Source of the DNA: a virus | DNA length: 39,602 nucleotides | Virus record (IMG/VR): IMGVR_UViG_3300035670_000556 | Coordinates: 1-39,602 of that record | Strand: one strand, 5' to 3' | Shown here: in pieces, positions 1 to 39,602 of the stretch | How the letters are laid out: each line of letters opens with the position of its first letter | How positions within the stretch are numbered: position 1 is the first letter of the stretch | The notes under the pieces: generated by a model | Told to the model about the DNA's origin: nothing | The model's database searches: none | The model's input: the letters and a program-made list of their open reading frames with translations, nothing else | Made by a program: the position numbers and the translations under genes

Positions 1-137
1 GGTAACCGCTAGCCACCGCATCGGGTCTGTGACATGGTCAAAAATAGCCAGAAGCGCGACAAATTGGCGCATCCGGATAGGTTGATACGTTGACAAATTT
101 GTTGACGGAAAAGAAAAGCAGGAGACACTTGGGAAGC
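1..137. other. left end, non-coding leader with TTGAC boxes
   Basis: No gene is supported in these 137 bases. The stretch holds two closely spaced boxes in direct orientation, TTGACA at 90-95 and TTGACG at 102-107, around a perfect 10-bp palindrome (ACAAATTTGT). I found no convincing -10 box downstream. The first seven bases (GGTAACC) are repeated as the last seven bases of the window. That may be a short assembly overlap or reflect the physical genome ends. The left end lies about 1.5 kb upstream of the small terminase gene, which is near where cos would be expected in a lambda-type phage. Confidence 0.4.
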
Positions 138-473
138 ATGAAGCCAGAGAAACAGAGAATTGCGATTGCCAAGGCATGCGGTTGGGTTTGGCGGTCTAGG
201 ATTCCGGGCGCCGTCAAGGTATGGGACAATCCGCCGAAGTTTGTGTTCTACGACGATGACCTCCCCGACTACCTGAACGACATGAACGCGATGTACGAGG
301 CTGAGTCTCGCATCGTTGACTGGGTGGCGTGGAGAGTGAATCTCAGTCTAGTCGTTGGCACTGGCTATTGCCCGGACATGGACTCAAGCGAATCTGTGCG
401 TGCATTTGCTCACGCCACGGCCCCGCAACGCGCCGAATCCTTCCTAAAAACACTAGGACTATGGGAAGCATGA
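138..473 (+). CDS. phage ABA-sandwich domain protein
   Basis: A protein of 111 residues, probably cytosolic, function unknown. The segment LPDYLNDMNAMYEAE and the C-terminal ATAPQRAESFLKTLGLWEA pattern match the small phage family known as the ABA sandwich domain, usually found as single accessory genes in phages. An in-frame TTG lies at 90, but ATG 138 is preferred because an AGGAG lies upstream and the family resemblance begins near there. The stop overlaps the next start (ATGA), so the two genes are probably translationally coupled. The family assignment is from recall of its motif. Confidence 0.75.
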   Translation: MKPEKQRIAIAKACGWVWRSRIPGAVKVWDNPPKFVFYDDDLPDYLNDMNAMYEAESRIVDWVAWRVNLSLVVGTGYCPDMDSSESVRAFAHATAPQRAESFLKTLGLWEA

Positions 474-688
474 ACAGACCAACACCAGAGACGGACGCGG
501 CGAAAAGAAGTCGGCTGAATCCATTGCTGCCTGATGAAGTTGTTCCTGCGTTTGTGTGCGCTCGTATTGAAATACAGCGCGACCAATTGCTTGAGGCGTT
601 GGAGTCTGCCTTATCGGTTGGGCAGATAGTCGGGTCGTCAAAGCAGGCAGCAAAAACCGCAATCGCATCAGTGAAAGGAAACCAATGA
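470..688 (+). CDS. small PTPxTD-type accessory protein
   Basis: A protein of 72 residues with no recognised enzyme motif. It starts with MNRPTPETDAAK. Related openings occur in the genes at 2036 (PTPKTD) and 2263 (PTPRMD), so it belongs to a local family of small paralogues. The rest is predicted helical. It overlaps the previous gene by ATGA and the next gene by ATGAA. Both its start and its end sequence recur, joined together, at 841-890. Function unknown. Confidence 0.65.
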   Translation: MNRPTPETDAAKRSRLNPLLPDEVVPAFVCARIEIQRDQLLEALESALSVGQIVGSSKQAAKTAIASVKGNQ

Positions 689-901
689 ATATCGAAGCGG
701 AATCAAGCGACAAGGAAACGCTTGACTGGAAAGTGTTCTCCGAACTGTGGCTGAAAGAGCGTGGATTCCTTCCCAACAATCGAGACAGATACCACCGGGA
801 GGCGTTTCACTGGTTTACTCAAGGCGCACACGCCGAGATGATGGGAAGGCTAACACCATAAACGGACGCATCAGTGAAAGGAACCAAATGAAGATCGAAG
901 C
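664..901. repeat. 35-bp imperfect direct repeat at two start regions
   Basis: Positions 664-698 and 867-901 are nearly identical over 35 bases, with only a few mismatches. Each copy contains the ribosome binding site and first codons of a gene, so both products begin Met-x-Ile-Glu-Ala. Just before the second copy, 852-869 matches 481-498 (start of the 470 gene) at 16 of 18 bases. The second copy therefore looks like the start and the end of a gene like 470-688 joined with the middle missing. Confidence 0.75.
685..861 (+). CDS. small acidic/aromatic hypothetical protein
   Basis: A 58-residue ORF starting at ATG 685, with GAAAGGAA just upstream as a ribosome binding site. It overlaps the end of the preceding gene by four bases. 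The middle carries a charged and aromatic segment (WLKERGFLP...HREAFHWFTQGAH). No family is recognised with certainty. Its last codons (GRLTP) lie in sequence that resembles the start of the 470-688 gene, so the C-terminus may have been created by a deletion or recombination event. Confidence 0.6.
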   Translation: MNIEAESSDKETLDWKVFSELWLKERGFLPNNRDRYHREAFHWFTQGAHAEMMGRLTP

Positions 902-1295
902 AGGAAAATTCTACAGGACGAGGGATGGAAGCAAGGCTCGCATCTATGCTACAGATGGATCCGAAATTCACGGGGCCGTCAATTATTGCTGGGTGTGGAT
1001 ACAAGTTGGATGGTTAAAACTTGGGCGCTACAAGGGCAGATCCGACCACGATTTTGACCTCGTTTCCGAATGGTCCGAGCCAAAGCTGCGCCAATGGACT
1101 CCAGATGAAGTTCCGTTAGGGTCGTGGGCGCGACGGGATTCGGACGGGTTTCGCGGATTGATAACTGCCGTTGGCGAAATCAGCGCAGCAATTGGGTTGG
1201 ATTTCTACGGACTTAGCGAGCTATCCAAAGAGTGGACCCACTCAACTGACAACGGCAAAACGTGGCTCCCGTGCGGAGTGGAGGAAGGAAAATGA
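888..1295 (+). CDS. conserved phage protein, MKIEAGKFYRTRDG type
   Basis: A protein of 135 residues. The opening MKIEAGKFYRTRDGSKARI and the internal HDFDLVSEW match a widespread small phage family seen in many siphophages, with no known function. It is soluble, rich in tryptophan and glycine, and probably mostly beta. ATG 888 is chosen because GAAAGGAA precedes it and the family always begins MK(I/L)E. The ORF stays open further upstream, but that part shows no family likeness. It ends in an ATGA overlap with the next gene. Confidence 0.7.
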   Translation: MKIEAGKFYRTRDGSKARIYATDGSEIHGAVNYCWVWIQVGWLKLGRYKGRSDHDFDLVSEWSEPKLRQWTPDEVPLGSWARRDSDGFRGLITAVGEISAAIGLDFYGLSELSKEWTHSTDNGKTWLPCGVEEGK

Positions 1296-1519
1296 CAACC
1301 GCCGAACACCTAGCAAAAATACGCGCAAGGTGCGTGGAGTTGTCGTCTATATACGACAACGCAGAGCCACACAGCCCGCTTCCTGCCGTCGCTGGCTGGC
1401 GTGCGACGATTGCGGCGATTGATGGATTGAACGATCTGGAGTTGTCTTTTGAGACAGATGGGAAAGCAGACGAAACACTAGACGCCATCCTCGCCGCATG
1501 GCCGGAGGACTTGCTTTAA
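1292..1519 (+). CDS. small helical phage protein
   Basis: A protein of 75 residues. The pattern MTTAEHLAKIRARC...IAAIDGLNDLE...ILAAWPEDLL resembles small helical phage accessory proteins that carry a PE(D/E)LL ending. The start has a strong GAGGAAGGAA ribosome binding site and overlaps the upstream stop by ATGA. Its own stop overlaps the small terminase start (TAATG), so it is co-translated with the packaging genes. Function unknown. Confidence 0.65.
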   Translation: MTTAEHLAKIRARCVELSSIYDNAEPHSPLPAVAGWRATIAAIDGLNDLELSFETDGKADETLDAILAAWPEDLL

Positions 1520-2031
1520 TGCCACGGGGCCGACCAAGGGTGATCGACGAAGGCGACTTCTGCATGGGGATGCAAGCTGCGGCTGCGAAGCTGGGCGTGC
1601 CGTTGTCTTGGATTAAGACTGCGAAGGAATCCGGGCTTCAGGCGTTCTCTAGCAACAGCCGCGTCAACCTGCCGCTTGTCCGCGAGTGGCTAGATCAAAA
1701 CCGCGAAAAGCTCGAAACCGTCAGCAAATCGCTACCGCTCAAAGAACAAAAGCTTGTTGAGGAAATCCGAAAGCTAAAGCTAGCCAATGACATCAAAGAC
1801 GAAACCGTCGTCAACGTCGCCTGGCTGGTGAAGCAAATCAGCCTGCTGGGAGCGGACTTGAACAGCATCGAATCCAACATCCTGAAAGAATACCCGACCC
1901 GAATGGCCGGAGTCGGAACGGACGCGGGCGGTCAGCGCGAGCTTCTAAGAACCGCGCTTTATGAGCTAAGAAAGAAGTGGGCAGAATTTGCCGACAGGTT
2001 AGATCGGAAAACAACTAGCGAGGAGAAGTGA
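1519..2031 (+). CDS. terS: terminase small subunit (Nu1-like)
   Basis: A probable small terminase of 170 residues that would recognise the packaging site and hand DNA to the large terminase. Residues about 18-60 form a winged HTH-like segment (AAAAKLGVPLSWIKTAKESG followed by a beta turn and VREWLDQN). A charged helical stretch follows (KEQKLVEEIRKLKLAND), like the coiled coil of lambda Nu1. The C-terminal RTALYELRKKWAEFADRL may contact the large subunit. ATG 1519 is preferred over ATG 1498 because it makes a TAATG overlap and gives the usual MPRGRPR basic opening. The position before TerL supports the call, although three small genes lie in between. Confidence 0.75.
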   Translation: MPRGRPRVIDEGDFCMGMQAAAAKLGVPLSWIKTAKESGLQAFSSNSRVNLPLVREWLDQNREKLETVSKSLPLKEQKLVEEIRKLKLANDIKDETVVNVAWLVKQISLLGADLNSIESNILKEYPTRMAGVGTDAGGQRELLRTALYELRKKWAEFADRLDRKTTSEEK

Positions 2032-2035
2032 GAGC

Positions 2036-2266
2036 ATGAAAGACATACCAACGCCAAAAACTGACCGAGTTTTTGAACTGTTTAACCAAAAAGCGTGCAG
2101 CGCCCATTATGTTGCTCACGTAATGGGATCAATGGAGATAGAGCTTGCATTGGCAAACGAGCATATCCGCCGACTAACGGAAGCCGGCGATGCCATCATC
2201 GAAAACGGTTCCGTCTCGGAGCGACTGCTTAACAACTGGAACGAAGCGAAAAGGGATTTGCCATGA
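2036..2266 (+). CDS. small PTPKTD-type accessory protein
   Basis: A protein of 76 residues. It opens MKDIPTPKTDRVFE and ends with ANEHIRRLTEAGDAI...LNNWNEAK. The C-terminal block recurs in the larger coiled-coil protein at 5062-5793 (ANERIRRLEEAGDAV...LENWTKAK), so the two share a module. GAGGAGAAG precedes the start. It lies between TerS and TerL and overlaps the next gene by ATGA. Predicted helical and soluble. Function unknown. Confidence 0.65.
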   Translation: MKDIPTPKTDRVFELFNQKACSAHYVAHVMGSMEIELALANEHIRRLTEAGDAIIENGSVSERLLNNWNEAKRDLP

Positions 2267-2529
2267 GTGACAAACCAACACCGAGGATGGATGCGATAAT
2301 TGCGAGCGACGACGGAGGGGGAGGATTCATCGCTGATTTGGTGCGTGAAGGGAGAAATCTCGAACGCGAGCTTGCCAAAGCCATCGCAGAACGCGACGAC
2401 GCTTTCACCATGCTTGGACTCTACATGGTGGGCAGCGATTCTCAAAAGCAGGAGATAGCCAACCTCAGGGCAAGGCTTGAGTGCGACGCGGCAATTGAGG
2501 ACTGGAAGCGAAAGAATGGCAAAGCGTGA
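2263..2529 (+). CDS. small PTPRMD-type coiled-coil protein
   Basis: A protein of 88 residues. The opening MSDKPTPRMDAI links it to the neighbouring PTPxTD paralogues. The segment RNLERELAKAIAERDDAF resembles the coiled-coil repeat VERELAAAKREVEEL in the 5062-5793 product. A flexible GGGG stretch separates the N-terminal motif from the helical part. It overlaps the start of the large terminase by 14 bases in another frame. Function unknown; a packaging-accessory role is possible only from position. Confidence 0.6.
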   Translation: MSDKPTPRMDAIIASDDGGGGFIADLVREGRNLERELAKAIAERDDAFTMLGLYMVGSDSQKQEIANLRARLECDAAIEDWKRKNGKA

Positions 2530-4336
2530 CCCACTAGTCAGCCTTTGGAAAACGTCCATCGGGCCGATTGACCGCCGGCCGATTGGCGAGTGGGCACGCG
2601 ACAACCTTACCCTGCCTCCGACAATGGCCAAGGGCAGGTTCGACTTGTCCGGGTCGCAGCATTTTGTTGCGCCGCTTAACAGCATCGGTTCCGACCGTGT
2701 GCGCGAGGTGAACATAATGGCACCGCCTAGGTCCGGGAAAACCCTTTTGCCAGACGTATCGGTGCCGTGGGCTGTGGCATGTGATAGTGCTTCAGTGTTA
2801 TGGGTATTTCAGGACGAAGCCAACGCCAAGCTTCATGGGGAATTGCGGGCGCATCCGATCATCAAATCCTGCCCGCAACTGAAATCAATCTGGCCGACGG
2901 ATTCCAACAAGGAACGGAGCAAAGAAATTATCTTTGAGAACGGTTTGCCGTTTGTTCTCACAGGGCAAGCTATCGGAAAGTTGCAGTCTCGTGGTTACAA
3001 GTGGGTGATCTGCGATGAACCGTGGCAATACAACGCAGGCATCATGGCCGAGGCAAAGGCGCGTCTTGGTGACTTTGAAAAAATCAGTGCGTCTAAGTTT
3101 ATTGCCATCTCACAAGGCGGAAAGGCTGGAGACGATTGGACGACGCAATACGAAACCGGGCAGGTTTTGGAGTGGCATGTAACCTGTAAAGCGTGCGGCC
3201 ATGTCATGCCTCCGAAGTGGTCTGGGTTTCGGGATGATGATTCGCGCTGGGGGATTGTCTATGAGTCAAAGAAACTGGAAGACAAACGACACGACAAGCA
3301 GCGTGCGATTGAGACAATGCGCTTTGAGTGCTACAAGTGCGGTCATGGGCACAAAGGGGACTTTGCGACATGGGCGCACTGGAATGAAACCGGAGCCTAT
3401 AAAAGCGACCAGCCGGACAATCCTCGAAAGCAGTCGTATCATTTTAACGACCTGATCACCGGAGCACCGTGGGATGTGTTGCTTGAAGAGTGGCTAGACG
3501 CGGAAGATGCTTTCATGATTTCGCGCAATCCTGTCCCGCGTCAGAAGTTCATTCAGAAGCGACTAGCTGAAAGCCTAAGCGATGCGAGTATTTACGGGGA
3601 GCGTAGATTTGAGCGGTCACCAATTGAGATCACAACGGAATGGCCCGATGAAGTCATCCGCTTTGCCACGTTTGACCGACAGCATGAGGGCGTCTTTTAT
3701 TGCGTTGTCAGGGCATGGGCAAAATCAGGAGAGTCGCGCCGTCTTTTTAGAGGGAAGATTTTTGGCGTTTCAGAGATCCAAAAGGTTCTGAGCGATTACA
3801 AAATCGCAACATACGTGACAACAGGTGGGAAATGGACTTGCGGCTTTATGGACGCTGGCGACTCAGCCAAGGGTATCGATGGCGCATACGCGGATTGCAT
3901 ACGGCTCGGACTAATAGCGTTCAAGGGGGTTGGGAACCGCAACAGTTTTGGACACAAGCTACAAAACGGTTCATATACTCAAAGGGTTTACTCGAAATGG
4001 CCGGGACCTGTAGGAGATCCTTTCGATGGGGCAAGAAACCGGCCGGCATTGTCTCAGACATATTTGGTCAAAGGATTGCCTCCAGGATTTGCAGTCCTTC
4101 ACTACATTGCCTCAAATCCTATCAAGGACCGCTTGCAACAGTTGATTGAAAGTGGACAATGGAAGGAGCCACCGAAGACCAATGGAGACGTTGAAGAGGA
4201 TGACTACCGCCGTCAGATGAGCGACGAGATCAAAGACCGCGAAAGCGGCAAGTGGGTAAGCAAAAGCAAAAACAACCACTATTGGGACGCGTCCTACATG
4301 AACGTAGCGGCAGCAATCATGGCTGGCGTAATATGA
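2516..4336 (+). CDS. terL: terminase large subunit (GpA family)
   Basis: The packaging ATPase and nuclease of 606 residues, of the lambda GpA type. The Walker A-like APPRSGKTL is at residues 69-77 and the Walker B-like WVICDEP at 163-169. Two CxxC pairs (C224/C227 and C272/C275) form the zinc-finger-like insertion typical of this family. The C-terminal nuclease part has acidic motifs in TFDRQHEG and GFMDAGDSAKG and the terminal NHYWDASYMNVAAAIM, matching the usual histidine-tryptophan-aspartate ending. ATG 2516 is preferred over 2477 because it gives the normal N-terminus just before the conserved WARDNLTLPPT region. The GpA type implies cos packaging with cohesive ends. Confidence 0.96.
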   Translation: MAKRDPLVSLWKTSIGPIDRRPIGEWARDNLTLPPTMAKGRFDLSGSQHFVAPLNSIGSDRVREVNIMAPPRSGKTLLPDVSVPWAVACDSASVLWVFQDEANAKLHGELRAHPIIKSCPQLKSIWPTDSNKERSKEIIFENGLPFVLTGQAIGKLQSRGYKWVICDEPWQYNAGIMAEAKARLGDFEKISASKFIAISQGGKAGDDWTTQYETGQVLEWHVTCKACGHVMPPKWSGFRDDDSRWGIVYESKKLEDKRHDKQRAIETMRFECYKCGHGHKGDFATWAHWNETGAYKSDQPDNPRKQSYHFNDLITGAPWDVLLEEWLDAEDAFMISRNPVPRQKFIQKRLAESLSDASIYGERRFERSPIEITTEWPDEVIRFATFDRQHEGVFYCVVRAWAKSGESRRLFRGKIFGVSEIQKVLSDYKIATYVTTGGKWTCGFMDAGDSAKGIDGAYADCIRLGLIAFKGVGNRNSFGHKLQNGSYTQRVYSKWPGPVGDPFDGARNRPALSQTYLVKGLPPGFAVLHYIASNPIKDRLQQLIESGQWKEPPKTNGDVEEDDYRRQMSDEIKDRESGKWVSKSKNNHYWDASYMNVAAAIMAGVI

Positions 4337-4725
4337 CAGACCAAGAGCATGAAGCGTTAGGCATTGCAGACTACACCGCGAAATGCGGGGCCGAGGATTT
4401 TGACTGGCTGACCGTTGAAGCTGCCATTGACGGAAAGGATTCAGATGATGCGGTTGAGCAGGCGAGACGTGAAGGCGCACACCTTGGAATCTTTAAGGTT
4501 CTAGACCTGATCATTTTCAAAAAGCACACTGGATTGGAGCATCAACAACTTTGCCGGAATGTGGGAACGCGGGCGCTGATCCTTGCCGTCATCATGGGGC
4601 ACCCGTCCGTTGAAGGTTCGGAGAATGTCCAGAAGCTCGCGGAATCGATTGGAGTATCAGCGCCAACATCGATTCACAGGACAGCTAGATTTATCAGGAA
4701 GAAAATCGGAATGAAGAAAGCATGA
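4333..4725 (+). CDS. HTH-containing hypothetical protein
   Basis: A protein of 130 residues. Residues about 80-128 look like a DNA-binding helix-turn-helix (ILAVIMGHPSVEG then LAESIGVSAPTSIHRTARFI) followed by a lysine-rich tail. The N-terminal half is acidic with no recognised fold. It overlaps TerL by ATGA and the next gene by ATGA. It could be a phage transcription regulator or a packaging accessory protein; the sequence does not decide. Confidence 0.6.
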   Translation: MTDQEHEALGIADYTAKCGAEDFDWLTVEAAIDGKDSDDAVEQARREGAHLGIFKVLDLIIFKKHTGLEHQQLCRNVGTRALILAVIMGHPSVEGSENVQKLAESIGVSAPTSIHRTARFIRKKIGMKKA

Positions 4726-5087
4726 ACACTACACAAAGCGATCAAAACAAAGAGCCGAAGACATACAGGTTTTCGACGTTTCAGGAGTTGGTTGACCGGG
4801 TTCCATCCAATCGGATTCACGATTGCATGGATGAAATAGGAGAGCTTTTGCAGGTCGCCAAGTTATCGACAGAGATGGCTTACGATTTGGCCGTGCGTTT
4901 GGCTAGACAGAACGGAAAAGAACCGCCACTTGCGACCGGATCTGTGATTTTGCTGCCGAATGAGTTTGAGTGGATTGACGATGGCAAGCGCGAGCTTGAG
5001 GCCACAATGACAGACGGAGACGGCAACCCGCATTTCTCCGTCAGCATCAAAACAAATCAGCATGAACAACACACCAATGACAATTGA
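4722..5087 (+). CDS. conserved phage protein (FQELVDRVPSNRIHDC type)
   Basis: A protein of 121 residues. The block TFQELVDRVPSNRIHDCMDEIG and the following helical segment match a family of small conserved phage proteins encoded near packaging genes, with no known function. The second half (EFEWIDDGKRELEATM) is probably beta-rich. The start context is AAGAAAGCATGAA, without a clear Shine-Dalgarno. The 3' end overlaps the next gene by 26 bases in another frame. Confidence 0.65.
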   Translation: MNTTQSDQNKEPKTYRFSTFQELVDRVPSNRIHDCMDEIGELLQVAKLSTEMAYDLAVRLARQNGKEPPLATGSVILLPNEFEWIDDGKRELEATMTDGDGNPHFSVSIKTNQHEQHTNDN

Positions 5088-5793
5088 GGACTCTGATGAG
5101 TTTCCGGTGATGACTTTTCCAAGCGGAGACCATCCGCTTGTTGTCAGGGCTGAAGTGGCCCGACAGCTTAAACGCGAGCTGCGCGAGTGGGAAATGCTGC
5201 GAAGCTGGGGCGGAACCCCAGCCCACGTCGAGGCGTTCATCCGGGGTCAGCAGGATCGCATTCACGCCGCCCAGGACGTGGAACGCGAGCTTGCCGCTGC
5301 GAAGCGCGAGGTTGAGGAGTTATCGCGTTCCATCCGCCAGCAGCAGTTGATGGACGAGGAAATTCTTGGGCTTCGAGAGCGCAACGCAGAACTACAGAGG
5401 TCTTTGGACGAAACTGCGACCAAGCTCATGCACGCGGTCAACGACCGCAACAGTCTCGGAAATCAGATAGACCTCTTGCGCGACGAGTTCATGCGAATCC
5501 GGGCGCGGATTGGTGAAACTGGATTGGCTGAAACTCACTGTGAACTGAGATCAATCGCCGACTATTGCGAGCGGGCGCAGCAGGACATTGCCATTTGCTA
5601 TTCTGTCATTGAGCACCGCGACCAGCTAGAGAGGAAATCCACGCGGCTTCTGATTGAATTGTCAGACGCCAACGAGCGCATTCGCCGGCTGGAGGAGGCA
5701 GGGGATGCTGTTGCAGATGGACTTAGAACAATTGTTCGCTGCGATATGCATTGCTTGGAAAACTGGACCAAAGCCAAGGGGACACGGCCATGA
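5062..5793 (+). CDS. long coiled-coil protein with PTPxTD-family C-terminal block
   Basis: A protein of 243 residues, almost all predicted helix with heptad-like charge patterns from about residue 30 to 215. Segments such as VERELAAAKREVEELSRSI and LSDANERIRRLEEAGDAV match parts of the small proteins at 2263 and 2036, so this looks like an enlarged family member. It starts with MNNTPMTIEDSDEF, and ATG 5077 is a possible alternative start. The start lies inside the upstream gene and the end overlaps the next start by ATGA. It could be a structural spacer or scaffold-like protein. Function unknown. Confidence 0.65.
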   Translation: MNNTPMTIEDSDEFPVMTFPSGDHPLVVRAEVARQLKRELREWEMLRSWGGTPAHVEAFIRGQQDRIHAAQDVERELAAAKREVEELSRSIRQQQLMDEEILGLRERNAELQRSLDETATKLMHAVNDRNSLGNQIDLLRDEFMRIRARIGETGLAETHCELRSIADYCERAQQDIAICYSVIEHRDQLERKSTRLLIELSDANERIRRLEEAGDAVADGLRTIVRCDMHCLENWTKAKGTRP

Positions 5794-6167
5794 TCAACTC
5801 ACCACCACAGATTGACCAATGCCCGGCCGGCATGGACTGGGGCTTGTCCAAGGAAAGCCTTAGCCAGATCAGGAAGAACTTCCGCGAATGGCTAAAACGC
5901 AACGGCGGAATTGAAGAGCAATTCAGCCGTCAAGTTCTAGGCAACCGTGGCGTTGCCGTGCGTTCAAAGCCGGCGAATGTGGTCCGCAAATTGACAGAGG
6001 CGCCCGGAATGACCGTGGCGGACGTGGCCAGCAAGATCGGCATCGCACCGCAGACGGTATCAAAACACATCGCCAAGGGGCTACTGCGAGCGAAGAAGCA
6101 CGGGCACCGGACTGTCCGTGTTGACATTGCGGACTTTCACGCATACCGGCGGAGGATGGCAAAATGA
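5790..6167 (+). CDS. helix-turn-helix DNA-binding protein
   Basis: A protein of 125 residues. Residues about 72-122 form a clear HTH of the excisionase/MerR-like type: MTVADVASKIGIAPQTVSKH, a turn, a wing-like RTVRVDIADFHAYRRR. The N-terminal part (LSQIRKNFREWLKRNGGIEE) is helical. It may regulate the operon or help recognise packaging DNA. No integrase accompanies it, so an excisionase role is unlikely. ATG 5790 forms an ATGA overlap with the previous stop and excludes 13 upstream residues of low likelihood. Confidence 0.7.
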   Translation: MINSPPQIDQCPAGMDWGLSKESLSQIRKNFREWLKRNGGIEEQFSRQVLGNRGVAVRSKPANVVRKLTEAPGMTVADVASKIGIAPQTVSKHIAKGLLRAKKHGHRTVRVDIADFHAYRRRMAK

Positions 6168-6472
6168 GCAACCAAACTGGGAACGCAACGGCTGTTGGCA
6201 GCAAATCATTGTTTGGTCGTCTGTTGTGCATGATTGGAGTCCACAAATGGGGCGCAATCGGATACGACTCGATACTCAACCCAATTGCATTAGAGCAGTG
6301 CAGGCGGTGCAAAATAGGACGCCAGTTTCACCCGGCTGGAATGGAATTCACATTTACCGCCGAGCAGATGCGGACACTGGACGACGGTGATTCCATTGCC
6401 ATGATTCCAGACGTGACCAAGCGACCAAGCATAGAAAGCTCTGCCACAGGTGGAGAAAAAGTAGTGAAATGA
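6164..6472 (+). CDS. zinc-ribbon-like prophage protein (DUF1660-like)
   Basis: A protein of 102 residues. The N-terminal LLCMIGVHKW followed about 20 residues later by QCRRCKIGRQF resembles the short DUF1660-type phage proteins (C-x-x-x-GHKW ... CxRCG), probably a small zinc-binding fold. The rest is acidic and probably flexible. It is coupled by ATGA at both ends. Function unknown. Confidence 0.6.
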   Translation: MSNQTGNATAVGSKSLFGRLLCMIGVHKWGAIGYDSILNPIALEQCRRCKIGRQFHPAGMEFTFTAEQMRTLDDGDSIAMIPDVTKRPSIESSATGGEKVVK

Positions 6473-6681
6473 GCAACCAAGCTACCGGAATCGAAGCCGC
6501 AGTCTGCGCCGACATCGCGGAACGGCAATGTCTAGGGATTGCCAAATACGGAACGACAGTTGCCGACAATCCGCTGACGTTGGAACAATGGCTGACGCAC
6601 GCTTACGAAGAATGCTTAGACCAAGCGGTGTATCTGAAACGGTGCATTGCGGAAGTGAACGCCGGCAGCGTGAACGCATAA
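6469..6681 (+). CDS. conserved small phage protein (KYGTTVADNPLTLEQWL type)
   Basis: A protein of 70 residues. The pattern DIAERQCLGIAKYGTTVADN followed by LTLEQWLTHAYEECLDQAVYLKR matches a common small phage family, all helical and without assigned function. Glutamates in the helices (HAYEECLD) recall helical NTP-pyrophosphatase-like folds, but this is only a suggestion. It shares its MSNQ opening with the preceding gene. Confidence 0.7.
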   Translation: MSNQATGIEAAVCADIAERQCLGIAKYGTTVADNPLTLEQWLTHAYEECLDQAVYLKRCIAEVNAGSVNA

Positions 6682-6692
6682 GTTTCAATCGC

Positions 6693-6959
6693 ATGGCTGG
6701 ACATTCAATAAGCCATCAGGACGGAAGCAGAACATTCATCGACTACCACGACGCATCTGGTTTCTGCGTTGTGAATGGGCGATTTTGGCGATGGTATTTC
6801 CACGAATTTGGCGGACCGACGTTCCTGCGCGCCGATGGACAACCGCGCAAAAACCAATTCCCTACGTCAAAAGCTGTTTGGGAAGGATTTGAGAAATGGC
6901 ACAAGCGATACGAACGGTCGAAGCGAAAAGCTAACGGTTCAGAAAGCCTCCATAGTTAG
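6693..6959 (+). CDS. small hypothetical protein
   Basis: A protein of 88 residues starting MAGHSISHQDGSRTF. It has an aromatic-rich middle (GFCVVNGRFWRWYFHEFGGP) and a lysine/arginine-rich C-terminal tail (EKWHKRYERSKRKAN). It may bind nucleic acid, but no family is recognised. The ORF is open further upstream over the previous gene; ATG 6693 is the first start after that gene ends. Its TAG stop is directly followed by the GTG start of the next gene. Confidence 0.55.
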   Translation: MAGHSISHQDGSRTFIDYHDASGFCVVNGRFWRWYFHEFGGPTFLRADGQPRKNQFPTSKAVWEGFEKWHKRYERSKRKANGSESLHS

Positions 6960-7223
6960 GTGGCTTTCAATCCATTCGTCGGAAAATCGCAGACATGGCT
7001 AGAGACTGAGCTTGCAAAGGCTCAGTCTGATTTGGCTTCCGGTGCCTCCACAATCAGTGGTGGCGAGGGAACGGTGCAATTTGGCAAGATGTTGCACCAG
7101 TCGCCGCAGGTTCGGATTGAACAGCTTTTACGGGCGCTGTATGCGCTGGACCCGGACACCTATCCGCTGTCCTCAATCACCCGTGCGACCCGTAGCGTTG
7201 GGGTCATCTCTAGGAGTTACTGA
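6960..7223 (+). CDS. head-tail joining protein (gpW-like)
   Basis: A protein of 87 residues beginning with GTG. The layout (an N-terminal helix WLETELAKAQSDLASG, a short beta hairpin EGTVQFGKM, a second helix VRIEQLLRALYALDP) fits the gpW fold, which caps the portal and prepares it for the tail. It sits between large terminase and portal, just as gpW does in lambda, although small accessory genes intervene. Its stop overlaps the portal start (TGATG). Confidence 0.7.
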   Translation: MAFNPFVGKSQTWLETELAKAQSDLASGASTISGGEGTVQFGKMLHQSPQVRIEQLLRALYALDPDTYPLSSITRATRSVGVISRSY

Positions 7224-8701
7224 TGGCCCAACGTCCTTACAAATTCGTGCGGCGTGGTTTGCTTTACGTCCCCAGCGTTTCGGGCTTTACCAAGGGGGCC
7301 AGGGCTTCACAGCAGCGCGAGCAAACGCCCAACTATTCCATCGATTCTGGCGGACTGCTGAACGCAACGGACCGGACTCGGCTGATGGCGATTGGGCGGG
7401 ACTTGGCGCACAATTGCAGCCCGGTTAGGGGAACGCTGAACGAGATCGCCAAGCTAGCGGCTGCCGTGGTGATACCTCAATTTGAGGGTGCGGACCGGGC
7501 ATGGGGAGAGGCTGCGGAGCTTTACCTTTACGATTCCGGCAAGTTCTTGGACGTTCGAGGCTGGCCGTTTGACACGGACGCTTTCAACAGGATTTTGGTC
7601 CTGTCCGTGCTTCGTGACGGCGAAGAATTTGTTCTGCTTACCGAGGACGAAAACGGTGACCCGAAAATCCAAGTAATTCCGGCGCATAGGGTTGGAAGTC
7701 GCACCGAAAAGGAAGTCAAGAAAGGAGTCTTCGCTGGCTATCGGATTCAGGATGGCGTGATCCTCGACGAATATGGCCGGGCAATCGGATATCGTGTCTT
7801 AGGTGATACCGCGTCTGAGGACCGGGACTATTCATCGGACGACCTGTTCCCCATCTTTGACCCGGACTTTGCCGATCAATCCCGTGGATTCTCTGCGCTT
7901 GGAGCTTCTGTAATCGATTGGCAAGACTACCAAGAAACGCGGCGCTTTGAGTTAATGGCTCAGAAAAAACTGGCCAGCGTTGCGGTATTGGAGAGCAATG
8001 AACTGGGGGAAATGCCTCCGTCCAATACCGTTGGCATCCCCGGCATTGGAATTGCCGACGACGGTTCGGATGAGCGGCCTGCAATATTTGGAGAGGAAAT
8101 GCTTGGAGGAGAGACTCGCTACTTCCGCGCTGGGTCTGGTTCCAAGTGGGAAATTCCGCCGTCTGATAGACCTTCCGCGAATCAGCAGGCGTTTTCCGCT
8201 GACATCGTCCGGCAGGCAATTCACGGAATTGGCTGGTCATCCGACTTCTCGTTAGACCCGACAAAGGCCGGCGGTGCGTCCATGCGGACCGTGATCGAGA
8301 AGTGCAACCGCCAGCTTGACCATCTAAGGGAACGCATCCTTTCTCCGGTTCGGAAGCGGATTGACGCTTGGCGCATAGCGAAGGCGATCAAAAACGGAAG
8401 GCTGGCTCCAAACGAAGATTGGTGGCGATGGTCTTATCAGTTTGCAGCCAGGTTGACGGCGGACGAAAAGTATTCCTCCGACGTTGACCTTCAGGAAATG
8501 CACGCTGGCGTTTCGAGCTTCCAAAAGGTGTGCGCCAAACGTGGCGATTGGTGGCAGGAAGTGATTGACCAGAAGATTGCAGAGGAACGCTACATCCAGC
8601 AGCGGGCAGCCGAAGCAGGGATTGATCCGAACGCAATCAGACTACTGACCCCTAACGGAAACTCTAGCCAAGCGCCGACGCCAACGGACCAAAACCAATG
8701 A
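7223..8701 (+). CDS. portal protein (lambda gpB family)
   Basis: The dodecameric portal of 492 residues, forming the DNA channel at the capsid vertex. It matches the lambda B-type portal family: the N-terminal RTRLMAIGRDLAHNCSPVRG, the central EEFVLLTEDENGDPKIQVIPAHRV, the HIFD-like region (DLFPIFDPDFADQSRGFSALG) and QQAFSADIVRQAIHGIGW. A GGAG ribosome binding site lies upstream. It overlaps gpW upstream and the protease downstream (ATGA). The length agrees with the family (about 500). Confidence 0.93.
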   Translation: MAQRPYKFVRRGLLYVPSVSGFTKGARASQQREQTPNYSIDSGGLLNATDRTRLMAIGRDLAHNCSPVRGTLNEIAKLAAAVVIPQFEGADRAWGEAAELYLYDSGKFLDVRGWPFDTDAFNRILVLSVLRDGEEFVLLTEDENGDPKIQVIPAHRVGSRTEKEVKKGVFAGYRIQDGVILDEYGRAIGYRVLGDTASEDRDYSSDDLFPIFDPDFADQSRGFSALGASVIDWQDYQETRRFELMAQKKLASVAVLESNELGEMPPSNTVGIPGIGIADDGSDERPAIFGEEMLGGETRYFRAGSGSKWEIPPSDRPSANQQAFSADIVRQAIHGIGWSSDFSLDPTKAGGASMRTVIEKCNRQLDHLRERILSPVRKRIDAWRIAKAIKNGRLAPNEDWWRWSYQFAARLTADEKYSSDVDLQEMHAGVSSFQKVCAKRGDWWQEVIDQKIAEERYIQQRAAEAGIDPNAIRLLTPNGNSSQAPTPTDQNQ

Positions 8702-9510
8702 CACACACTCATCTAATTCACTCCGTTTTCTCGTCGCCTTGGCTGATTCTTCCAACCGCGCACCACTCCATCGCGGAGTTGGTAAAGTCCCGCGTGTTAG
8801 GCGCACAGGGCGAAAGAACAGGCTCCGACGTGTGCGGCAATGCCGTGGAACTTGAGCAAATGGAAGTCATTGACGGGGTTGCGCGAATTCCAATTTCCGG
8901 AGTTATCGGGCGCAAGTTGTCCGCGATGGAAAAGGGGAGCGGGGCCGTTGACGTTGCCGACATTGAGGGCGACATCAAACTTGCCGAGTCGGATCCACGA
9001 GTGAATGCCATCGTTCTTTGCATTGATTCACCGGGCGGAATGGTCAACGGGACTCCGGAGCTTGCATCCGTAATTGAGCAGGCTGATAAGCCAATTTATG
9101 CGTGGGTGCCAGGTGGCGCTTACTCTGCGGCATATTGGTTGGCATGTTCAACCGACGGAATCTTTGCGGCTCCATCTGCGGGCGTTGGTTCCATTGGAGT
9201 TTACATCCCACACTACGACCTGAGCGGCATGTATGAGTCACAGGGCATCAAAGCTGAGCCAATTACGTCCGGAAAATACAAGGCGGCAGGTTTCCCGGGC
9301 ACTTCGTTAACCGAAGCGCAACGCGAGGATTTGCAGGGCTACGTTGACCGCTTGGCGGCTCAGTTTCAGGCGCACGTAACCGCTTCCCGTGGAGAAATCT
9401 CACCGGAACTTATGCAGGGACAGACGTTCCAATCGGACGTTGCGCTAGAACATGGGCTAGTGGACGGAATATACCGGTCACTTGACGAGATGATCGCAGC
9501 CGTCGTGTAA
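8698..9510 (+). CDS. head maturation protease (S49/SppA family, gpC-like)
   Basis: A 270-residue serine protease of the SppA/S49 type, which processes capsid proteins during prohead assembly. The block VLCIDSPGGMVNG is the oxyanion-type motif, GGAYSAAYWLA carries the nucleophile Ser143, and ITSGKYKAAG carries the probable general base Lys193. The later IYRSLDEMIAAVV ends the catalytic domain. Lambda gpC has a C-terminal scaffold extension; here that function seems to be in the separate coiled-coil gene downstream. Confidence 0.92.
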   Translation: MTHTHLIHSVFSSPWLILPTAHHSIAELVKSRVLGAQGERTGSDVCGNAVELEQMEVIDGVARIPISGVIGRKLSAMEKGSGAVDVADIEGDIKLAESDPRVNAIVLCIDSPGGMVNGTPELASVIEQADKPIYAWVPGGAYSAAYWLACSTDGIFAAPSAGVGSIGVYIPHYDLSGMYESQGIKAEPITSGKYKAAGFPGTSLTEAQREDLQGYVDRLAAQFQAHVTASRGEISPELMQGQTFQSDVALEHGLVDGIYRSLDEMIAAVV

Positions 9511-9534
9511 CTGTTCACTTCTTCTAATTGATAG

Positions 9535-9936
9535 ATGAACATTCCGTCCGCCATCGCCGAGTTGCGGGGCTTGCTGGTGAGCAACAAGGAAAAGGTTGAC
9601 CAAATCCTTGCGTTGCAAACCGAAAACAAGGCTGCCGCTGATAGAATTTCCGAGCTTGAAGCCGCGCTGTCCGTTGCAACCTCGGAGCGTGATGTTGCAG
9701 TGGCCAAAATGAAGGAGCTTGAATCATCGGCCGAGTCCGTTTCTGCCGAGCTTGCCAAGATTTCCGCAGAATTTGAGCAGTTGAAGTCGTCTCCGTCGGC
9801 GCAGGCTCTTGAAATTGTCGCCAAGGCTGGCGTACCGGCAGGACAGGCTCCCAAGGCTGAGGTCAAAACCGAAAAAACTCTCAAAGGACTAGACCGCGTT
9901 CGCGCTGCTTTTGAGGCTAAGCAAAAGAAACTTTAA
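9535..9936 (+). CDS. coiled-coil capsid assembly (scaffold-like) protein
   Basis: A protein of 133 residues, mostly a long coiled coil (about residues 10-90, repeats of E/K/A/L), then a proline- and lysine-containing linker and a basic C-terminus (GLDRVRAAFEAKQKK). Size, charge and the place between protease and capsid genes suggest a scaffold or scaffold-helper. The 24 bases before the start contain no clear Shine-Dalgarno sequence. Role inferred from position and composition only. Confidence 0.6.
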   Translation: MNIPSAIAELRGLLVSNKEKVDQILALQTENKAAADRISELEAALSVATSERDVAVAKMKELESSAESVSAELAKISAEFEQLKSSPSAQALEIVAKAGVPAGQAPKAEVKTEKTLKGLDRVRAAFEAKQKKL

Positions 9937-9949
9937 CACACACTAACAC

Positions 9950-10897
9950 ATGGCACAGGCTAATCTGCTGGACATTGCAAAGCTCAACGGCTCCGACGCG
10001 GTTGTCGGGTTGATTGAGGAAAACATGTCGGTTGCACCGGAACTTTCGGTGTTTCCGGCTCGAACGATTCGAGGCACTTCTTACAAGATTGCTGTCCGCG
10101 ATTCGTATCCTGGAGTTGGATTCCGGAACGCTAACGAGGGAACGACTTACACCAAGTCAACCTTCTCAAACAAGACGATTGAGGCTTACATTTTGGCCGC
10201 AAACGTCCGCGCTGACGTAGCCGTTGCAAATGCCTACGAGGACGGCCCTGACGCTTGGAAGGCAATTGAGGCTTCCGGCGTTATGCGTCAGGCGATGATT
10301 GAAATTGGTTCCCAGATTTTCTACGGGACTTCTGTTGATTCCAAGGGATTCCCGGGTCTTGAAGCGATTCACACCGCATACGCAAGCGGTCTGGTTGTGG
10401 ACGCTGGCGGCACAACTGCTGGCACCGGCTCTAGCGTTTACGGCGTGAAATTCGGCCCGCAAGACGTTCAGTTGATCTTCGGAAACGGCACCGCTTTTGA
10501 GCTTGGTGATTGGTTCCAACAGATGGTCAACGATGGAACTGCCGGCCAAGACTACCTTGCGTATGTCGCCGCTCTGACCTCGTGGGTTGGATTGCAGGTT
10601 GGGTCCAAATACAGCGTTAGCCGACTCAAGGATGCGACTGCGGATTCCACCAAGGGTGTAACCGATGCGAAGTTGGCTGAGCTTTTGAGCCTGCACCCGG
10701 TCGGCCATCGTCCGGACTACTGGTTCATGAATCGGCGTTCCGCTTACCAGTTGCAGTCCTCGCGGTCATCCACCGTGAACGGCACCGGTTCCAAGAGCGC
10801 AACTGGCGCTGAGGTTTGGGCACCGCTCCCGACCGAGAGCAACGGAATTCCGATCATCGTAACCGATAGCATCGGTTCCACTGAAACCCTGAGCTAA
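9950..10897 (+). CDS. major capsid protein (HK97-fold)
   Basis: A protein of 315 residues, the probable main capsid subunit. The segment ELSVFPARTIRGTSYKIAVR resembles the N-arm/E-loop region of small HK97-fold capsid proteins, and the C-terminal GIPIIVTDSIGSTE looks like the final beta strand of the family. It sits directly after protease and scaffold-like genes and before a small decoration candidate. The leader is CACACACTAACAC with no Shine-Dalgarno, a feature shared with the next gene. Confidence 0.85.
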   Translation: MAQANLLDIAKLNGSDAVVGLIEENMSVAPELSVFPARTIRGTSYKIAVRDSYPGVGFRNANEGTTYTKSTFSNKTIEAYILAANVRADVAVANAYEDGPDAWKAIEASGVMRQAMIEIGSQIFYGTSVDSKGFPGLEAIHTAYASGLVVDAGGTTAGTGSSVYGVKFGPQDVQLIFGNGTAFELGDWFQQMVNDGTAGQDYLAYVAALTSWVGLQVGSKYSVSRLKDATADSTKGVTDAKLAELLSLHPVGHRPDYWFMNRRSAYQLQSSRSSTVNGTGSKSATGAEVWAPLPTESNGIPIIVTDSIGSTETLS

Positions 10898-10905
10898 CAC
10901 ACAAT

Positions 10906-11316
10906 ATGGCTAACGAATTCGCAAGAAACGTCCGCGATGCGGACCTTATCATCACCCGGGCTCTGACGGCTGCGGATGGAACCGTTACTTCCTCGGACTT
11001 TGATCTTGAGGCGGTTGCTGGTGGTCTGTCTCTGGAAAACGTCGAGCTTGTCATTGAGATTCCATCGCTGACCGGTTCCGAGCTAGCCAGCGCGGACACC
11101 CTCACGCTTACTGTGCAAGGCGGCTCTAGTGCCACCCCAAGCACGTCGCTCAACATGGTTCACGTCACCACGGGCACGGGCAGCACGATTGCGGCGCAGG
11201 AAGTTCGCTTCCGGCTTCCGTCTAGCGTTGGCCGTTACGTCAACGTCAAGGCGGTAACGGCCGGAACCACTGGCGATATGTCCGCCAAGGATTTGACGAT
11301 TTCGCTGCGGTTCTAA
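10906..11316 (+). CDS. capsid decoration or head-stabilising protein candidate
   Basis: A protein of 136 residues, predicted beta-rich with alternating hydrophobic and Thr/Ser residues (DTLTLTVQGGSSA, KDLTISLRF). Position after the major capsid gene and before the first strong terminator suggests a cement or decoration protein. It resembles Bbp16-like cement proteins in general layout, but identity is not certain. The leader CACACAAT is similar to that of the capsid gene, which may set matched expression. Confidence 0.55.
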   Translation: MANEFARNVRDADLIITRALTAADGTVTSSDFDLEAVAGGLSLENVELVIEIPSLTGSELASADTLTLTVQGGSSATPSTSLNMVHVTTGTGSTIAAQEVRFRLPSSVGRYVNVKAVTAGTTGDMSAKDLTISLRF

Positions 11317-11340
11317 CAAACTCTCGCGTTGGTCACACTA

Positions 11341-11383
11341 CTGCCGGTCGGTATTCATGCGCCGGCCGGCAGTTTTTGTTTTT
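11341..11383 (+). terminator. strong intrinsic terminator after head genes
   Basis: An 11-bp stem (11341-11351 with 11362-11372, one G-U pair), a 10-base loop and a T-rich tract (TTTTTGTTTTT, 11373-11383). It closes the head module transcript. The T tract ends directly at the ATG of the next gene, so expression of the downstream cassette would need readthrough, antitermination or a promoter not seen here. Confidence 0.88.
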
Positions 11384-11920
11384 ATGTTTAGACTTCTGAC
11401 ACTTCTTTTGCCTTTTGCGCTGCTGGCTGCTGACCCGTCCCGGGTGAATCTCAACCTCGGCAGCGGCTCCAATGACGGAACCGGAGACGGGTTGCGGACT
11501 GCGTTCACGAAGATCAACACGAACGTAATCAACCTTTGGTCTCAGGTCTTCACGAACAACGCGGCATTGATTGCCGGAAAGCTGGACGCGACCAACGGGA
11601 CTGCGGTTGCACTTTCTGGAAGCCTTACCAACGCAACGGCCAACGGCATAGCGTTAACCGTGGCTGGAATCTCAGCAGTCGCAGCCACCACGGCCGGCGA
11701 CCTTCAAGACCTAGCGAGCAATGGCATATTACAATCAACCGCTCCGGCGAGAATCCGAGTGCTGAGGGATAATGACGGCCGGGTTTTGGGCTCTGGCAGG
11801 TGGTATTCCAAGAATCTGACGGACACGCGAACCAGTGACGGAGTGACGATCGTCCTTCCGATTGATATTCCATCCGATGCGACCGCAGGCCGCTGGGTGC
11901 TGGAGGGTTACGAACCATGA
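11384..11920 (+). CDS. signal-peptide-bearing tail fibre-like protein
   Basis: A protein of 178 residues. Residues 1-16 (MFRLLTLLLPFALLAA) are a Sec-type signal peptide with likely cleavage after AA. Residues 27-48 contain GSNDGTGDGLRTAFTKIN, a motif common in phage tail fibre and tailspike N-termini. The remainder is Ala/Thr/Gly-rich and beta-like. An ATG at 11357 lies inside the terminator stem, so ATG 11384 is preferred, although it has no ribosome binding site. First of four consecutive genes with signal peptides. ATGA overlap with the next gene. Confidence 0.65.
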   Translation: MFRLLTLLLPFALLAADPSRVNLNLGSGSNDGTGDGLRTAFTKINTNVINLWSQVFTNNAALIAGKLDATNGTAVALSGSLTNATANGIALTVAGISAVAATTAGDLQDLASNGILQSTAPARIRVLRDNDGRVLGSGRWYSKNLTDTRTSDGVTIVLPIDIPSDATAGRWVLEGYEP

Positions 11921-14340
11921 AGCGCCTTTTCCTTTTCCTAATCCTGCCATTCCTGATGTCGGCGCAGGAGGTGGTCCAAGTGGACACCGTGGCCGACCTG
12001 GTGGCGCTCAACCCAAAGCTCGCCGGCCGTATTGATGGCGATGGCGTGTTGCAGTCCACCGTCTTTGTGAAGCGGTATTCCACCAGCGTTGCGGTGGGCG
12101 TTGGGGCCGGCACCTATGTTTGGGCTCCGTCGTATTCCGGGACTACCAACGCTTACGGGGGTGCTCTGGCAGTCACTGGTGGCGCTTGGGTGCTGGATGC
12201 GTCGGCGGGAATTTCCCCTCTTCAATTCGGAGCGGTCGGCGATGGCGAAACGGATGACTCGGCTGCGCTCAATGCGATGTTTGCCTCCGGGTTCAAGACG
12301 TTCTCACTGGCCGGCAAAACCTACGGCGTAAACAACGCCTATCAGGCCACCAATGCCAGCGGGTATTATTGGACCAACGCGGTGCTGGCCGAGGTGTCGG
12401 GCGCCCGGATAACTGGACCTGGAACCATCCGATCGCTGGCGGAAACCAATGTCGGCATCGTGACGATGCAACTGCAAGGCGACAACAACGTGGTCGAGGG
12501 CGTGACCTTTGACGGGAATTTCACATCCTACGGCGAGTCCGACACGTCTGGCATCGGGTTGCGGGTCTACGGCTCCGGCAACCGGATCATCGGCAACACG
12601 TTCACCAATACGGGATACATCGGACTTCAGGTAGAATCGGCGCTTTCCGTTCCCGGAACAGACTTCCCGACAAACACCGTAACGCTGGGAGAGACCGTGA
12701 TTGCTGGAAACGTGTTCTACAATTCGCACACGACGGCAATCCTGACCAAGCCCGGAGGTCTGCGACGCACCGCAATCTCGGACAACATCATCACCGGCTA
12801 TGCGCTCGCCGGAATGAAACTGGACGCAGAGCCACCCTCGGATGACGACGCATCGGGCGAGCTGACCATCAGCGGAAACATCATTTCCGACGGCGACACT
12901 GCTCTCGGATATTCCACGTCAACCGGAGCGCAGGGAGGCATCACCATTGAGGAGGGGATGCGAAACATTGTCATCAGCGGCAACATGATTCGAGGCGGAA
13001 CTAACACGACTGGAGGCGCAGGTTTTCGGGGCATCTACCTGTCTGCTGGCCAGTCTGACAAAGACGTGTCCAACGTGCTGATCGCGGACAATAACATCAG
13101 CAACATTGACGGCGAAGGCATCCTGCTCAGGGTAGAAGATGCGGGTCGGTTTGATAACGTGACCATTTCCGGCGGCAGCATCACCTCAGTCGGCGGAGTG
13201 GGCATCACCACGTCAACGCTGGGCACCACCAAGAGTTTGATTAACCGGCTGGTTATCAATGGGGCTGTGGTCCGCGACGCGCCTTACGGAATCCAGTTGA
13301 CCAGCGTGATTCAGTCGGCGGACGTAAGCGCACAACTCCGCGACATTGGTGCCAGCGGAATCGTGGTTTCCTCCCTAACCAATTGTGTGATCCACGACAC
13401 GTCCGTAATGAAATACGGCACCACCAACGCATCGGCCCGAGGTATTCAGTTTGTGACGTGCAACGGTCTAACGCTGCGGGACACGACCGTTGAGGGCACG
13501 ACGGTCGGACTGTATGGGGTTGAGTTGGTCGCCTCCCATTCAATGCAGTTGCACAACGTCCAGAGCAGTTTCAACCGGTCTCACGGAATTCTGGTCACGT
13601 CTTCGTCCACCAACGTCTTTTTGCAGAACATTTTTGGCCGCAACAACGGCTACGGCGGCAGCGGTTATTTGCTAAACCTGAGCAGCGGCGACGACATCAC
13701 GGTCCGTGGAATCTACGGAGTCGCGGACGACGCCTCGGCTACGATGCCCTACGTCCTGGTGGCCGCGACAGGCGTGGATGTTGATATTGCGGGCATCGGA
13801 GGAACTGGATGGACCACGGCGCTTTACACGTTCACCGGATCGGCATCCCGAATTGTGGTGCGTGACTTGGCTGGATACGGAAGCCCTGAATCGGTGGTCA
13901 CTGCGTGGCCGGGTGCGACTTATCGGGACATGGACGGAGGGAGCGGCACGCTTTACGTCAAAGCCACTGGCACCGGAAACACTGGTTGGGAGTCGCTGCT
14001 GCAATCGTCTACGGCATCTGCGCTCAGCTACTCCGGTGGAACCAACATCACCGTCACGGTCCCGACTGCGGGCGCACCGCATGTGGTGAACACGCTGGCG
14101 ACCACGGCGGATACTTACGTTACGTTCAGCGGGTCCAACGCCAAGGCCACGGGTGAACTGATCCTGAGCGTGAGCGGTGGCCCGCATGACCTGAGCTTCG
14201 CGGGCAACGTGCTGAAGCCGGCGAGCACAACCATTCCGCTGAGCCTCACGGACGGGACGTGGAATCTGGAGTGGAAGAGCGTGACCCTGAGCGGAACCAA
14301 CTGGTTCATGCTTAGCGTCCTCGAATACGACACGCCATGA
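11917..14340 (+). CDS. beta-helix tailspike-like / pectate-lyase-fold protein with signal peptide
   Basis: A protein of 807 residues. The N-terminus (MKRLFLFLILPFLMSA then QE) is a signal peptide. Residues 104-120 carry FGAVGDGETDDSAALNA, the hallmark of the Pectate_lyase_3 family, followed by many right-handed beta-helix coils (repeated V.I.GN.I patterns to about residue 680) and a beta-rich C-terminal domain. Such proteins bind or cleave polysaccharides at the host surface. The unusual points are the signal peptide and the location between head and tail genes. A family enzyme activity is possible, but no catalytic residues can be identified. Confidence 0.8.
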   Translation: MKRLFLFLILPFLMSAQEVVQVDTVADLVALNPKLAGRIDGDGVLQSTVFVKRYSTSVAVGVGAGTYVWAPSYSGTTNAYGGALAVTGGAWVLDASAGISPLQFGAVGDGETDDSAALNAMFASGFKTFSLAGKTYGVNNAYQATNASGYYWTNAVLAEVSGARITGPGTIRSLAETNVGIVTMQLQGDNNVVEGVTFDGNFTSYGESDTSGIGLRVYGSGNRIIGNTFTNTGYIGLQVESALSVPGTDFPTNTVTLGETVIAGNVFYNSHTTAILTKPGGLRRTAISDNIITGYALAGMKLDAEPPSDDDASGELTISGNIISDGDTALGYSTSTGAQGGITIEEGMRNIVISGNMIRGGTNTTGGAGFRGIYLSAGQSDKDVSNVLIADNNISNIDGEGILLRVEDAGRFDNVTISGGSITSVGGVGITTSTLGTTKSLINRLVINGAVVRDAPYGIQLTSVIQSADVSAQLRDIGASGIVVSSLTNCVIHDTSVMKYGTTNASARGIQFVTCNGLTLRDTTVEGTTVGLYGVELVASHSMQLHNVQSSFNRSHGILVTSSSTNVFLQNIFGRNNGYGGSGYLLNLSSGDDITVRGIYGVADDASATMPYVLVAATGVDVDIAGIGGTGWTTALYTFTGSASRIVVRDLAGYGSPESVVTAWPGATYRDMDGGSGTLYVKATGTGNTGWESLLQSSTASALSYSGGTNITVTVPTAGAPHVVNTLATTADTYVTFSGSNAKATGELILSVSGGPHDLSFAGNVLKPASTTIPLSLTDGTWNLEWKSVTLSGTNWFMLSVLEYDTP

Positions 14341-15095
14341 AGACTCTCATTCTGACATTGCTGGTGTGCGTTCAGGCGTGTGGTGCTGGATTCTTCGCGG
14401 CACAGCAGGCGGTGATTGGTGGAAGCGAAACGCCCGCAGAATTTAATCCGTCAGACTACGGGACGGTGCTCGCGTGGTTTTCGTTGCGAAAGGAAACCGG
14501 CTTTTCGGACGGCGACAGCATTGGAACGCTGACGGATTTCAGCTCGCAGGGTAAAGACCTGTCACAAGGGACTACGGCAGCCAAGCCGCTGTTCAAGACT
14601 TCAATCGTCAACGGGCACCCCGCAATGCTAATGGACGGCGTGGACGATTTCCTGCTGGCGTCGTCATCGGTTGGCACGGACTACAAGACCGTGTTTGTGG
14701 TGGCCTACTATTCCGGGGCAACCTTTGCAAATTACGGCGGGCTTCTCAGCTCTGGGGTTGCCAATGAGAACCAGGTCCCGCTTCAGGGCAACGTCGGGAC
14801 AACCTATTTTTACAATGCTCTAAAGACAACCACTTACTGGAAAGACGGAGTCAGCTATCCAGAGACCGGAATGACGGGTCCGATGAACGCATGGGCGGTC
14901 ATGCGGCACCAAGCGTCCTCCGGCTGGCAGGCGGCGACCACCATTCAGATCGGGAAAGACCGGACGTTTGCGGGCCGGTTTTGGTCTGGATACGTAACAG
15001 AGGTCATCTATTATCAGGAAGAGCTTTCAACAGAGGATTGTGAAGCGGTGGAGGATGCGCTTGGCGGTCTGTTTAACATTACTATCACTCACTAA
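14337..15095 (+). CDS. LamG/concanavalin-like domain protein with signal peptide
   Basis: A protein of 252 residues. The N-terminus MKTLILTLLVCVQACGAG is a signal peptide; VQAC is close to a lipobox, so a lipoprotein is possible. Residues about 38-245 look like a LamG/concanavalin A-like carbohydrate-binding fold: AWFSLRKETGFSDGDSI, NGHPAMLMDGVDDFL, the strand-rich centre, and GYVTEVIYYQEELSTEDCEAVE, the usual final motif of this fold in bacteria. It overlaps the tailspike-like gene by ATGA and is probably co-expressed. Confidence 0.75.
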   Translation: MKTLILTLLVCVQACGAGFFAAQQAVIGGSETPAEFNPSDYGTVLAWFSLRKETGFSDGDSIGTLTDFSSQGKDLSQGTTAAKPLFKTSIVNGHPAMLMDGVDDFLLASSSVGTDYKTVFVVAYYSGATFANYGGLLSSGVANENQVPLQGNVGTTYFYNALKTTTYWKDGVSYPETGMTGPMNAWAVMRHQASSGWQAATTIQIGKDRTFAGRFWSGYVTEVIYYQEELSTEDCEAVEDALGGLFNITITH

Positions 15096-15097
15096 GC

Positions 15098-15463
15098 ATG
15101 AAACTCATTCTGGCGAACTTTCTGGCGTTTTCAGCGATGGCACAGACCAGCACTGTGGTCATCGTTCCGGCGGCGCTGAGGGATGCGGCCAACACGCTAG
15201 CCAAGGCGGAGTTTGATCCTGCTGGAGGGGAATTTACGTTCACGGCCGCGCTGACAACGCCGCCGTCGACTAACGTTACGCACTACTGGTGCGCCGCAAG
15301 GTTCACGGCCACCAATCGCGCCAAGCTGAACGTGCTCACCAACACGCCACCATTCGCGGGCAACGTAATGGTCTTAGACTATTCGCCGACCGCAATGCCG
15401 TCCGCTCCGTTCCTTTTCCTAGCCACAAACGGACTCGCTGTTTACTCTCCTGACATCTTCTAA
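15098..15463 (+). CDS. small exported beta-rich protein
   Basis: A protein of 121 residues beginning with a signal peptide (MKLILANFLAFSAMA then QT). The mature part (VIVPAALRDAANTLAKAEFD, then Thr/Pro-rich strands) shows no recognised domain and has a single cysteine. It lies two bases after the LamG-like gene and completes the four-gene exported cassette. Function unknown; a partner of the preceding surface proteins is a reasonable guess. Confidence 0.6.
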   Translation: MKLILANFLAFSAMAQTSTVVIVPAALRDAANTLAKAEFDPAGGEFTFTAALTTPPSTNVTHYWCAARFTATNRAKLNVLTNTPPFAGNVMVLDYSPTAMPSAPFLFLATNGLAVYSPDIF

Positions 15464-15469
15464 CTATGG

Positions 15470-15808
15470 ATGGCACCAGTAAGAACAGAAACACGGCTTG
15501 CAGAACTAGAGCTAAAATGCGAGCGAGTGGAAGTTTTGGTTGGAGTCTTCAAGCGTGAATTTCAAATCTCAGACGAGAAGATGGAAGCACTCAAAAGCGA
15601 TGTTGCCGTGGTCAAGCTTGCGTTGTTTGGTGACCCGTCGGATTCAAACAAGCGCCCGGGGCTCATTTCCGAGGTGAGAAGGTTGGAAATGAAACAAGAC
15701 CAAGCGAACGAAATACTGTCAGACATCCGGCGCGACATCCGATACGTAGCAATGGCCGTCGTCGGGGCTGTGATCGCTGGCATTTTGAAACTTGTTGTGA
15801 TGCATTAA
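15470..15808 (+). CDS. XhlA-like coiled coil plus C-terminal membrane anchor
   Basis: A protein of 112 residues: a coiled-coil body (LAELELKCERVEVLVG ... VRRLEMKQDQANEIL) and one C-terminal transmembrane helix (about 90-110, YVAMAVVGAVIAGILKLVV). This architecture is that of XhlA/holin-associated small phage proteins. It probably sits in the inner membrane with the coil in the cytoplasm. A second ATG at 15466 is in another frame. Lysis or anchoring role inferred from the architecture and neighbours. Confidence 0.6.
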   Translation: MAPVRTETRLAELELKCERVEVLVGVFKREFQISDEKMEALKSDVAVVKLALFGDPSDSNKRPGLISEVRRLEMKQDQANEILSDIRRDIRYVAMAVVGAVIAGILKLVVMH

Positions 15809-15809
15809 T

Positions 15810-16124
15810 ATGAACGAAGAAACACTGTTGGCCGGGCTTATGGATACTTGGTCCGCGAAACACGGCTGGCTAGCTGCTGCGCTGACGTGGATTGGAACTG
15901 CCCGCGTTGCCTTCAAGCTGGTGTCAGGAAAACTGGAGGAGGCAATTCACGCCTTCGTTGAGTTCTCAATCAGCACCAAAGACGCAGACGCTGTGGACAG
16001 GCTCAACGGAATATTCGCCAGTCGCACCTATCGATTGCTTGCGTTTTTGACAGACTACATCGCCAGCGTGAAACTTCCTCTGACTGCGAGAAACACCAAC
16101 ACCGTCAACATTCAAAAGCCATGA
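15810..16124 (+). CDS. small hypothetical protein of the lysis-like region
   Basis: A protein of 104 residues with two moderately hydrophobic stretches (GWLAAALTWIGTARVAFKLV and a later TYRLLAFLTDYIASV). It could be membrane-associated, but neither stretch is a clear transmembrane helix. It lies between the XhlA-like and lipoprotein-like genes and overlaps the latter by ATGA. A holin role is possible but not shown. Confidence 0.5.
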   Translation: MNEETLLAGLMDTWSAKHGWLAAALTWIGTARVAFKLVSGKLEEAIHAFVEFSISTKDADAVDRLNGIFASRTYRLLAFLTDYIASVKLPLTARNTNTVNIQKP

Positions 16125-16504
16125 ACAAATTCCGAATCACTTTTGAAGACTGGATTGCACCGCTGGCAATCTGGCTGCTAATCGCACTGTGCGCCTGTCA
16201 GATTGGTTGCGCTACAAAGCAACTGCCGACACTCGCAGCCGCTCAAGACGTAATCTATGGGCTCAAAAAGTCTTGGACAGCTCACGTTAAATCCGAGTAT
16301 CAGAAAATCAACAAGCTGCCGGCCGAGGATCAAATTCCATTGCGCGACAAGCTGAGAGCGAAAAACGAAAAGGTCATCGCCATCGCCAACAAGGTAGACG
16401 CGATTTGGTGGAACGCATGGAACGCGGCGAAAGCGGACAGCAAATCAAAGCCAAGCAAAGAACTTGTTTCCGCAATGGCTGAACTCAAACTTGCAACACA
16501 ATGA
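16121..16504 (+). CDS. lipoprotein-like protein (possible outer spanin)
   Basis: A protein of 127 residues. Residues 12-26 are a hydrophobic signal segment (IAPLAIWLLIALCAC) with LCAC as a possible lipobox at residues 23-26. The mature part is helical and charged (KNEKVIAIANKVDAIWWNAWNAAK). Lipid anchoring plus a short helical periplasmic part is compatible with an o-spanin or a superinfection-related lipoprotein. Stop and next start overlap (ATGA). Confidence 0.55.
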   Translation: MNKFRITFEDWIAPLAIWLLIALCACQIGCATKQLPTLAAAQDVIYGLKKSWTAHVKSEYQKINKLPAEDQIPLRDKLRAKNEKVIAIANKVDAIWWNAWNAAKADSKSKPSKELVSAMAELKLATQ

Positions 16505-16686
16505 ATCCCGCGCTTGTTATGGCATTGGTTGAAATCGGGAAGGCTGCTGTTCCTGAGTTCATCGCCGCCCTTAAAGCACTCCGCACGAGTGGCACTCTTA
16601 CGGATGCCCAGATTGCCGAGACCGAAGCGAAGGCGAGCAAGAGTCTTGAGCAAATCCAGCAGGAGGAAGGGGTTGACCGGCTGTGA
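16501..16686 (+). CDS. small helical protein
   Basis: A protein of 61 residues, all helical (MNPALVMALVEIGKAAVPEF, then SKSLEQIQQEE). It has no clear transmembrane segment. It lies between the lipoprotein-like gene and the tail-connector gene, overlapping the former by ATGA and the latter by GTGA. Function unknown; it could belong to the lysis cluster. Confidence 0.5.
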   Translation: MNPALVMALVEIGKAAVPEFIAALKALRTSGTLTDAQIAETEAKASKSLEQIQQEEGVDRL

Positions 16687-17057
16687 GTTGGACCAGTCAC
16701 ATCGCGGGTGTTCTGGACGAGATTCGGAACCTGACGCAATCGGGCAACGTGTTCACATGGAAGACTGCCGAGATTCCCTGCACGGCCAGCTTTGCGCGTC
16801 GCGGGTCGCTGCCGACTGAGGGCGGGTTTGACCTTGAAGCTGCGCTGACGTTGACGGTGCAACTGGCCGAATTTATTTCGTCGGATACAGATGTGATAAC
16901 CGCAGACTCTGAAATCTTCCTGAGCGACAACGACCTTCCGACGCCAGCGATTGGAAAGACGATAACTTACAAGGGGAAACGGTATCGGATTTATCGAACG
17001 GAACTGGCACCCAGCGGAACCTTTGCAAACCTGCTTTGCGAAGACATCAACCGATGA
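16683..17057 (+). CDS. head-tail connector (gpFII-like) candidate
   Basis: A protein of 124 residues beginning with GTG in a GTGA overlap. The C-terminal half GKTITYKGKRYRIYRTELAPSGTFANLLCEDINR has the layout of lambda gpFII-type tail-attachment proteins (a small beta barrel after a helical N-part). It is followed by Z-, U- and V-like genes, which supports the assignment. Sequence likeness itself is weak. Confidence 0.6.
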   Translation: MSWTSHIAGVLDEIRNLTQSGNVFTWKTAEIPCTASFARRGSLPTEGGFDLEAALTLTVQLAEFISSDTDVITADSEIFLSDNDLPTPAIGKTITYKGKRYRIYRTELAPSGTFANLLCEDINR

Positions 17058-17809
17058 CCCCGCGCATCCAGATTGATAGCCGAGAGTTTCAAGCCGCTGT
17101 TAAACAGGCTTTGCTTTCGACCAGCAAAGAACTTCCGAAGGCGATCACAAGCCGGATGTTTTATCTAGCCGTGCGCCTGTTTGCGATCATGCCGCCGCGC
17201 AACATCCAAGCGGCAAAGCAGCACATCCGGAACTATCTGAACGCGGGCGTGTCTAGCACGCAATCGGTCCGCAAGTCCGGGAAGAAGGTGGCCAACTCAA
17301 GGCAACTGAAGCGGGTTCATTTGCTTGTTCAGGGCAAACGGCGAAGCCAAGGGTTGAGTGGTCTTTATGGTAAGGAGATGAAAGACGCGGCCGGCAAGTT
17401 CCGCCGTCGCGCCATCGGTTCCGTGGGCTATCTCAAGAGCGGAATTGTCAGGGCGTTACGCCAGCTTAACGGGCACTTCTCGCAATTCGGGAAGAAGGAT
17501 TCAAAGACAAAGGCGGAGGTTTCACCCAACGCGGCACTTGCTAAAATCGCGGCGGAGTATGGCTCAAGCGGCAACGTGGGAATCCACAAAGGCAGCAAGG
17601 GGAAGGGGATTCCAGCAAAGCCAGGATCAAACCCGACGGCGACGATGGCGCTTTCGATGGGCATCCGTGACAACCAATTAAGCCGCGTTTCCAGCCGCGC
17701 AAATGGTTCCATGTCGCAAGCCATGAACGATGAACGGGCTTCCATCGTCCAATACCTAGCGCGGAAAATGCAGGACATCGCAGACCAACACAATGCCGTC
17801 CGGAAATAA
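17054..17809 (+). CDS. minor tail protein (gpZ / HK97 gp10-like)
   Basis: A protein of 251 residues, basic and helical, with REFQAAVKQALLSTSKELPKA near the N-terminus, typical of tail-completion proteins that cap the tail. Its place between the connector candidate and tail terminator candidate fits lambda gpZ. The last 17 bases overlap the next gene in another frame. ATG 17054 is chosen because it forms ATGA with the previous stop; the frame is open upstream to 17036. Confidence 0.6.
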   Translation: MTPRIQIDSREFQAAVKQALLSTSKELPKAITSRMFYLAVRLFAIMPPRNIQAAKQHIRNYLNAGVSSTQSVRKSGKKVANSRQLKRVHLLVQGKRRSQGLSGLYGKEMKDAAGKFRRRAIGSVGYLKSGIVRALRQLNGHFSQFGKKDSKTKAEVSPNAALAKIAAEYGSSGNVGIHKGSKGKGIPAKPGSNPTATMALSMGIRDNQLSRVSSRANGSMSQAMNDERASIVQYLARKMQDIADQHNAVRK

Positions 17810-18266
17810 CATCCTTCAGAAGTGCCAGCAGGCCGCGCGCGATTACATCATTGCGGCAGGCTTAGACTGGATCACGTCCGCGTCAATCGTCAGCGGGCTT
17901 TCCCGTGGCCCTGCCGATGAGGATTTTGACGTGGAGGTTTCCTCGACGGACCTGCCGGCAATCGTTTGCAAGTGTTCCAATGCCGCGATGATCCACGAAG
18001 CCAATTCCGGAAACTGGAATTGCTCGCTGGAAATCCTTGTCAGGATGCACGCTCAGGACACGACTGAGGACACCGCGCTTGACCGATTTTCCGAGGTTGC
18101 GGACCTGTTCATGGACTCGGGGACGGCGGAAGCTGGGCTGAGCGAATACGACGGGTTTACCGCCTTCGCCATCCGCGTAACTGGTCAGAATTACACTATA
18201 AGTGGGAAGGCGTGGGATTTGACCCTTACCTGCGAAGTGGACTGCTGCGGATCAAACATCACTTAA
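17793..18266 (+). CDS. tail terminator (gpU-like) candidate
   Basis: A protein of 157 residues with the alpha/beta pattern of tail terminator proteins (NWNCSLEILVRMHAQDTTED...FSEVADLFMDSG... then FAIRVTGQNYTISGKAWDLTLTCEVDC). These ring proteins stop tail-tube growth and join tail to head. Position immediately before the tail tube gene supports the role. Confidence 0.65.
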   Translation: MPSGNNILQKCQQAARDYIIAAGLDWITSASIVSGLSRGPADEDFDVEVSSTDLPAIVCKCSNAAMIHEANSGNWNCSLEILVRMHAQDTTEDTALDRFSEVADLFMDSGTAEAGLSEYDGFTAFAIRVTGQNYTISGKAWDLTLTCEVDCCGSNIT

Positions 18267-18269
18267 GAT

Positions 18270-18806
18270 ATGCCAACTGGAACGATTCAATACGGAAACG
18301 CAAAGCACTTCCTCAAGGGTAGCGCAAATGCAATCGCACTGACACCGCAAGACGGGGCTGGAAATGCATACACCAGCGCCGTCTTTGTGTCTCCAATTGT
18401 GACAGATATTTCCGTCTCAGTTGGCGGCAACAAGGTGGACTTCATGAACTATCAGGGGATTAACGATTCCTTTGAGGTAAATGGAGAATACATCGAAGTC
18501 ACCTATACGCTTCTTCCGTCAGGTTCTACCGCTGCAAATGCATTGCTTTCCGCTTCTCAGTATCGGATTGGAACTCCGTTTGCCGTAACCAATGCGCCTG
18601 TTCTAAAACTTGCCGGTCATGGTCTAGAGGCCACAGTTGCCGGCGGTTCTGCCGATGCGTTTTTGAAAGACTGCCTCAACAGCACTTACTTCCTTCAATC
18701 GATCAACACGACCATGACGCTTGAAGGTGCGACCACTGGCACGATTACGCTTCGCCGCCCAATCCTTGCAAGCATTGTTGCGACCGCCGCTGTCCTCCCT
18801 GCATGA
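18270..18806 (+). CDS. major tail tube protein
   Basis: A protein of 178 residues, beta-rich, with MPTGTIQYGNAKHF at the start, then VTDISVSVGGNKVDF and TYTLLPSG patterns usual in tail tube subunits. It follows the tail terminator candidate and precedes the chaperone and tape measure genes, the standard place for the tail tube. It overlaps the chaperone gene by ATGA. Confidence 0.75.
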   Translation: MPTGTIQYGNAKHFLKGSANAIALTPQDGAGNAYTSAVFVSPIVTDISVSVGGNKVDFMNYQGINDSFEVNGEYIEVTYTLLPSGSTAANALLSASQYRIGTPFAVTNAPVLKLAGHGLEATVAGGSADAFLKDCLNSTYFLQSINTTMTLEGATTGTITLRRPILASIVATAAVLPA

Positions 18807-19360
18807 TCGGATGGGAGCACAGCGACCCCAAAGCGCAGCCAGTGTTCTACCGGCTCAAGATGATGCCGGTGACGGTGGGGCACTTGGCTTTGCTCTATGA
18901 GTTAGGGGTTGACGTGCTGGACGGAATGACGGAGCAGGATGAACGCCTTGCTGCTTTTGTTTGTTCGGGGAACCACATAATGCGCTCCAGAGACGTTAGG
19001 CGGTTTTGGATTAGGCCGTTCTTTCGTCTCTGGGGTAGCGTGTGTGGTAGGCATGGGATCATTACGGAGCCGAATTTTTGGCCGTGGTTTGCGAAGCAAT
19101 TATCGGGACCAATCACAAAGCGAAAGTCCGGGTCAATTGGTGGTGAGATTGCAGCACCGTTGCACGTTCACCTGATCGCGTGTTGCATGGGGATGTTAGG
19201 AATGACTAAAGCCGAAGCCATGAATCTAACCGTGAAGGAAGCAAAGCAGCTGATTTGCGCGCTTGGGGAGGCCCGTGGTGAGATCGATTCATGGACCCGG
19301 GCGGACGAGCGCAGGCGCGAGTTGAGCGTCAGCCTAGGACTATTGGAGGCACGGAACTAA
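18803..19360 (+). CDS. tail assembly chaperone candidate
   Basis: A protein of 185 residues. The opening with YRLKMMPVTVGHLALLYELG and LAAFVCSGNH resembles a family of single-frame proteins found between tube and tape measure genes in related phages. Lambda makes a G-GT frameshift product here; no separate T frame of useful length is visible, so no frameshift is proposed. Its TAA stop overlaps the tape measure start (TAATG). Confidence 0.6.
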   Translation: MIGWEHSDPKAQPVFYRLKMMPVTVGHLALLYELGVDVLDGMTEQDERLAAFVCSGNHIMRSRDVRRFWIRPFFRLWGSVCGRHGIITEPNFWPWFAKQLSGPITKRKSGSIGGEIAAPLHVHLIACCMGMLGMTKAEAMNLTVKEAKQLICALGEARGEIDSWTRADERRRELSVSLGLLEARN

Positions 19361-20454
19361 TGGCTCTGTTTTCTCTACTTGGGAAGCTGAGTCTGGATTC
19401 TACGGGGTTCAATTCCGGACTCAAGACTGCCGAAACAAAGGCAACCTCCTTTGCGTCGCAGATTGGACCAAAGCTGGCTGCTGCCTTTTCTGCGGCTGCG
19501 GTCGTGTCGTTTGCAAAGGCTACCTATTCAGCGGTGGATAATATCCGCAACCTTGCCGATGCCTATGACGTAACGACGGAAAAGATTCAGCTAATGCAAG
19601 AGGCTGCCGCCCGTAACGGCGTGCAAGCTGAGCAAATGCTTGAAACAACCGTCAGAATTGGTGAGGCAAGAAAGCGTGCGCTAGATGGTGACATGAAAGC
19701 CATTCAGGCGTTCTCCCGCATGGGAATTTCGCTGGATGATCTCAACGACAAGAACAAGGACAACGCTGACCTGATTTCGCAAGTCGCCAAGACTTCATCC
19801 GAGACCAACCGCAACTTCCAGCATCAGGCCGACCTTGTGACGCTGATAGGTGGCGGAAGCGTGAAATTGATTGGAGCACTCCGAGAGCTTGAAACGCTAG
19901 ACATCAACATCATCAAGGACAAAGACCTAGAGGCGATTGATCAGCTAGGAGACAAGGCGGAGGAGGCAATACGGGCAGCGGAGCGCGGCGCAAAGACCGT
20001 CGTCGGAACCGTGTTCCGCAGTGGCCAAATGTATTTCGAGGCAATCGCACAGTTTCAAACGCAATTTTGGACTGAGATTGGAAAAGGCGGAACGCAGGCG
20101 GGGTTGCGTGCATTTCGTGCTGGCATTGAGGGCATCAAATCAGTGTTTCAGGAAACACAGGTTGACGTTCCCGCTAAACGCGATTACCCGACGCAAGACA
20201 CGGCCGCGAACGCGATGCCCGCAGGCTACACCCGCGAAGGTCGTGCAACCGGAGAACCCTTTGACGTTCCTGTGGCAGTTCGGAAGCGCGAAAGGATGCA
20301 ACTGCCATCCACCGGAGACCTTGCCCGCATTGGTGGCTTGTCATTCGGCGCCGACTACAACCTGCGCCTTCTCCGTAGCATCGATTCCCAAGTCAGCTAT
20401 CTTTCCAAGATCGCAGACGCAACCAAGACAACGGCTGACGTGATTTCCCAATAA
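19360..20454 (+). CDS. tail tape measure protein (short)
   Basis: A protein of 364 residues. The N-terminus LGKLSLDSTGFNSGLKTAETKATSF matches the start of tape measure proteins, followed by a hydrophobic AAFSAAAVVSFAKATYSAV and a long helical region, then a disordered proline-rich part and a helical C-terminus. The start has GGAGG at 19345-19349. It is much shorter than most siphophage tape measures (over 700), suggesting a tail of about 50-60 nm if the 1.5 angstrom per residue rule holds. Confidence 0.75.
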   Translation: MALFSLLGKLSLDSTGFNSGLKTAETKATSFASQIGPKLAAAFSAAAVVSFAKATYSAVDNIRNLADAYDVTTEKIQLMQEAAARNGVQAEQMLETTVRIGEARKRALDGDMKAIQAFSRMGISLDDLNDKNKDNADLISQVAKTSSETNRNFQHQADLVTLIGGGSVKLIGALRELETLDINIIKDKDLEAIDQLGDKAEEAIRAAERGAKTVVGTVFRSGQMYFEAIAQFQTQFWTEIGKGGTQAGLRAFRAGIEGIKSVFQETQVDVPAKRDYPTQDTAANAMPAGYTREGRATGEPFDVPVAVRKRERMQLPSTGDLARIGGLSFGADYNLRLLRSIDSQVSYLSKIADATKTTADVISQ

Positions 20455-20457
20455 CCA

Positions 20458-21243
20458 ATGCCCATTTACGGAGACAGCACTTTCGCCAGCGCAGGGATCA
20501 CACTCCTTCGCGCTGGTCGCATTTGGGACGGGCGTTCTACGTCTTGGGAGGAGCTTTACTTTGGGACATCGGCCGGCATCACAGCGAAATACAACGCGGC
20601 AATCGCGGCTGGCGCTAAGGCTAGGATCTCCAATGACAACGGGACGCAGACTCTCACGCTTACCTATGCGCTAGACCCCAATGACCTGACCGGAGAAGTC
20701 CCTGAGGATGAATGGTCAGACGATACGGAAACCGCTGAGGTTGACTTGTTTGCATGGGCTCCGGCCGTAAATGAGGCCGCGCAATTCGTCGCGCAATCCA
20801 CGACGGGGACGGAGGCTGCCTATCGGAAGGAAATCAAAGACGCGGTTGATAACGGGGAGACGTATCCGCTCGGCTCTGGCTTTCCGGTCGGCCAATACGT
20901 CTACAAGTTGCTGGCCCGTGGCGTTACCTCTATCCCGTTCAATCGTCCGGTCCTTTCCCGCAACCGGACCTTTTCCACGGCATACGAAAACCGCAACCAG
21001 ATGCAAGCCGTCCAAACCGTTTGGACAACCTCCGCGCTCATTTCCGCTTTTGATATTCCGTCCGCAGTCCAAGCTAGGCTTCCGGAAAACCCGGGCGTGA
21101 ATGACACGCCAGAAGGAACCGCTTGGGGATGGAAGCTGACTGTGGACCGGGCAAGCTACAACATCGCACTTGGAAAGGTGACGGAACAGAAAACGTGGGT
21201 CTTTGCTGCGTGGGTGACCAGTTTCTTTAACTTCGTTCAGTAA
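20458..21243 (+). CDS. minor tail protein (distal tail candidate)
   Basis: A protein of 261 residues starting MPIYGDSTFASAGI. The composition is beta-rich with a Cys-free, soluble sequence. Its place after the tape measure fits a distal tail protein or hub component. No domain is recognised with certainty. It ends in a TAATG overlap with the next small gene. Confidence 0.55.
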   Translation: MPIYGDSTFASAGITLLRAGRIWDGRSTSWEELYFGTSAGITAKYNAAIAAGAKARISNDNGTQTLTLTYALDPNDLTGEVPEDEWSDDTETAEVDLFAWAPAVNEAAQFVAQSTTGTEAAYRKEIKDAVDNGETYPLGSGFPVGQYVYKLLARGVTSIPFNRPVLSRNRTFSTAYENRNQMQAVQTVWTTSALISAFDIPSAVQARLPENPGVNDTPEGTAWGWKLTVDRASYNIALGKVTEQKTWVFAAWVTSFFNFVQ

Positions 21244-21449
21244 TGCCTAAGCTACCGCAAAAGCTGAAACCTGTTGGATACAAGTCCGAGGAACGGGAAG
21301 CGATCAATCAGATTATCGACTTCCTTCAAGCCTCGCGCATTGTTTCCGGCAAGGGCATTGTGATCAAGGAAGGGCCGGGAGGCATTACGGTTGCAGCCGA
21401 CCCGAACTACCAGAACGAAGGAGGAAACGCGGAACCGGTTTGGCTTTAA
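21243..21449 (+). CDS. small tail-region protein
   Basis: A protein of 68 residues, with an N-terminal lysine/proline segment, helix (REAINQIIDFLQASRIV) and a beta hairpin (GKGIVIKEGPGGITVA). That hairpin resembles the first trimerising strands of tail fibre proteins, so it may be a small fibre-associated adaptor. No firm assignment. Confidence 0.5.
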   Translation: MPKLPQKLKPVGYKSEEREAINQIIDFLQASRIVSGKGIVIKEGPGGITVAADPNYQNEGGNAEPVWL

Positions 21450-21461
21450 CACTTAGAAATT

Positions 21462-21839
21462 ATGGGAACACTCGCTCAATCCATCAAACACACTGCAACA
21501 CTGGACGACTCGGAAGTTTTTACGATGACGCTGTCCACCAAGACCGTCACGCTTACGACCGGCGCTTTAGCGCATAAAACGACGCAGATTGTCGGCACGA
21601 CTTCCGAAGCGTTGAGCGTGGGAGATTGCGACACTTCCGCCCGCTACTTTGTAGAGCTTCGCAATGCAGACGACACCAACGAGGTCTACGTCAACCTTTC
21701 AACGTCAACCGCTGGCAGTGACTTCTTGCAATTGGAGCCGGGCGAGCTTGCTGCGTTTGCCGTCAAAGGTGGAGTCAATGTCTTCCTAAAGGCCGATACT
21801 GCAGCTTGCAACGTTGAAGTCGTTGTTAATGAGGCGTAA
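21462..21839 (+). CDS. small beta-rich tail-region protein
   Basis: A protein of 125 residues of alternating Thr/Val-rich strands (FTMTLSTKTVTLTTGAL; VYVNLSTSTAGSDFL; VNVFLKADTAACNVEVVV), looking like an Ig- or jelly-roll-like virion protein. The leader is AACACTTAGAAATT with no Shine-Dalgarno. It sits between the distal tail candidate and the large tip/fibre protein, so it is probably a virion component. Confidence 0.55.
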   Translation: MGTLAQSIKHTATLDDSEVFTMTLSTKTVTLTTGALAHKTTQIVGTTSEALSVGDCDTSARYFVELRNADDTNEVYVNLSTSTAGSDFLQLEPGELAAFAVKGGVNVFLKADTAACNVEVVVNEA

Positions 21840-21842
21840 TGC

Positions 21843-24800
21843 ATGGCCGTAACATTCACCCAAGCTCGCATTGTCGAAGCTGGGCAACCGCTGAAGGCAG
21901 GCGACCAAGCTAGTCTAGCGCAAGCGGTCAACACGCGACTTGTATCAGGCGTTGGCGACATGGCTTCCCGTGTCGCCTTTTACCTTTTCAGCGGACTGTT
22001 CCGGAAGGTTAGGAATGACGCGGGGACATTGGCCACGAATCAGACTGAGTTCTTCAACTTTTACCAAGAGTTGAATCCGTCGGACGCGCAATGGCCAACC
22101 GCTCCGGAAGGTGAAGAGGCTGGGGCCAATCTGGCAAACCACTTGAACGCCTTCGTATTTGGCGCAGAGGCTTTGAGCCTGGCATCGGAGCGCGACAGGC
22201 TTGCACAGGTTGTTACCACGATCACGCCGGAGCTTGGTGGGGACGCAACCGCAGAGGACTATTGGAGGCTAGGAAAATTCCAGCGCGGAGCTTACGACAT
22301 CAACACGGGCGACTATTCAAGCCCGATGCTCAACCTCGGCATTTCATATGCCTACATCCGGAGCAGTCTAACCAGTCCGCATGGCAACAGTTGGGGAGGT
22401 TATTTCCCGACCGCTTTTGACCAAGGAGGCTGCGACCCGGTTGGCGATTACCTTCCGCCGAATCTTGAAATCTATTTCACAAATCTTGAGACGGGAGAGG
22501 TTGTCAGCTATTGCGGGACGTGTCCCGATGCCAACGCCTGTCCGGACGACGGAGACCGCGTGCAATGGATTGCCTACACTCCGTTTACGTATGTGGTTTT
22601 CCTCTACGACGGGAGCGTTGACTACTACCCCAAAAACAAGTGGATCGAAGGCCCGTATACGACGGCGGCGAGGCTTTCCAAAGCCAGCGCAAATGCGTTG
22701 AGCCGAGTTGTCGCGCAATACGTGGCAGAGTTTCGTGGCTCCGATGAACAACGGGCACAGAAGGACAGAGGTCAGCCAAATGCCTTTCCGTTTCAGGATT
22801 TTTTCACTGAACAATTCCCACTTGCGCCGCAGATAGGCACCACAATCGGGGACTCCATCGCTCCGTTTTACCCTGCCTTTTTTCATATCGGCTCGGACGG
22901 ATTAACCTTTGAAGCCGGCCCGCTTCGATTCTCAGGAGGAGGTCAGTCATTCGTTGCGCCTGCAGGTTCCGTCTCAACGCACTTTTTGTTCGCTATAAGG
23001 CGCGTGGCAAGCTCAACGGTGACGGTCACGATAAAGGACAGCGGAAACACGATTGCAACCGCCACACTGGCACCTGACGCCAATGGCAACGCTTCCCGCA
23101 TTGTGCGGATTTATCCGGCACGCAGGTTGGAGAATCTGACGGTGGAATGTTCGGACGTGACGCTGATAGATTCGCAAAGCTACGTGGCCGCTGAGTTCAC
23201 ATGCCTGTTAGATTACAAGCCGCAGATTTCGGACGCATACTCGCTTCTGAGGCTGTCCACCTTCACGGGTGGAACGCCAGACGGCAGGGGCATCGATGAG
23301 GAACAATCGCGGACCATTTACGAATCGCTTGACTCACTTGGGATGTGCAACCCGATTGCCACGCAAGAGGGCATCAATGATGGCAGCGTGAACGGAAACG
23401 CAATCTTTGACGCTGCCAGAAGGCTATCAAAGTGCGTCCGGATTCTTCCGCGACACAACATCGTCGGCTATGCGGTCACTGACAGCAAGAGCACGCTTTA
23501 TCTTAGACGCTACGCTTTCGGCATGGACCACGGCGTTCCCATTGACCTGCTAGAAGGATTGGCACCGCAAGCCTCTGCAATTGTCAGTGGCGAGCTTGTC
23601 CCAGGTCGCGTGTATGAAGTCAACGAAGGGAGCATTGGCCACGCTGGGGAGATGTTAGTTGCTGGACAGACGTTCACGGCCAGAAGCGCAGAGTTCACCG
23701 GCACCGGATTGGTCCGAGAGGAAAACGGGATATACGACGCACCGCCCAAAGGATACAGCAACAAGTGGTGCGGATTTGTGACGTTCAAACCATACGCAAC
23801 GGCAGACTCGTCCCCTTGGAAACCGGAGAACTTCGCAGACATTGAAAGCCCGTTCATTGATCGATGCACGTTTGACAGCTTGGAAATCGGACTAGATGAG
23901 CAGGTTATCACACACGTCGGCTACGGCGTGAAACCGGTTTACATATCCGAAACCATGACTGGCTATCGGTATGTGCCGACACCCAACACCGGGACCAATG
24001 ACGATTACAGCAACCGGGGAGCGGACACGGATTTCGTCAAATCCTGCCGAGTCTATGAGCCGCCGCTAGAGGTTCAGTCCGCTGTCATCGATGACCAATG
24101 GAGCGCGGAATATGGCGAGCAGATTATCTGTGTGAAATTCCATCAGCGTTTTCATCACCACGAGGACGCGCCTTCGTCCATCGACGATGACGTTAGCACC
24201 TGGGACTTGGACGCATTGGCGCTTGAGGTGGCCGAACGCAGGACCGATGAAAACGGGTTGCGCGAATACATCGTGCACTCGCGAGAGGGCCGCAACTGTG
24301 GTAACGCTGGCCAAGGTGACGCTGCTTACAGTTCCGCGCTTCCAACATCCGGCGACGTATTCGGAACCTGTTACCCGAATCTTTTCTTCGTTCAGCTTAT
24401 TCCCGAGCCATACCTTGACGGCAACACCCGTTACGACGTTTCCGATTCTGGCGCATTGTCGGATCACCAAAGGCTTGTTGAACTCTACATCCGCGCAGGC
24501 TGCGAAGGCTTCGTTGACGGTAGAACATCCGCTAGCCGTGCGTGCGAATATGACACCACTAGCCTCTACGATTACACGTTTGAAAACCTCTGCTTTGATG
24601 CATCGGACAACCGGCACGTCCCTTTGCTACCGGTAACGATTCGGGAAGACAACACGCCGGGGCATGGTCCGATGCCAATGACGAGGTTTTACGCAGCCAC
24701 GCACAACGCTTTGGCCAGAGCCGTCAACAAGTTGACATCCGCGAGGCTCATGCTGCCGGCCACGTTGGAATTCAAAACGGACCAATACGACGGGAGCATT

Positions 24801-25481
24801 GACATCACGCATCTCGTCAAAAACGCGGCAGGAGATTCGGTGCAAGTCTCCGGCGATTGGTCATCTAGCAATGCGTCCCTTTATGCAATCTGGCACTACG
24901 GCCGACCGATTGAGACCGCAACGCTGACGGAGGGTTCATGGTTTCCCGGTGACGCGACTAGCTGCGGCTCAGGGTTGGCAATCCAATCGGACGGCACAAC
25001 CGCTGACTTGGTAATGACCCGCCAGACCGTGCAATTCCGCTGGGCACCGGACTCGCCGTTTGAAGACGTGCTGCCCGATGGAATAGCCGACTACGTTGAC
25101 CGGCCGGCATTGCTGCTGAAAACGCAAATCCTTGAACAGACATATTCGCTGGGCTGGATCTCCGGTTCCGATACTGGCGACCAGTGCCATCTTGCACCGC
25201 TGACTTCGGATACCGTGTGGTATGACGGAGTTAGCCAATCGGTGGAAACAACGCTTTCGGAGACCGTTTCCGATTACAGTTGCGACTACGACCTTGAAGC
25301 TCTGGTCAGTAGCGGTGACGCGCCCGCAAGCCACCTGACAGCCGCGAAAAACAGTGGGGACTTTTTTCCGGGAACCAAGGATTGCGGCGTGGAAAGCTTG
25401 CGAACAATCTCCATCGAAGCCATAAATTCAGCCACTCCGGCAATCTCCATTCCAACGGTTGCCTATTCTGACGGTGATTAG
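21843..25481 (+). CDS. large cysteine-rich tail tip / fibre protein
   Basis: The largest protein here (1212 residues), probably the central tail tip or receptor-binding fibre. The first 150 residues are helical (ARIVEAGQPLKAGDQASLAQAVN...), and the rest is mostly beta. It contains many cysteines, including a cluster near residues 198-240 (GGCDP; YCGTCPDANACPDDGD) and others beyond residue 800, uncommon for intracellularly assembled fibres. No known catalytic domain is recognised. Position at the end of the tail module supports the role; the exact function is unknown. Confidence 0.65.
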   Translation: MAVTFTQARIVEAGQPLKAGDQASLAQAVNTRLVSGVGDMASRVAFYLFSGLFRKVRNDAGTLATNQTEFFNFYQELNPSDAQWPTAPEGEEAGANLANHLNAFVFGAEALSLASERDRLAQVVTTITPELGGDATAEDYWRLGKFQRGAYDINTGDYSSPMLNLGISYAYIRSSLTSPHGNSWGGYFPTAFDQGGCDPVGDYLPPNLEIYFTNLETGEVVSYCGTCPDANACPDDGDRVQWIAYTPFTYVVFLYDGSVDYYPKNKWIEGPYTTAARLSKASANALSRVVAQYVAEFRGSDEQRAQKDRGQPNAFPFQDFFTEQFPLAPQIGTTIGDSIAPFYPAFFHIGSDGLTFEAGPLRFSGGGQSFVAPAGSVSTHFLFAIRRVASSTVTVTIKDSGNTIATATLAPDANGNASRIVRIYPARRLENLTVECSDVTLIDSQSYVAAEFTCLLDYKPQISDAYSLLRLSTFTGGTPDGRGIDEEQSRTIYESLDSLGMCNPIATQEGINDGSVNGNAIFDAARRLSKCVRILPRHNIVGYAVTDSKSTLYLRRYAFGMDHGVPIDLLEGLAPQASAIVSGELVPGRVYEVNEGSIGHAGEMLVAGQTFTARSAEFTGTGLVREENGIYDAPPKGYSNKWCGFVTFKPYATADSSPWKPENFADIESPFIDRCTFDSLEIGLDEQVITHVGYGVKPVYISETMTGYRYVPTPNTGTNDDYSNRGADTDFVKSCRVYEPPLEVQSAVIDDQWSAEYGEQIICVKFHQRFHHHEDAPSSIDDDVSTWDLDALALEVAERRTDENGLREYIVHSREGRNCGNAGQGDAAYSSALPTSGDVFGTCYPNLFFVQLIPEPYLDGNTRYDVSDSGALSDHQRLVELYIRAGCEGFVDGRTSASRACEYDTTSLYDYTFENLCFDASDNRHVPLLPVTIREDNTPGHGPMPMTRFYAATHNALARAVNKLTSARLMLPATLEFKTDQYDGSIDITHLVKNAAGDSVQVSGDWSSSNASLYAIWHYGRPIETATLTEGSWFPGDATSCGSGLAIQSDGTTADLVMTRQTVQFRWAPDSPFEDVLPDGIADYVDRPALLLKTQILEQTYSLGWISGSDTGDQCHLAPLTSDTVWYDGVSQSVETTLSETVSDYSCDYDLEALVSSGDAPASHLTAAKNSGDFFPGTKDCGVESLRTISIEAINSATPAISIPTVAYSDGD

Positions 25482-25710
25482 CTTTCCCATCCAAGGCCGG
25501 TTCCGCGTCGGCTCCGCAAAGCCACGGGAAGTCCGCGCAAAAGCTAAGCAAAAGCCAAAGTTTCCACGGGAGGAAGTCTGCCGCGCTTGCGAGTTCTTCA
25601 ACGCTCCTCAGTCGAAATGCGCTCACCCGAACACGAAAACGTGGCGCACTTGTTGGTCATCTCCGCGTCGCGTAACCCCTTGGCGTTGGCTGGTTTGCCC
25701 GGTTGCCTAA
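25474..25710 (+). CDS. small basic cysteine-rich protein
   Basis: A protein of 78 residues; the likely start is GTG 25474, with TTG 25459 as an alternative. The N-part is rich in Lys/Arg/Pro, then EEVCRACEFFNAPQSKCAHP and WRTC...WLVCPVA give a CxxC and further Cys residues, probably a zinc site. Similar small proteins follow the tip gene in related phages. It overlaps the tip gene by eight bases. Function unknown. Confidence 0.55.
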   Translation: MISFPIQGRFRVGSAKPREVRAKAKQKPKFPREEVCRACEFFNAPQSKCAHPNTKTWRTCWSSPRRVTPWRWLVCPVA

Positions 25711-25729
25711 AACTTTCTGCGATTTTCCG

Positions 25730-25758
25730 TTGACGGGAAACATGGCTAGGCGTAGACA
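25730..25758 (+). promoter_or_regulatory. promoter candidate for recombination region
   Basis: TTGACG at 25730-25735 and TAGACA at 25753-25758 are separated by 17 bases. The -35 agrees with sigma70 at five of six positions; the -10 is weak (three of six). The core is within a small dyad (TTTCC ... GGAAA). It lies in the only gap between the tail module and the next gene set, about 6 bases before the following start, so a leaderless or near-leaderless transcript would be implied. Confidence 0.4.
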
Positions 25759-25764
25759 TTGGCC

Positions 25765-25944
25765 ATGCAAACGATTCAAGTCAACGGAGTGAGCCGCAAA
25801 GTTACAAACCGCCTTTCGAGCGGGCCAGGCAATCCGGTTCACACTTACGAACTGACCCGCGGTTGTTACGTTTACGAAATCGCCGGCAAATGGTTTCTGC
25901 AAGAACCCGGCAAATTCGCAATCCCTTGCACCGTTACCGCCTGA
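25765..25944 (+). CDS. small hypothetical protein
   Basis: A protein of 59 residues starting MQTIQVNGVSRKVTN. It has a compact beta-rich pattern (HTYELTRGCYVYEIAGKWFLQ). A TTG start two codons upstream is also open. It is the first gene of the recombination region. Its stop codon lies inside a 21-bp sequence repeated after the 28139-28348 gene. Function unknown. Confidence 0.55.
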   Translation: MQTIQVNGVSRKVTNRLSSGPGNPVHTYELTRGCYVYEIAGKWFLQEPGKFAIPCTVTA

Positions 25945-25961
25945 CCCCGACACGCGCCCCG
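25941..25961 (+). repeat. 21-bp direct repeat, copy 1
   Basis: Twenty-one bases identical to 28345-28365. Both copies contain the TGA stop of the upstream gene followed by CCCCGACACGCGCCCCG. Sequence further downstream (TGCCAAA then ACC) is also shared after an unequal spacer. The first copy lacks the 3' arm that makes a hairpin in the second copy. Role unknown; a 3' or 5' untranslated regulatory element is possible. Confidence 0.85.
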
Positions 25962-25985
25962 TCCGCTGGCTGCCAAAAACCTTTA

Positions 25986-26264
25986 ATGATCAAAACCAAA
26001 AACCAACGCGGCCGACCAAAAGGCGAGGCAACGAAGCTGGTCCGGGTCTACTCTTCGGACATCGCTCGGATGCGAAAACTTTGGGGACTCACGGACGCGG
26101 AATCACTACGGAGGACACTAGATGGAAACAGCAATTCCACTGCGGGAAGTAATCGGGCCGGACAAAAATCGGTCGCTGCTAAACGTGCAAAGGTTCGCAC
26201 GAAAGGTAAAGCCACGCGGAGCCGGGTTTGTCCCAACGCCCAGGTTCCGGCAAAGCAGGTCTGA
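25986..26264 (+). CDS. basic RGRPKG-type small protein
   Basis: A protein of 92 residues. The opening MIKTKNQRGRPKGEATKLVR contains an AT-hook-like GRPKG, followed by a short helical part (DIARMRKLWGLTDAESLRR) and a lysine/arginine/serine-rich tail. It could bind DNA. From 26122 on it overlaps the next gene by 143 bases in another frame, so its C-terminal half may be partly incidental. Start ATG 25986 lies 41 bases after the previous gene. Confidence 0.5.
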   Translation: MIKTKNQRGRPKGEATKLVRVYSSDIARMRKLWGLTDAESLRRTLDGNSNSTAGSNRAGQKSVAAKRAKVRTKGKATRSRVCPNAQVPAKQV

Positions 26265-26358
26265 GCGTGTCGCAGTCTATCGTCGCCGTCGCGCAGAGGG
26301 GCACATTTCGGACGCAAGCTGGGCAGCAATCTGCAACGAATATCCAGAACTCGCATGA
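26122..26358 (+). CDS. small basic hypothetical protein
   Basis: A protein of 78 residues with a strong GGAGG seven bases before ATG 26122. It is arginine-rich (PRFRQSRSERVAVYRRRRAEG) and ends with a helix (DASWAAICNEYPELA). It overlaps the preceding gene by 143 bases in a different frame and the next start by ATGA. The good ribosome binding site and coupling make it likely real. Function unknown; nucleic-acid binding is suggested by charge only. Confidence 0.6.
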   Translation: METAIPLREVIGPDKNRSLLNVQRFARKVKPRGAGFVPTPRFRQSRSERVAVYRRRRAEGHISDASWAAICNEYPELA

Positions 26359-26597
26359 AAGCGCATTTGTTCAACCGAATCCTTGAAACCGCAATGGCTA
26401 CGCCGGCCGTCCTGTGCGTAAACAATGGGTTCAGAACTTCATGTCTTCAAGGCGTTACCCGAATCAACAGGCCTGATTTTAGCCACTACTGGATGGTCTA
26501 CGACACCACCTTCACGGCCGAAGAAATCGAATCGATCCACGTTGAGGACGATCTTTTGACCATTCACGTAATCCAAACACACAAAAAGCATGAATAG
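26355..26597 (+). CDS. small hypothetical protein
   Basis: A protein of 80 residues. It has an N-terminal helix (KAHLFNRILETAMATPAVL), then a beta-rich middle (FSHYWMVYDTTFTAEEIESIHVEDDLLTIHVIQTH). It is coupled to the previous gene by ATGA and overlaps the RecT-like gene by eight bases. Function unknown. Confidence 0.55.
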   Translation: MKAHLFNRILETAMATPAVLCVNNGFRTSCLQGVTRINRPDFSHYWMVYDTTFTAEEIESIHVEDDLLTIHVIQTHKKHE

Positions 26598-27492
26598 CAC
26601 CACAGTCGCAGTCAAAGCCGAGTCATCGGCGGCAGTATCAATCGGAAATCGCGGGCTTGTCCTTGCCGATCTGGACAGCCTTTGGAGGTTCTCCGGTTAC
26701 GTTTCAGCCTCCGGACTCGCTCCGAAAGGACTCCAAACACGCGAGGCAATCTTCGTTGCCATCCAGCTTGGTCTTGAGGTTGGGATGACGCCAATGGCCG
26801 CGCTGCAAAACATCGCACCGATCAACGGAAGACCATCCATTTGGGGAGACGCTCAGCTTGGGATTGTCCGCTCAACCGGCGAGCTAGAATCCTTTGAGGA
26901 ATGGTTTGAGCAGGGCGGAAAGAAGCTGCCTCGCAATCCGACAACCTTCACAGATGACACCACGGCGGTCTGCCGAGTGAAGCGCAAGGGCTACCCACAC
27001 AACGAAACCGGATTCAGCGTCCAGGACGCGAAGACTGCCGGCCTGTGGGGCAAGGAAGGTCCGTGGAAGCAATACCCTTTCCGGATGCTGAAAGCGCGAG
27101 CCAGGTCCTTTGCGCTCCGCGATCAATTCGGCGATGCGTTGCGGGGCATGATGAGCGCAGAGGAAGCGCGAGACATTCAGCCAGTCATTGAGGTTGAGTC
27201 CCGTCCGATTTTCCAGACGCCAGTTGCCGAAATTGCGGAGCCTGCAACGCCCGAGCCGCAACCGGAACAAACACCAGAGGCGCAACCTGAAGCTCCCAAG
27301 GAAACACCACAAGACCGTCTTGCCAAGCTGGTGATCGACTCCGGATCAACGTGGGAAACCTTCGCGCAATGGGGGCTTTCCACGGGCTTTGTGACCGAAT
27401 TGATGACAGGATTTTCGGACGTGACCGATGCAAGCTGCGAGCGGCTCCTGAAAAAGCCTGCCGCGTTGGTCAAGGTTTTGACTCAAAGCTAA
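26590..27492 (+). CDS. recT: RecT-family single-strand annealing protein
   Basis: A protein of 300 residues. The block AIFVAIQLGLEVGMTPMAALQNIAPINGRPSIWGDAQLG and the later SVQDAKTAGLWGKEGPWKQYPFRMLKARARSFALRDQFGDAL match the core of RecT-type recombinases that anneal complementary single strands. The C-terminal tail is a Pro/Glu/Gln-rich linker plus a small helical domain (ERLLKKPAALVKVL). It is in the same operon as a RecB-like exonuclease and SSB, the usual partners. Confidence 0.9.
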   Translation: MNSTTVAVKAESSAAVSIGNRGLVLADLDSLWRFSGYVSASGLAPKGLQTREAIFVAIQLGLEVGMTPMAALQNIAPINGRPSIWGDAQLGIVRSTGELESFEEWFEQGGKKLPRNPTTFTDDTTAVCRVKRKGYPHNETGFSVQDAKTAGLWGKEGPWKQYPFRMLKARARSFALRDQFGDALRGMMSAEEARDIQPVIEVESRPIFQTPVAEIAEPATPEPQPEQTPEAQPEAPKETPQDRLAKLVIDSGSTWETFAQWGLSTGFVTELMTGFSDVTDASCERLLKKPAALVKVLTQS

Positions 27493-27497
27493 ACAAT

Positions 27498-27515
27498 TTC
27501 CCGCGTGTGCGGGAA
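27498..27515 (+). promoter_or_regulatory. perfect 7-bp hairpin after recT
   Basis: TTCCCGC, the loop GTGT, then GCGGGAA make a perfect 7-bp hairpin starting six bases after the RecT-like stop. There is no T tract, so it is not a standard terminator. It may stabilise the transcript end or serve as a protein-binding site. The 60 bases after it have no other gene. Confidence 0.6.
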
Positions 27516-27575
27516 TACCGTTGGAATCGTGCTGCTTTCTGGCGTTTGTTGGCACGAGGAAAACGGAGGTGCGAA

Positions 27576-27866
27576 ATGCACCAACGCCGGCCCGGCGGCG
27601 TGCTAGTGGACTCCGGGACATTTTTTGAGCGCGTGGCTATGCGCGTCAAATTGGTTTGGATTTTAACCATGCTAAAAGCACTAAAAATGAACATTACCGA
27701 ACTTATCAAAAAACTTGAAACGCTCCGCAATGAACACGGCGACATCGAGGTCGTTACCGATGACTACTGCGGAGGCGACTACGAAATGAACGAGCCTCTC
27801 TGTGGTGTCCGCACTGAGAATGACATCGGGTTTACCCCGGTGGTAATCCTCAACTCGGCAAGTTGA
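27576..27866 (+). CDS. small conserved phage protein (ITELIKKLETLRNEHGD core)
   Basis: A 96-residue ORF with GGAGGT five bases upstream of ATG 27576. Residues 38-96 (MNITELIKKLETLRNEHGDI...GFTPVVIL) look like a small phage domain that normally starts near that Met, so translation may instead begin at ATG 27687 or 27669. The upstream part is GC-rich, with hairpin-like sequence (ACGCCG ... CGGCGT), and could be noncoding. The C-terminal core is the reliable part. Function unknown. Confidence 0.5.
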   Translation: MHQRRPGGVLVDSGTFFERVAMRVKLVWILTMLKALKMNITELIKKLETLRNEHGDIEVVTDDYCGGDYEMNEPLCGVRTENDIGFTPVVILNSAS

Positions 27867-28138
27867 ACAACTGATATGCGAACAGCCGGGAATGAGCACT
27901 TACGATAGTGTGCCACTTTTTTCCAATTCAATAGCCCGGAGACACTAGTCCGCTCCAGAAGTCTTTGGGTTGGTTCACTTTGACGGCAGCAGCGAAGGGC
28001 GTTAGCTGAGTGGCTAAATGGGTTCGATGTCCATCTGCCGTCATTCACTTTTTCTTCTTTTTCTGTTGACGGTAAATCCCACATCTGCAAACGTTTCCTT
28101 GTCGCCGGAATCAACCGGCACGAAACAAAGTCAAAGAA
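27867..28138. other. structured non-coding region between accessory genes
   Basis: No convincing gene fills these 272 bases. They contain a weak hairpin before a run of six T (CACT ... AGTG, T run 27917-27922), a CCGGG/CCCGG pairing at about 27886-27939, the tRNA-like fold at 27981-28043, a TTGACGGTAAA box at 28066-28076, and a small GCCGG/CCGGC hairpin near 28104-28119. A signal-peptide-like ORF at 28018-28212 was rejected. The region probably contains regulatory RNA or promoter elements for the next gene. Confidence 0.5.
27981..28043 (+). ncRNA. tRNA-like cloverleaf lacking an anticodon arm
   Basis: A 9-bp perfect outer stem (27981-27989 with 28035-28043) encloses a 5-bp hairpin TTAGC/GCTAA (loop TGAGTG) and a T-arm-like hairpin ATGGG/TCCAT with the 7-base loop TTCGATG placed right before the 3' acceptor strand, as in tRNA. 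At 63 bases it is too short for a normal tRNA and has no anticodon arm. It is followed by T-rich sequence (CTTTTTCTTCTTTTTC). It may be a degraded tRNA, a tRNA-derived attachment remnant or a structured leader RNA. Confidence 0.5.
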
Positions 28139-28348
28139 ATGAGCAAAACAAACAAGATGGCAAAGAAGGCTGGATCACTGAAGGTTGGCGACGTAATCAG
28201 CGTGCGGTTTGAACGAGAAACCATTACCTACGTTGGGCCATACGGGACCAGCTTTCATTCCGTAACAGTGATCACTGACAGACAATCGGAGACCGGTGGC
28301 CAAGCGTATGCGATAGACAAAATGGCCAGCGTTGATGTTTTGAACTGA
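28139..28348 (+). CDS. small basic beta-rich protein
   Basis: A protein of 69 residues. After a lysine-rich start (SKTNKMAKKAGSLKVGD) comes a compact SH3-like or KOW-like beta pattern (VISVRFERETITYVGP...FHSVTVITD). A second possible start is ATG 28157. The stop lies inside the 21-bp repeat shared with the 25765 gene. Function unknown. Confidence 0.55.
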   Translation: MSKTNKMAKKAGSLKVGDVISVRFERETITYVGPYGTSFHSVTVITDRQSETGGQAYAIDKMASVDVLN

Positions 28349-28388
28349 CCCCGACACGCGCCCCGGCTGCGGCCGCGGGCGAAGTCGG
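28345..28388 (+). repeat. 21-bp direct repeat copy 2 with GC-rich hairpin
   Basis: Positions 28345-28365 repeat 25941-25961 exactly. Here the repeat continues into a strong hairpin: CCGAC (28351-28355) with GTCGG (28384-28388), CGCCC (28359-28363) with GGGCG (28377-28381), and CGGC/GCCG closing a TGCG loop. About 14 pairs in all. It ends 23 bases before the next start, without a T tract, which is compatible with translational control. Confidence 0.75.
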
Positions 28389-28411
28389 TGCCAAACAACC
28401 AAAGTCAAAGC

Positions 28412-28708
28412 ATGAACGCAACCAAAGCAAAACGAACACTGGACGTAGCCGCAAAGAAAGCAGGAGGAATGCTAGAGGAGGACAACGCCAAGCCGCCAAT
28501 GCGGTGTTTCCAATTGGTCGCGCCAGATGGTCGGGTATGGTTCGGGACAGGAACGAAACACGTTCGCGTTGACATCGATAGCCAGCGCCAACGGCACGCG
28601 ATGGAATGGAACGTGGAGGAGGTGGAGCGTGCAGTTGGAATCGTTTCCAAAGGCAACCGAACAATGACCGAAGCCGAGGCTTACGAATGCGACGAGGTGC
28701 CAGCATGA
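28412..28708 (+). CDS. hypothetical protein
   Basis: A protein of 98 residues. N-terminal basic (NATKAKRTLDVAAKKAGG), a beta-rich middle (FQLVAPDGRVWFGTGTKHVRVDI) and an acidic C-terminus (TMTEAEAYECDEVPA). The leader is AAAGTCAAAGCATGA, a context that recurs before several genes of this region. It overlaps the exonuclease gene by ATGA. Function unknown. Confidence 0.55.
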   Translation: MNATKAKRTLDVAAKKAGGMLEEDNAKPPMRCFQLVAPDGRVWFGTGTKHVRVDIDSQRQRHAMEWNVEEVERAVGIVSKGNRTMTEAEAYECDEVPA

Positions 28709-29796
28709 ACAACGAACGCCAAAAACTTCCGAGCGCGTCATCCGCGCAACGATACGCCACCTGTCCCGGAAGCTTCTTGCTAGAGCAACAAGCGCCCGAT
28801 GAGCCTACCGGCGAAGATGCCGAGATTGGAAACCGTGTCCATGCGTGGCTAGCGGAGGAGGAAATACAGCTTGAGGATGATGACCTCTATCTAGCCAATC
28901 AATGCCTGACGCACGAACAAGACCTTGTGCGGACGGTATTCGGCCACGCTCCAAAGCGAGTCATCCGCGAGCACCGGATATGGGCTTTTGACCGCAACCT
29001 ACACAAGTCTTGGAGCGGAAAACCTGACGCGGTTTACATCGATGGCCACAGCGGTCTTGTGATCGATTACAAGACCGGACGCGGTGACGTAGAACAGGCC
29101 GCAAGCAATCTTCAGCTTCGCGCACTGGCGGTCCTTGCTTTCTCGTTTTACGGATTGCGCCAAATCACGGTTGCAATCATTCAGCCGCTTGCCGGACAGC
29201 CAACGCATTGCACCTACTCACTGGCTGACCTGATCCAAGCGGAAAAGGAAATTGACGCGATCATGCTTGCCGTCCGACAACCCGGACAACCTCGCAATCC
29301 GTCCGTTGAGGCGTGCAAATACTGCAAGGCAAAGGCAATCTGCCCAGAGGCTAGAGAATCCGCACTTTTACCAGCTTTGAGCAACCTACCAGAAAACATC
29401 ACGCCAGACGCAATCGCTGCAACCCTAACAGGCCCAACGCTTGGCCAATTCCTTGAGCGTGCAAAGCTAGCCGAGTCTGTGATTGAGGCTTGCCGCAATG
29501 AGGCAAAGCGCCGGCTTTCGGAAGGTCAGCAGGTTGAAGGATGGACTTTGAGACCTGGCGCAACACGCGAGACAATCACGCTCCCGGAGACCGTTTTCAG
29601 CCGGTTCCTCGCGGCAAATGGAAGTTACGCCGAGTTTATGAAGTCCGTGAAAATAACCAAATCCGGATTGAAGGATGCACTCCGAAACGCGACCGGGAAA
29701 AAGGGAAAAGAATTGGACGCAAAACTTGAAAGCATTCTGTCCGGTTGCACGGAATCTAAAGCAAGCGAAGCAATTCTCACACAGATCAAAGCATGA
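28705..29796 (+). CDS. PD-(D/E)XK exonuclease, RecB/Cas4-like with Fe-S cysteines
   Basis: A nuclease of 363 residues that probably resects DNA ends for the RecT-like annealer. The active site is visible as GKPDAVY (Asp108), GLVIDYKTG (Asp121, Lys123) and the Q-containing helix (NLQLRALAV, Gln137). Cys20 in the N-terminal YATCPGSF and three Cys in ACKYCKAKAICPEA (Cys204, Cys207, Cys213) match the 4Fe-4S binding pattern of AddB/Cas4-type enzymes. The C-terminal 120 residues are helical. It overlaps the NTP-pyrophosphatase gene by ATGA. A DUF2800-like annotation is an alternative name for the same fold. Confidence 0.85.
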   Translation: MNNERQKLPSASSAQRYATCPGSFLLEQQAPDEPTGEDAEIGNRVHAWLAEEEIQLEDDDLYLANQCLTHEQDLVRTVFGHAPKRVIREHRIWAFDRNLHKSWSGKPDAVYIDGHSGLVIDYKTGRGDVEQAASNLQLRALAVLAFSFYGLRQITVAIIQPLAGQPTHCTYSLADLIQAEKEIDAIMLAVRQPGQPRNPSVEACKYCKAKAICPEARESALLPALSNLPENITPDAIAATLTGPTLGQFLERAKLAESVIEACRNEAKRRLSEGQQVEGWTLRPGATRETITLPETVFSRFLAANGSYAEFMKSVKITKSGLKDALRNATGKKGKELDAKLESILSGCTESKASEAILTQIKA

Positions 29797-30287
29797 ACGC
29801 GCAATATCACCAAGTCCGAGAGTTCCTAGAAACCTTCGTTGAACCAACGCCTGAAAACGTGTCGGTTCCTGAAACCGCCGTTTCATTTGCCCGAGCCGAG
29901 CGTATCCGCGAGGAAGCCATTGAACTGACAACCGCGTTGACCGTGGAGGCTTACACGGACGCAATCTGTGACCTGCTTTACGTGGTCTTGGGCGCGGCTG
30001 TAGCTTCCGGAATATCAGCGTCATCCCTCAAAGCCTGCTTCGATGAGGTTCATCGGTCCAACATGACGAAGGGATGGACCGAGGACGAAGTTGACGCCGC
30101 AAGCGCAGGCGTTTTCAAGAAACACCTTGGAGGCTACTCCGGAACCTTCAGCCAAAACTTCAAGTTTGAGAATCTGAACACCACGAACGACCGCTGTTTC
30201 GTGGTCCGTCGCCGGTCTGATAACAAGGTGATGAAATCACCGTCGTATTCTCCCGCAAATTTCACTGGTCTAATTAAAAGCAAATAA
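29793..30287 (+). CDS. MazG/PRA-PH-like NTP pyrophosphohydrolase
   Basis: A protein of 164 residues with the helical MazG/HisE-type core: REEAIEL (Glu40, Glu41, Glu44), DAICDLLYVVLG (Asp56, Asp60) and CFDEVHRSNMTK (Glu85, Asn90, Lys93). It would hydrolyse NTPs or modified nucleotides to the monophosphate, which may clean nucleotide pools or affect host alarmones. The C-terminal 60 residues are basic and not part of the core. It is coupled to the exonuclease gene by ATGA. Confidence 0.8.
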   Translation: MNAQYHQVREFLETFVEPTPENVSVPETAVSFARAERIREEAIELTTALTVEAYTDAICDLLYVVLGAAVASGISASSLKACFDEVHRSNMTKGWTEDEVDAASAGVFKKHLGGYSGTFSQNFKFENLNTTNDRCFVVRRRSDNKVMKSPSYSPANFTGLIKSK

Positions 30288-30290
30288 CAT

Positions 30291-30659
30291 ATGAACAAGT
30301 TACAAGGTTACGGGGTCGGCAAAGTCAAACAGGCATCCATCGAAACACCGGAAGGAGGTAAGCAATTCCTTGGCGTTTTTGTTGAGTTTTCGCCGCGCAC
30401 GTTGGGAAACGGGAAGACATACACTCAACGGGTAGCAGTGCGGAGCTACCAAAAAGACATGGGCGAGCTTGTCCACAAGTTGCGGCCAGGGACGATGATT
30501 ACCTTCGTCGGAGAGGTTGACGCCTACACGTCCGAGCGCGACGGCAAAACCTACGCCAACCCTCGCCTTGTCGGCCGGATTGAGCTTCTGGAAACGGGAA
30601 CGCAGGAGGCAGTTGCAAAGAAGGCTCCGGACGTTGACGGATCGGATATTCCGTTCTAG
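30291..30659 (+). CDS. ssb: single-stranded DNA-binding protein
   Basis: A protein of 122 residues with an OB-fold-like beta pattern (GVGKVKQASIETPEGGKQFLGVFVEFSP; GTMITFVGEVDAYTSERDGKTYANPRLVGRIELL) and the typical acidic tip ending DIPF, which recruits replication and repair partners. It follows the exonuclease and pyrophosphatase in the recombination operon. Length is usual for a phage SSB. Confidence 0.9.
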   Translation: MNKLQGYGVGKVKQASIETPEGGKQFLGVFVEFSPRTLGNGKTYTQRVAVRSYQKDMGELVHKLRPGTMITFVGEVDAYTSERDGKTYANPRLVGRIELLETGTQEAVAKKAPDVDGSDIPF

Positions 30660-30666
30660 CAACCCA

Positions 30667-31011
30667 ATGAAACCAAAGCGCAAAAAGCCTTTCGCGGCAA
30701 CAAACGCAACCCGCAAATCCATGGAGGCGCTTGGGTTTGTGGTCGGAATCGTGGAGCAAACTATCCCGCACACGTTCATCAAACGCGACTTCCTCGGCTT
30801 TGCTGACCTGATAGCGGCGTCTAATACGGGCGGAATCATCGCCATCCAAGTCACAGGTGGCGGCAACTTAGCGGCCCGCAGGAAGAAAATCTTGGCCGAA
30901 CCTAGGGCACGCGCTTGGATTTCAGCCGGAGGCAGAATCCAGATCCACGATTGGGTCAAACGGGCAGGAGAGAAAAAACGAGTCTGCCGGGTGGAGGAAG
31001 TGACGGCGTAA
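30667..31011 (+). CDS. VRR-NUC/PD-(D/E)XK-like small nuclease
   Basis: A protein of 114 residues. SMEALGFVVGIVEQTIPH, RDFLGFADLIAAS, GGIIAIQVTGGGNLAARRKKI and WISAGGRIQIHDW match a phage family with a PD-(D/E)XK-type fold, where the acidic residue in FADL and the Q in AIQVT stand at active-site positions. It is similar in size to VRR-NUC or Holliday-resolvase-like proteins. Being next to SSB supports a role in DNA repair or recombination. No lysine at the usual EXK place, so catalysis is uncertain. Confidence 0.65.
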   Translation: MKPKRKKPFAATNATRKSMEALGFVVGIVEQTIPHTFIKRDFLGFADLIAASNTGGIIAIQVTGGGNLAARRKKILAEPRARAWISAGGRIQIHDWVKRAGEKKRVCRVEEVTA

Positions 31012-31093
31012 CGCATCCCCAGCTTGGGGTATTTGCAACAGTGCCGGAATCGGTATGGTTTCGGAACAAGTCAACGAAAGGAAACGTCAAAGC
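31012..31093 (+). promoter_or_regulatory. 82-base gap with two small hairpins
   Basis: CCCCA-GCT-TGGGG (31017-31029) is a perfect 5-bp hairpin, and CCGGAA/TTTCGG follows near 31045-31065. No T tract accompanies either. The start that follows has the recurring CGTCAAAGCATGA context rather than a Shine-Dalgarno. Possibly a leader for the zinc-ribbon gene. Confidence 0.4.
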
Positions 31094-31375
31094 ATGAAAA
31101 CATACAAAGAAAGAACAAAGCCGGCATGCAAGTATAAGGTACTGGTTGAGACGAAGTGCGACCTGTGCGGAAGCACAACGATTACCGGGTGGAAGCGTGA
31201 TCAGTTTGATGCATTGGAGGTAGATGTGAAACTGAAAACAGGCTCGGCATTCCCAATCACCGGAAGAGGCGAGGAAATCTCCATAGATATATGCCCGGAC
31301 TGCTTCACGACAAAACTTGTCCCGTGGGTGCAATCACAAGGCGGAAAACCAACCGCGACGGCATGGGAACGGTAG
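31094..31375 (+). CDS. zinc-ribbon protein
   Basis: A protein of 93 residues. CDLCG (about 23-27) and CPDCF (about 69-73) form a treble-clef or zinc-ribbon pair, with a beta-rich spacer. The N-terminus is basic. ATG 31094 is preferred over the 31055 start because it matches the CAAAGCATGA context. Function unknown; a nucleic-acid-binding or regulatory role is possible. Confidence 0.55.
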   Translation: MKTYKERTKPACKYKVLVETKCDLCGSTTITGWKRDQFDALEVDVKLKTGSAFPITGRGEEISIDICPDCFTTKLVPWVQSQGGKPTATAWER

Positions 31376-31376
31376 C

Positions 31377-31607
31377 ATGAAAACAAAGACAAGGCATCAA
31401 CGCGGAGACTTGTTTGCTTCCCCAAGTGGTTCGGCAAATGGTAAGCTGAGCGTGGAATGCTCGACATGCTTGGGGATAATCTTCGAGCGGGACATCAAAG
31501 ATTTCATTTGTCTGCACTGTGGCTCGATCATTGACGGCCCTTGGCCAGATTTGGCAGCAGATCCGAGCCATTCGCCGATCAATACGCTGAGCGACACCAC
31601 CGCATGA
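31377..31607 (+). CDS. second zinc-ribbon protein
   Basis: A protein of 76 residues with ECSTCLGIIFERDIKDFICLHCGSI, two CxxC pairs 14 residues apart, a compact zinc ribbon. The remainder is acidic and Ser/Pro-rich. It starts one base after the previous gene ends and overlaps the lysin gene by ATGA. Function unknown. Confidence 0.55.
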   Translation: MKTKTRHQRGDLFASPSGSANGKLSVECSTCLGIIFERDIKDFICLHCGSIIDGPWPDLAADPSHSPINTLSDTTA

Positions 31608-31951
31608 ACCTGACCAACATAATCGCCGCGCTGATCGCCATTGAAAGCAGCGGAAACGACCTTGCAATCGGCGACGGCGGAAAAGCCATCGGCCCGCTTC
31701 AAATCCACCGCGAAGTCATCGCGGACGTGAACCGGATCACCGGAAAGCGTTACGAGTGGCAACGCATGACGAACCGCGTGGAGGCGTCCGAAGTGTGCGC
31801 CGCATATCTCACCCACTACGCCACGGAAAAGCGCCTAGGAAGGCGGCCAAGGCCCGAAGATATGGCCAGGATCTGGAACGGTGGCCCGAATGGGTTCAAA
31901 AAGAAGGCAACGGACGGTTACGCGAGGAAGTTTCACAGTTTGACCAAGTAA
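31604..31951 (+). CDS. transglycosylase-type lysin (minimal)
   Basis: A protein of 115 residues with the lysozyme-like fold pattern: AALIAIESSGND places the catalytic glutamate at Glu14, AIGPLQIHREV follows, and MARIWNGGPNG near residue 87 is a family motif. It would cut peptidoglycan glycan strands. There is no signal peptide or cell-wall-binding domain. It lies among replication and helicase genes, far from the membrane-protein cluster at 15.5-16.7 kb that may carry holin function. Confidence 0.75.
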   Translation: MNLTNIIAALIAIESSGNDLAIGDGGKAIGPLQIHREVIADVNRITGKRYEWQRMTNRVEASEVCAAYLTHYATEKRLGRRPRPEDMARIWNGGPNGFKKKATDGYARKFHSLTK

Positions 31952-31971
31952 AAGACAACCAACGCAAAAGC

Positions 31972-33381
31972 ATGAACTACGCGGACTTTATACATCGAAA
32001 AACACAATTGGACGGAGACTTCGGCTTTGCTCCGTCTTTTTTCCCAGATGCCTCTTTTGATTTTCAGCGGGCATTGATCGATTGGGCGGTCCGCAAGGGA
32101 CGCGCTGCAATCTTCGCCGATTGCGGAATGGGCAAGACGCTCATGCAACTTGCATTTGCCGAAAACGTGGTCAGAAAAACCAATCGGCCGGTTTTAGTTT
32201 TAACACCGCTTGCCGTTGGCGCTCAGTCGGCAAAGGAGGCGGCCAAGTTTGGGATTGAGGCTTTCCATTGCAGGGACGGAAACCACGGCAACAAGGCAAG
32301 GGTTGTCATCACGAACTATGAACGGTTGCACTATTTCAACGCATCGGACTTTGACGGGACAGTGTGTGATGAGTCCTCAATCTTGAAAAACTTTGACGGA
32401 TCAACAAAGGAGCACGTCACGCGGTTTATGGCAAAGCAGCCTTACCGATTGCTTTGCACGGCAACTGCCGCGCCAAATGATTACGTTGAGCTTGGCACAA
32501 GCTCGGAGGCCCTGGGTCACTTGCCATACTTGGAAATGCTCAAAAAGTTTTTCAAGAATGACTCCAATACATTCGCAAGAGGTGGAAACAATGGAAAAGG
32601 GGCAAGGCGTTTCATTGTTCACGGCGGAGAGGGCGGCAAGTGGAGGTTCCGAGGTCATGCCGAGCGCGACTTCTGGCGATGGGTTTGCTCATGGGCAAGG
32701 GCTGTCAGAAAGCCGTCTGACATTGGTTTTAATGACGGGACACTTGTATTGCCACCGCTGAAAACACAAGAGCACGTCATCAGGTCAGAGAGCAAGCCTG
32801 AGGGGATGCTTTTTGCGCTCCCTTCATTCGGTTTGCAGGAAGAGCGGGCAGAAAACAGGCGCACACTTCAGGACAGATGCGGAAAGGCTGCGGAGTTAAT
32901 TGGAGCAACTTCTGACCATTCTATTGCGTGGTGCCATCTTAACTGCGAAGGGGATGAACTAGAGAAGATGATTCCTCAATCGCAGCAAATCAGCGGACGC
33001 GATTCGGACGATGAAAAGGAGGAGAAAATCGAATGGTTTATATCAGGTCCGGAATCAAAGCGGGTTCTAATAAGCAAGCCAACCGTTCTAGGATTTGGCC
33101 TTAACCTTCAACACTGCGCCCATCAGACCTTTTTTCCGTCACACTCTTTTGAGCAATACTATCAAAGCGTGCGTAGGTCTTGGCGCTTTGGCCAGAAGTC
33201 TCCGGTCACGGTTGACCTAATAACATCGGACGGAAACGCAGGGGTTTTGGCCAATTTGCAGAGGAAATCCGCTGCCGCTGAGCAAATGTTTGCGACACTT
33301 GTCGATCTAATGAACAACGAATTGAGGCTCAACAAATCTCAAATGCATGAAACGAAAATCACAATCCCACAATGGCTATGA
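31972..33381 (+). CDS. DEAD/SNF2-like superfamily 2 helicase
   Basis: A protein of 469 residues. Walker A CGMGKT (51-56), a DExx-type motif VCDES (131-135), TAT (motif III) and, in the C-terminal half, LGFGLNLQHC and QSVRRSWRFGQ (motif VI) define a SNF2-type ATPase/helicase. ATG 31972 is preferred; the upstream open part overlaps the lysin gene and has no helicase features. It is translationally joined to a DNA methyltransferase, a common phage pairing, and may remodel DNA for modification or replication. Confidence 0.87.
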   Translation: MNYADFIHRKTQLDGDFGFAPSFFPDASFDFQRALIDWAVRKGRAAIFADCGMGKTLMQLAFAENVVRKTNRPVLVLTPLAVGAQSAKEAAKFGIEAFHCRDGNHGNKARVVITNYERLHYFNASDFDGTVCDESSILKNFDGSTKEHVTRFMAKQPYRLLCTATAAPNDYVELGTSSEALGHLPYLEMLKKFFKNDSNTFARGGNNGKGARRFIVHGGEGGKWRFRGHAERDFWRWVCSWARAVRKPSDIGFNDGTLVLPPLKTQEHVIRSESKPEGMLFALPSFGLQEERAENRRTLQDRCGKAAELIGATSDHSIAWCHLNCEGDELEKMIPQSQQISGRDSDDEKEEKIEWFISGPESKRVLISKPTVLGFGLNLQHCAHQTFFPSHSFEQYYQSVRRSWRFGQKSPVTVDLITSDGNAGVLANLQRKSAAAEQMFATLVDLMNNELRLNKSQMHETKITIPQWL

Positions 33382-34373
33382 GTGACACCGCAAAAGAAAT
33401 CATCACGAACAACTACGCGTTGTATAATGGAGACTGTATTGAAGGAATGGCAAAGTTGCCGGACAAGTGCGTTGACCTTTCTGTATATTCTCCGCCATTT
33501 GCTGGGCTCTACAATTACAGCTCAGACGAACGCGATTTGAGCAACTGCGTTGATAGTGACGAGTTTTGGGAGCATTACGGCTACGTGATCGATGAGGTTT
33601 CTAGGCTTACAAAACCGGGCAGAATAACAGCGGTCCATGTTACAGACATCCCGACAACCTGCAACGCTGGCGGGCATGCTATAGACATGCCGGGCGAAAC
33701 TGTAAGGCAGCACGAAAAGCGAGGCTTTAGGTTCATGGGCCGGCACGCCATTTGGAAGGAACCGCTTGGAGTTCGGCTTCGCACAATGGCAAAGGGGCTG
33801 GCACATAAGACAATCGTGGAGGATTCAAGCCTGTGCGACCTTGCCCATGCTGACTACGTGATGCTTTTCAGGCGTAACGGAGAAAACCAAACGCCGGTCA
33901 CCCACCCAACCGGCCTCCATTCCTACGCAGGTGAAAGGCAAATCCCTCATGAGCTTCTGACATACAAAGGCTACACAGGGAAGCAGACGGAAAACCGCTT
34001 TTCGCATTGGATTTGGAGGCAATACGCATCCGCTTTTTGGGATGACATTAGGCTTGAGCGCGTCTTGCCGTTCAAGGACTGCAAAGATCCGGACGATGAA
34101 AAGCACGTCCACCCGTTGCAATTGGATGTAATCGAAAGGATTGTTGTCCTTCGATCAAACCCTGGTGAAACAGTGCTGACCCCATTCATGGGCGTTGGTT
34201 CCGAGGCTTACGGGGCAATTATCAATGGTCGAAAGGCAATTGGTTTTGAACTCAAGAACGCTTACTTCCGCCAAGCCGTCGCCAACTGCGAACACGCTGC
34301 CAAGGGTCATGCGGTTGAGGAAATGCCGCTTTTTGGGTCACTCATTGAGTCCGATGAAATCGCAGACTTATGA
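33378..34373 (+). CDS. DNA methyltransferase (N4/N6, beta-type order)
   Basis: A protein of 331 residues (333 if ATG 33372 is used). Motif IV is SPPF (residues about 38-41) and motif I FMGVGSEAYGAI is near the C-terminus, the order of beta-group amino methyltransferases (N6-adenine or N4-cytosine). Other family blocks are present (RDLSNC, SRLTKPGRITAVH, GRKAIGFELK). SPPF instead of DPPY/NPPY is usual in this phage branch. It may protect phage DNA from restriction. ATG 33378 makes the usual ATGA overlap with the helicase. Confidence 0.88.
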   Translation: MSDTAKEIITNNYALYNGDCIEGMAKLPDKCVDLSVYSPPFAGLYNYSSDERDLSNCVDSDEFWEHYGYVIDEVSRLTKPGRITAVHVTDIPTTCNAGGHAIDMPGETVRQHEKRGFRFMGRHAIWKEPLGVRLRTMAKGLAHKTIVEDSSLCDLAHADYVMLFRRNGENQTPVTHPTGLHSYAGERQIPHELLTYKGYTGKQTENRFSHWIWRQYASAFWDDIRLERVLPFKDCKDPDDEKHVHPLQLDVIERIVVLRSNPGETVLTPFMGVGSEAYGAIINGRKAIGFELKNAYFRQAVANCEHAAKGHAVEEMPLFGSLIESDEIADL

Positions 34374-34540
34374 CCGCCGAAGAAATCAAAGCCGAGGCCA
34401 GATACCGCTACTTTGAGCGGCTCGGAATCCTCTGCGGGTTGGATGAAGCAACCAACGAAGAACTGGAAATTGCACGACAGGAGCATGACGACTACGTGCG
34501 CCGGATGAACACGGACCAACGGATTAGGGAGTTATTTTGA
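34370..34540 (+). CDS. small acidic helical protein
   Basis: A 56-residue ORF starting at ATG 34370 in an ATGA overlap with the methyltransferase stop. It is helical and charged (TAEEIKAEARYRYFERLG; ATNEELEIARQEHDDYVRRM). It is tightly packed between two genes and in the coding direction, so it is likely real. Function unknown. Confidence 0.55.
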   Translation: MTAEEIKAEARYRYFERLGILCGLDEATNEELEIARQEHDDYVRRMNTDQRIRELF

Positions 34541-34541
34541 T

Positions 34542-34775
34542 ATGACACAAAAAAGCAAACGCATGAAATCGGACTTTGAGGCTTGGTTTGAGGAGCAGTT
34601 TGGGAAGAGACCAATAAGTGAAGCAAGACATTGCCAGCTTGTTGAAACTACAATCCCGGGTCTGGAATATAAACTGTCTAAAGCCAGACGTGAAGTCGAA
34701 GACTACGGAATATGGCATCGCGCAAAGCGGGCCGCGTCATTCGCGTGGCAGGCAAGAGAGAGGCTAGGCAAGTGA
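34542..34775 (+). CDS. small basic helical protein
   Basis: A protein of 77 residues, helical and basic (FEAWFEEQFGKRPISEARHC; KLSKARREVEDYGIWHRAKR). It starts one base after the previous stop. It resembles no family I can name with certainty. Function unknown. Confidence 0.55.
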   Translation: MTQKSKRMKSDFEAWFEEQFGKRPISEARHCQLVETTIPGLEYKLSKARREVEDYGIWHRAKRAASFAWQARERLGK

Positions 34776-34788
34776 AAGGTGAAAACCA

Positions 34789-35172
34789 ATGACACAGCTT
34801 GAAAAAGACATCCAAGACGCCATGGAGTGGAGTGCTCCGGCAAAGTTGATTGACCAGCCAGGACAAGGTGACGGATGGCGCCATTGCCTGCGGAGGCTGG
34901 CAAACGAGTGCATTCGGTTGCGGGCATTGGAACGGGAGCTGGAATCGGCATTGGTGGGGCTATTTCGGAATCCAATGCCTCACGACCTTATCGCAATTCG
35001 GAGATCCGTTGACCGCGATTTTGGTGGAGATGATGAGCTTGCGCGCGAAAGCATGGAGTCGTGGTGTTCGCAGGACTACCTAGAGGAGCGAATGGCAATC
35101 CATAGAAACGCATGGCACAACGCTGCCGAGGTTATTCAGAGGCATAAATCCCAAAAACAGGTTGACCGTTAG
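34789..35172 (+). CDS. helical hypothetical protein with ERELESA motif
   Basis: A protein of 127 residues. The segment LANECIRLRALERELESALV recalls the repeated ERELA units of the 2263 and 5062 genes, so it may be a distant relative of that coiled-coil family. A GAAAGGTGAAAACC stretch upstream may serve as ribosome binding site. The stop lies next to the operator-like palindrome at 35162. Function unknown. Confidence 0.55.
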   Translation: MTQLEKDIQDAMEWSAPAKLIDQPGQGDGWRHCLRRLANECIRLRALERELESALVGLFRNPMPHDLIAIRRSVDRDFGGDDELARESMESWCSQDYLEERMAIHRNAWHNAAEVIQRHKSQKQVDR

Positions 35173-35190
35173 CGTTAACTGTCAATACTG
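35162..35190 (+). promoter_or_regulatory. promoter overlapping an operator-like palindrome
   Basis: TTGACC at 35162-35167 (five of six to TTGACA) and AATACT at 35184-35189 (four of six to TATAAT) with a 16-base spacer form a promoter candidate. The spacer region is an imperfect palindrome: TTGACCGTTAG at left and, read on the other strand, TTGACAGTTAA at right (nine of eleven), 35162-35185. This could bind a dimeric repressor or activator. It drives sequence that forms a structured RNA ending at a terminator. Confidence 0.5.
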
Positions 35191-35332
35191 GCCCCAGCAG
35201 CGCAAGGCGTGAGAACCTAGCGGGGCTAACTACAACAAGCGATGAAACATCAACTTTTCCCCACCCTTACAGGGATACGTCGCGGACCGCTTGCCGTGAG
35301 TTCTCACCCCTGTTTGCGGTGGGGTTTTTGTT
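35191..35332 (+). ncRNA. candidate structured noncoding RNA
   Basis: From about 35191 to the terminator, no ORF is supported, but the RNA would be strongly structured: GCCCC (35191-35195) with GGGGC (35222-35226), GTGAGAAC (35209-35216) with GTTCTCAC (35300-35307, 8 bp), and CCCCACC near 35260 with GGTGGGG near 35319-35324. These pairings partly exclude each other, as in a switching leader. Promoter upstream and terminator downstream define a unit of about 140 bases. It may be a free small RNA or a leader for the genes after it. Confidence 0.5.
35306..35332 (+). terminator. intrinsic terminator upstream of modification genes
   Basis: ACCCC (35306-35310), a 10-base loop and GGGGT (35321-35325), continuing as TTTTTGTTT, form an intrinsic terminator; an alternative longer 7-bp pairing of GGTGGGG with CCCCACC at about 35260 is possible. 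It ends about ten bases before the next start, so downstream genes depend on readthrough or on a regulated choice between the two folds. Confidence 0.72.
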
Positions 35333-35342
35333 TCTTAATCCG

Positions 35343-35546
35343 ATGAAATCTTTCCAAAAACGCAGGCATGGGTCGTGCAGGTTTTCCACCTATTTCAAGA
35401 ACGAATGGTTTGATCCGGCAATTCAGTCGTGGCGTCCGGTTCAAAAAACATTTGAGACAATCGGCCTTGCTAATCTAGCCAAGGCGCCAGGAAAAACGTG
35501 GCGCACATTCGAGGTGTCAGAGTCTGGAAGGAGGTTGCTTCCGTGA
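35343..35546 (+). CDS. small basic protein before glycosyltransferase pair
   Basis: A protein of 67 residues, basic with aromatics (KSFQKRRHGSCRFSTYFKNE; KTWRTFEVSESGRRLL). ATG 35343 follows the terminator directly. It is coupled to the next gene by a GTGA overlap. No family is recognised. Given its neighbours, a role in the DNA modification locus is possible. Confidence 0.5.
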   Translation: MKSFQKRRHGSCRFSTYFKNEWFDPAIQSWRPVQKTFETIGLANLAKAPGKTWRTFEVSESGRRLLP

Positions 35547-35944
35547 AACAGTTCACAATGTTTGGCTCCGAATCCGACGAGCCGAAAAAATATTCTGCAA
35601 AGATTGAGGCTCCGATTTACGAACCGAAAAAACCAGCGCCAGACATCAGGACGCTTTGCAATGACGGAAAAACGAAGGCTCTACTCATCGAGATTGAAGA
35701 GTCTGGACTGCCCGAAACAGAAAAGGCTTATCTTCGCGCCGCAGCCCATCGCCACACGGTTTTTAATTACGAGATGGCCGCCGACTACTACGCCTGCGCA
35801 TCGCCAGAAATGCAGCGGCTCATGGAAAGATCGGCGCTTGTCATTATTGATTTTGACGCAGCAATCGAAAGCGGTTTTGTGAGGCTTTGCGACGAAATCA
35901 AAACCCAGTTTTTGGAGGAATACGCAGATGAAAAAGCTTCCTGA
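35543..35944 (+). CDS. conserved partner protein of phage glycosyltransferase
   Basis: A protein of 133 residues starting with GTG. The C-terminal part (HTVFNYEMAADYYACASPEM then RSALVIIDFDAAIESGFVRL) matches a family repeatedly seen beside the glycosyltransferase type that follows here, in many phages. It is helical, without catalytic motifs that I can name. It overlaps the glycosyltransferase gene by 17 bases. It could load or target the enzyme. This link is from recalled gene context, not from a search. Confidence 0.6.
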   Translation: MKQFTMFGSESDEPKKYSAKIEAPIYEPKKPAPDIRTLCNDGKTKALLIEIEESGLPETEKAYLRAAAHRHTVFNYEMAADYYACASPEMQRLMERSALVIIDFDAAIESGFVRLCDEIKTQFLEEYADEKAS

Positions 35945-36773
35945 TACGTTTGCCGTCTTCATCCTGACGCACGGGAGGCCGGATAACGTCATCACGTTTA
36001 AGACGCTCCAAAAGTGCGGATATACAGGAAAGCTGTTCTTTATTGTGGATGACGAGGACAAGGCGGTTGACAGATACATTGCCAACTTTGGGCGCGAGCG
36101 CGTGATTGTGTTCCGAAAAAAAGATGTTGCTGACGCCTGCGACGAGGGAAACAACTTCGACGAGAGGCGGACGATCCTAATGGCTCGCAACGCCTGCTTT
36201 AATATAGCGAAAGCAATTGGCGTAACGCACTTTTTGCAGCTAGATGATGATTATTACTACTTTGGCTATCGCTTTGAGAGCGGAGCGAGGAAAATCACCA
36301 ATATTAACGCCGTCTTTGCAACTATCTTGAGATACCACAAGGCAACGAACATTACTTCCATCGCATTCGGGCAAGGCGGAGACCACATCGGCGGGTTTTC
36401 TGGAATCAAATTAAAACGGAAGTGCATGAACTCTTTCTTTTGCTCAACCGAGCGCCAATTTCGATTCGTTGGCGCTATGAATGAGGATGTAAACACGTTC
36501 ACAACAATCGGCAGTAGGGGAGGCATCTTCTTGACGTTTACAGGGCTACAACTTGACCAAAAAGACACGCAATCTCAATCGAGCGGAATCACCGAAATGT
36601 ATCTAAGATTTGGGACATACTGCAAAGCCTTCACCACCGTAATGATGATGCCGGGCAGCGTTAAGGTTTCAATGATGAGAAGCAAAAACCCGAGGATTCA
36701 CCACTCAATCGATTGGAAGGCAACCGTCCCATGCATTGTTCGGGAAACGCACAGAAAACAGAACGCATTATGA
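35928..36773 (+). CDS. TAGT-like (TET/JBP-associated type) DNA glycosyltransferase candidate
   Basis: A GT-A-like protein of 281 residues. FILTHGRPDN (11-20) is a family motif at the first strand, HFLQLDDDYYYFGYRF (101-116) holds the metal/nucleotide-sugar DDD at 106-108, and FVGAMNEDVNTFTTIGSRGG (180-199) carries a second acidic motif (NED at 185-187) typical of this group, followed by NPRIHH. Such enzymes are proposed to glycosylate modified bases in phage DNA. No TET/JBP hydroxylase is visible in the window, so the accepting base is unknown. ATGAAAAAG at 35928 overlaps the partner gene. Confidence 0.78.
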   Translation: MKKLPDTFAVFILTHGRPDNVITFKTLQKCGYTGKLFFIVDDEDKAVDRYIANFGRERVIVFRKKDVADACDEGNNFDERRTILMARNACFNIAKAIGVTHFLQLDDDYYYFGYRFESGARKITNINAVFATILRYHKATNITSIAFGQGGDHIGGFSGIKLKRKCMNSFFCSTERQFRFVGAMNEDVNTFTTIGSRGGIFLTFTGLQLDQKDTQSQSSGITEMYLRFGTYCKAFTTVMMMPGSVKVSMMRSKNPRIHHSIDWKATVPCIVRETHRKQNAL

Positions 36774-37492
36774 TCGTGGAACCGGACTTTTTGGACCACT
36801 GGAAAACAAGAATGCTAGTCCGCCTGCTAGGGACCGAAACCGCTCCACTTTGCGTGATCCGACTTTGGGCACATTGCCAGCAGAGAAAAACCGACCGGTT
36901 TACCGGCTGGATACCGGACGTTTTGGCGTCGGTTTGCCGGTGGGATGGCGACGGGAAAACCCTGTGGGATGCAATGCTGCAAACCTTCATCGAAAAGGAC
37001 GGCGAAACCGTGATAGTTCACGACTGGGCAATGTCCAACGCGAGCCTGATTTCCGCTTGGGAAAACGGCAAAAAAGGGGGCAGGCCGACAGTTTTGAAAC
37101 CGGCAGGAAACCGACCGGTTATCCGACCGGTATCCTACCGGGTAACCGATAGAGAAGATAGAATAGATAGAGAAGAGAAGACAAACACAACGGCTTCGCC
37201 TTGGATTGTTGGCTTCGGACTTGAGTTACCTGAAAGACTTCGGACGGACCAATGCCTTAACGCCGTGAAGCTGTGGTTAGCGCATAAAGCTGAAAAACGG
37301 CAATCCTACAAGCCGACAGGCTTAAAGATGGCTCTGACAAAGTGGTCGAACGAGTTTTCCGCTGAAACCTTCCCGTCAGCCGTTGAAAACTCAATCGCTT
37401 CCGGATGGGTCGGAATCTATCAGTCCAAGGAAAAGGTTGAGCCCAAAGCGACACCCGACTCCGACAAGATTTCAATTTTTGACTGCCTGTGA
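36770..37492 (+). CDS. replication initiator/organiser protein
   Basis: A protein of 240 residues. The N-terminal DFLDHWKTRMLVRLLGTETA followed by VIRLWAHCQQRKTDRF is typical of phage replisome organisers with a winged-helix domain; GKKGGRP is the linker, and the C-terminal part (KLWLAHKAEKRQSYKPTGLK...WSNEF) resembles the DnaB-contacting domain. It lies directly before the DnaB-type helicase, as initiator/loader genes usually do. Start ATG 36770 overlaps the glycosyltransferase stop; the end overlaps the helicase start (GTGA). Confidence 0.78.
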   Translation: MIVEPDFLDHWKTRMLVRLLGTETAPLCVIRLWAHCQQRKTDRFTGWIPDVLASVCRWDGDGKTLWDAMLQTFIEKDGETVIVHDWAMSNASLISAWENGKKGGRPTVLKPAGNRPVIRPVSYRVTDREDRIDREEKTNTTASPWIVGFGLELPERLRTDQCLNAVKLWLAHKAEKRQSYKPTGLKMALTKWSNEFSAETFPSAVENSIASGWVGIYQSKEKVEPKATPDSDKISIFDCL

Positions 37493-38823
37493 GCGACATC
37501 CCACCAAACTCGCCAGAAGCAGAGGCTGGAGTCTTGGGTTGCCTAATCCAATCGCCAGTTGACGCAATGGAGGCTTGCCAAGCCAAGTCGGCATCCGACT
37601 CGGATTTCTACGACAACCGCAATGCAGACATTTTTAATGCGATTTGCGGAATGATCGAAAATCAGCGCCCGGTTGACAGCCTGACGCTATTTCAAACCCT
37701 AAAGGACGAAGGCAAGGCGGAGCGAATTGGTGGAGTTGGCTACATTTCTGAATTGATAGAAGCGGCACCGAGCCCAGAAAACGTCAACTACTGGCTCGAA
37801 ATCCTGAAGGAAAAGGCAACCCTTCGCAGAATCGTTAAAGCGTGCTTTGAGTATCAATCCAAGGCAAAGGCAACAAACGCGAGCCATGAGGCAATTCTGA
37901 GCGATTTCGAGGCATCCATTGCAAGTATCCGGACAGGCATTGGCCACGTTTCAAGGATTGTTGAACCAAAGGAGGCCGTCAGGAGGATGACAAACGACAT
38001 TGAAACCAGGTTCAAGCTGCAGGGCCAGCTTTCCGGAATCGGCACCGGACTTTACGGGTTGGATGCAATCACAAATGGGCTGCAACTGGGCGAAATGTCC
38101 ATAATCGGAGCCAGACCAAGCGCAGGGAAAACGGCAATTGCCTGTTCGATTGTTGAGCAGGCGTGCTTGCGCGATGGCGTGCCGACCGCGATTGTAACCC
38201 TTGAAATGCCAGAAAAGGCATTGCTCAGAAGGCTTTGCGCTTCTTGGGCAAAGCTGGACAGCCAGGCGTTGCGGTCAGGAAAGCTAACCAATGGAGACTT
38301 CAAGGCGATTGCGGCCTTCAACGCTTTGACGGCAAAATCACCACTCTACTTCGTAAACGGAGTGTCAGGCATGTCGATCGATCAAATTGAGGCCGATGTA
38401 AAGCGGCTGGTGAAACTTTACGGGGTCAAACTCGTCGTGATTGATTACCTACAGAAGATCAAATCCAAGAGCACGCACGAAAAAAGAACCTACGAGGTAG
38501 GCTCAGTGAGCCAGTCGGTCAAAGGGTTAGCCGATTCGCTTGGAGTCGCAATACTAACGCTTGCCCAGCTAAACAGAGAGCCAGACAAGGGCAACGAAAA
38601 GGGCAGGCTTCCAAGGCTTTCGGATTTGGCAGACTCGGCACAAATAGAACGAGACGGAGACTTGATAGGTTTACTTCATAGAACGAAAACAGAGAAAGAC
38701 CCGAAAGGGGAAAACGCAAAACTCATCATCGCAAAGCAAAGAGACGGTGACATTGGAATCGTAGACCTTAGATTTATCCCTAGGCATTGCTCTTTCGTAT
38801 GTGAATCACCAATCGAATACTAG
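37489..38823 (+). CDS. dnaB: replicative DnaB-like helicase
   Basis: A protein of 444 residues beginning with GTG. The N-terminal PPNSPEAEAGVLGCLI and KDEGKAERIGGVGYISEL regions belong to the DnaB N-domain; Walker A GARPSAGKT is at 207-215, Walker B VVIDYLQ at 316-322, and LSDLADSAQIERDGDLIGLLHR closes the RecA-like core. It unwinds DNA at the phage fork. The length is usual for phage DnaB. Confidence 0.95.
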   Translation: MSDIPPNSPEAEAGVLGCLIQSPVDAMEACQAKSASDSDFYDNRNADIFNAICGMIENQRPVDSLTLFQTLKDEGKAERIGGVGYISELIEAAPSPENVNYWLEILKEKATLRRIVKACFEYQSKAKATNASHEAILSDFEASIASIRTGIGHVSRIVEPKEAVRRMTNDIETRFKLQGQLSGIGTGLYGLDAITNGLQLGEMSIIGARPSAGKTAIACSIVEQACLRDGVPTAIVTLEMPEKALLRRLCASWAKLDSQALRSGKLTNGDFKAIAAFNALTAKSPLYFVNGVSGMSIDQIEADVKRLVKLYGVKLVVIDYLQKIKSKSTHEKRTYEVGSVSQSVKGLADSLGVAILTLAQLNREPDKGNEKGRLPRLSDLADSAQIERDGDLIGLLHRTKTEKDPKGENAKLIIAKQRDGDIGIVDLRFIPRHCSFVCESPIEY

Positions 38824-38824
38824 C

Positions 38825-38992
38825 ATGAAACTAACCAGAAAAGAGGAATCCAAAATCAACCGAGTCATCAGCCTGCGGAAACATTTCCGGATTTGGTGGG
38901 ATGAACTCACACGAACCAATCCATGCCTTGCGAGTCCGGAACATGAAATGATCGCATGGTCAGCATTTCAGGCAGGGAGGGGATGCAAATGA
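38825..38992 (+). CDS. small basic protein
   Basis: A protein of 55 residues with MKLTRKEESKINRVISLRKH and a WWDELTR segment. ATG 38825 lies just after the helicase stop in TAGCATGAAA context, the same start pattern as elsewhere in this region. It overlaps the next gene by ATGA. Function unknown. Confidence 0.5.
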   Translation: MKLTRKEESKINRVISLRKHFRIWWDELTRTNPCLASPEHEMIAWSAFQAGRGCK

Positions 38993-39150
38993 GCGCCGAT
39001 AAAAAGACATGCGGCAACTGCCAAAGTTGTGACATCAAAAGGCAGGAAGGCTTTTGCCTAGCGAAATACATGGAGGTCAATCCCAAGTGGGAAGCGTGTC
39101 ACCAATGGAAACCAATCGGCAAACCAACGAGGAAGCATGAGCGCAATTAG
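38989..39150 (+). CDS. small cysteine-rich zinc-binding protein
   Basis: A protein of 53 residues: TCGNCQSCDIKRQEGFCLA then PKWEACHQWKP. The CxxCxxC pattern plus two later Cys suggests a zinc finger-like fold. Its start overlaps the previous gene (ATGA) and its end overlaps the next start. Function unknown. Confidence 0.55.
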   Translation: MSADKKTCGNCQSCDIKRQEGFCLAKYMEVNPKWEACHQWKPIGKPTRKHERN

Positions 39151-39319
39151 CCAGCAACGCGAGCCAGTCATACTCAACACCTACAAAGGCTGGAAACTGG
39201 ACGAGGCAATCAAGCGCAACACAACGTTGCACGCGATAGAGATGCAGATTAGCAGGGGAGTCATTAAGACGCCAAAGCTGTTAAAGAAAAACAAGCGGGT
39301 CTTTTACGTGATCGCATGA
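39137..39319 (+). CDS. small hypothetical protein
   Basis: A protein of 60 residues, MSAISQQREPVILNTYKGWK then EAIKRNTTLHAIEMQISRG. It is probably helical with a basic C-terminus (TPKLLKKNKRVFYVIA). The start has AGGAAGC just upstream. It overlaps the next start by ATGA. Function unknown. Confidence 0.5.
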   Translation: MSAISQQREPVILNTYKGWKLDEAIKRNTTLHAIEMQISRGVIKTPKLLKKNKRVFYVIA

Positions 39320-39600
39320 ACATTGAACAAGCACAGAAGCGGATTGCAAGGTTGCTAGGCTATTACCGAAAAGCATTGGACGAGACAGAAAGAGACCTGA
39401 ACAGCAGGCGGGAATTTCCGGATGAATACAGGGTGAAGAAAATGGCATGGCTTAACTATGAGCGCGGCGTGGTTAACGGGCTATCGGAAGCAAAAGCGAT
39501 TATGAGTAAAATTGACCAAACTGGTCAAAAAGCAACAGATAGGCAAAGTCTGCCTGCCACCCCCGGCAAGGAATCTCTTGACGTTATCGGTAACGGGTAA
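39316..39600 (+). CDS. small hypothetical protein at right end
   Basis: A protein of 94 residues. Helical and charged (NIEQAQKRIARLLGYYRKAL; DETERDLNSRREFPDEYRV). The last 30 residues are polar and probably disordered, and the coding sequence there contains an operator-like palindrome. The stop is two bases from the right end of the window, so the gene might extend if the contig is circularly permuted, but the TAA stop is present. Confidence 0.5.
   Translation: MNIEQAQKRIARLLGYYRKALDETERDLNSRREFPDEYRVKKMAWLNYERGVVNGLSEAKAIMSKIDQTGQKATDRQSLPATPGKESLDVIGNG
39512..39528. promoter_or_regulatory. perfect TTGACCA palindrome
   Basis: TTGACCA, a 3-base spacer (AAC), and TGGTCAA form a perfect 7-bp dyad of 17 bases. 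The half-site resembles that of the promoter palindrome at 35162-35185 (TTGACC). Such symmetry is usual for dimeric repressor operators. It lies inside the last gene, near the right end, 75 bases before the contig end. Confidence 0.5.
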
Positions 39601-39602
39601 CC
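39596..39602. repeat. terminal 7-bp repeat GGTAACC
   Basis: The last seven bases (GGTAACC) equal the first seven of the window. A further GGTAAC lies at 39589-39594. The repeat is too short for a terminal redundancy; it may be an assembly overlap or mark cohesive-end processing by the GpA-type terminase. Confidence 0.5.

Follow-up and report, generated by a model that had tools for sequence, protein, structure and literature searches.

The structural proteins of tailed phages are generally expected to be made without signal peptides, and the locus studied here raises the question of why four adjacent genes in the structural region of a phage should all begin with apparent Sec leaders. The window, i.e. 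the whole stretch of DNA that was analyzed, is a 39.6-kb viral contig encoding a terminase, a portal, a head protease, a phrog_212-type major capsid protein (MCP) and a tape measure. By MCP, the closest named phage is Akkermansia phage Chantilly (35%); by portal, it is verrucophage P8625 (31%). Single-sequence searches of viral contigs with the MCP and with the products of genes 11384 and 14337 (genes are named by their first coordinate) gave no matches; the MCP search succeeded once a two-sequence alignment served as the query. Of 387 genomes sampled from the phylum to which a Verrucomicrobiaceae MAG belongs, 16 contained MCP relatives. Since these relatives occur in that phylum and Chantilly and P8625 are the nearest named phages, we infer that the host is probably a member of the Verrucomicrobiota.

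The four ORFs (Table 1) follow one another directly: neighbouring genes overlap or are separated by no more than 2 bases. Leaders were scored with a cleavage-site matrix derived from 32 E. coli signal peptides (SPs), together with hydrophobicity; the training peptides, scored with the matrix that they had served to build, ranged from 9.2 to 18.5 on a scale that is therefore only indicative. All four leaders carry Lys/Arg near the start and a core with a Kyte-Doolittle value of about 2.5-3.3. The Sec SPase I-type features (basic n-region, hydrophobic h-region, small residues at -3/-1) place 11384 and 15098 inside the training range, although in 15098 the most hydrophobic 9-mer falls just past the signal. 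The 11917 leader (MKRLFLFLILPFLMSA, cut before QEVV) scores 4.1, below that range. The 14337 leader (MKTLILTLLVCVQACGAGFFAAQQ) has a strong hydrophobic core, a cleavage score of 1.1 and an ambiguous site; this product could remain membrane-anchored. The idea that the 14337 family carries a lipoprotein leader found no support, as the relatives have no proper lipobox. The combined cut was passed by three of about 60 likely genes in the window, all among these four, and 14337 failed it on its cleavage score. The proposal of the initial annotation that all four products start with Sec signal peptides is thus borne out, with E. coli-like leaders in 11384 and 15098, a lower-scoring one in 11917 and an unclear site in 14337.

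Table 1. Coordinates of the features of the cassette and its borders in the window.
Coordinates	Strand	Feature	Details
11340..11383	+	Terminator-like hairpin and T-tract	Between capsid genes and cassette; T-tract abuts ATG 11384
11384..11920	+	Predicted SP, T4 gp9/10-type virion-anchor motif NDGTGDGLRTAFTKIN and hinge GKLDATNGTAVALSGSLTN	178 aa
11384..11428	+	Predicted signal peptide MFRLLTLLLPFALLA, followed by ADPS	Score 10.1 (training range 9.2-18.5)
11917..14340	+	Predicted SP and right-handed beta-helix tail-spike-like protein	807 aa; PF13229, NosD
14337..15095	+	Hydrophobic Sec-type leader and LamG/ConA-like protein	252 aa; relatives in eight cassette loci
15098..15463	+	Small SP protein	121 aa; most conserved of the exported cassette members
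15098..15142	+	Predicted signal peptide MKLILANFLAFSAMA, followed by QTST	Score 10.3
15470..15808	+	Holin-like; charged N-terminal part, C-terminal TM	112 aa; 31% to L395 6200-6496
15810..16124	+	Cassette protein	104 aa; 85-87% identical in other cassette contigs, including SU10-type capsid phages
16121..16504	+	Lipoprotein/spanin-like; TM segment with lipobox-like QIGC	26-28% to L395 and L404
16501..16686	+	Small protein	61 aa; similar-looking gene of ~60 aa at the same place in L404-L407 (by size, position and eye)

A known type of virion anchor, the gp9/10-type motif, stands behind the leader in 11384 and in a second phage contig, L333, with modest family scores (for 11384, phrog_677 at E 3e-5, and PF07880 at E 0.21, below the cut-off). 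From its sequence, the 11384 product looks like a short fibre or adaptor. Distal beta-helix or lectin-type domains were found in the next two products, in agreement with the folds guessed in the initial annotation: 11917 matches the beta-helix family PF13229 (E 1e-16), with an endosialidase N-terminal extension below the cut-off, and may be a polysaccharide depolymerase, and 14337 matches phrog_10356 ('virion structural protein', E 6e-16), its LamG-like assignment coming without any Pfam match. Pfam and PHROG profile searches detected no lysin (muralytic) domain in the four products. AlphaFold models of 15098 (pLDDT 59) and 14337 (pLDDT 52) were of low confidence. Elsewhere in the window, the 1212-aa product of 21843-25481, with no Pfam or PHROG match and 49.6% identity to L080 14693-18343, is possibly a tail tip.

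The hairpin upstream of the cassette (11340-11373, 13 pairs) is the strongest within 6900-26700. An alternative in-frame ATG at 11357 falls within the loop of this terminator-like structure and was rejected for that reason in favour of 11384, before which no Shine-Dalgarno sequence is visible. The SP fibre of L333 is also preceded by a hairpin, unrelated to that of the window, and then CTTTTG; hairpins in front of both suggest separate transcription. As had been remarked, the location is unusual: the cassette lies 3' of the capsid decoration gene 10906 and 5' of gene 16683, a weak Phage_attach match (E 4e-4, below the cut-off), with lysis-like genes (15470-16504) between the four SP genes and 16683. 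At the position of 15470, the corresponding genes of L404 and L405 have weak matches to the holin family phrog_1296. The identity of the 15810 product to its counterparts in SU10-capsid phages exceeds that of other shared genes. A tblastn comparison of the 16501 product with L395 was not significant.

The occurrence of the cassette in related phages, a point raised in the initial annotation, was then found to extend across capsid families: an SP spike, an SP LamG protein, an SP small protein and lysis-like genes recur together. L333 (the same record as L111) is 42%, 44% and 37% identical to the window in portal, protease and terminase, respectively, and its capsid belongs to phrog_283, unlike that of the window. 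Its gene order resembles that of the window: protease and capsid genes are followed by a terminator-like hairpin, an SP fibre of 1134 aa that bears the anchor motif, a small SP protein, one spanin/holin-like and one lipoprotein-like gene, and then the tail genes; the small protein is 28% identical to 15098, a level at which homology is insecure. In G020 (L395), which has the same MCP family as the window and carries the cassette at a different genomic place, an SP spike (1008 aa) is followed by an SP LamG-like protein (30% to 14337), an SP small protein (75% over the mature part of 15098), a holin-like gene and then a spanin-like gene (28% to 16121). A scan for the small protein gave ten loci, some from already-seen contigs, including the SU10_MCP capsid phages L405, L410 and L412; in L403, a 68-kb contig with such a locus, capsid genes were not recognised. 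The cassette or its SP spikes thus accompany capsids of the phrog_212, SU10_MCP and phrog_283 families. Because the 15810 product is 85-87% identical in SU10-capsid phages, exchange between these and the window lineage appears to have been recent. Searches for the 15098-type small protein in 384 genomes of the class and, at the DNA level, in named phages gave no match.

Further SP-bearing tail-like proteins were identified in more distant relatives (L067, L070, L075/L076, L066 and the prophage L380); in the last of these, which comes from a genome of the Verrucomicrobiota phylum, an SP fibre lies beside a phrog_212 capsid region. In a Verrucomicrobiia MAG, a 152-aa product with a strong leader (14.3) is encoded just 3' of the decoration gene (L084 11898-12353); its only family match is a very weak one to a minor capsid family. 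A generic anchor peptide search in the 387 phylum genomes gave mostly SMC-like false positives, and a lipoprotein-like match (L335/L387) was set aside for want of a recognisable phage context. The L387 product (6687-8585, reverse strand), lipoprotein-like with a degenerate anchor motif, DHTGDPLKTNFDKVN, and no clear prophage around it, is possibly a domesticated spike.

Comparison of the spikes revealed a modular layout, with a group-specific N-terminal segment bearing its own leader, a shared hinge (NKLDTTNGTAVNLTGSLTN; in 11384, GKLDATNGTAVALSGSLTN) and a variable distal domain. A census based on the hinge pattern, in which leaders were ignored, recovered 15 contigs, the fifteenth with a truncated gene start; leaders were present in all 14 with a readable one. 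Because near copies and already-seen contigs account for several of the 14, the census represents about four independent kinds of N-terminus; two further kinds come from the window and the QQQVNNF type. The anchors comprise the gp9/10 type (window, L333), TFIRSLP (L395, L404, L409), QQQVNNF (L405, L410, L412), ADVLTPG (L403), RTPRVVDS (L414) and QGTRIKDLP (L419), and the distal domains are beta-helix, pectate-lyase type, beta-propeller or weakly GDSL-like. L414 also encodes, 5' of its SP spike, an adaptor-like protein of ~160 aa without a leader (2356-2835); the truncated L427 contains a domain resembling this adaptor, apparently with a hydrophobic leader.

Leaders are rare on spikes from unselected phage controls. 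When viral contigs were scanned with a DNA pattern for the gp9/10-type motif, leaders being ignored, at least 123 motif-bearing frames were obtained, and among the matches listed only one of 123 (L111) has a Sec leader; in nearly all of them the motif lies about 13 residues from Met. After the predicted cut, the corresponding distance is 15 residues in the window and 12 in L111/L333. A beta-helix spike pattern gave at least 118 genes with closed 5' ends in viral contigs, and the SP rule fired on at most one of 118 among the matches listed, which looks like a false positive, its N-terminus resembling ordinary fibre N-termini. In mixed phage contigs, a loose form of the rule selected 9 of the 757 ORFs that reach 200 aa, a background of about 1%. 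The usual state of a spike is synthesis without an export signal, and the cassette spikes depart from it. One study has taken the absence of signal peptides as support for the phage origin of variable proteins (PMC6199706).

The leaders also behave as functional elements would. Between the window and four relatives in the small-protein family, only 2-5 of 13 leader residues are identical (15-38%) compared with 81-85 of 106 in the mature part (~78%), and each leader is nevertheless hydrophobic with a basic start; most relatives of 15098 retain the Ala-Gln junction. Leader character kept without leader sequence is what is expected of a functional signal peptide. The trait has clear limits. Close MCP relatives (67-72% identity, genomes read) have large fibre-like genes without SPs, no signal peptides were predicted by SignalP 4 in P8625 (PMC4642752), and no SP fibre was seen in Chantilly or in the Akkermansia-type prophages examined. 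On these grounds the trait tracks the cassette, or its host range, and not the capsid lineage; and because close capsid relatives and P8625, one of the two closest named phages, manage without SP fibres, export would be dispensable for this type of phage generally.

We consider it somewhat probable that the cassette encodes receptor-binding proteins which leave the cytoplasm by Sec and become part of the virion in the periplasm or at lysis. It would produce an anchor/adaptor, a beta-helix spike, a LamG-like lectin and a small partner, each synthesised with a Sec signal peptide, sent to the periplasm, relieved of its leader and folded there, with the remaining virion being assembled in the cytoplasm. 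The neighbouring lysis genes would open the membranes and bring spikes and virions together, and the spike could dock because signal removal would leave its anchor near the ordinary N-terminus. A receptor-binding role is proposed because of the anchor-like domains behind the leaders, the hinge-and-tip modularity and the lack of another recognisable spike, and export because of the leaders and the lysis linkage; leaders and anchors combined suggest docking outside the cytoplasm. At the sequence level, support comes from the leaders, their rarity elsewhere, the varied anchors, the association with at least three capsid families, the spike-like modularity and the linkage to lysis-like genes, from which we infer export, cleavage and docking. 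Among the roles offered in the initial annotation, release or attachment at lysis fits best, as the cassette is coupled to lysis-like genes, whereas surface remodelling lost ground, the comparison favouring receptor-binding modularity.

Movement of the cassette between virion types would also suit exported proteins that never join the particle, namely adhesins or depolymerases secreted before or at lysis that act on the surface of the host or its neighbours, with progeny escape or a superinfection block as the proposed outcomes. Genuine-looking leaders, enzyme-like distal domains and a cassette common to several capsid types are all compatible with such a role. We regard it as rather unlikely, since anchor-like domains that vary by phage group are retained behind the leaders and would be pointless on a free enzyme, and nor could another spike-like gene be identified in the window, although the unassigned 21843 (1212 aa) could be a tail tip. 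More doubtful still is that uncleaved leaders tether the spikes at the inner membrane until lysis, in the manner of SAR endolysins. The 14337 family, with no clear SPase I site, and the holin/spanin-like genes adjoining the cassette would fit a tether, but the scores of 11384 and 15098 fall inside the span of the training peptides, which are cleaved, and the Ala-Gln junction persists in most 15098 relatives while the leader sequence varies. Accidental hydrophobic N-termini or wrong start codons, to which the scarcity of clear upstream ribosome-binding sites might point, are very improbable given four consecutive leaders in the window, their recurrence in other lineages against a background of about 1%, and the conservation of leader character without that of sequence.

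The proposed exported receptor-binding proteins resemble several known systems. Caudoviricetes gp9/10-anchored spikes and fibres (phrog_677, phrog_4250, phrog_2234, PF13229/PF12708) share the anchor, the beta-helix and a swappable distal domain; ordinary members start at the anchor (~13 residues from Met to motif) without a Sec leader, whereas all readable members of the hinge census have one. Mosaic adhesive trimeric (MAT) fibres of Bdellovibrio are bacterial fibre proteins with signal peptides, and are similar as phage-fibre-like adhesins behind such a peptide (PMC10769870); by their description they are bacterium-encoded, have a domain of ~130 aa after the SP and serve predation, whereas the cassette lies in a phage structural region and carries phage anchors. 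Exported phage endolysins, e.g. Lys44 of fOg44, and SAR endolysins offer a precedent for Sec export of phage proteins before lysis with holin-linked activation (PMC6116005), but their cargo is muralytic and that of the cassette spike- or lectin-like. A search of largely open-access literature turned up no description of Sec leaders as a trait shared by a group of phage spikes.

We tentatively propose, as a real possibility, that some tailed phages, probably those of Verrucomicrobiota, complete their virions outside the cytoplasm, and that a mobile cassette couples exported spikes and lysis genes across unrelated capsid types. Because a leader is present on every cassette spike despite changes of anchor and distal domain, the site of final tail assembly is directly testable. 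For annotation, SP spike genes could pass for secreted enzymes of the host, and the cassette may bear on how phages enter poorly cultured Verrucomicrobiota hosts.

Follow-up and report, generated by a model that had tools for sequence, protein, structure and literature searches.

The TAGT glycosyltransferases take their name from an association with TET/JBP enzymes, a naming context that PMC4111573 and PMC6163654 trace to Iyer and Aravind (2013). In phage T6, the TAGT (PF20691) is described as adding glucose to glucosyl-hydroxymethylcytosine (glucosyl-hmC) in DNA (PMC13216743). Its acceptor is a sugar hydroxyl on a base that has already been modified; the enzyme works after an α-glucosyltransferase (α-GT), and its gene overlaps the dCMP hydroxymethylase gene. 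Among 753 phage genomes, the same 2026 study counted 288 with solitary TAGTs, which lack an accompanying α- or β-GT, and suggested that they are novel transferases (PMC13216743). These solitary TAGTs probably include the type analyzed here, although that study mentions ParB 0 times and does not appear to describe a two-gene module. In a further phage DNA hypermodification system, CmoX/CmoY, ParBc proteins accompany the cytosine-carboxymethyltransferase CmoX (PMC12783734).

The window, by which we mean the whole 39,602-base stretch of IMG/VR virus record IMGVR_UViG_3300035670_000556 (a linear contig, possibly incomplete), encodes a TAGT with a small partner protein. The window TAGT shares its Pfam and PHROG family with the T2/T6 β-glucosyl-HMC-α-glucosyltransferase, both being phage-encoded, and shares its Pfam family, by name and by profile, with the TET/JBP-associated TAGTs. 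Both phage enzymes adopt a GT-A fold, T6 TAGT according to the published model (PMC13216743) and window TAGT according to our own. However, the two sequences give no significant pairwise match (T6 TAGT scores 37.2 bits against PF20691) and, because they are only remotely similar, the T6 substrate is not transferable to the window TAGT by homology. The genetic contexts also differ. The window type has neither the hydroxymethylase nor the α-GT and, unlike T6 TAGT, always occurs with a ParB-type partner, while the TET/JBP-TAGT system needs a linked TET/JBP gene, which was found in none of 36 records. As the defining enzymes of both systems were sought and not found, the pair is TAGT by family but by context neither a TET/JBP-linked nor a T-even hmC system. 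The ParBc neighbors of CmoX/CmoY resemble the ParB link of the pair, but that system consists of a C5-carboxymethyltransferase plus a ligase and has no glycosyltransferase. Phage ParB-domain DNA methyltransferases (phrog_498), for example in the Lactobacillus prophage Lj771, share with the pair a ParB N-terminal domain and a slot in front of the terminase genes; their effector is a methyltransferase, whereas that of the pair is an adaptor plus a glycosyltransferase. In our searches of open-access papers, we found no account of the partner-TAGT pair.

The TAGT and its partner in the window

The pair is located amid a replication cluster, immediately 5′ of a replication-initiation-like gene (36770-37492; phrog_9474) that overlaps the 3′ end of the TAGT gene and is followed by DnaB. 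The initial annotation, made from the sequence alone, had placed the product of the gene at 35928 in the TAGT family. The Pfam profile PF20691 confirms this assignment with 112.5 bits (E 3.4e-32; curated cut-off 27.5 bits), phrog_842 is matched with an E of 8.7e-63 and the reading frame is intact. The three motifs that had been read in the product are also present, as HGR (residues 15-17), DDD and NED. Across 69 homologs, the residues listed as invariant in Table 1 are joined by G155, K165, M167, G198 and Q215, while H15, G16, R17, D106 and E186 show conservation of at least 90%. By analogy with GT-A enzymes, DDD is presumed to be the metal/NDP-sugar-binding DxD motif and, by analogy with GT2-type GT-A enzymes, NED is presumed to provide the catalytic base; R256 and H259 presumably contact the metal and diphosphate.

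Table 1 Features of the partner-TAGT locus in the window and of variant loci in relatives
Feature	Coordinates	Strand	Remarks
Small ORF	35319..35546	+	directly 5′ of partner gene; stop overlaps the GTG start of the partner
Partner, 133 aa, stand-alone helical domain	35543..35944	+	homologous to C-terminal half of ParB-like phage proteins (phrog_620)
TAGT glycosyltransferase, 281 aa, GT-A fold, PF20691	35928..36773	+	profile match, structure model
DDD, residues 106-108, predicted DxD motif	36243..36251	+	D107, D108 invariant, n=69
NED, residues 185-187, predicted catalytic-base motif	36480..36488	+	N185, D187 invariant, n=69
RIHH, residues 256-259	36693..36704	+	R256, H259 invariant
Inserted class I SAM-methyltransferase	L093:5883-6719; L060:4334-5185		between partner and TAGT
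Tandem TAGT loci	L107:6221-9210; L110:8356-10037; L111:8332-10036; L113:8392-10090		

An AlphaFold2 model of the TAGT (pLDDT 89.9, pTM 0.88) has a GT-A fold, and its best VIA match is the GT-A enzyme N-acetylglucosaminyltransferase I (GnT-I; Z 15.1, 3.5 Å, 197 residues). Searches of solved structures with the TAGT sequence, as a single sequence and as a profile, gave no useful match. The top Foldseek match, AvpGT with Ara-A, hinted at a nucleoside acceptor but was set aside because many GT-A matches score alike. A TAGT tree that includes T6 and a distant Pseudomonadota prophage TAGT (L147) has very long branches, which makes its deep placement unreliable.

The partner gene overlaps the TAGT gene by 17 bp. 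Its homologs begin at the same MKQ..LFG as the product of the GTG at 35543, which identifies this GTG as the right start, and a start at 35498 was therefore rejected. The partner reading frame is conserved in all relatives examined, far beyond chance, and Y17, Y26, R70, H71, F74, Y83, Q91, E95, S97 and D103 are invariant. The domain is helical, spans ~110 residues and elsewhere forms the C-terminal half of ParB-like viral proteins. The partner matches phrog_620 over the C-terminal part alone (148-215 of 217). That family is annotated as "ParB-like partition protein" solely on account of ParB_N, a domain that the window partner lacks. No ParB_N domain was found anywhere in the window record, and the window partner corresponds to the C-terminal adaptor domain alone. 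The partner model contains five helices and a well-predicted core; its N-terminal stretch (Y17, P24, Y26, P33) is modeled with low confidence, yet is strongly conserved. Foldseek found no PDB match for the partner at E≤0.001, a result that does not show a new fold, and its two matches among viral structures were both relatives of the partner itself. As modeled, the fold gives no hint of catalysis. When the partner profile A1 was compared with solved structures, a ParB/Noc match was obtained that was confined to the ParB part.

Many cellular relatives of the partner are 240-340 residues long, with ParB_N present in those tested, and ParB_N and the C-terminal adaptor domain occur together in many relatives. 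As one protein within the tree cluster of the window (L049) retains ParB_N, loss of the ParB domain in the lineage of the window is the likelier history. The small ORF 5′ of the partner gene is possibly co-translated with it, but L002-L007, L016 and L093, the closest relatives, are the only ones to share it, and it is outside the universal module. Farther upstream, the window contains an SNF2/DEAD-type helicase gene followed by an N6/N4 DNA methyltransferase gene with an SPPF motif (31933-34373), an order that recurs 5′ of the TAGT pair in the Verrucomicrobia contig L093. A gene for a phosphoribosyl-ATP pyrophosphohydrolase/MazG-type nucleotide hydrolase is found at 29793-30287 (PF01503, 51.7 bits).

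Pairing and distribution of the two genes

A conserved partner gene in front of the TAGT gene had been noted from the window sequence, and the arrangement proved general: both genes could be scored in 112 loci from viruses, phages and cells, and in every one the partner is 5′ of the TAGT, with overlapping genes in 110. Among 50,697 phage records, 34 hold a TAGT of the pair type and 30 of these also hold the partner; conversely, each of the 30 records with the partner has the TAGT. The other four records represent two phages (Ld17 and LL-Ku), in which the TAGT match is shortened and located in the first kilobase of the record. A search of GTDB with the partner profile returned 31 loci from Verrucomicrobia, Bacteroidota, Firmicutes, Kiritimatiellae, Proteobacteria and others, with the TAGT gene directly 3′ in all but two: in L121 the contig stops there, and in L093 another gene lies in between. 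Thus, the partner and TAGT are a conserved unit with obligate pairing.

Hosts of the module include E. coli, lactobacilli, Haloarcula, Nocardia, Porphyromonas, Bacteroides and Verrucomicrobia, and the pair often adjoins terminase and head genes. We compared the gene content of 13 phages: the archaeal virus HHTV-2, Nocardia phage NTR1, the Lactobacillus phages c5 and phi jlb1, one phage each of Porphyromonas and E. coli, the window and six other metagenomic viruses. The partner and TAGT are the only two protein families common to all 13, the next family being present in three.

Acceptor-making enzymes and the target of the pair

According to the initial annotation, the window carries no recognizable TET/JBP, thymidylate synthase-like or hydroxymethyltransferase gene. 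Profile searches agree: neither a Tet_JBP nor a thymidylate-synthase-like domain was found in the window record, within the limits of a linear and possibly incomplete contig, and the other scanned predicted proteins of its early region are likewise without either. Nor does any of the 36 records contain a Tet_JBP match at E≤1, in a search that had no TET-carrying control phage and in which no control genome scored over the cut-off, or a thymidylate-synthase-like match, in a search whose positive control, the T6 dCMP hydroxymethylase, was detected by profile. With 0 of 36 records positive, the missing hydroxylase is general and not peculiar to the window. Outside these records, Vibrio phage pv27 gives a single full-length match to thymidylate synthase, located far from the pair. 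Tet_JBP was also not found over the cut-off in 24 cellular genomes with the module; one weak match, in the E. coli strain E69, stayed below the cut-off with 14.9 bits (E 0.03) and was regarded as chance.

Linked methylases were also considered. A linked C5-cytosine methylase as the acceptor source was rejected, as such a methylase was found in one of 36 records. N6/N4 methylases score over the cut-off in 4 of 36 records and so are not generally linked to the pair; the window record has one N6/N4 DNA methyltransferase gene (33372-34373). Because the 13 phages have only the partner and TAGT in common, the acceptor has to be supplied by the partner or TAGT, the host, ordinary DNA or enzymes that vary from phage to phage.

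Two lines of evidence bear on the target. Phage DNA methyltransferases carry the ParB_N domain that is seen in the long partners (phrog_498, 3.7e-51), and elsewhere this domain is often fused to DNA methylases. In addition, phi jlb1 and Lj771 have upstream genes in common and share their ParB domain until a single breakpoint (L084 11629 / L127 6352); they match again in the terminase genes from TerS on. The slot between the ParB domain and the terminase is filled by the partner and TAGT in phi jlb1 and by an adenine methyltransferase in Lj771. This replacement in Lactobacillus prophages, seen in one clear phage pair, is suggestive of a DNA target. On this indirect evidence, the fusion to ParB and the methyltransferase swap, we favor DNA as the target of the TAGT. 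The sharing of ParB_N, the methyltransferase swap, the link between CmoX and ParBc proteins and the position of the pair amid the replication genes of the window further suggest that the long partner acts as a DNA-contacting adaptor and the short partner as an adaptor for the TAGT, in which case the ParB part would be dispensable and the adaptor domain not.

We lean, if only slightly, towards reading the pair as a self-contained, adaptor-guided DNA glycosylation module that operates with no usual acceptor-making enzyme. In this predicted mechanism, the TAGT would be a metal-dependent GT-A glycosyltransferase that transfers a sugar from a host nucleotide sugar to viral DNA, most likely to one of the bases, while the partner, as an adaptor, would dock the TAGT on its substrate. 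The N-terminal ParB domain that the partner has in most cellular prophages would give extra DNA contact or targeting, which would have been lost with that domain in the lineage of the window. No TET/JBP dioxygenase or dCMP/dUMP hydroxymethylase would take part, from which it follows that the acceptor would be a group already in ordinary DNA or one made by the partner-TAGT pair. Protection from host nucleases would be a likely role.

The main competing explanation is that the TAGT glycosylates something other than DNA, such as a virion protein, host RNA or tRNA, or a surface glycan, with the ParB-derived partner as the substrate adaptor. The frequent location of the pair just 5′ of terminase and head genes would suit a virion-protein substrate, and the GT-A relatives of the TAGT in the PDB mostly act on proteins or sugars. 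Actinophages glycosylate virion proteins, and the human TAGT-domain protein GREB1 reportedly glycosylates a protein. However, the window pair is in a replication cluster and that of pv27 between DNA metabolism genes, the ParB fusion and the methyltransferase swap point to DNA, no lipid-linked sugar or flippase genes accompany the pair, and a virion-protein target shared by phages with no other family in common is unlikely. We consider a non-DNA target rather unlikely overall. Far less probable still is a regulatory or packaging accessory in which the glycosyltransferase fold serves as a binding protein: some extra tandem TAGT copies do have degraded motifs, but the catalytic-type residues of the main copy are invariant in 69 sequences from many phyla.

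Two other explanations concern the acceptor. The host might supply a modified base, for example an oxidized or hydroxymethylated pyrimidine, to which the phage adds only the sugar. This would explain the missing hydroxylase, yet it appears improbable across hosts from Escherichia to Haloarcula; we know of no base hydroxylation common to all the host groups named above, and the 24 module-bearing cellular genomes have no Tet_JBP over the cut-off. Alternatively, a conventional acceptor-making enzyme may have been missed, being too divergent for profiles or encoded beyond the recovered contigs. Many of the records are contigs and possibly incomplete, profile searches have limits, and most small ORFs of the window match no family. 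Nevertheless, complete genomes (HHTV-2, c5, phi jlb1, Nocardia NTR1 and the Porphyromonas phage) were searched and none was found, and such an enzyme would need to vary from phage to phage, as the partner and TAGT alone are common to them; we give this explanation little weight as well.

For a DNA glycosylation module, a more specific and clearly more tentative proposal is that the TAGT and its partner act on double-stranded DNA and attach the sugar to an unmodified base, at an exocyclic amine for instance, or that the partner makes the acceptor. Either would be a hydroxylase-free two-protein route in bacterial and archaeal viruses and in natural E. coli. To our knowledge, in all known sugar-modified phage DNA a dedicated enzyme first puts a hydroxyl on the base, and we know of no accepted precedent for a glycosyltransferase that acts on an unmodified DNA base. 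There is a real chance that the chemistry of the pair is new: if it modifies DNA, either the base chemistry itself or the way in which the acceptor is made would be new. Such an activity could be of use in epigenetic labeling and would give insight into viral escape from restriction and CRISPR. The prediction is directly testable, as the module is carried by culturable viruses of Lactobacillus and Haloarcula and occurs in hundreds of complete E. coli genomes.

Locus variants and E. coli prophages

In the two scored loci with a gap (L060 and L093), a class I SAM-methyltransferase gene is located exactly between the partner and TAGT genes, and its product might methylate the sugar or the base. 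Other loci have several TAGT genes in tandem beside one partner gene, two in L110, L111 and L113 and three in L107. The extra copies are divergent, and the first copy in L107 has no NED; they may reflect longer sugar chains, comparable to the second glucose in T6, or loss of activity. In L116 (6498-7901), an N-terminal P-loop domain with weak matches to phage kinases and to a terminase small subunit family is fused to the TAGT. When a TET-linked TAGT was sought as a comparator, 398 Pseudomonadota genomes yielded one partner-less TAGT over the cut-off (L136/L147). This distant TAGT (L147:7373-8897, minus strand) instead has a different ParB-type protein 5′ of it, with another C-terminal domain; the locus is 5′ of the terminase, and no Tet_JBP match was found in the genome carrying this prophage.

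Of 5,426 complete E. coli genomes, 885 carry the module over more than 80% of its length. The E. coli loci examined place it in Rac-type prophages, with trkG on one side and the terminase genes on the other; the RefSeq names are "GREB1-related protein" for the TAGT and "ynaK, ParB/Srx family" for the partner. Some copies are not intact, as ynaK is annotated as incomplete in several natural strains. The shorter ynaK matches at the Rac locus reflect deletions or insertions and not a methylase swap. In K-12 and BL21, only the start of ynaK is left. The Rac deletion in K-12 took the adaptor domain, the TAGT and the terminase and head genes that are seen in other E. coli, and ynaK and ydaY (L128:5001-5604) join at this deletion.
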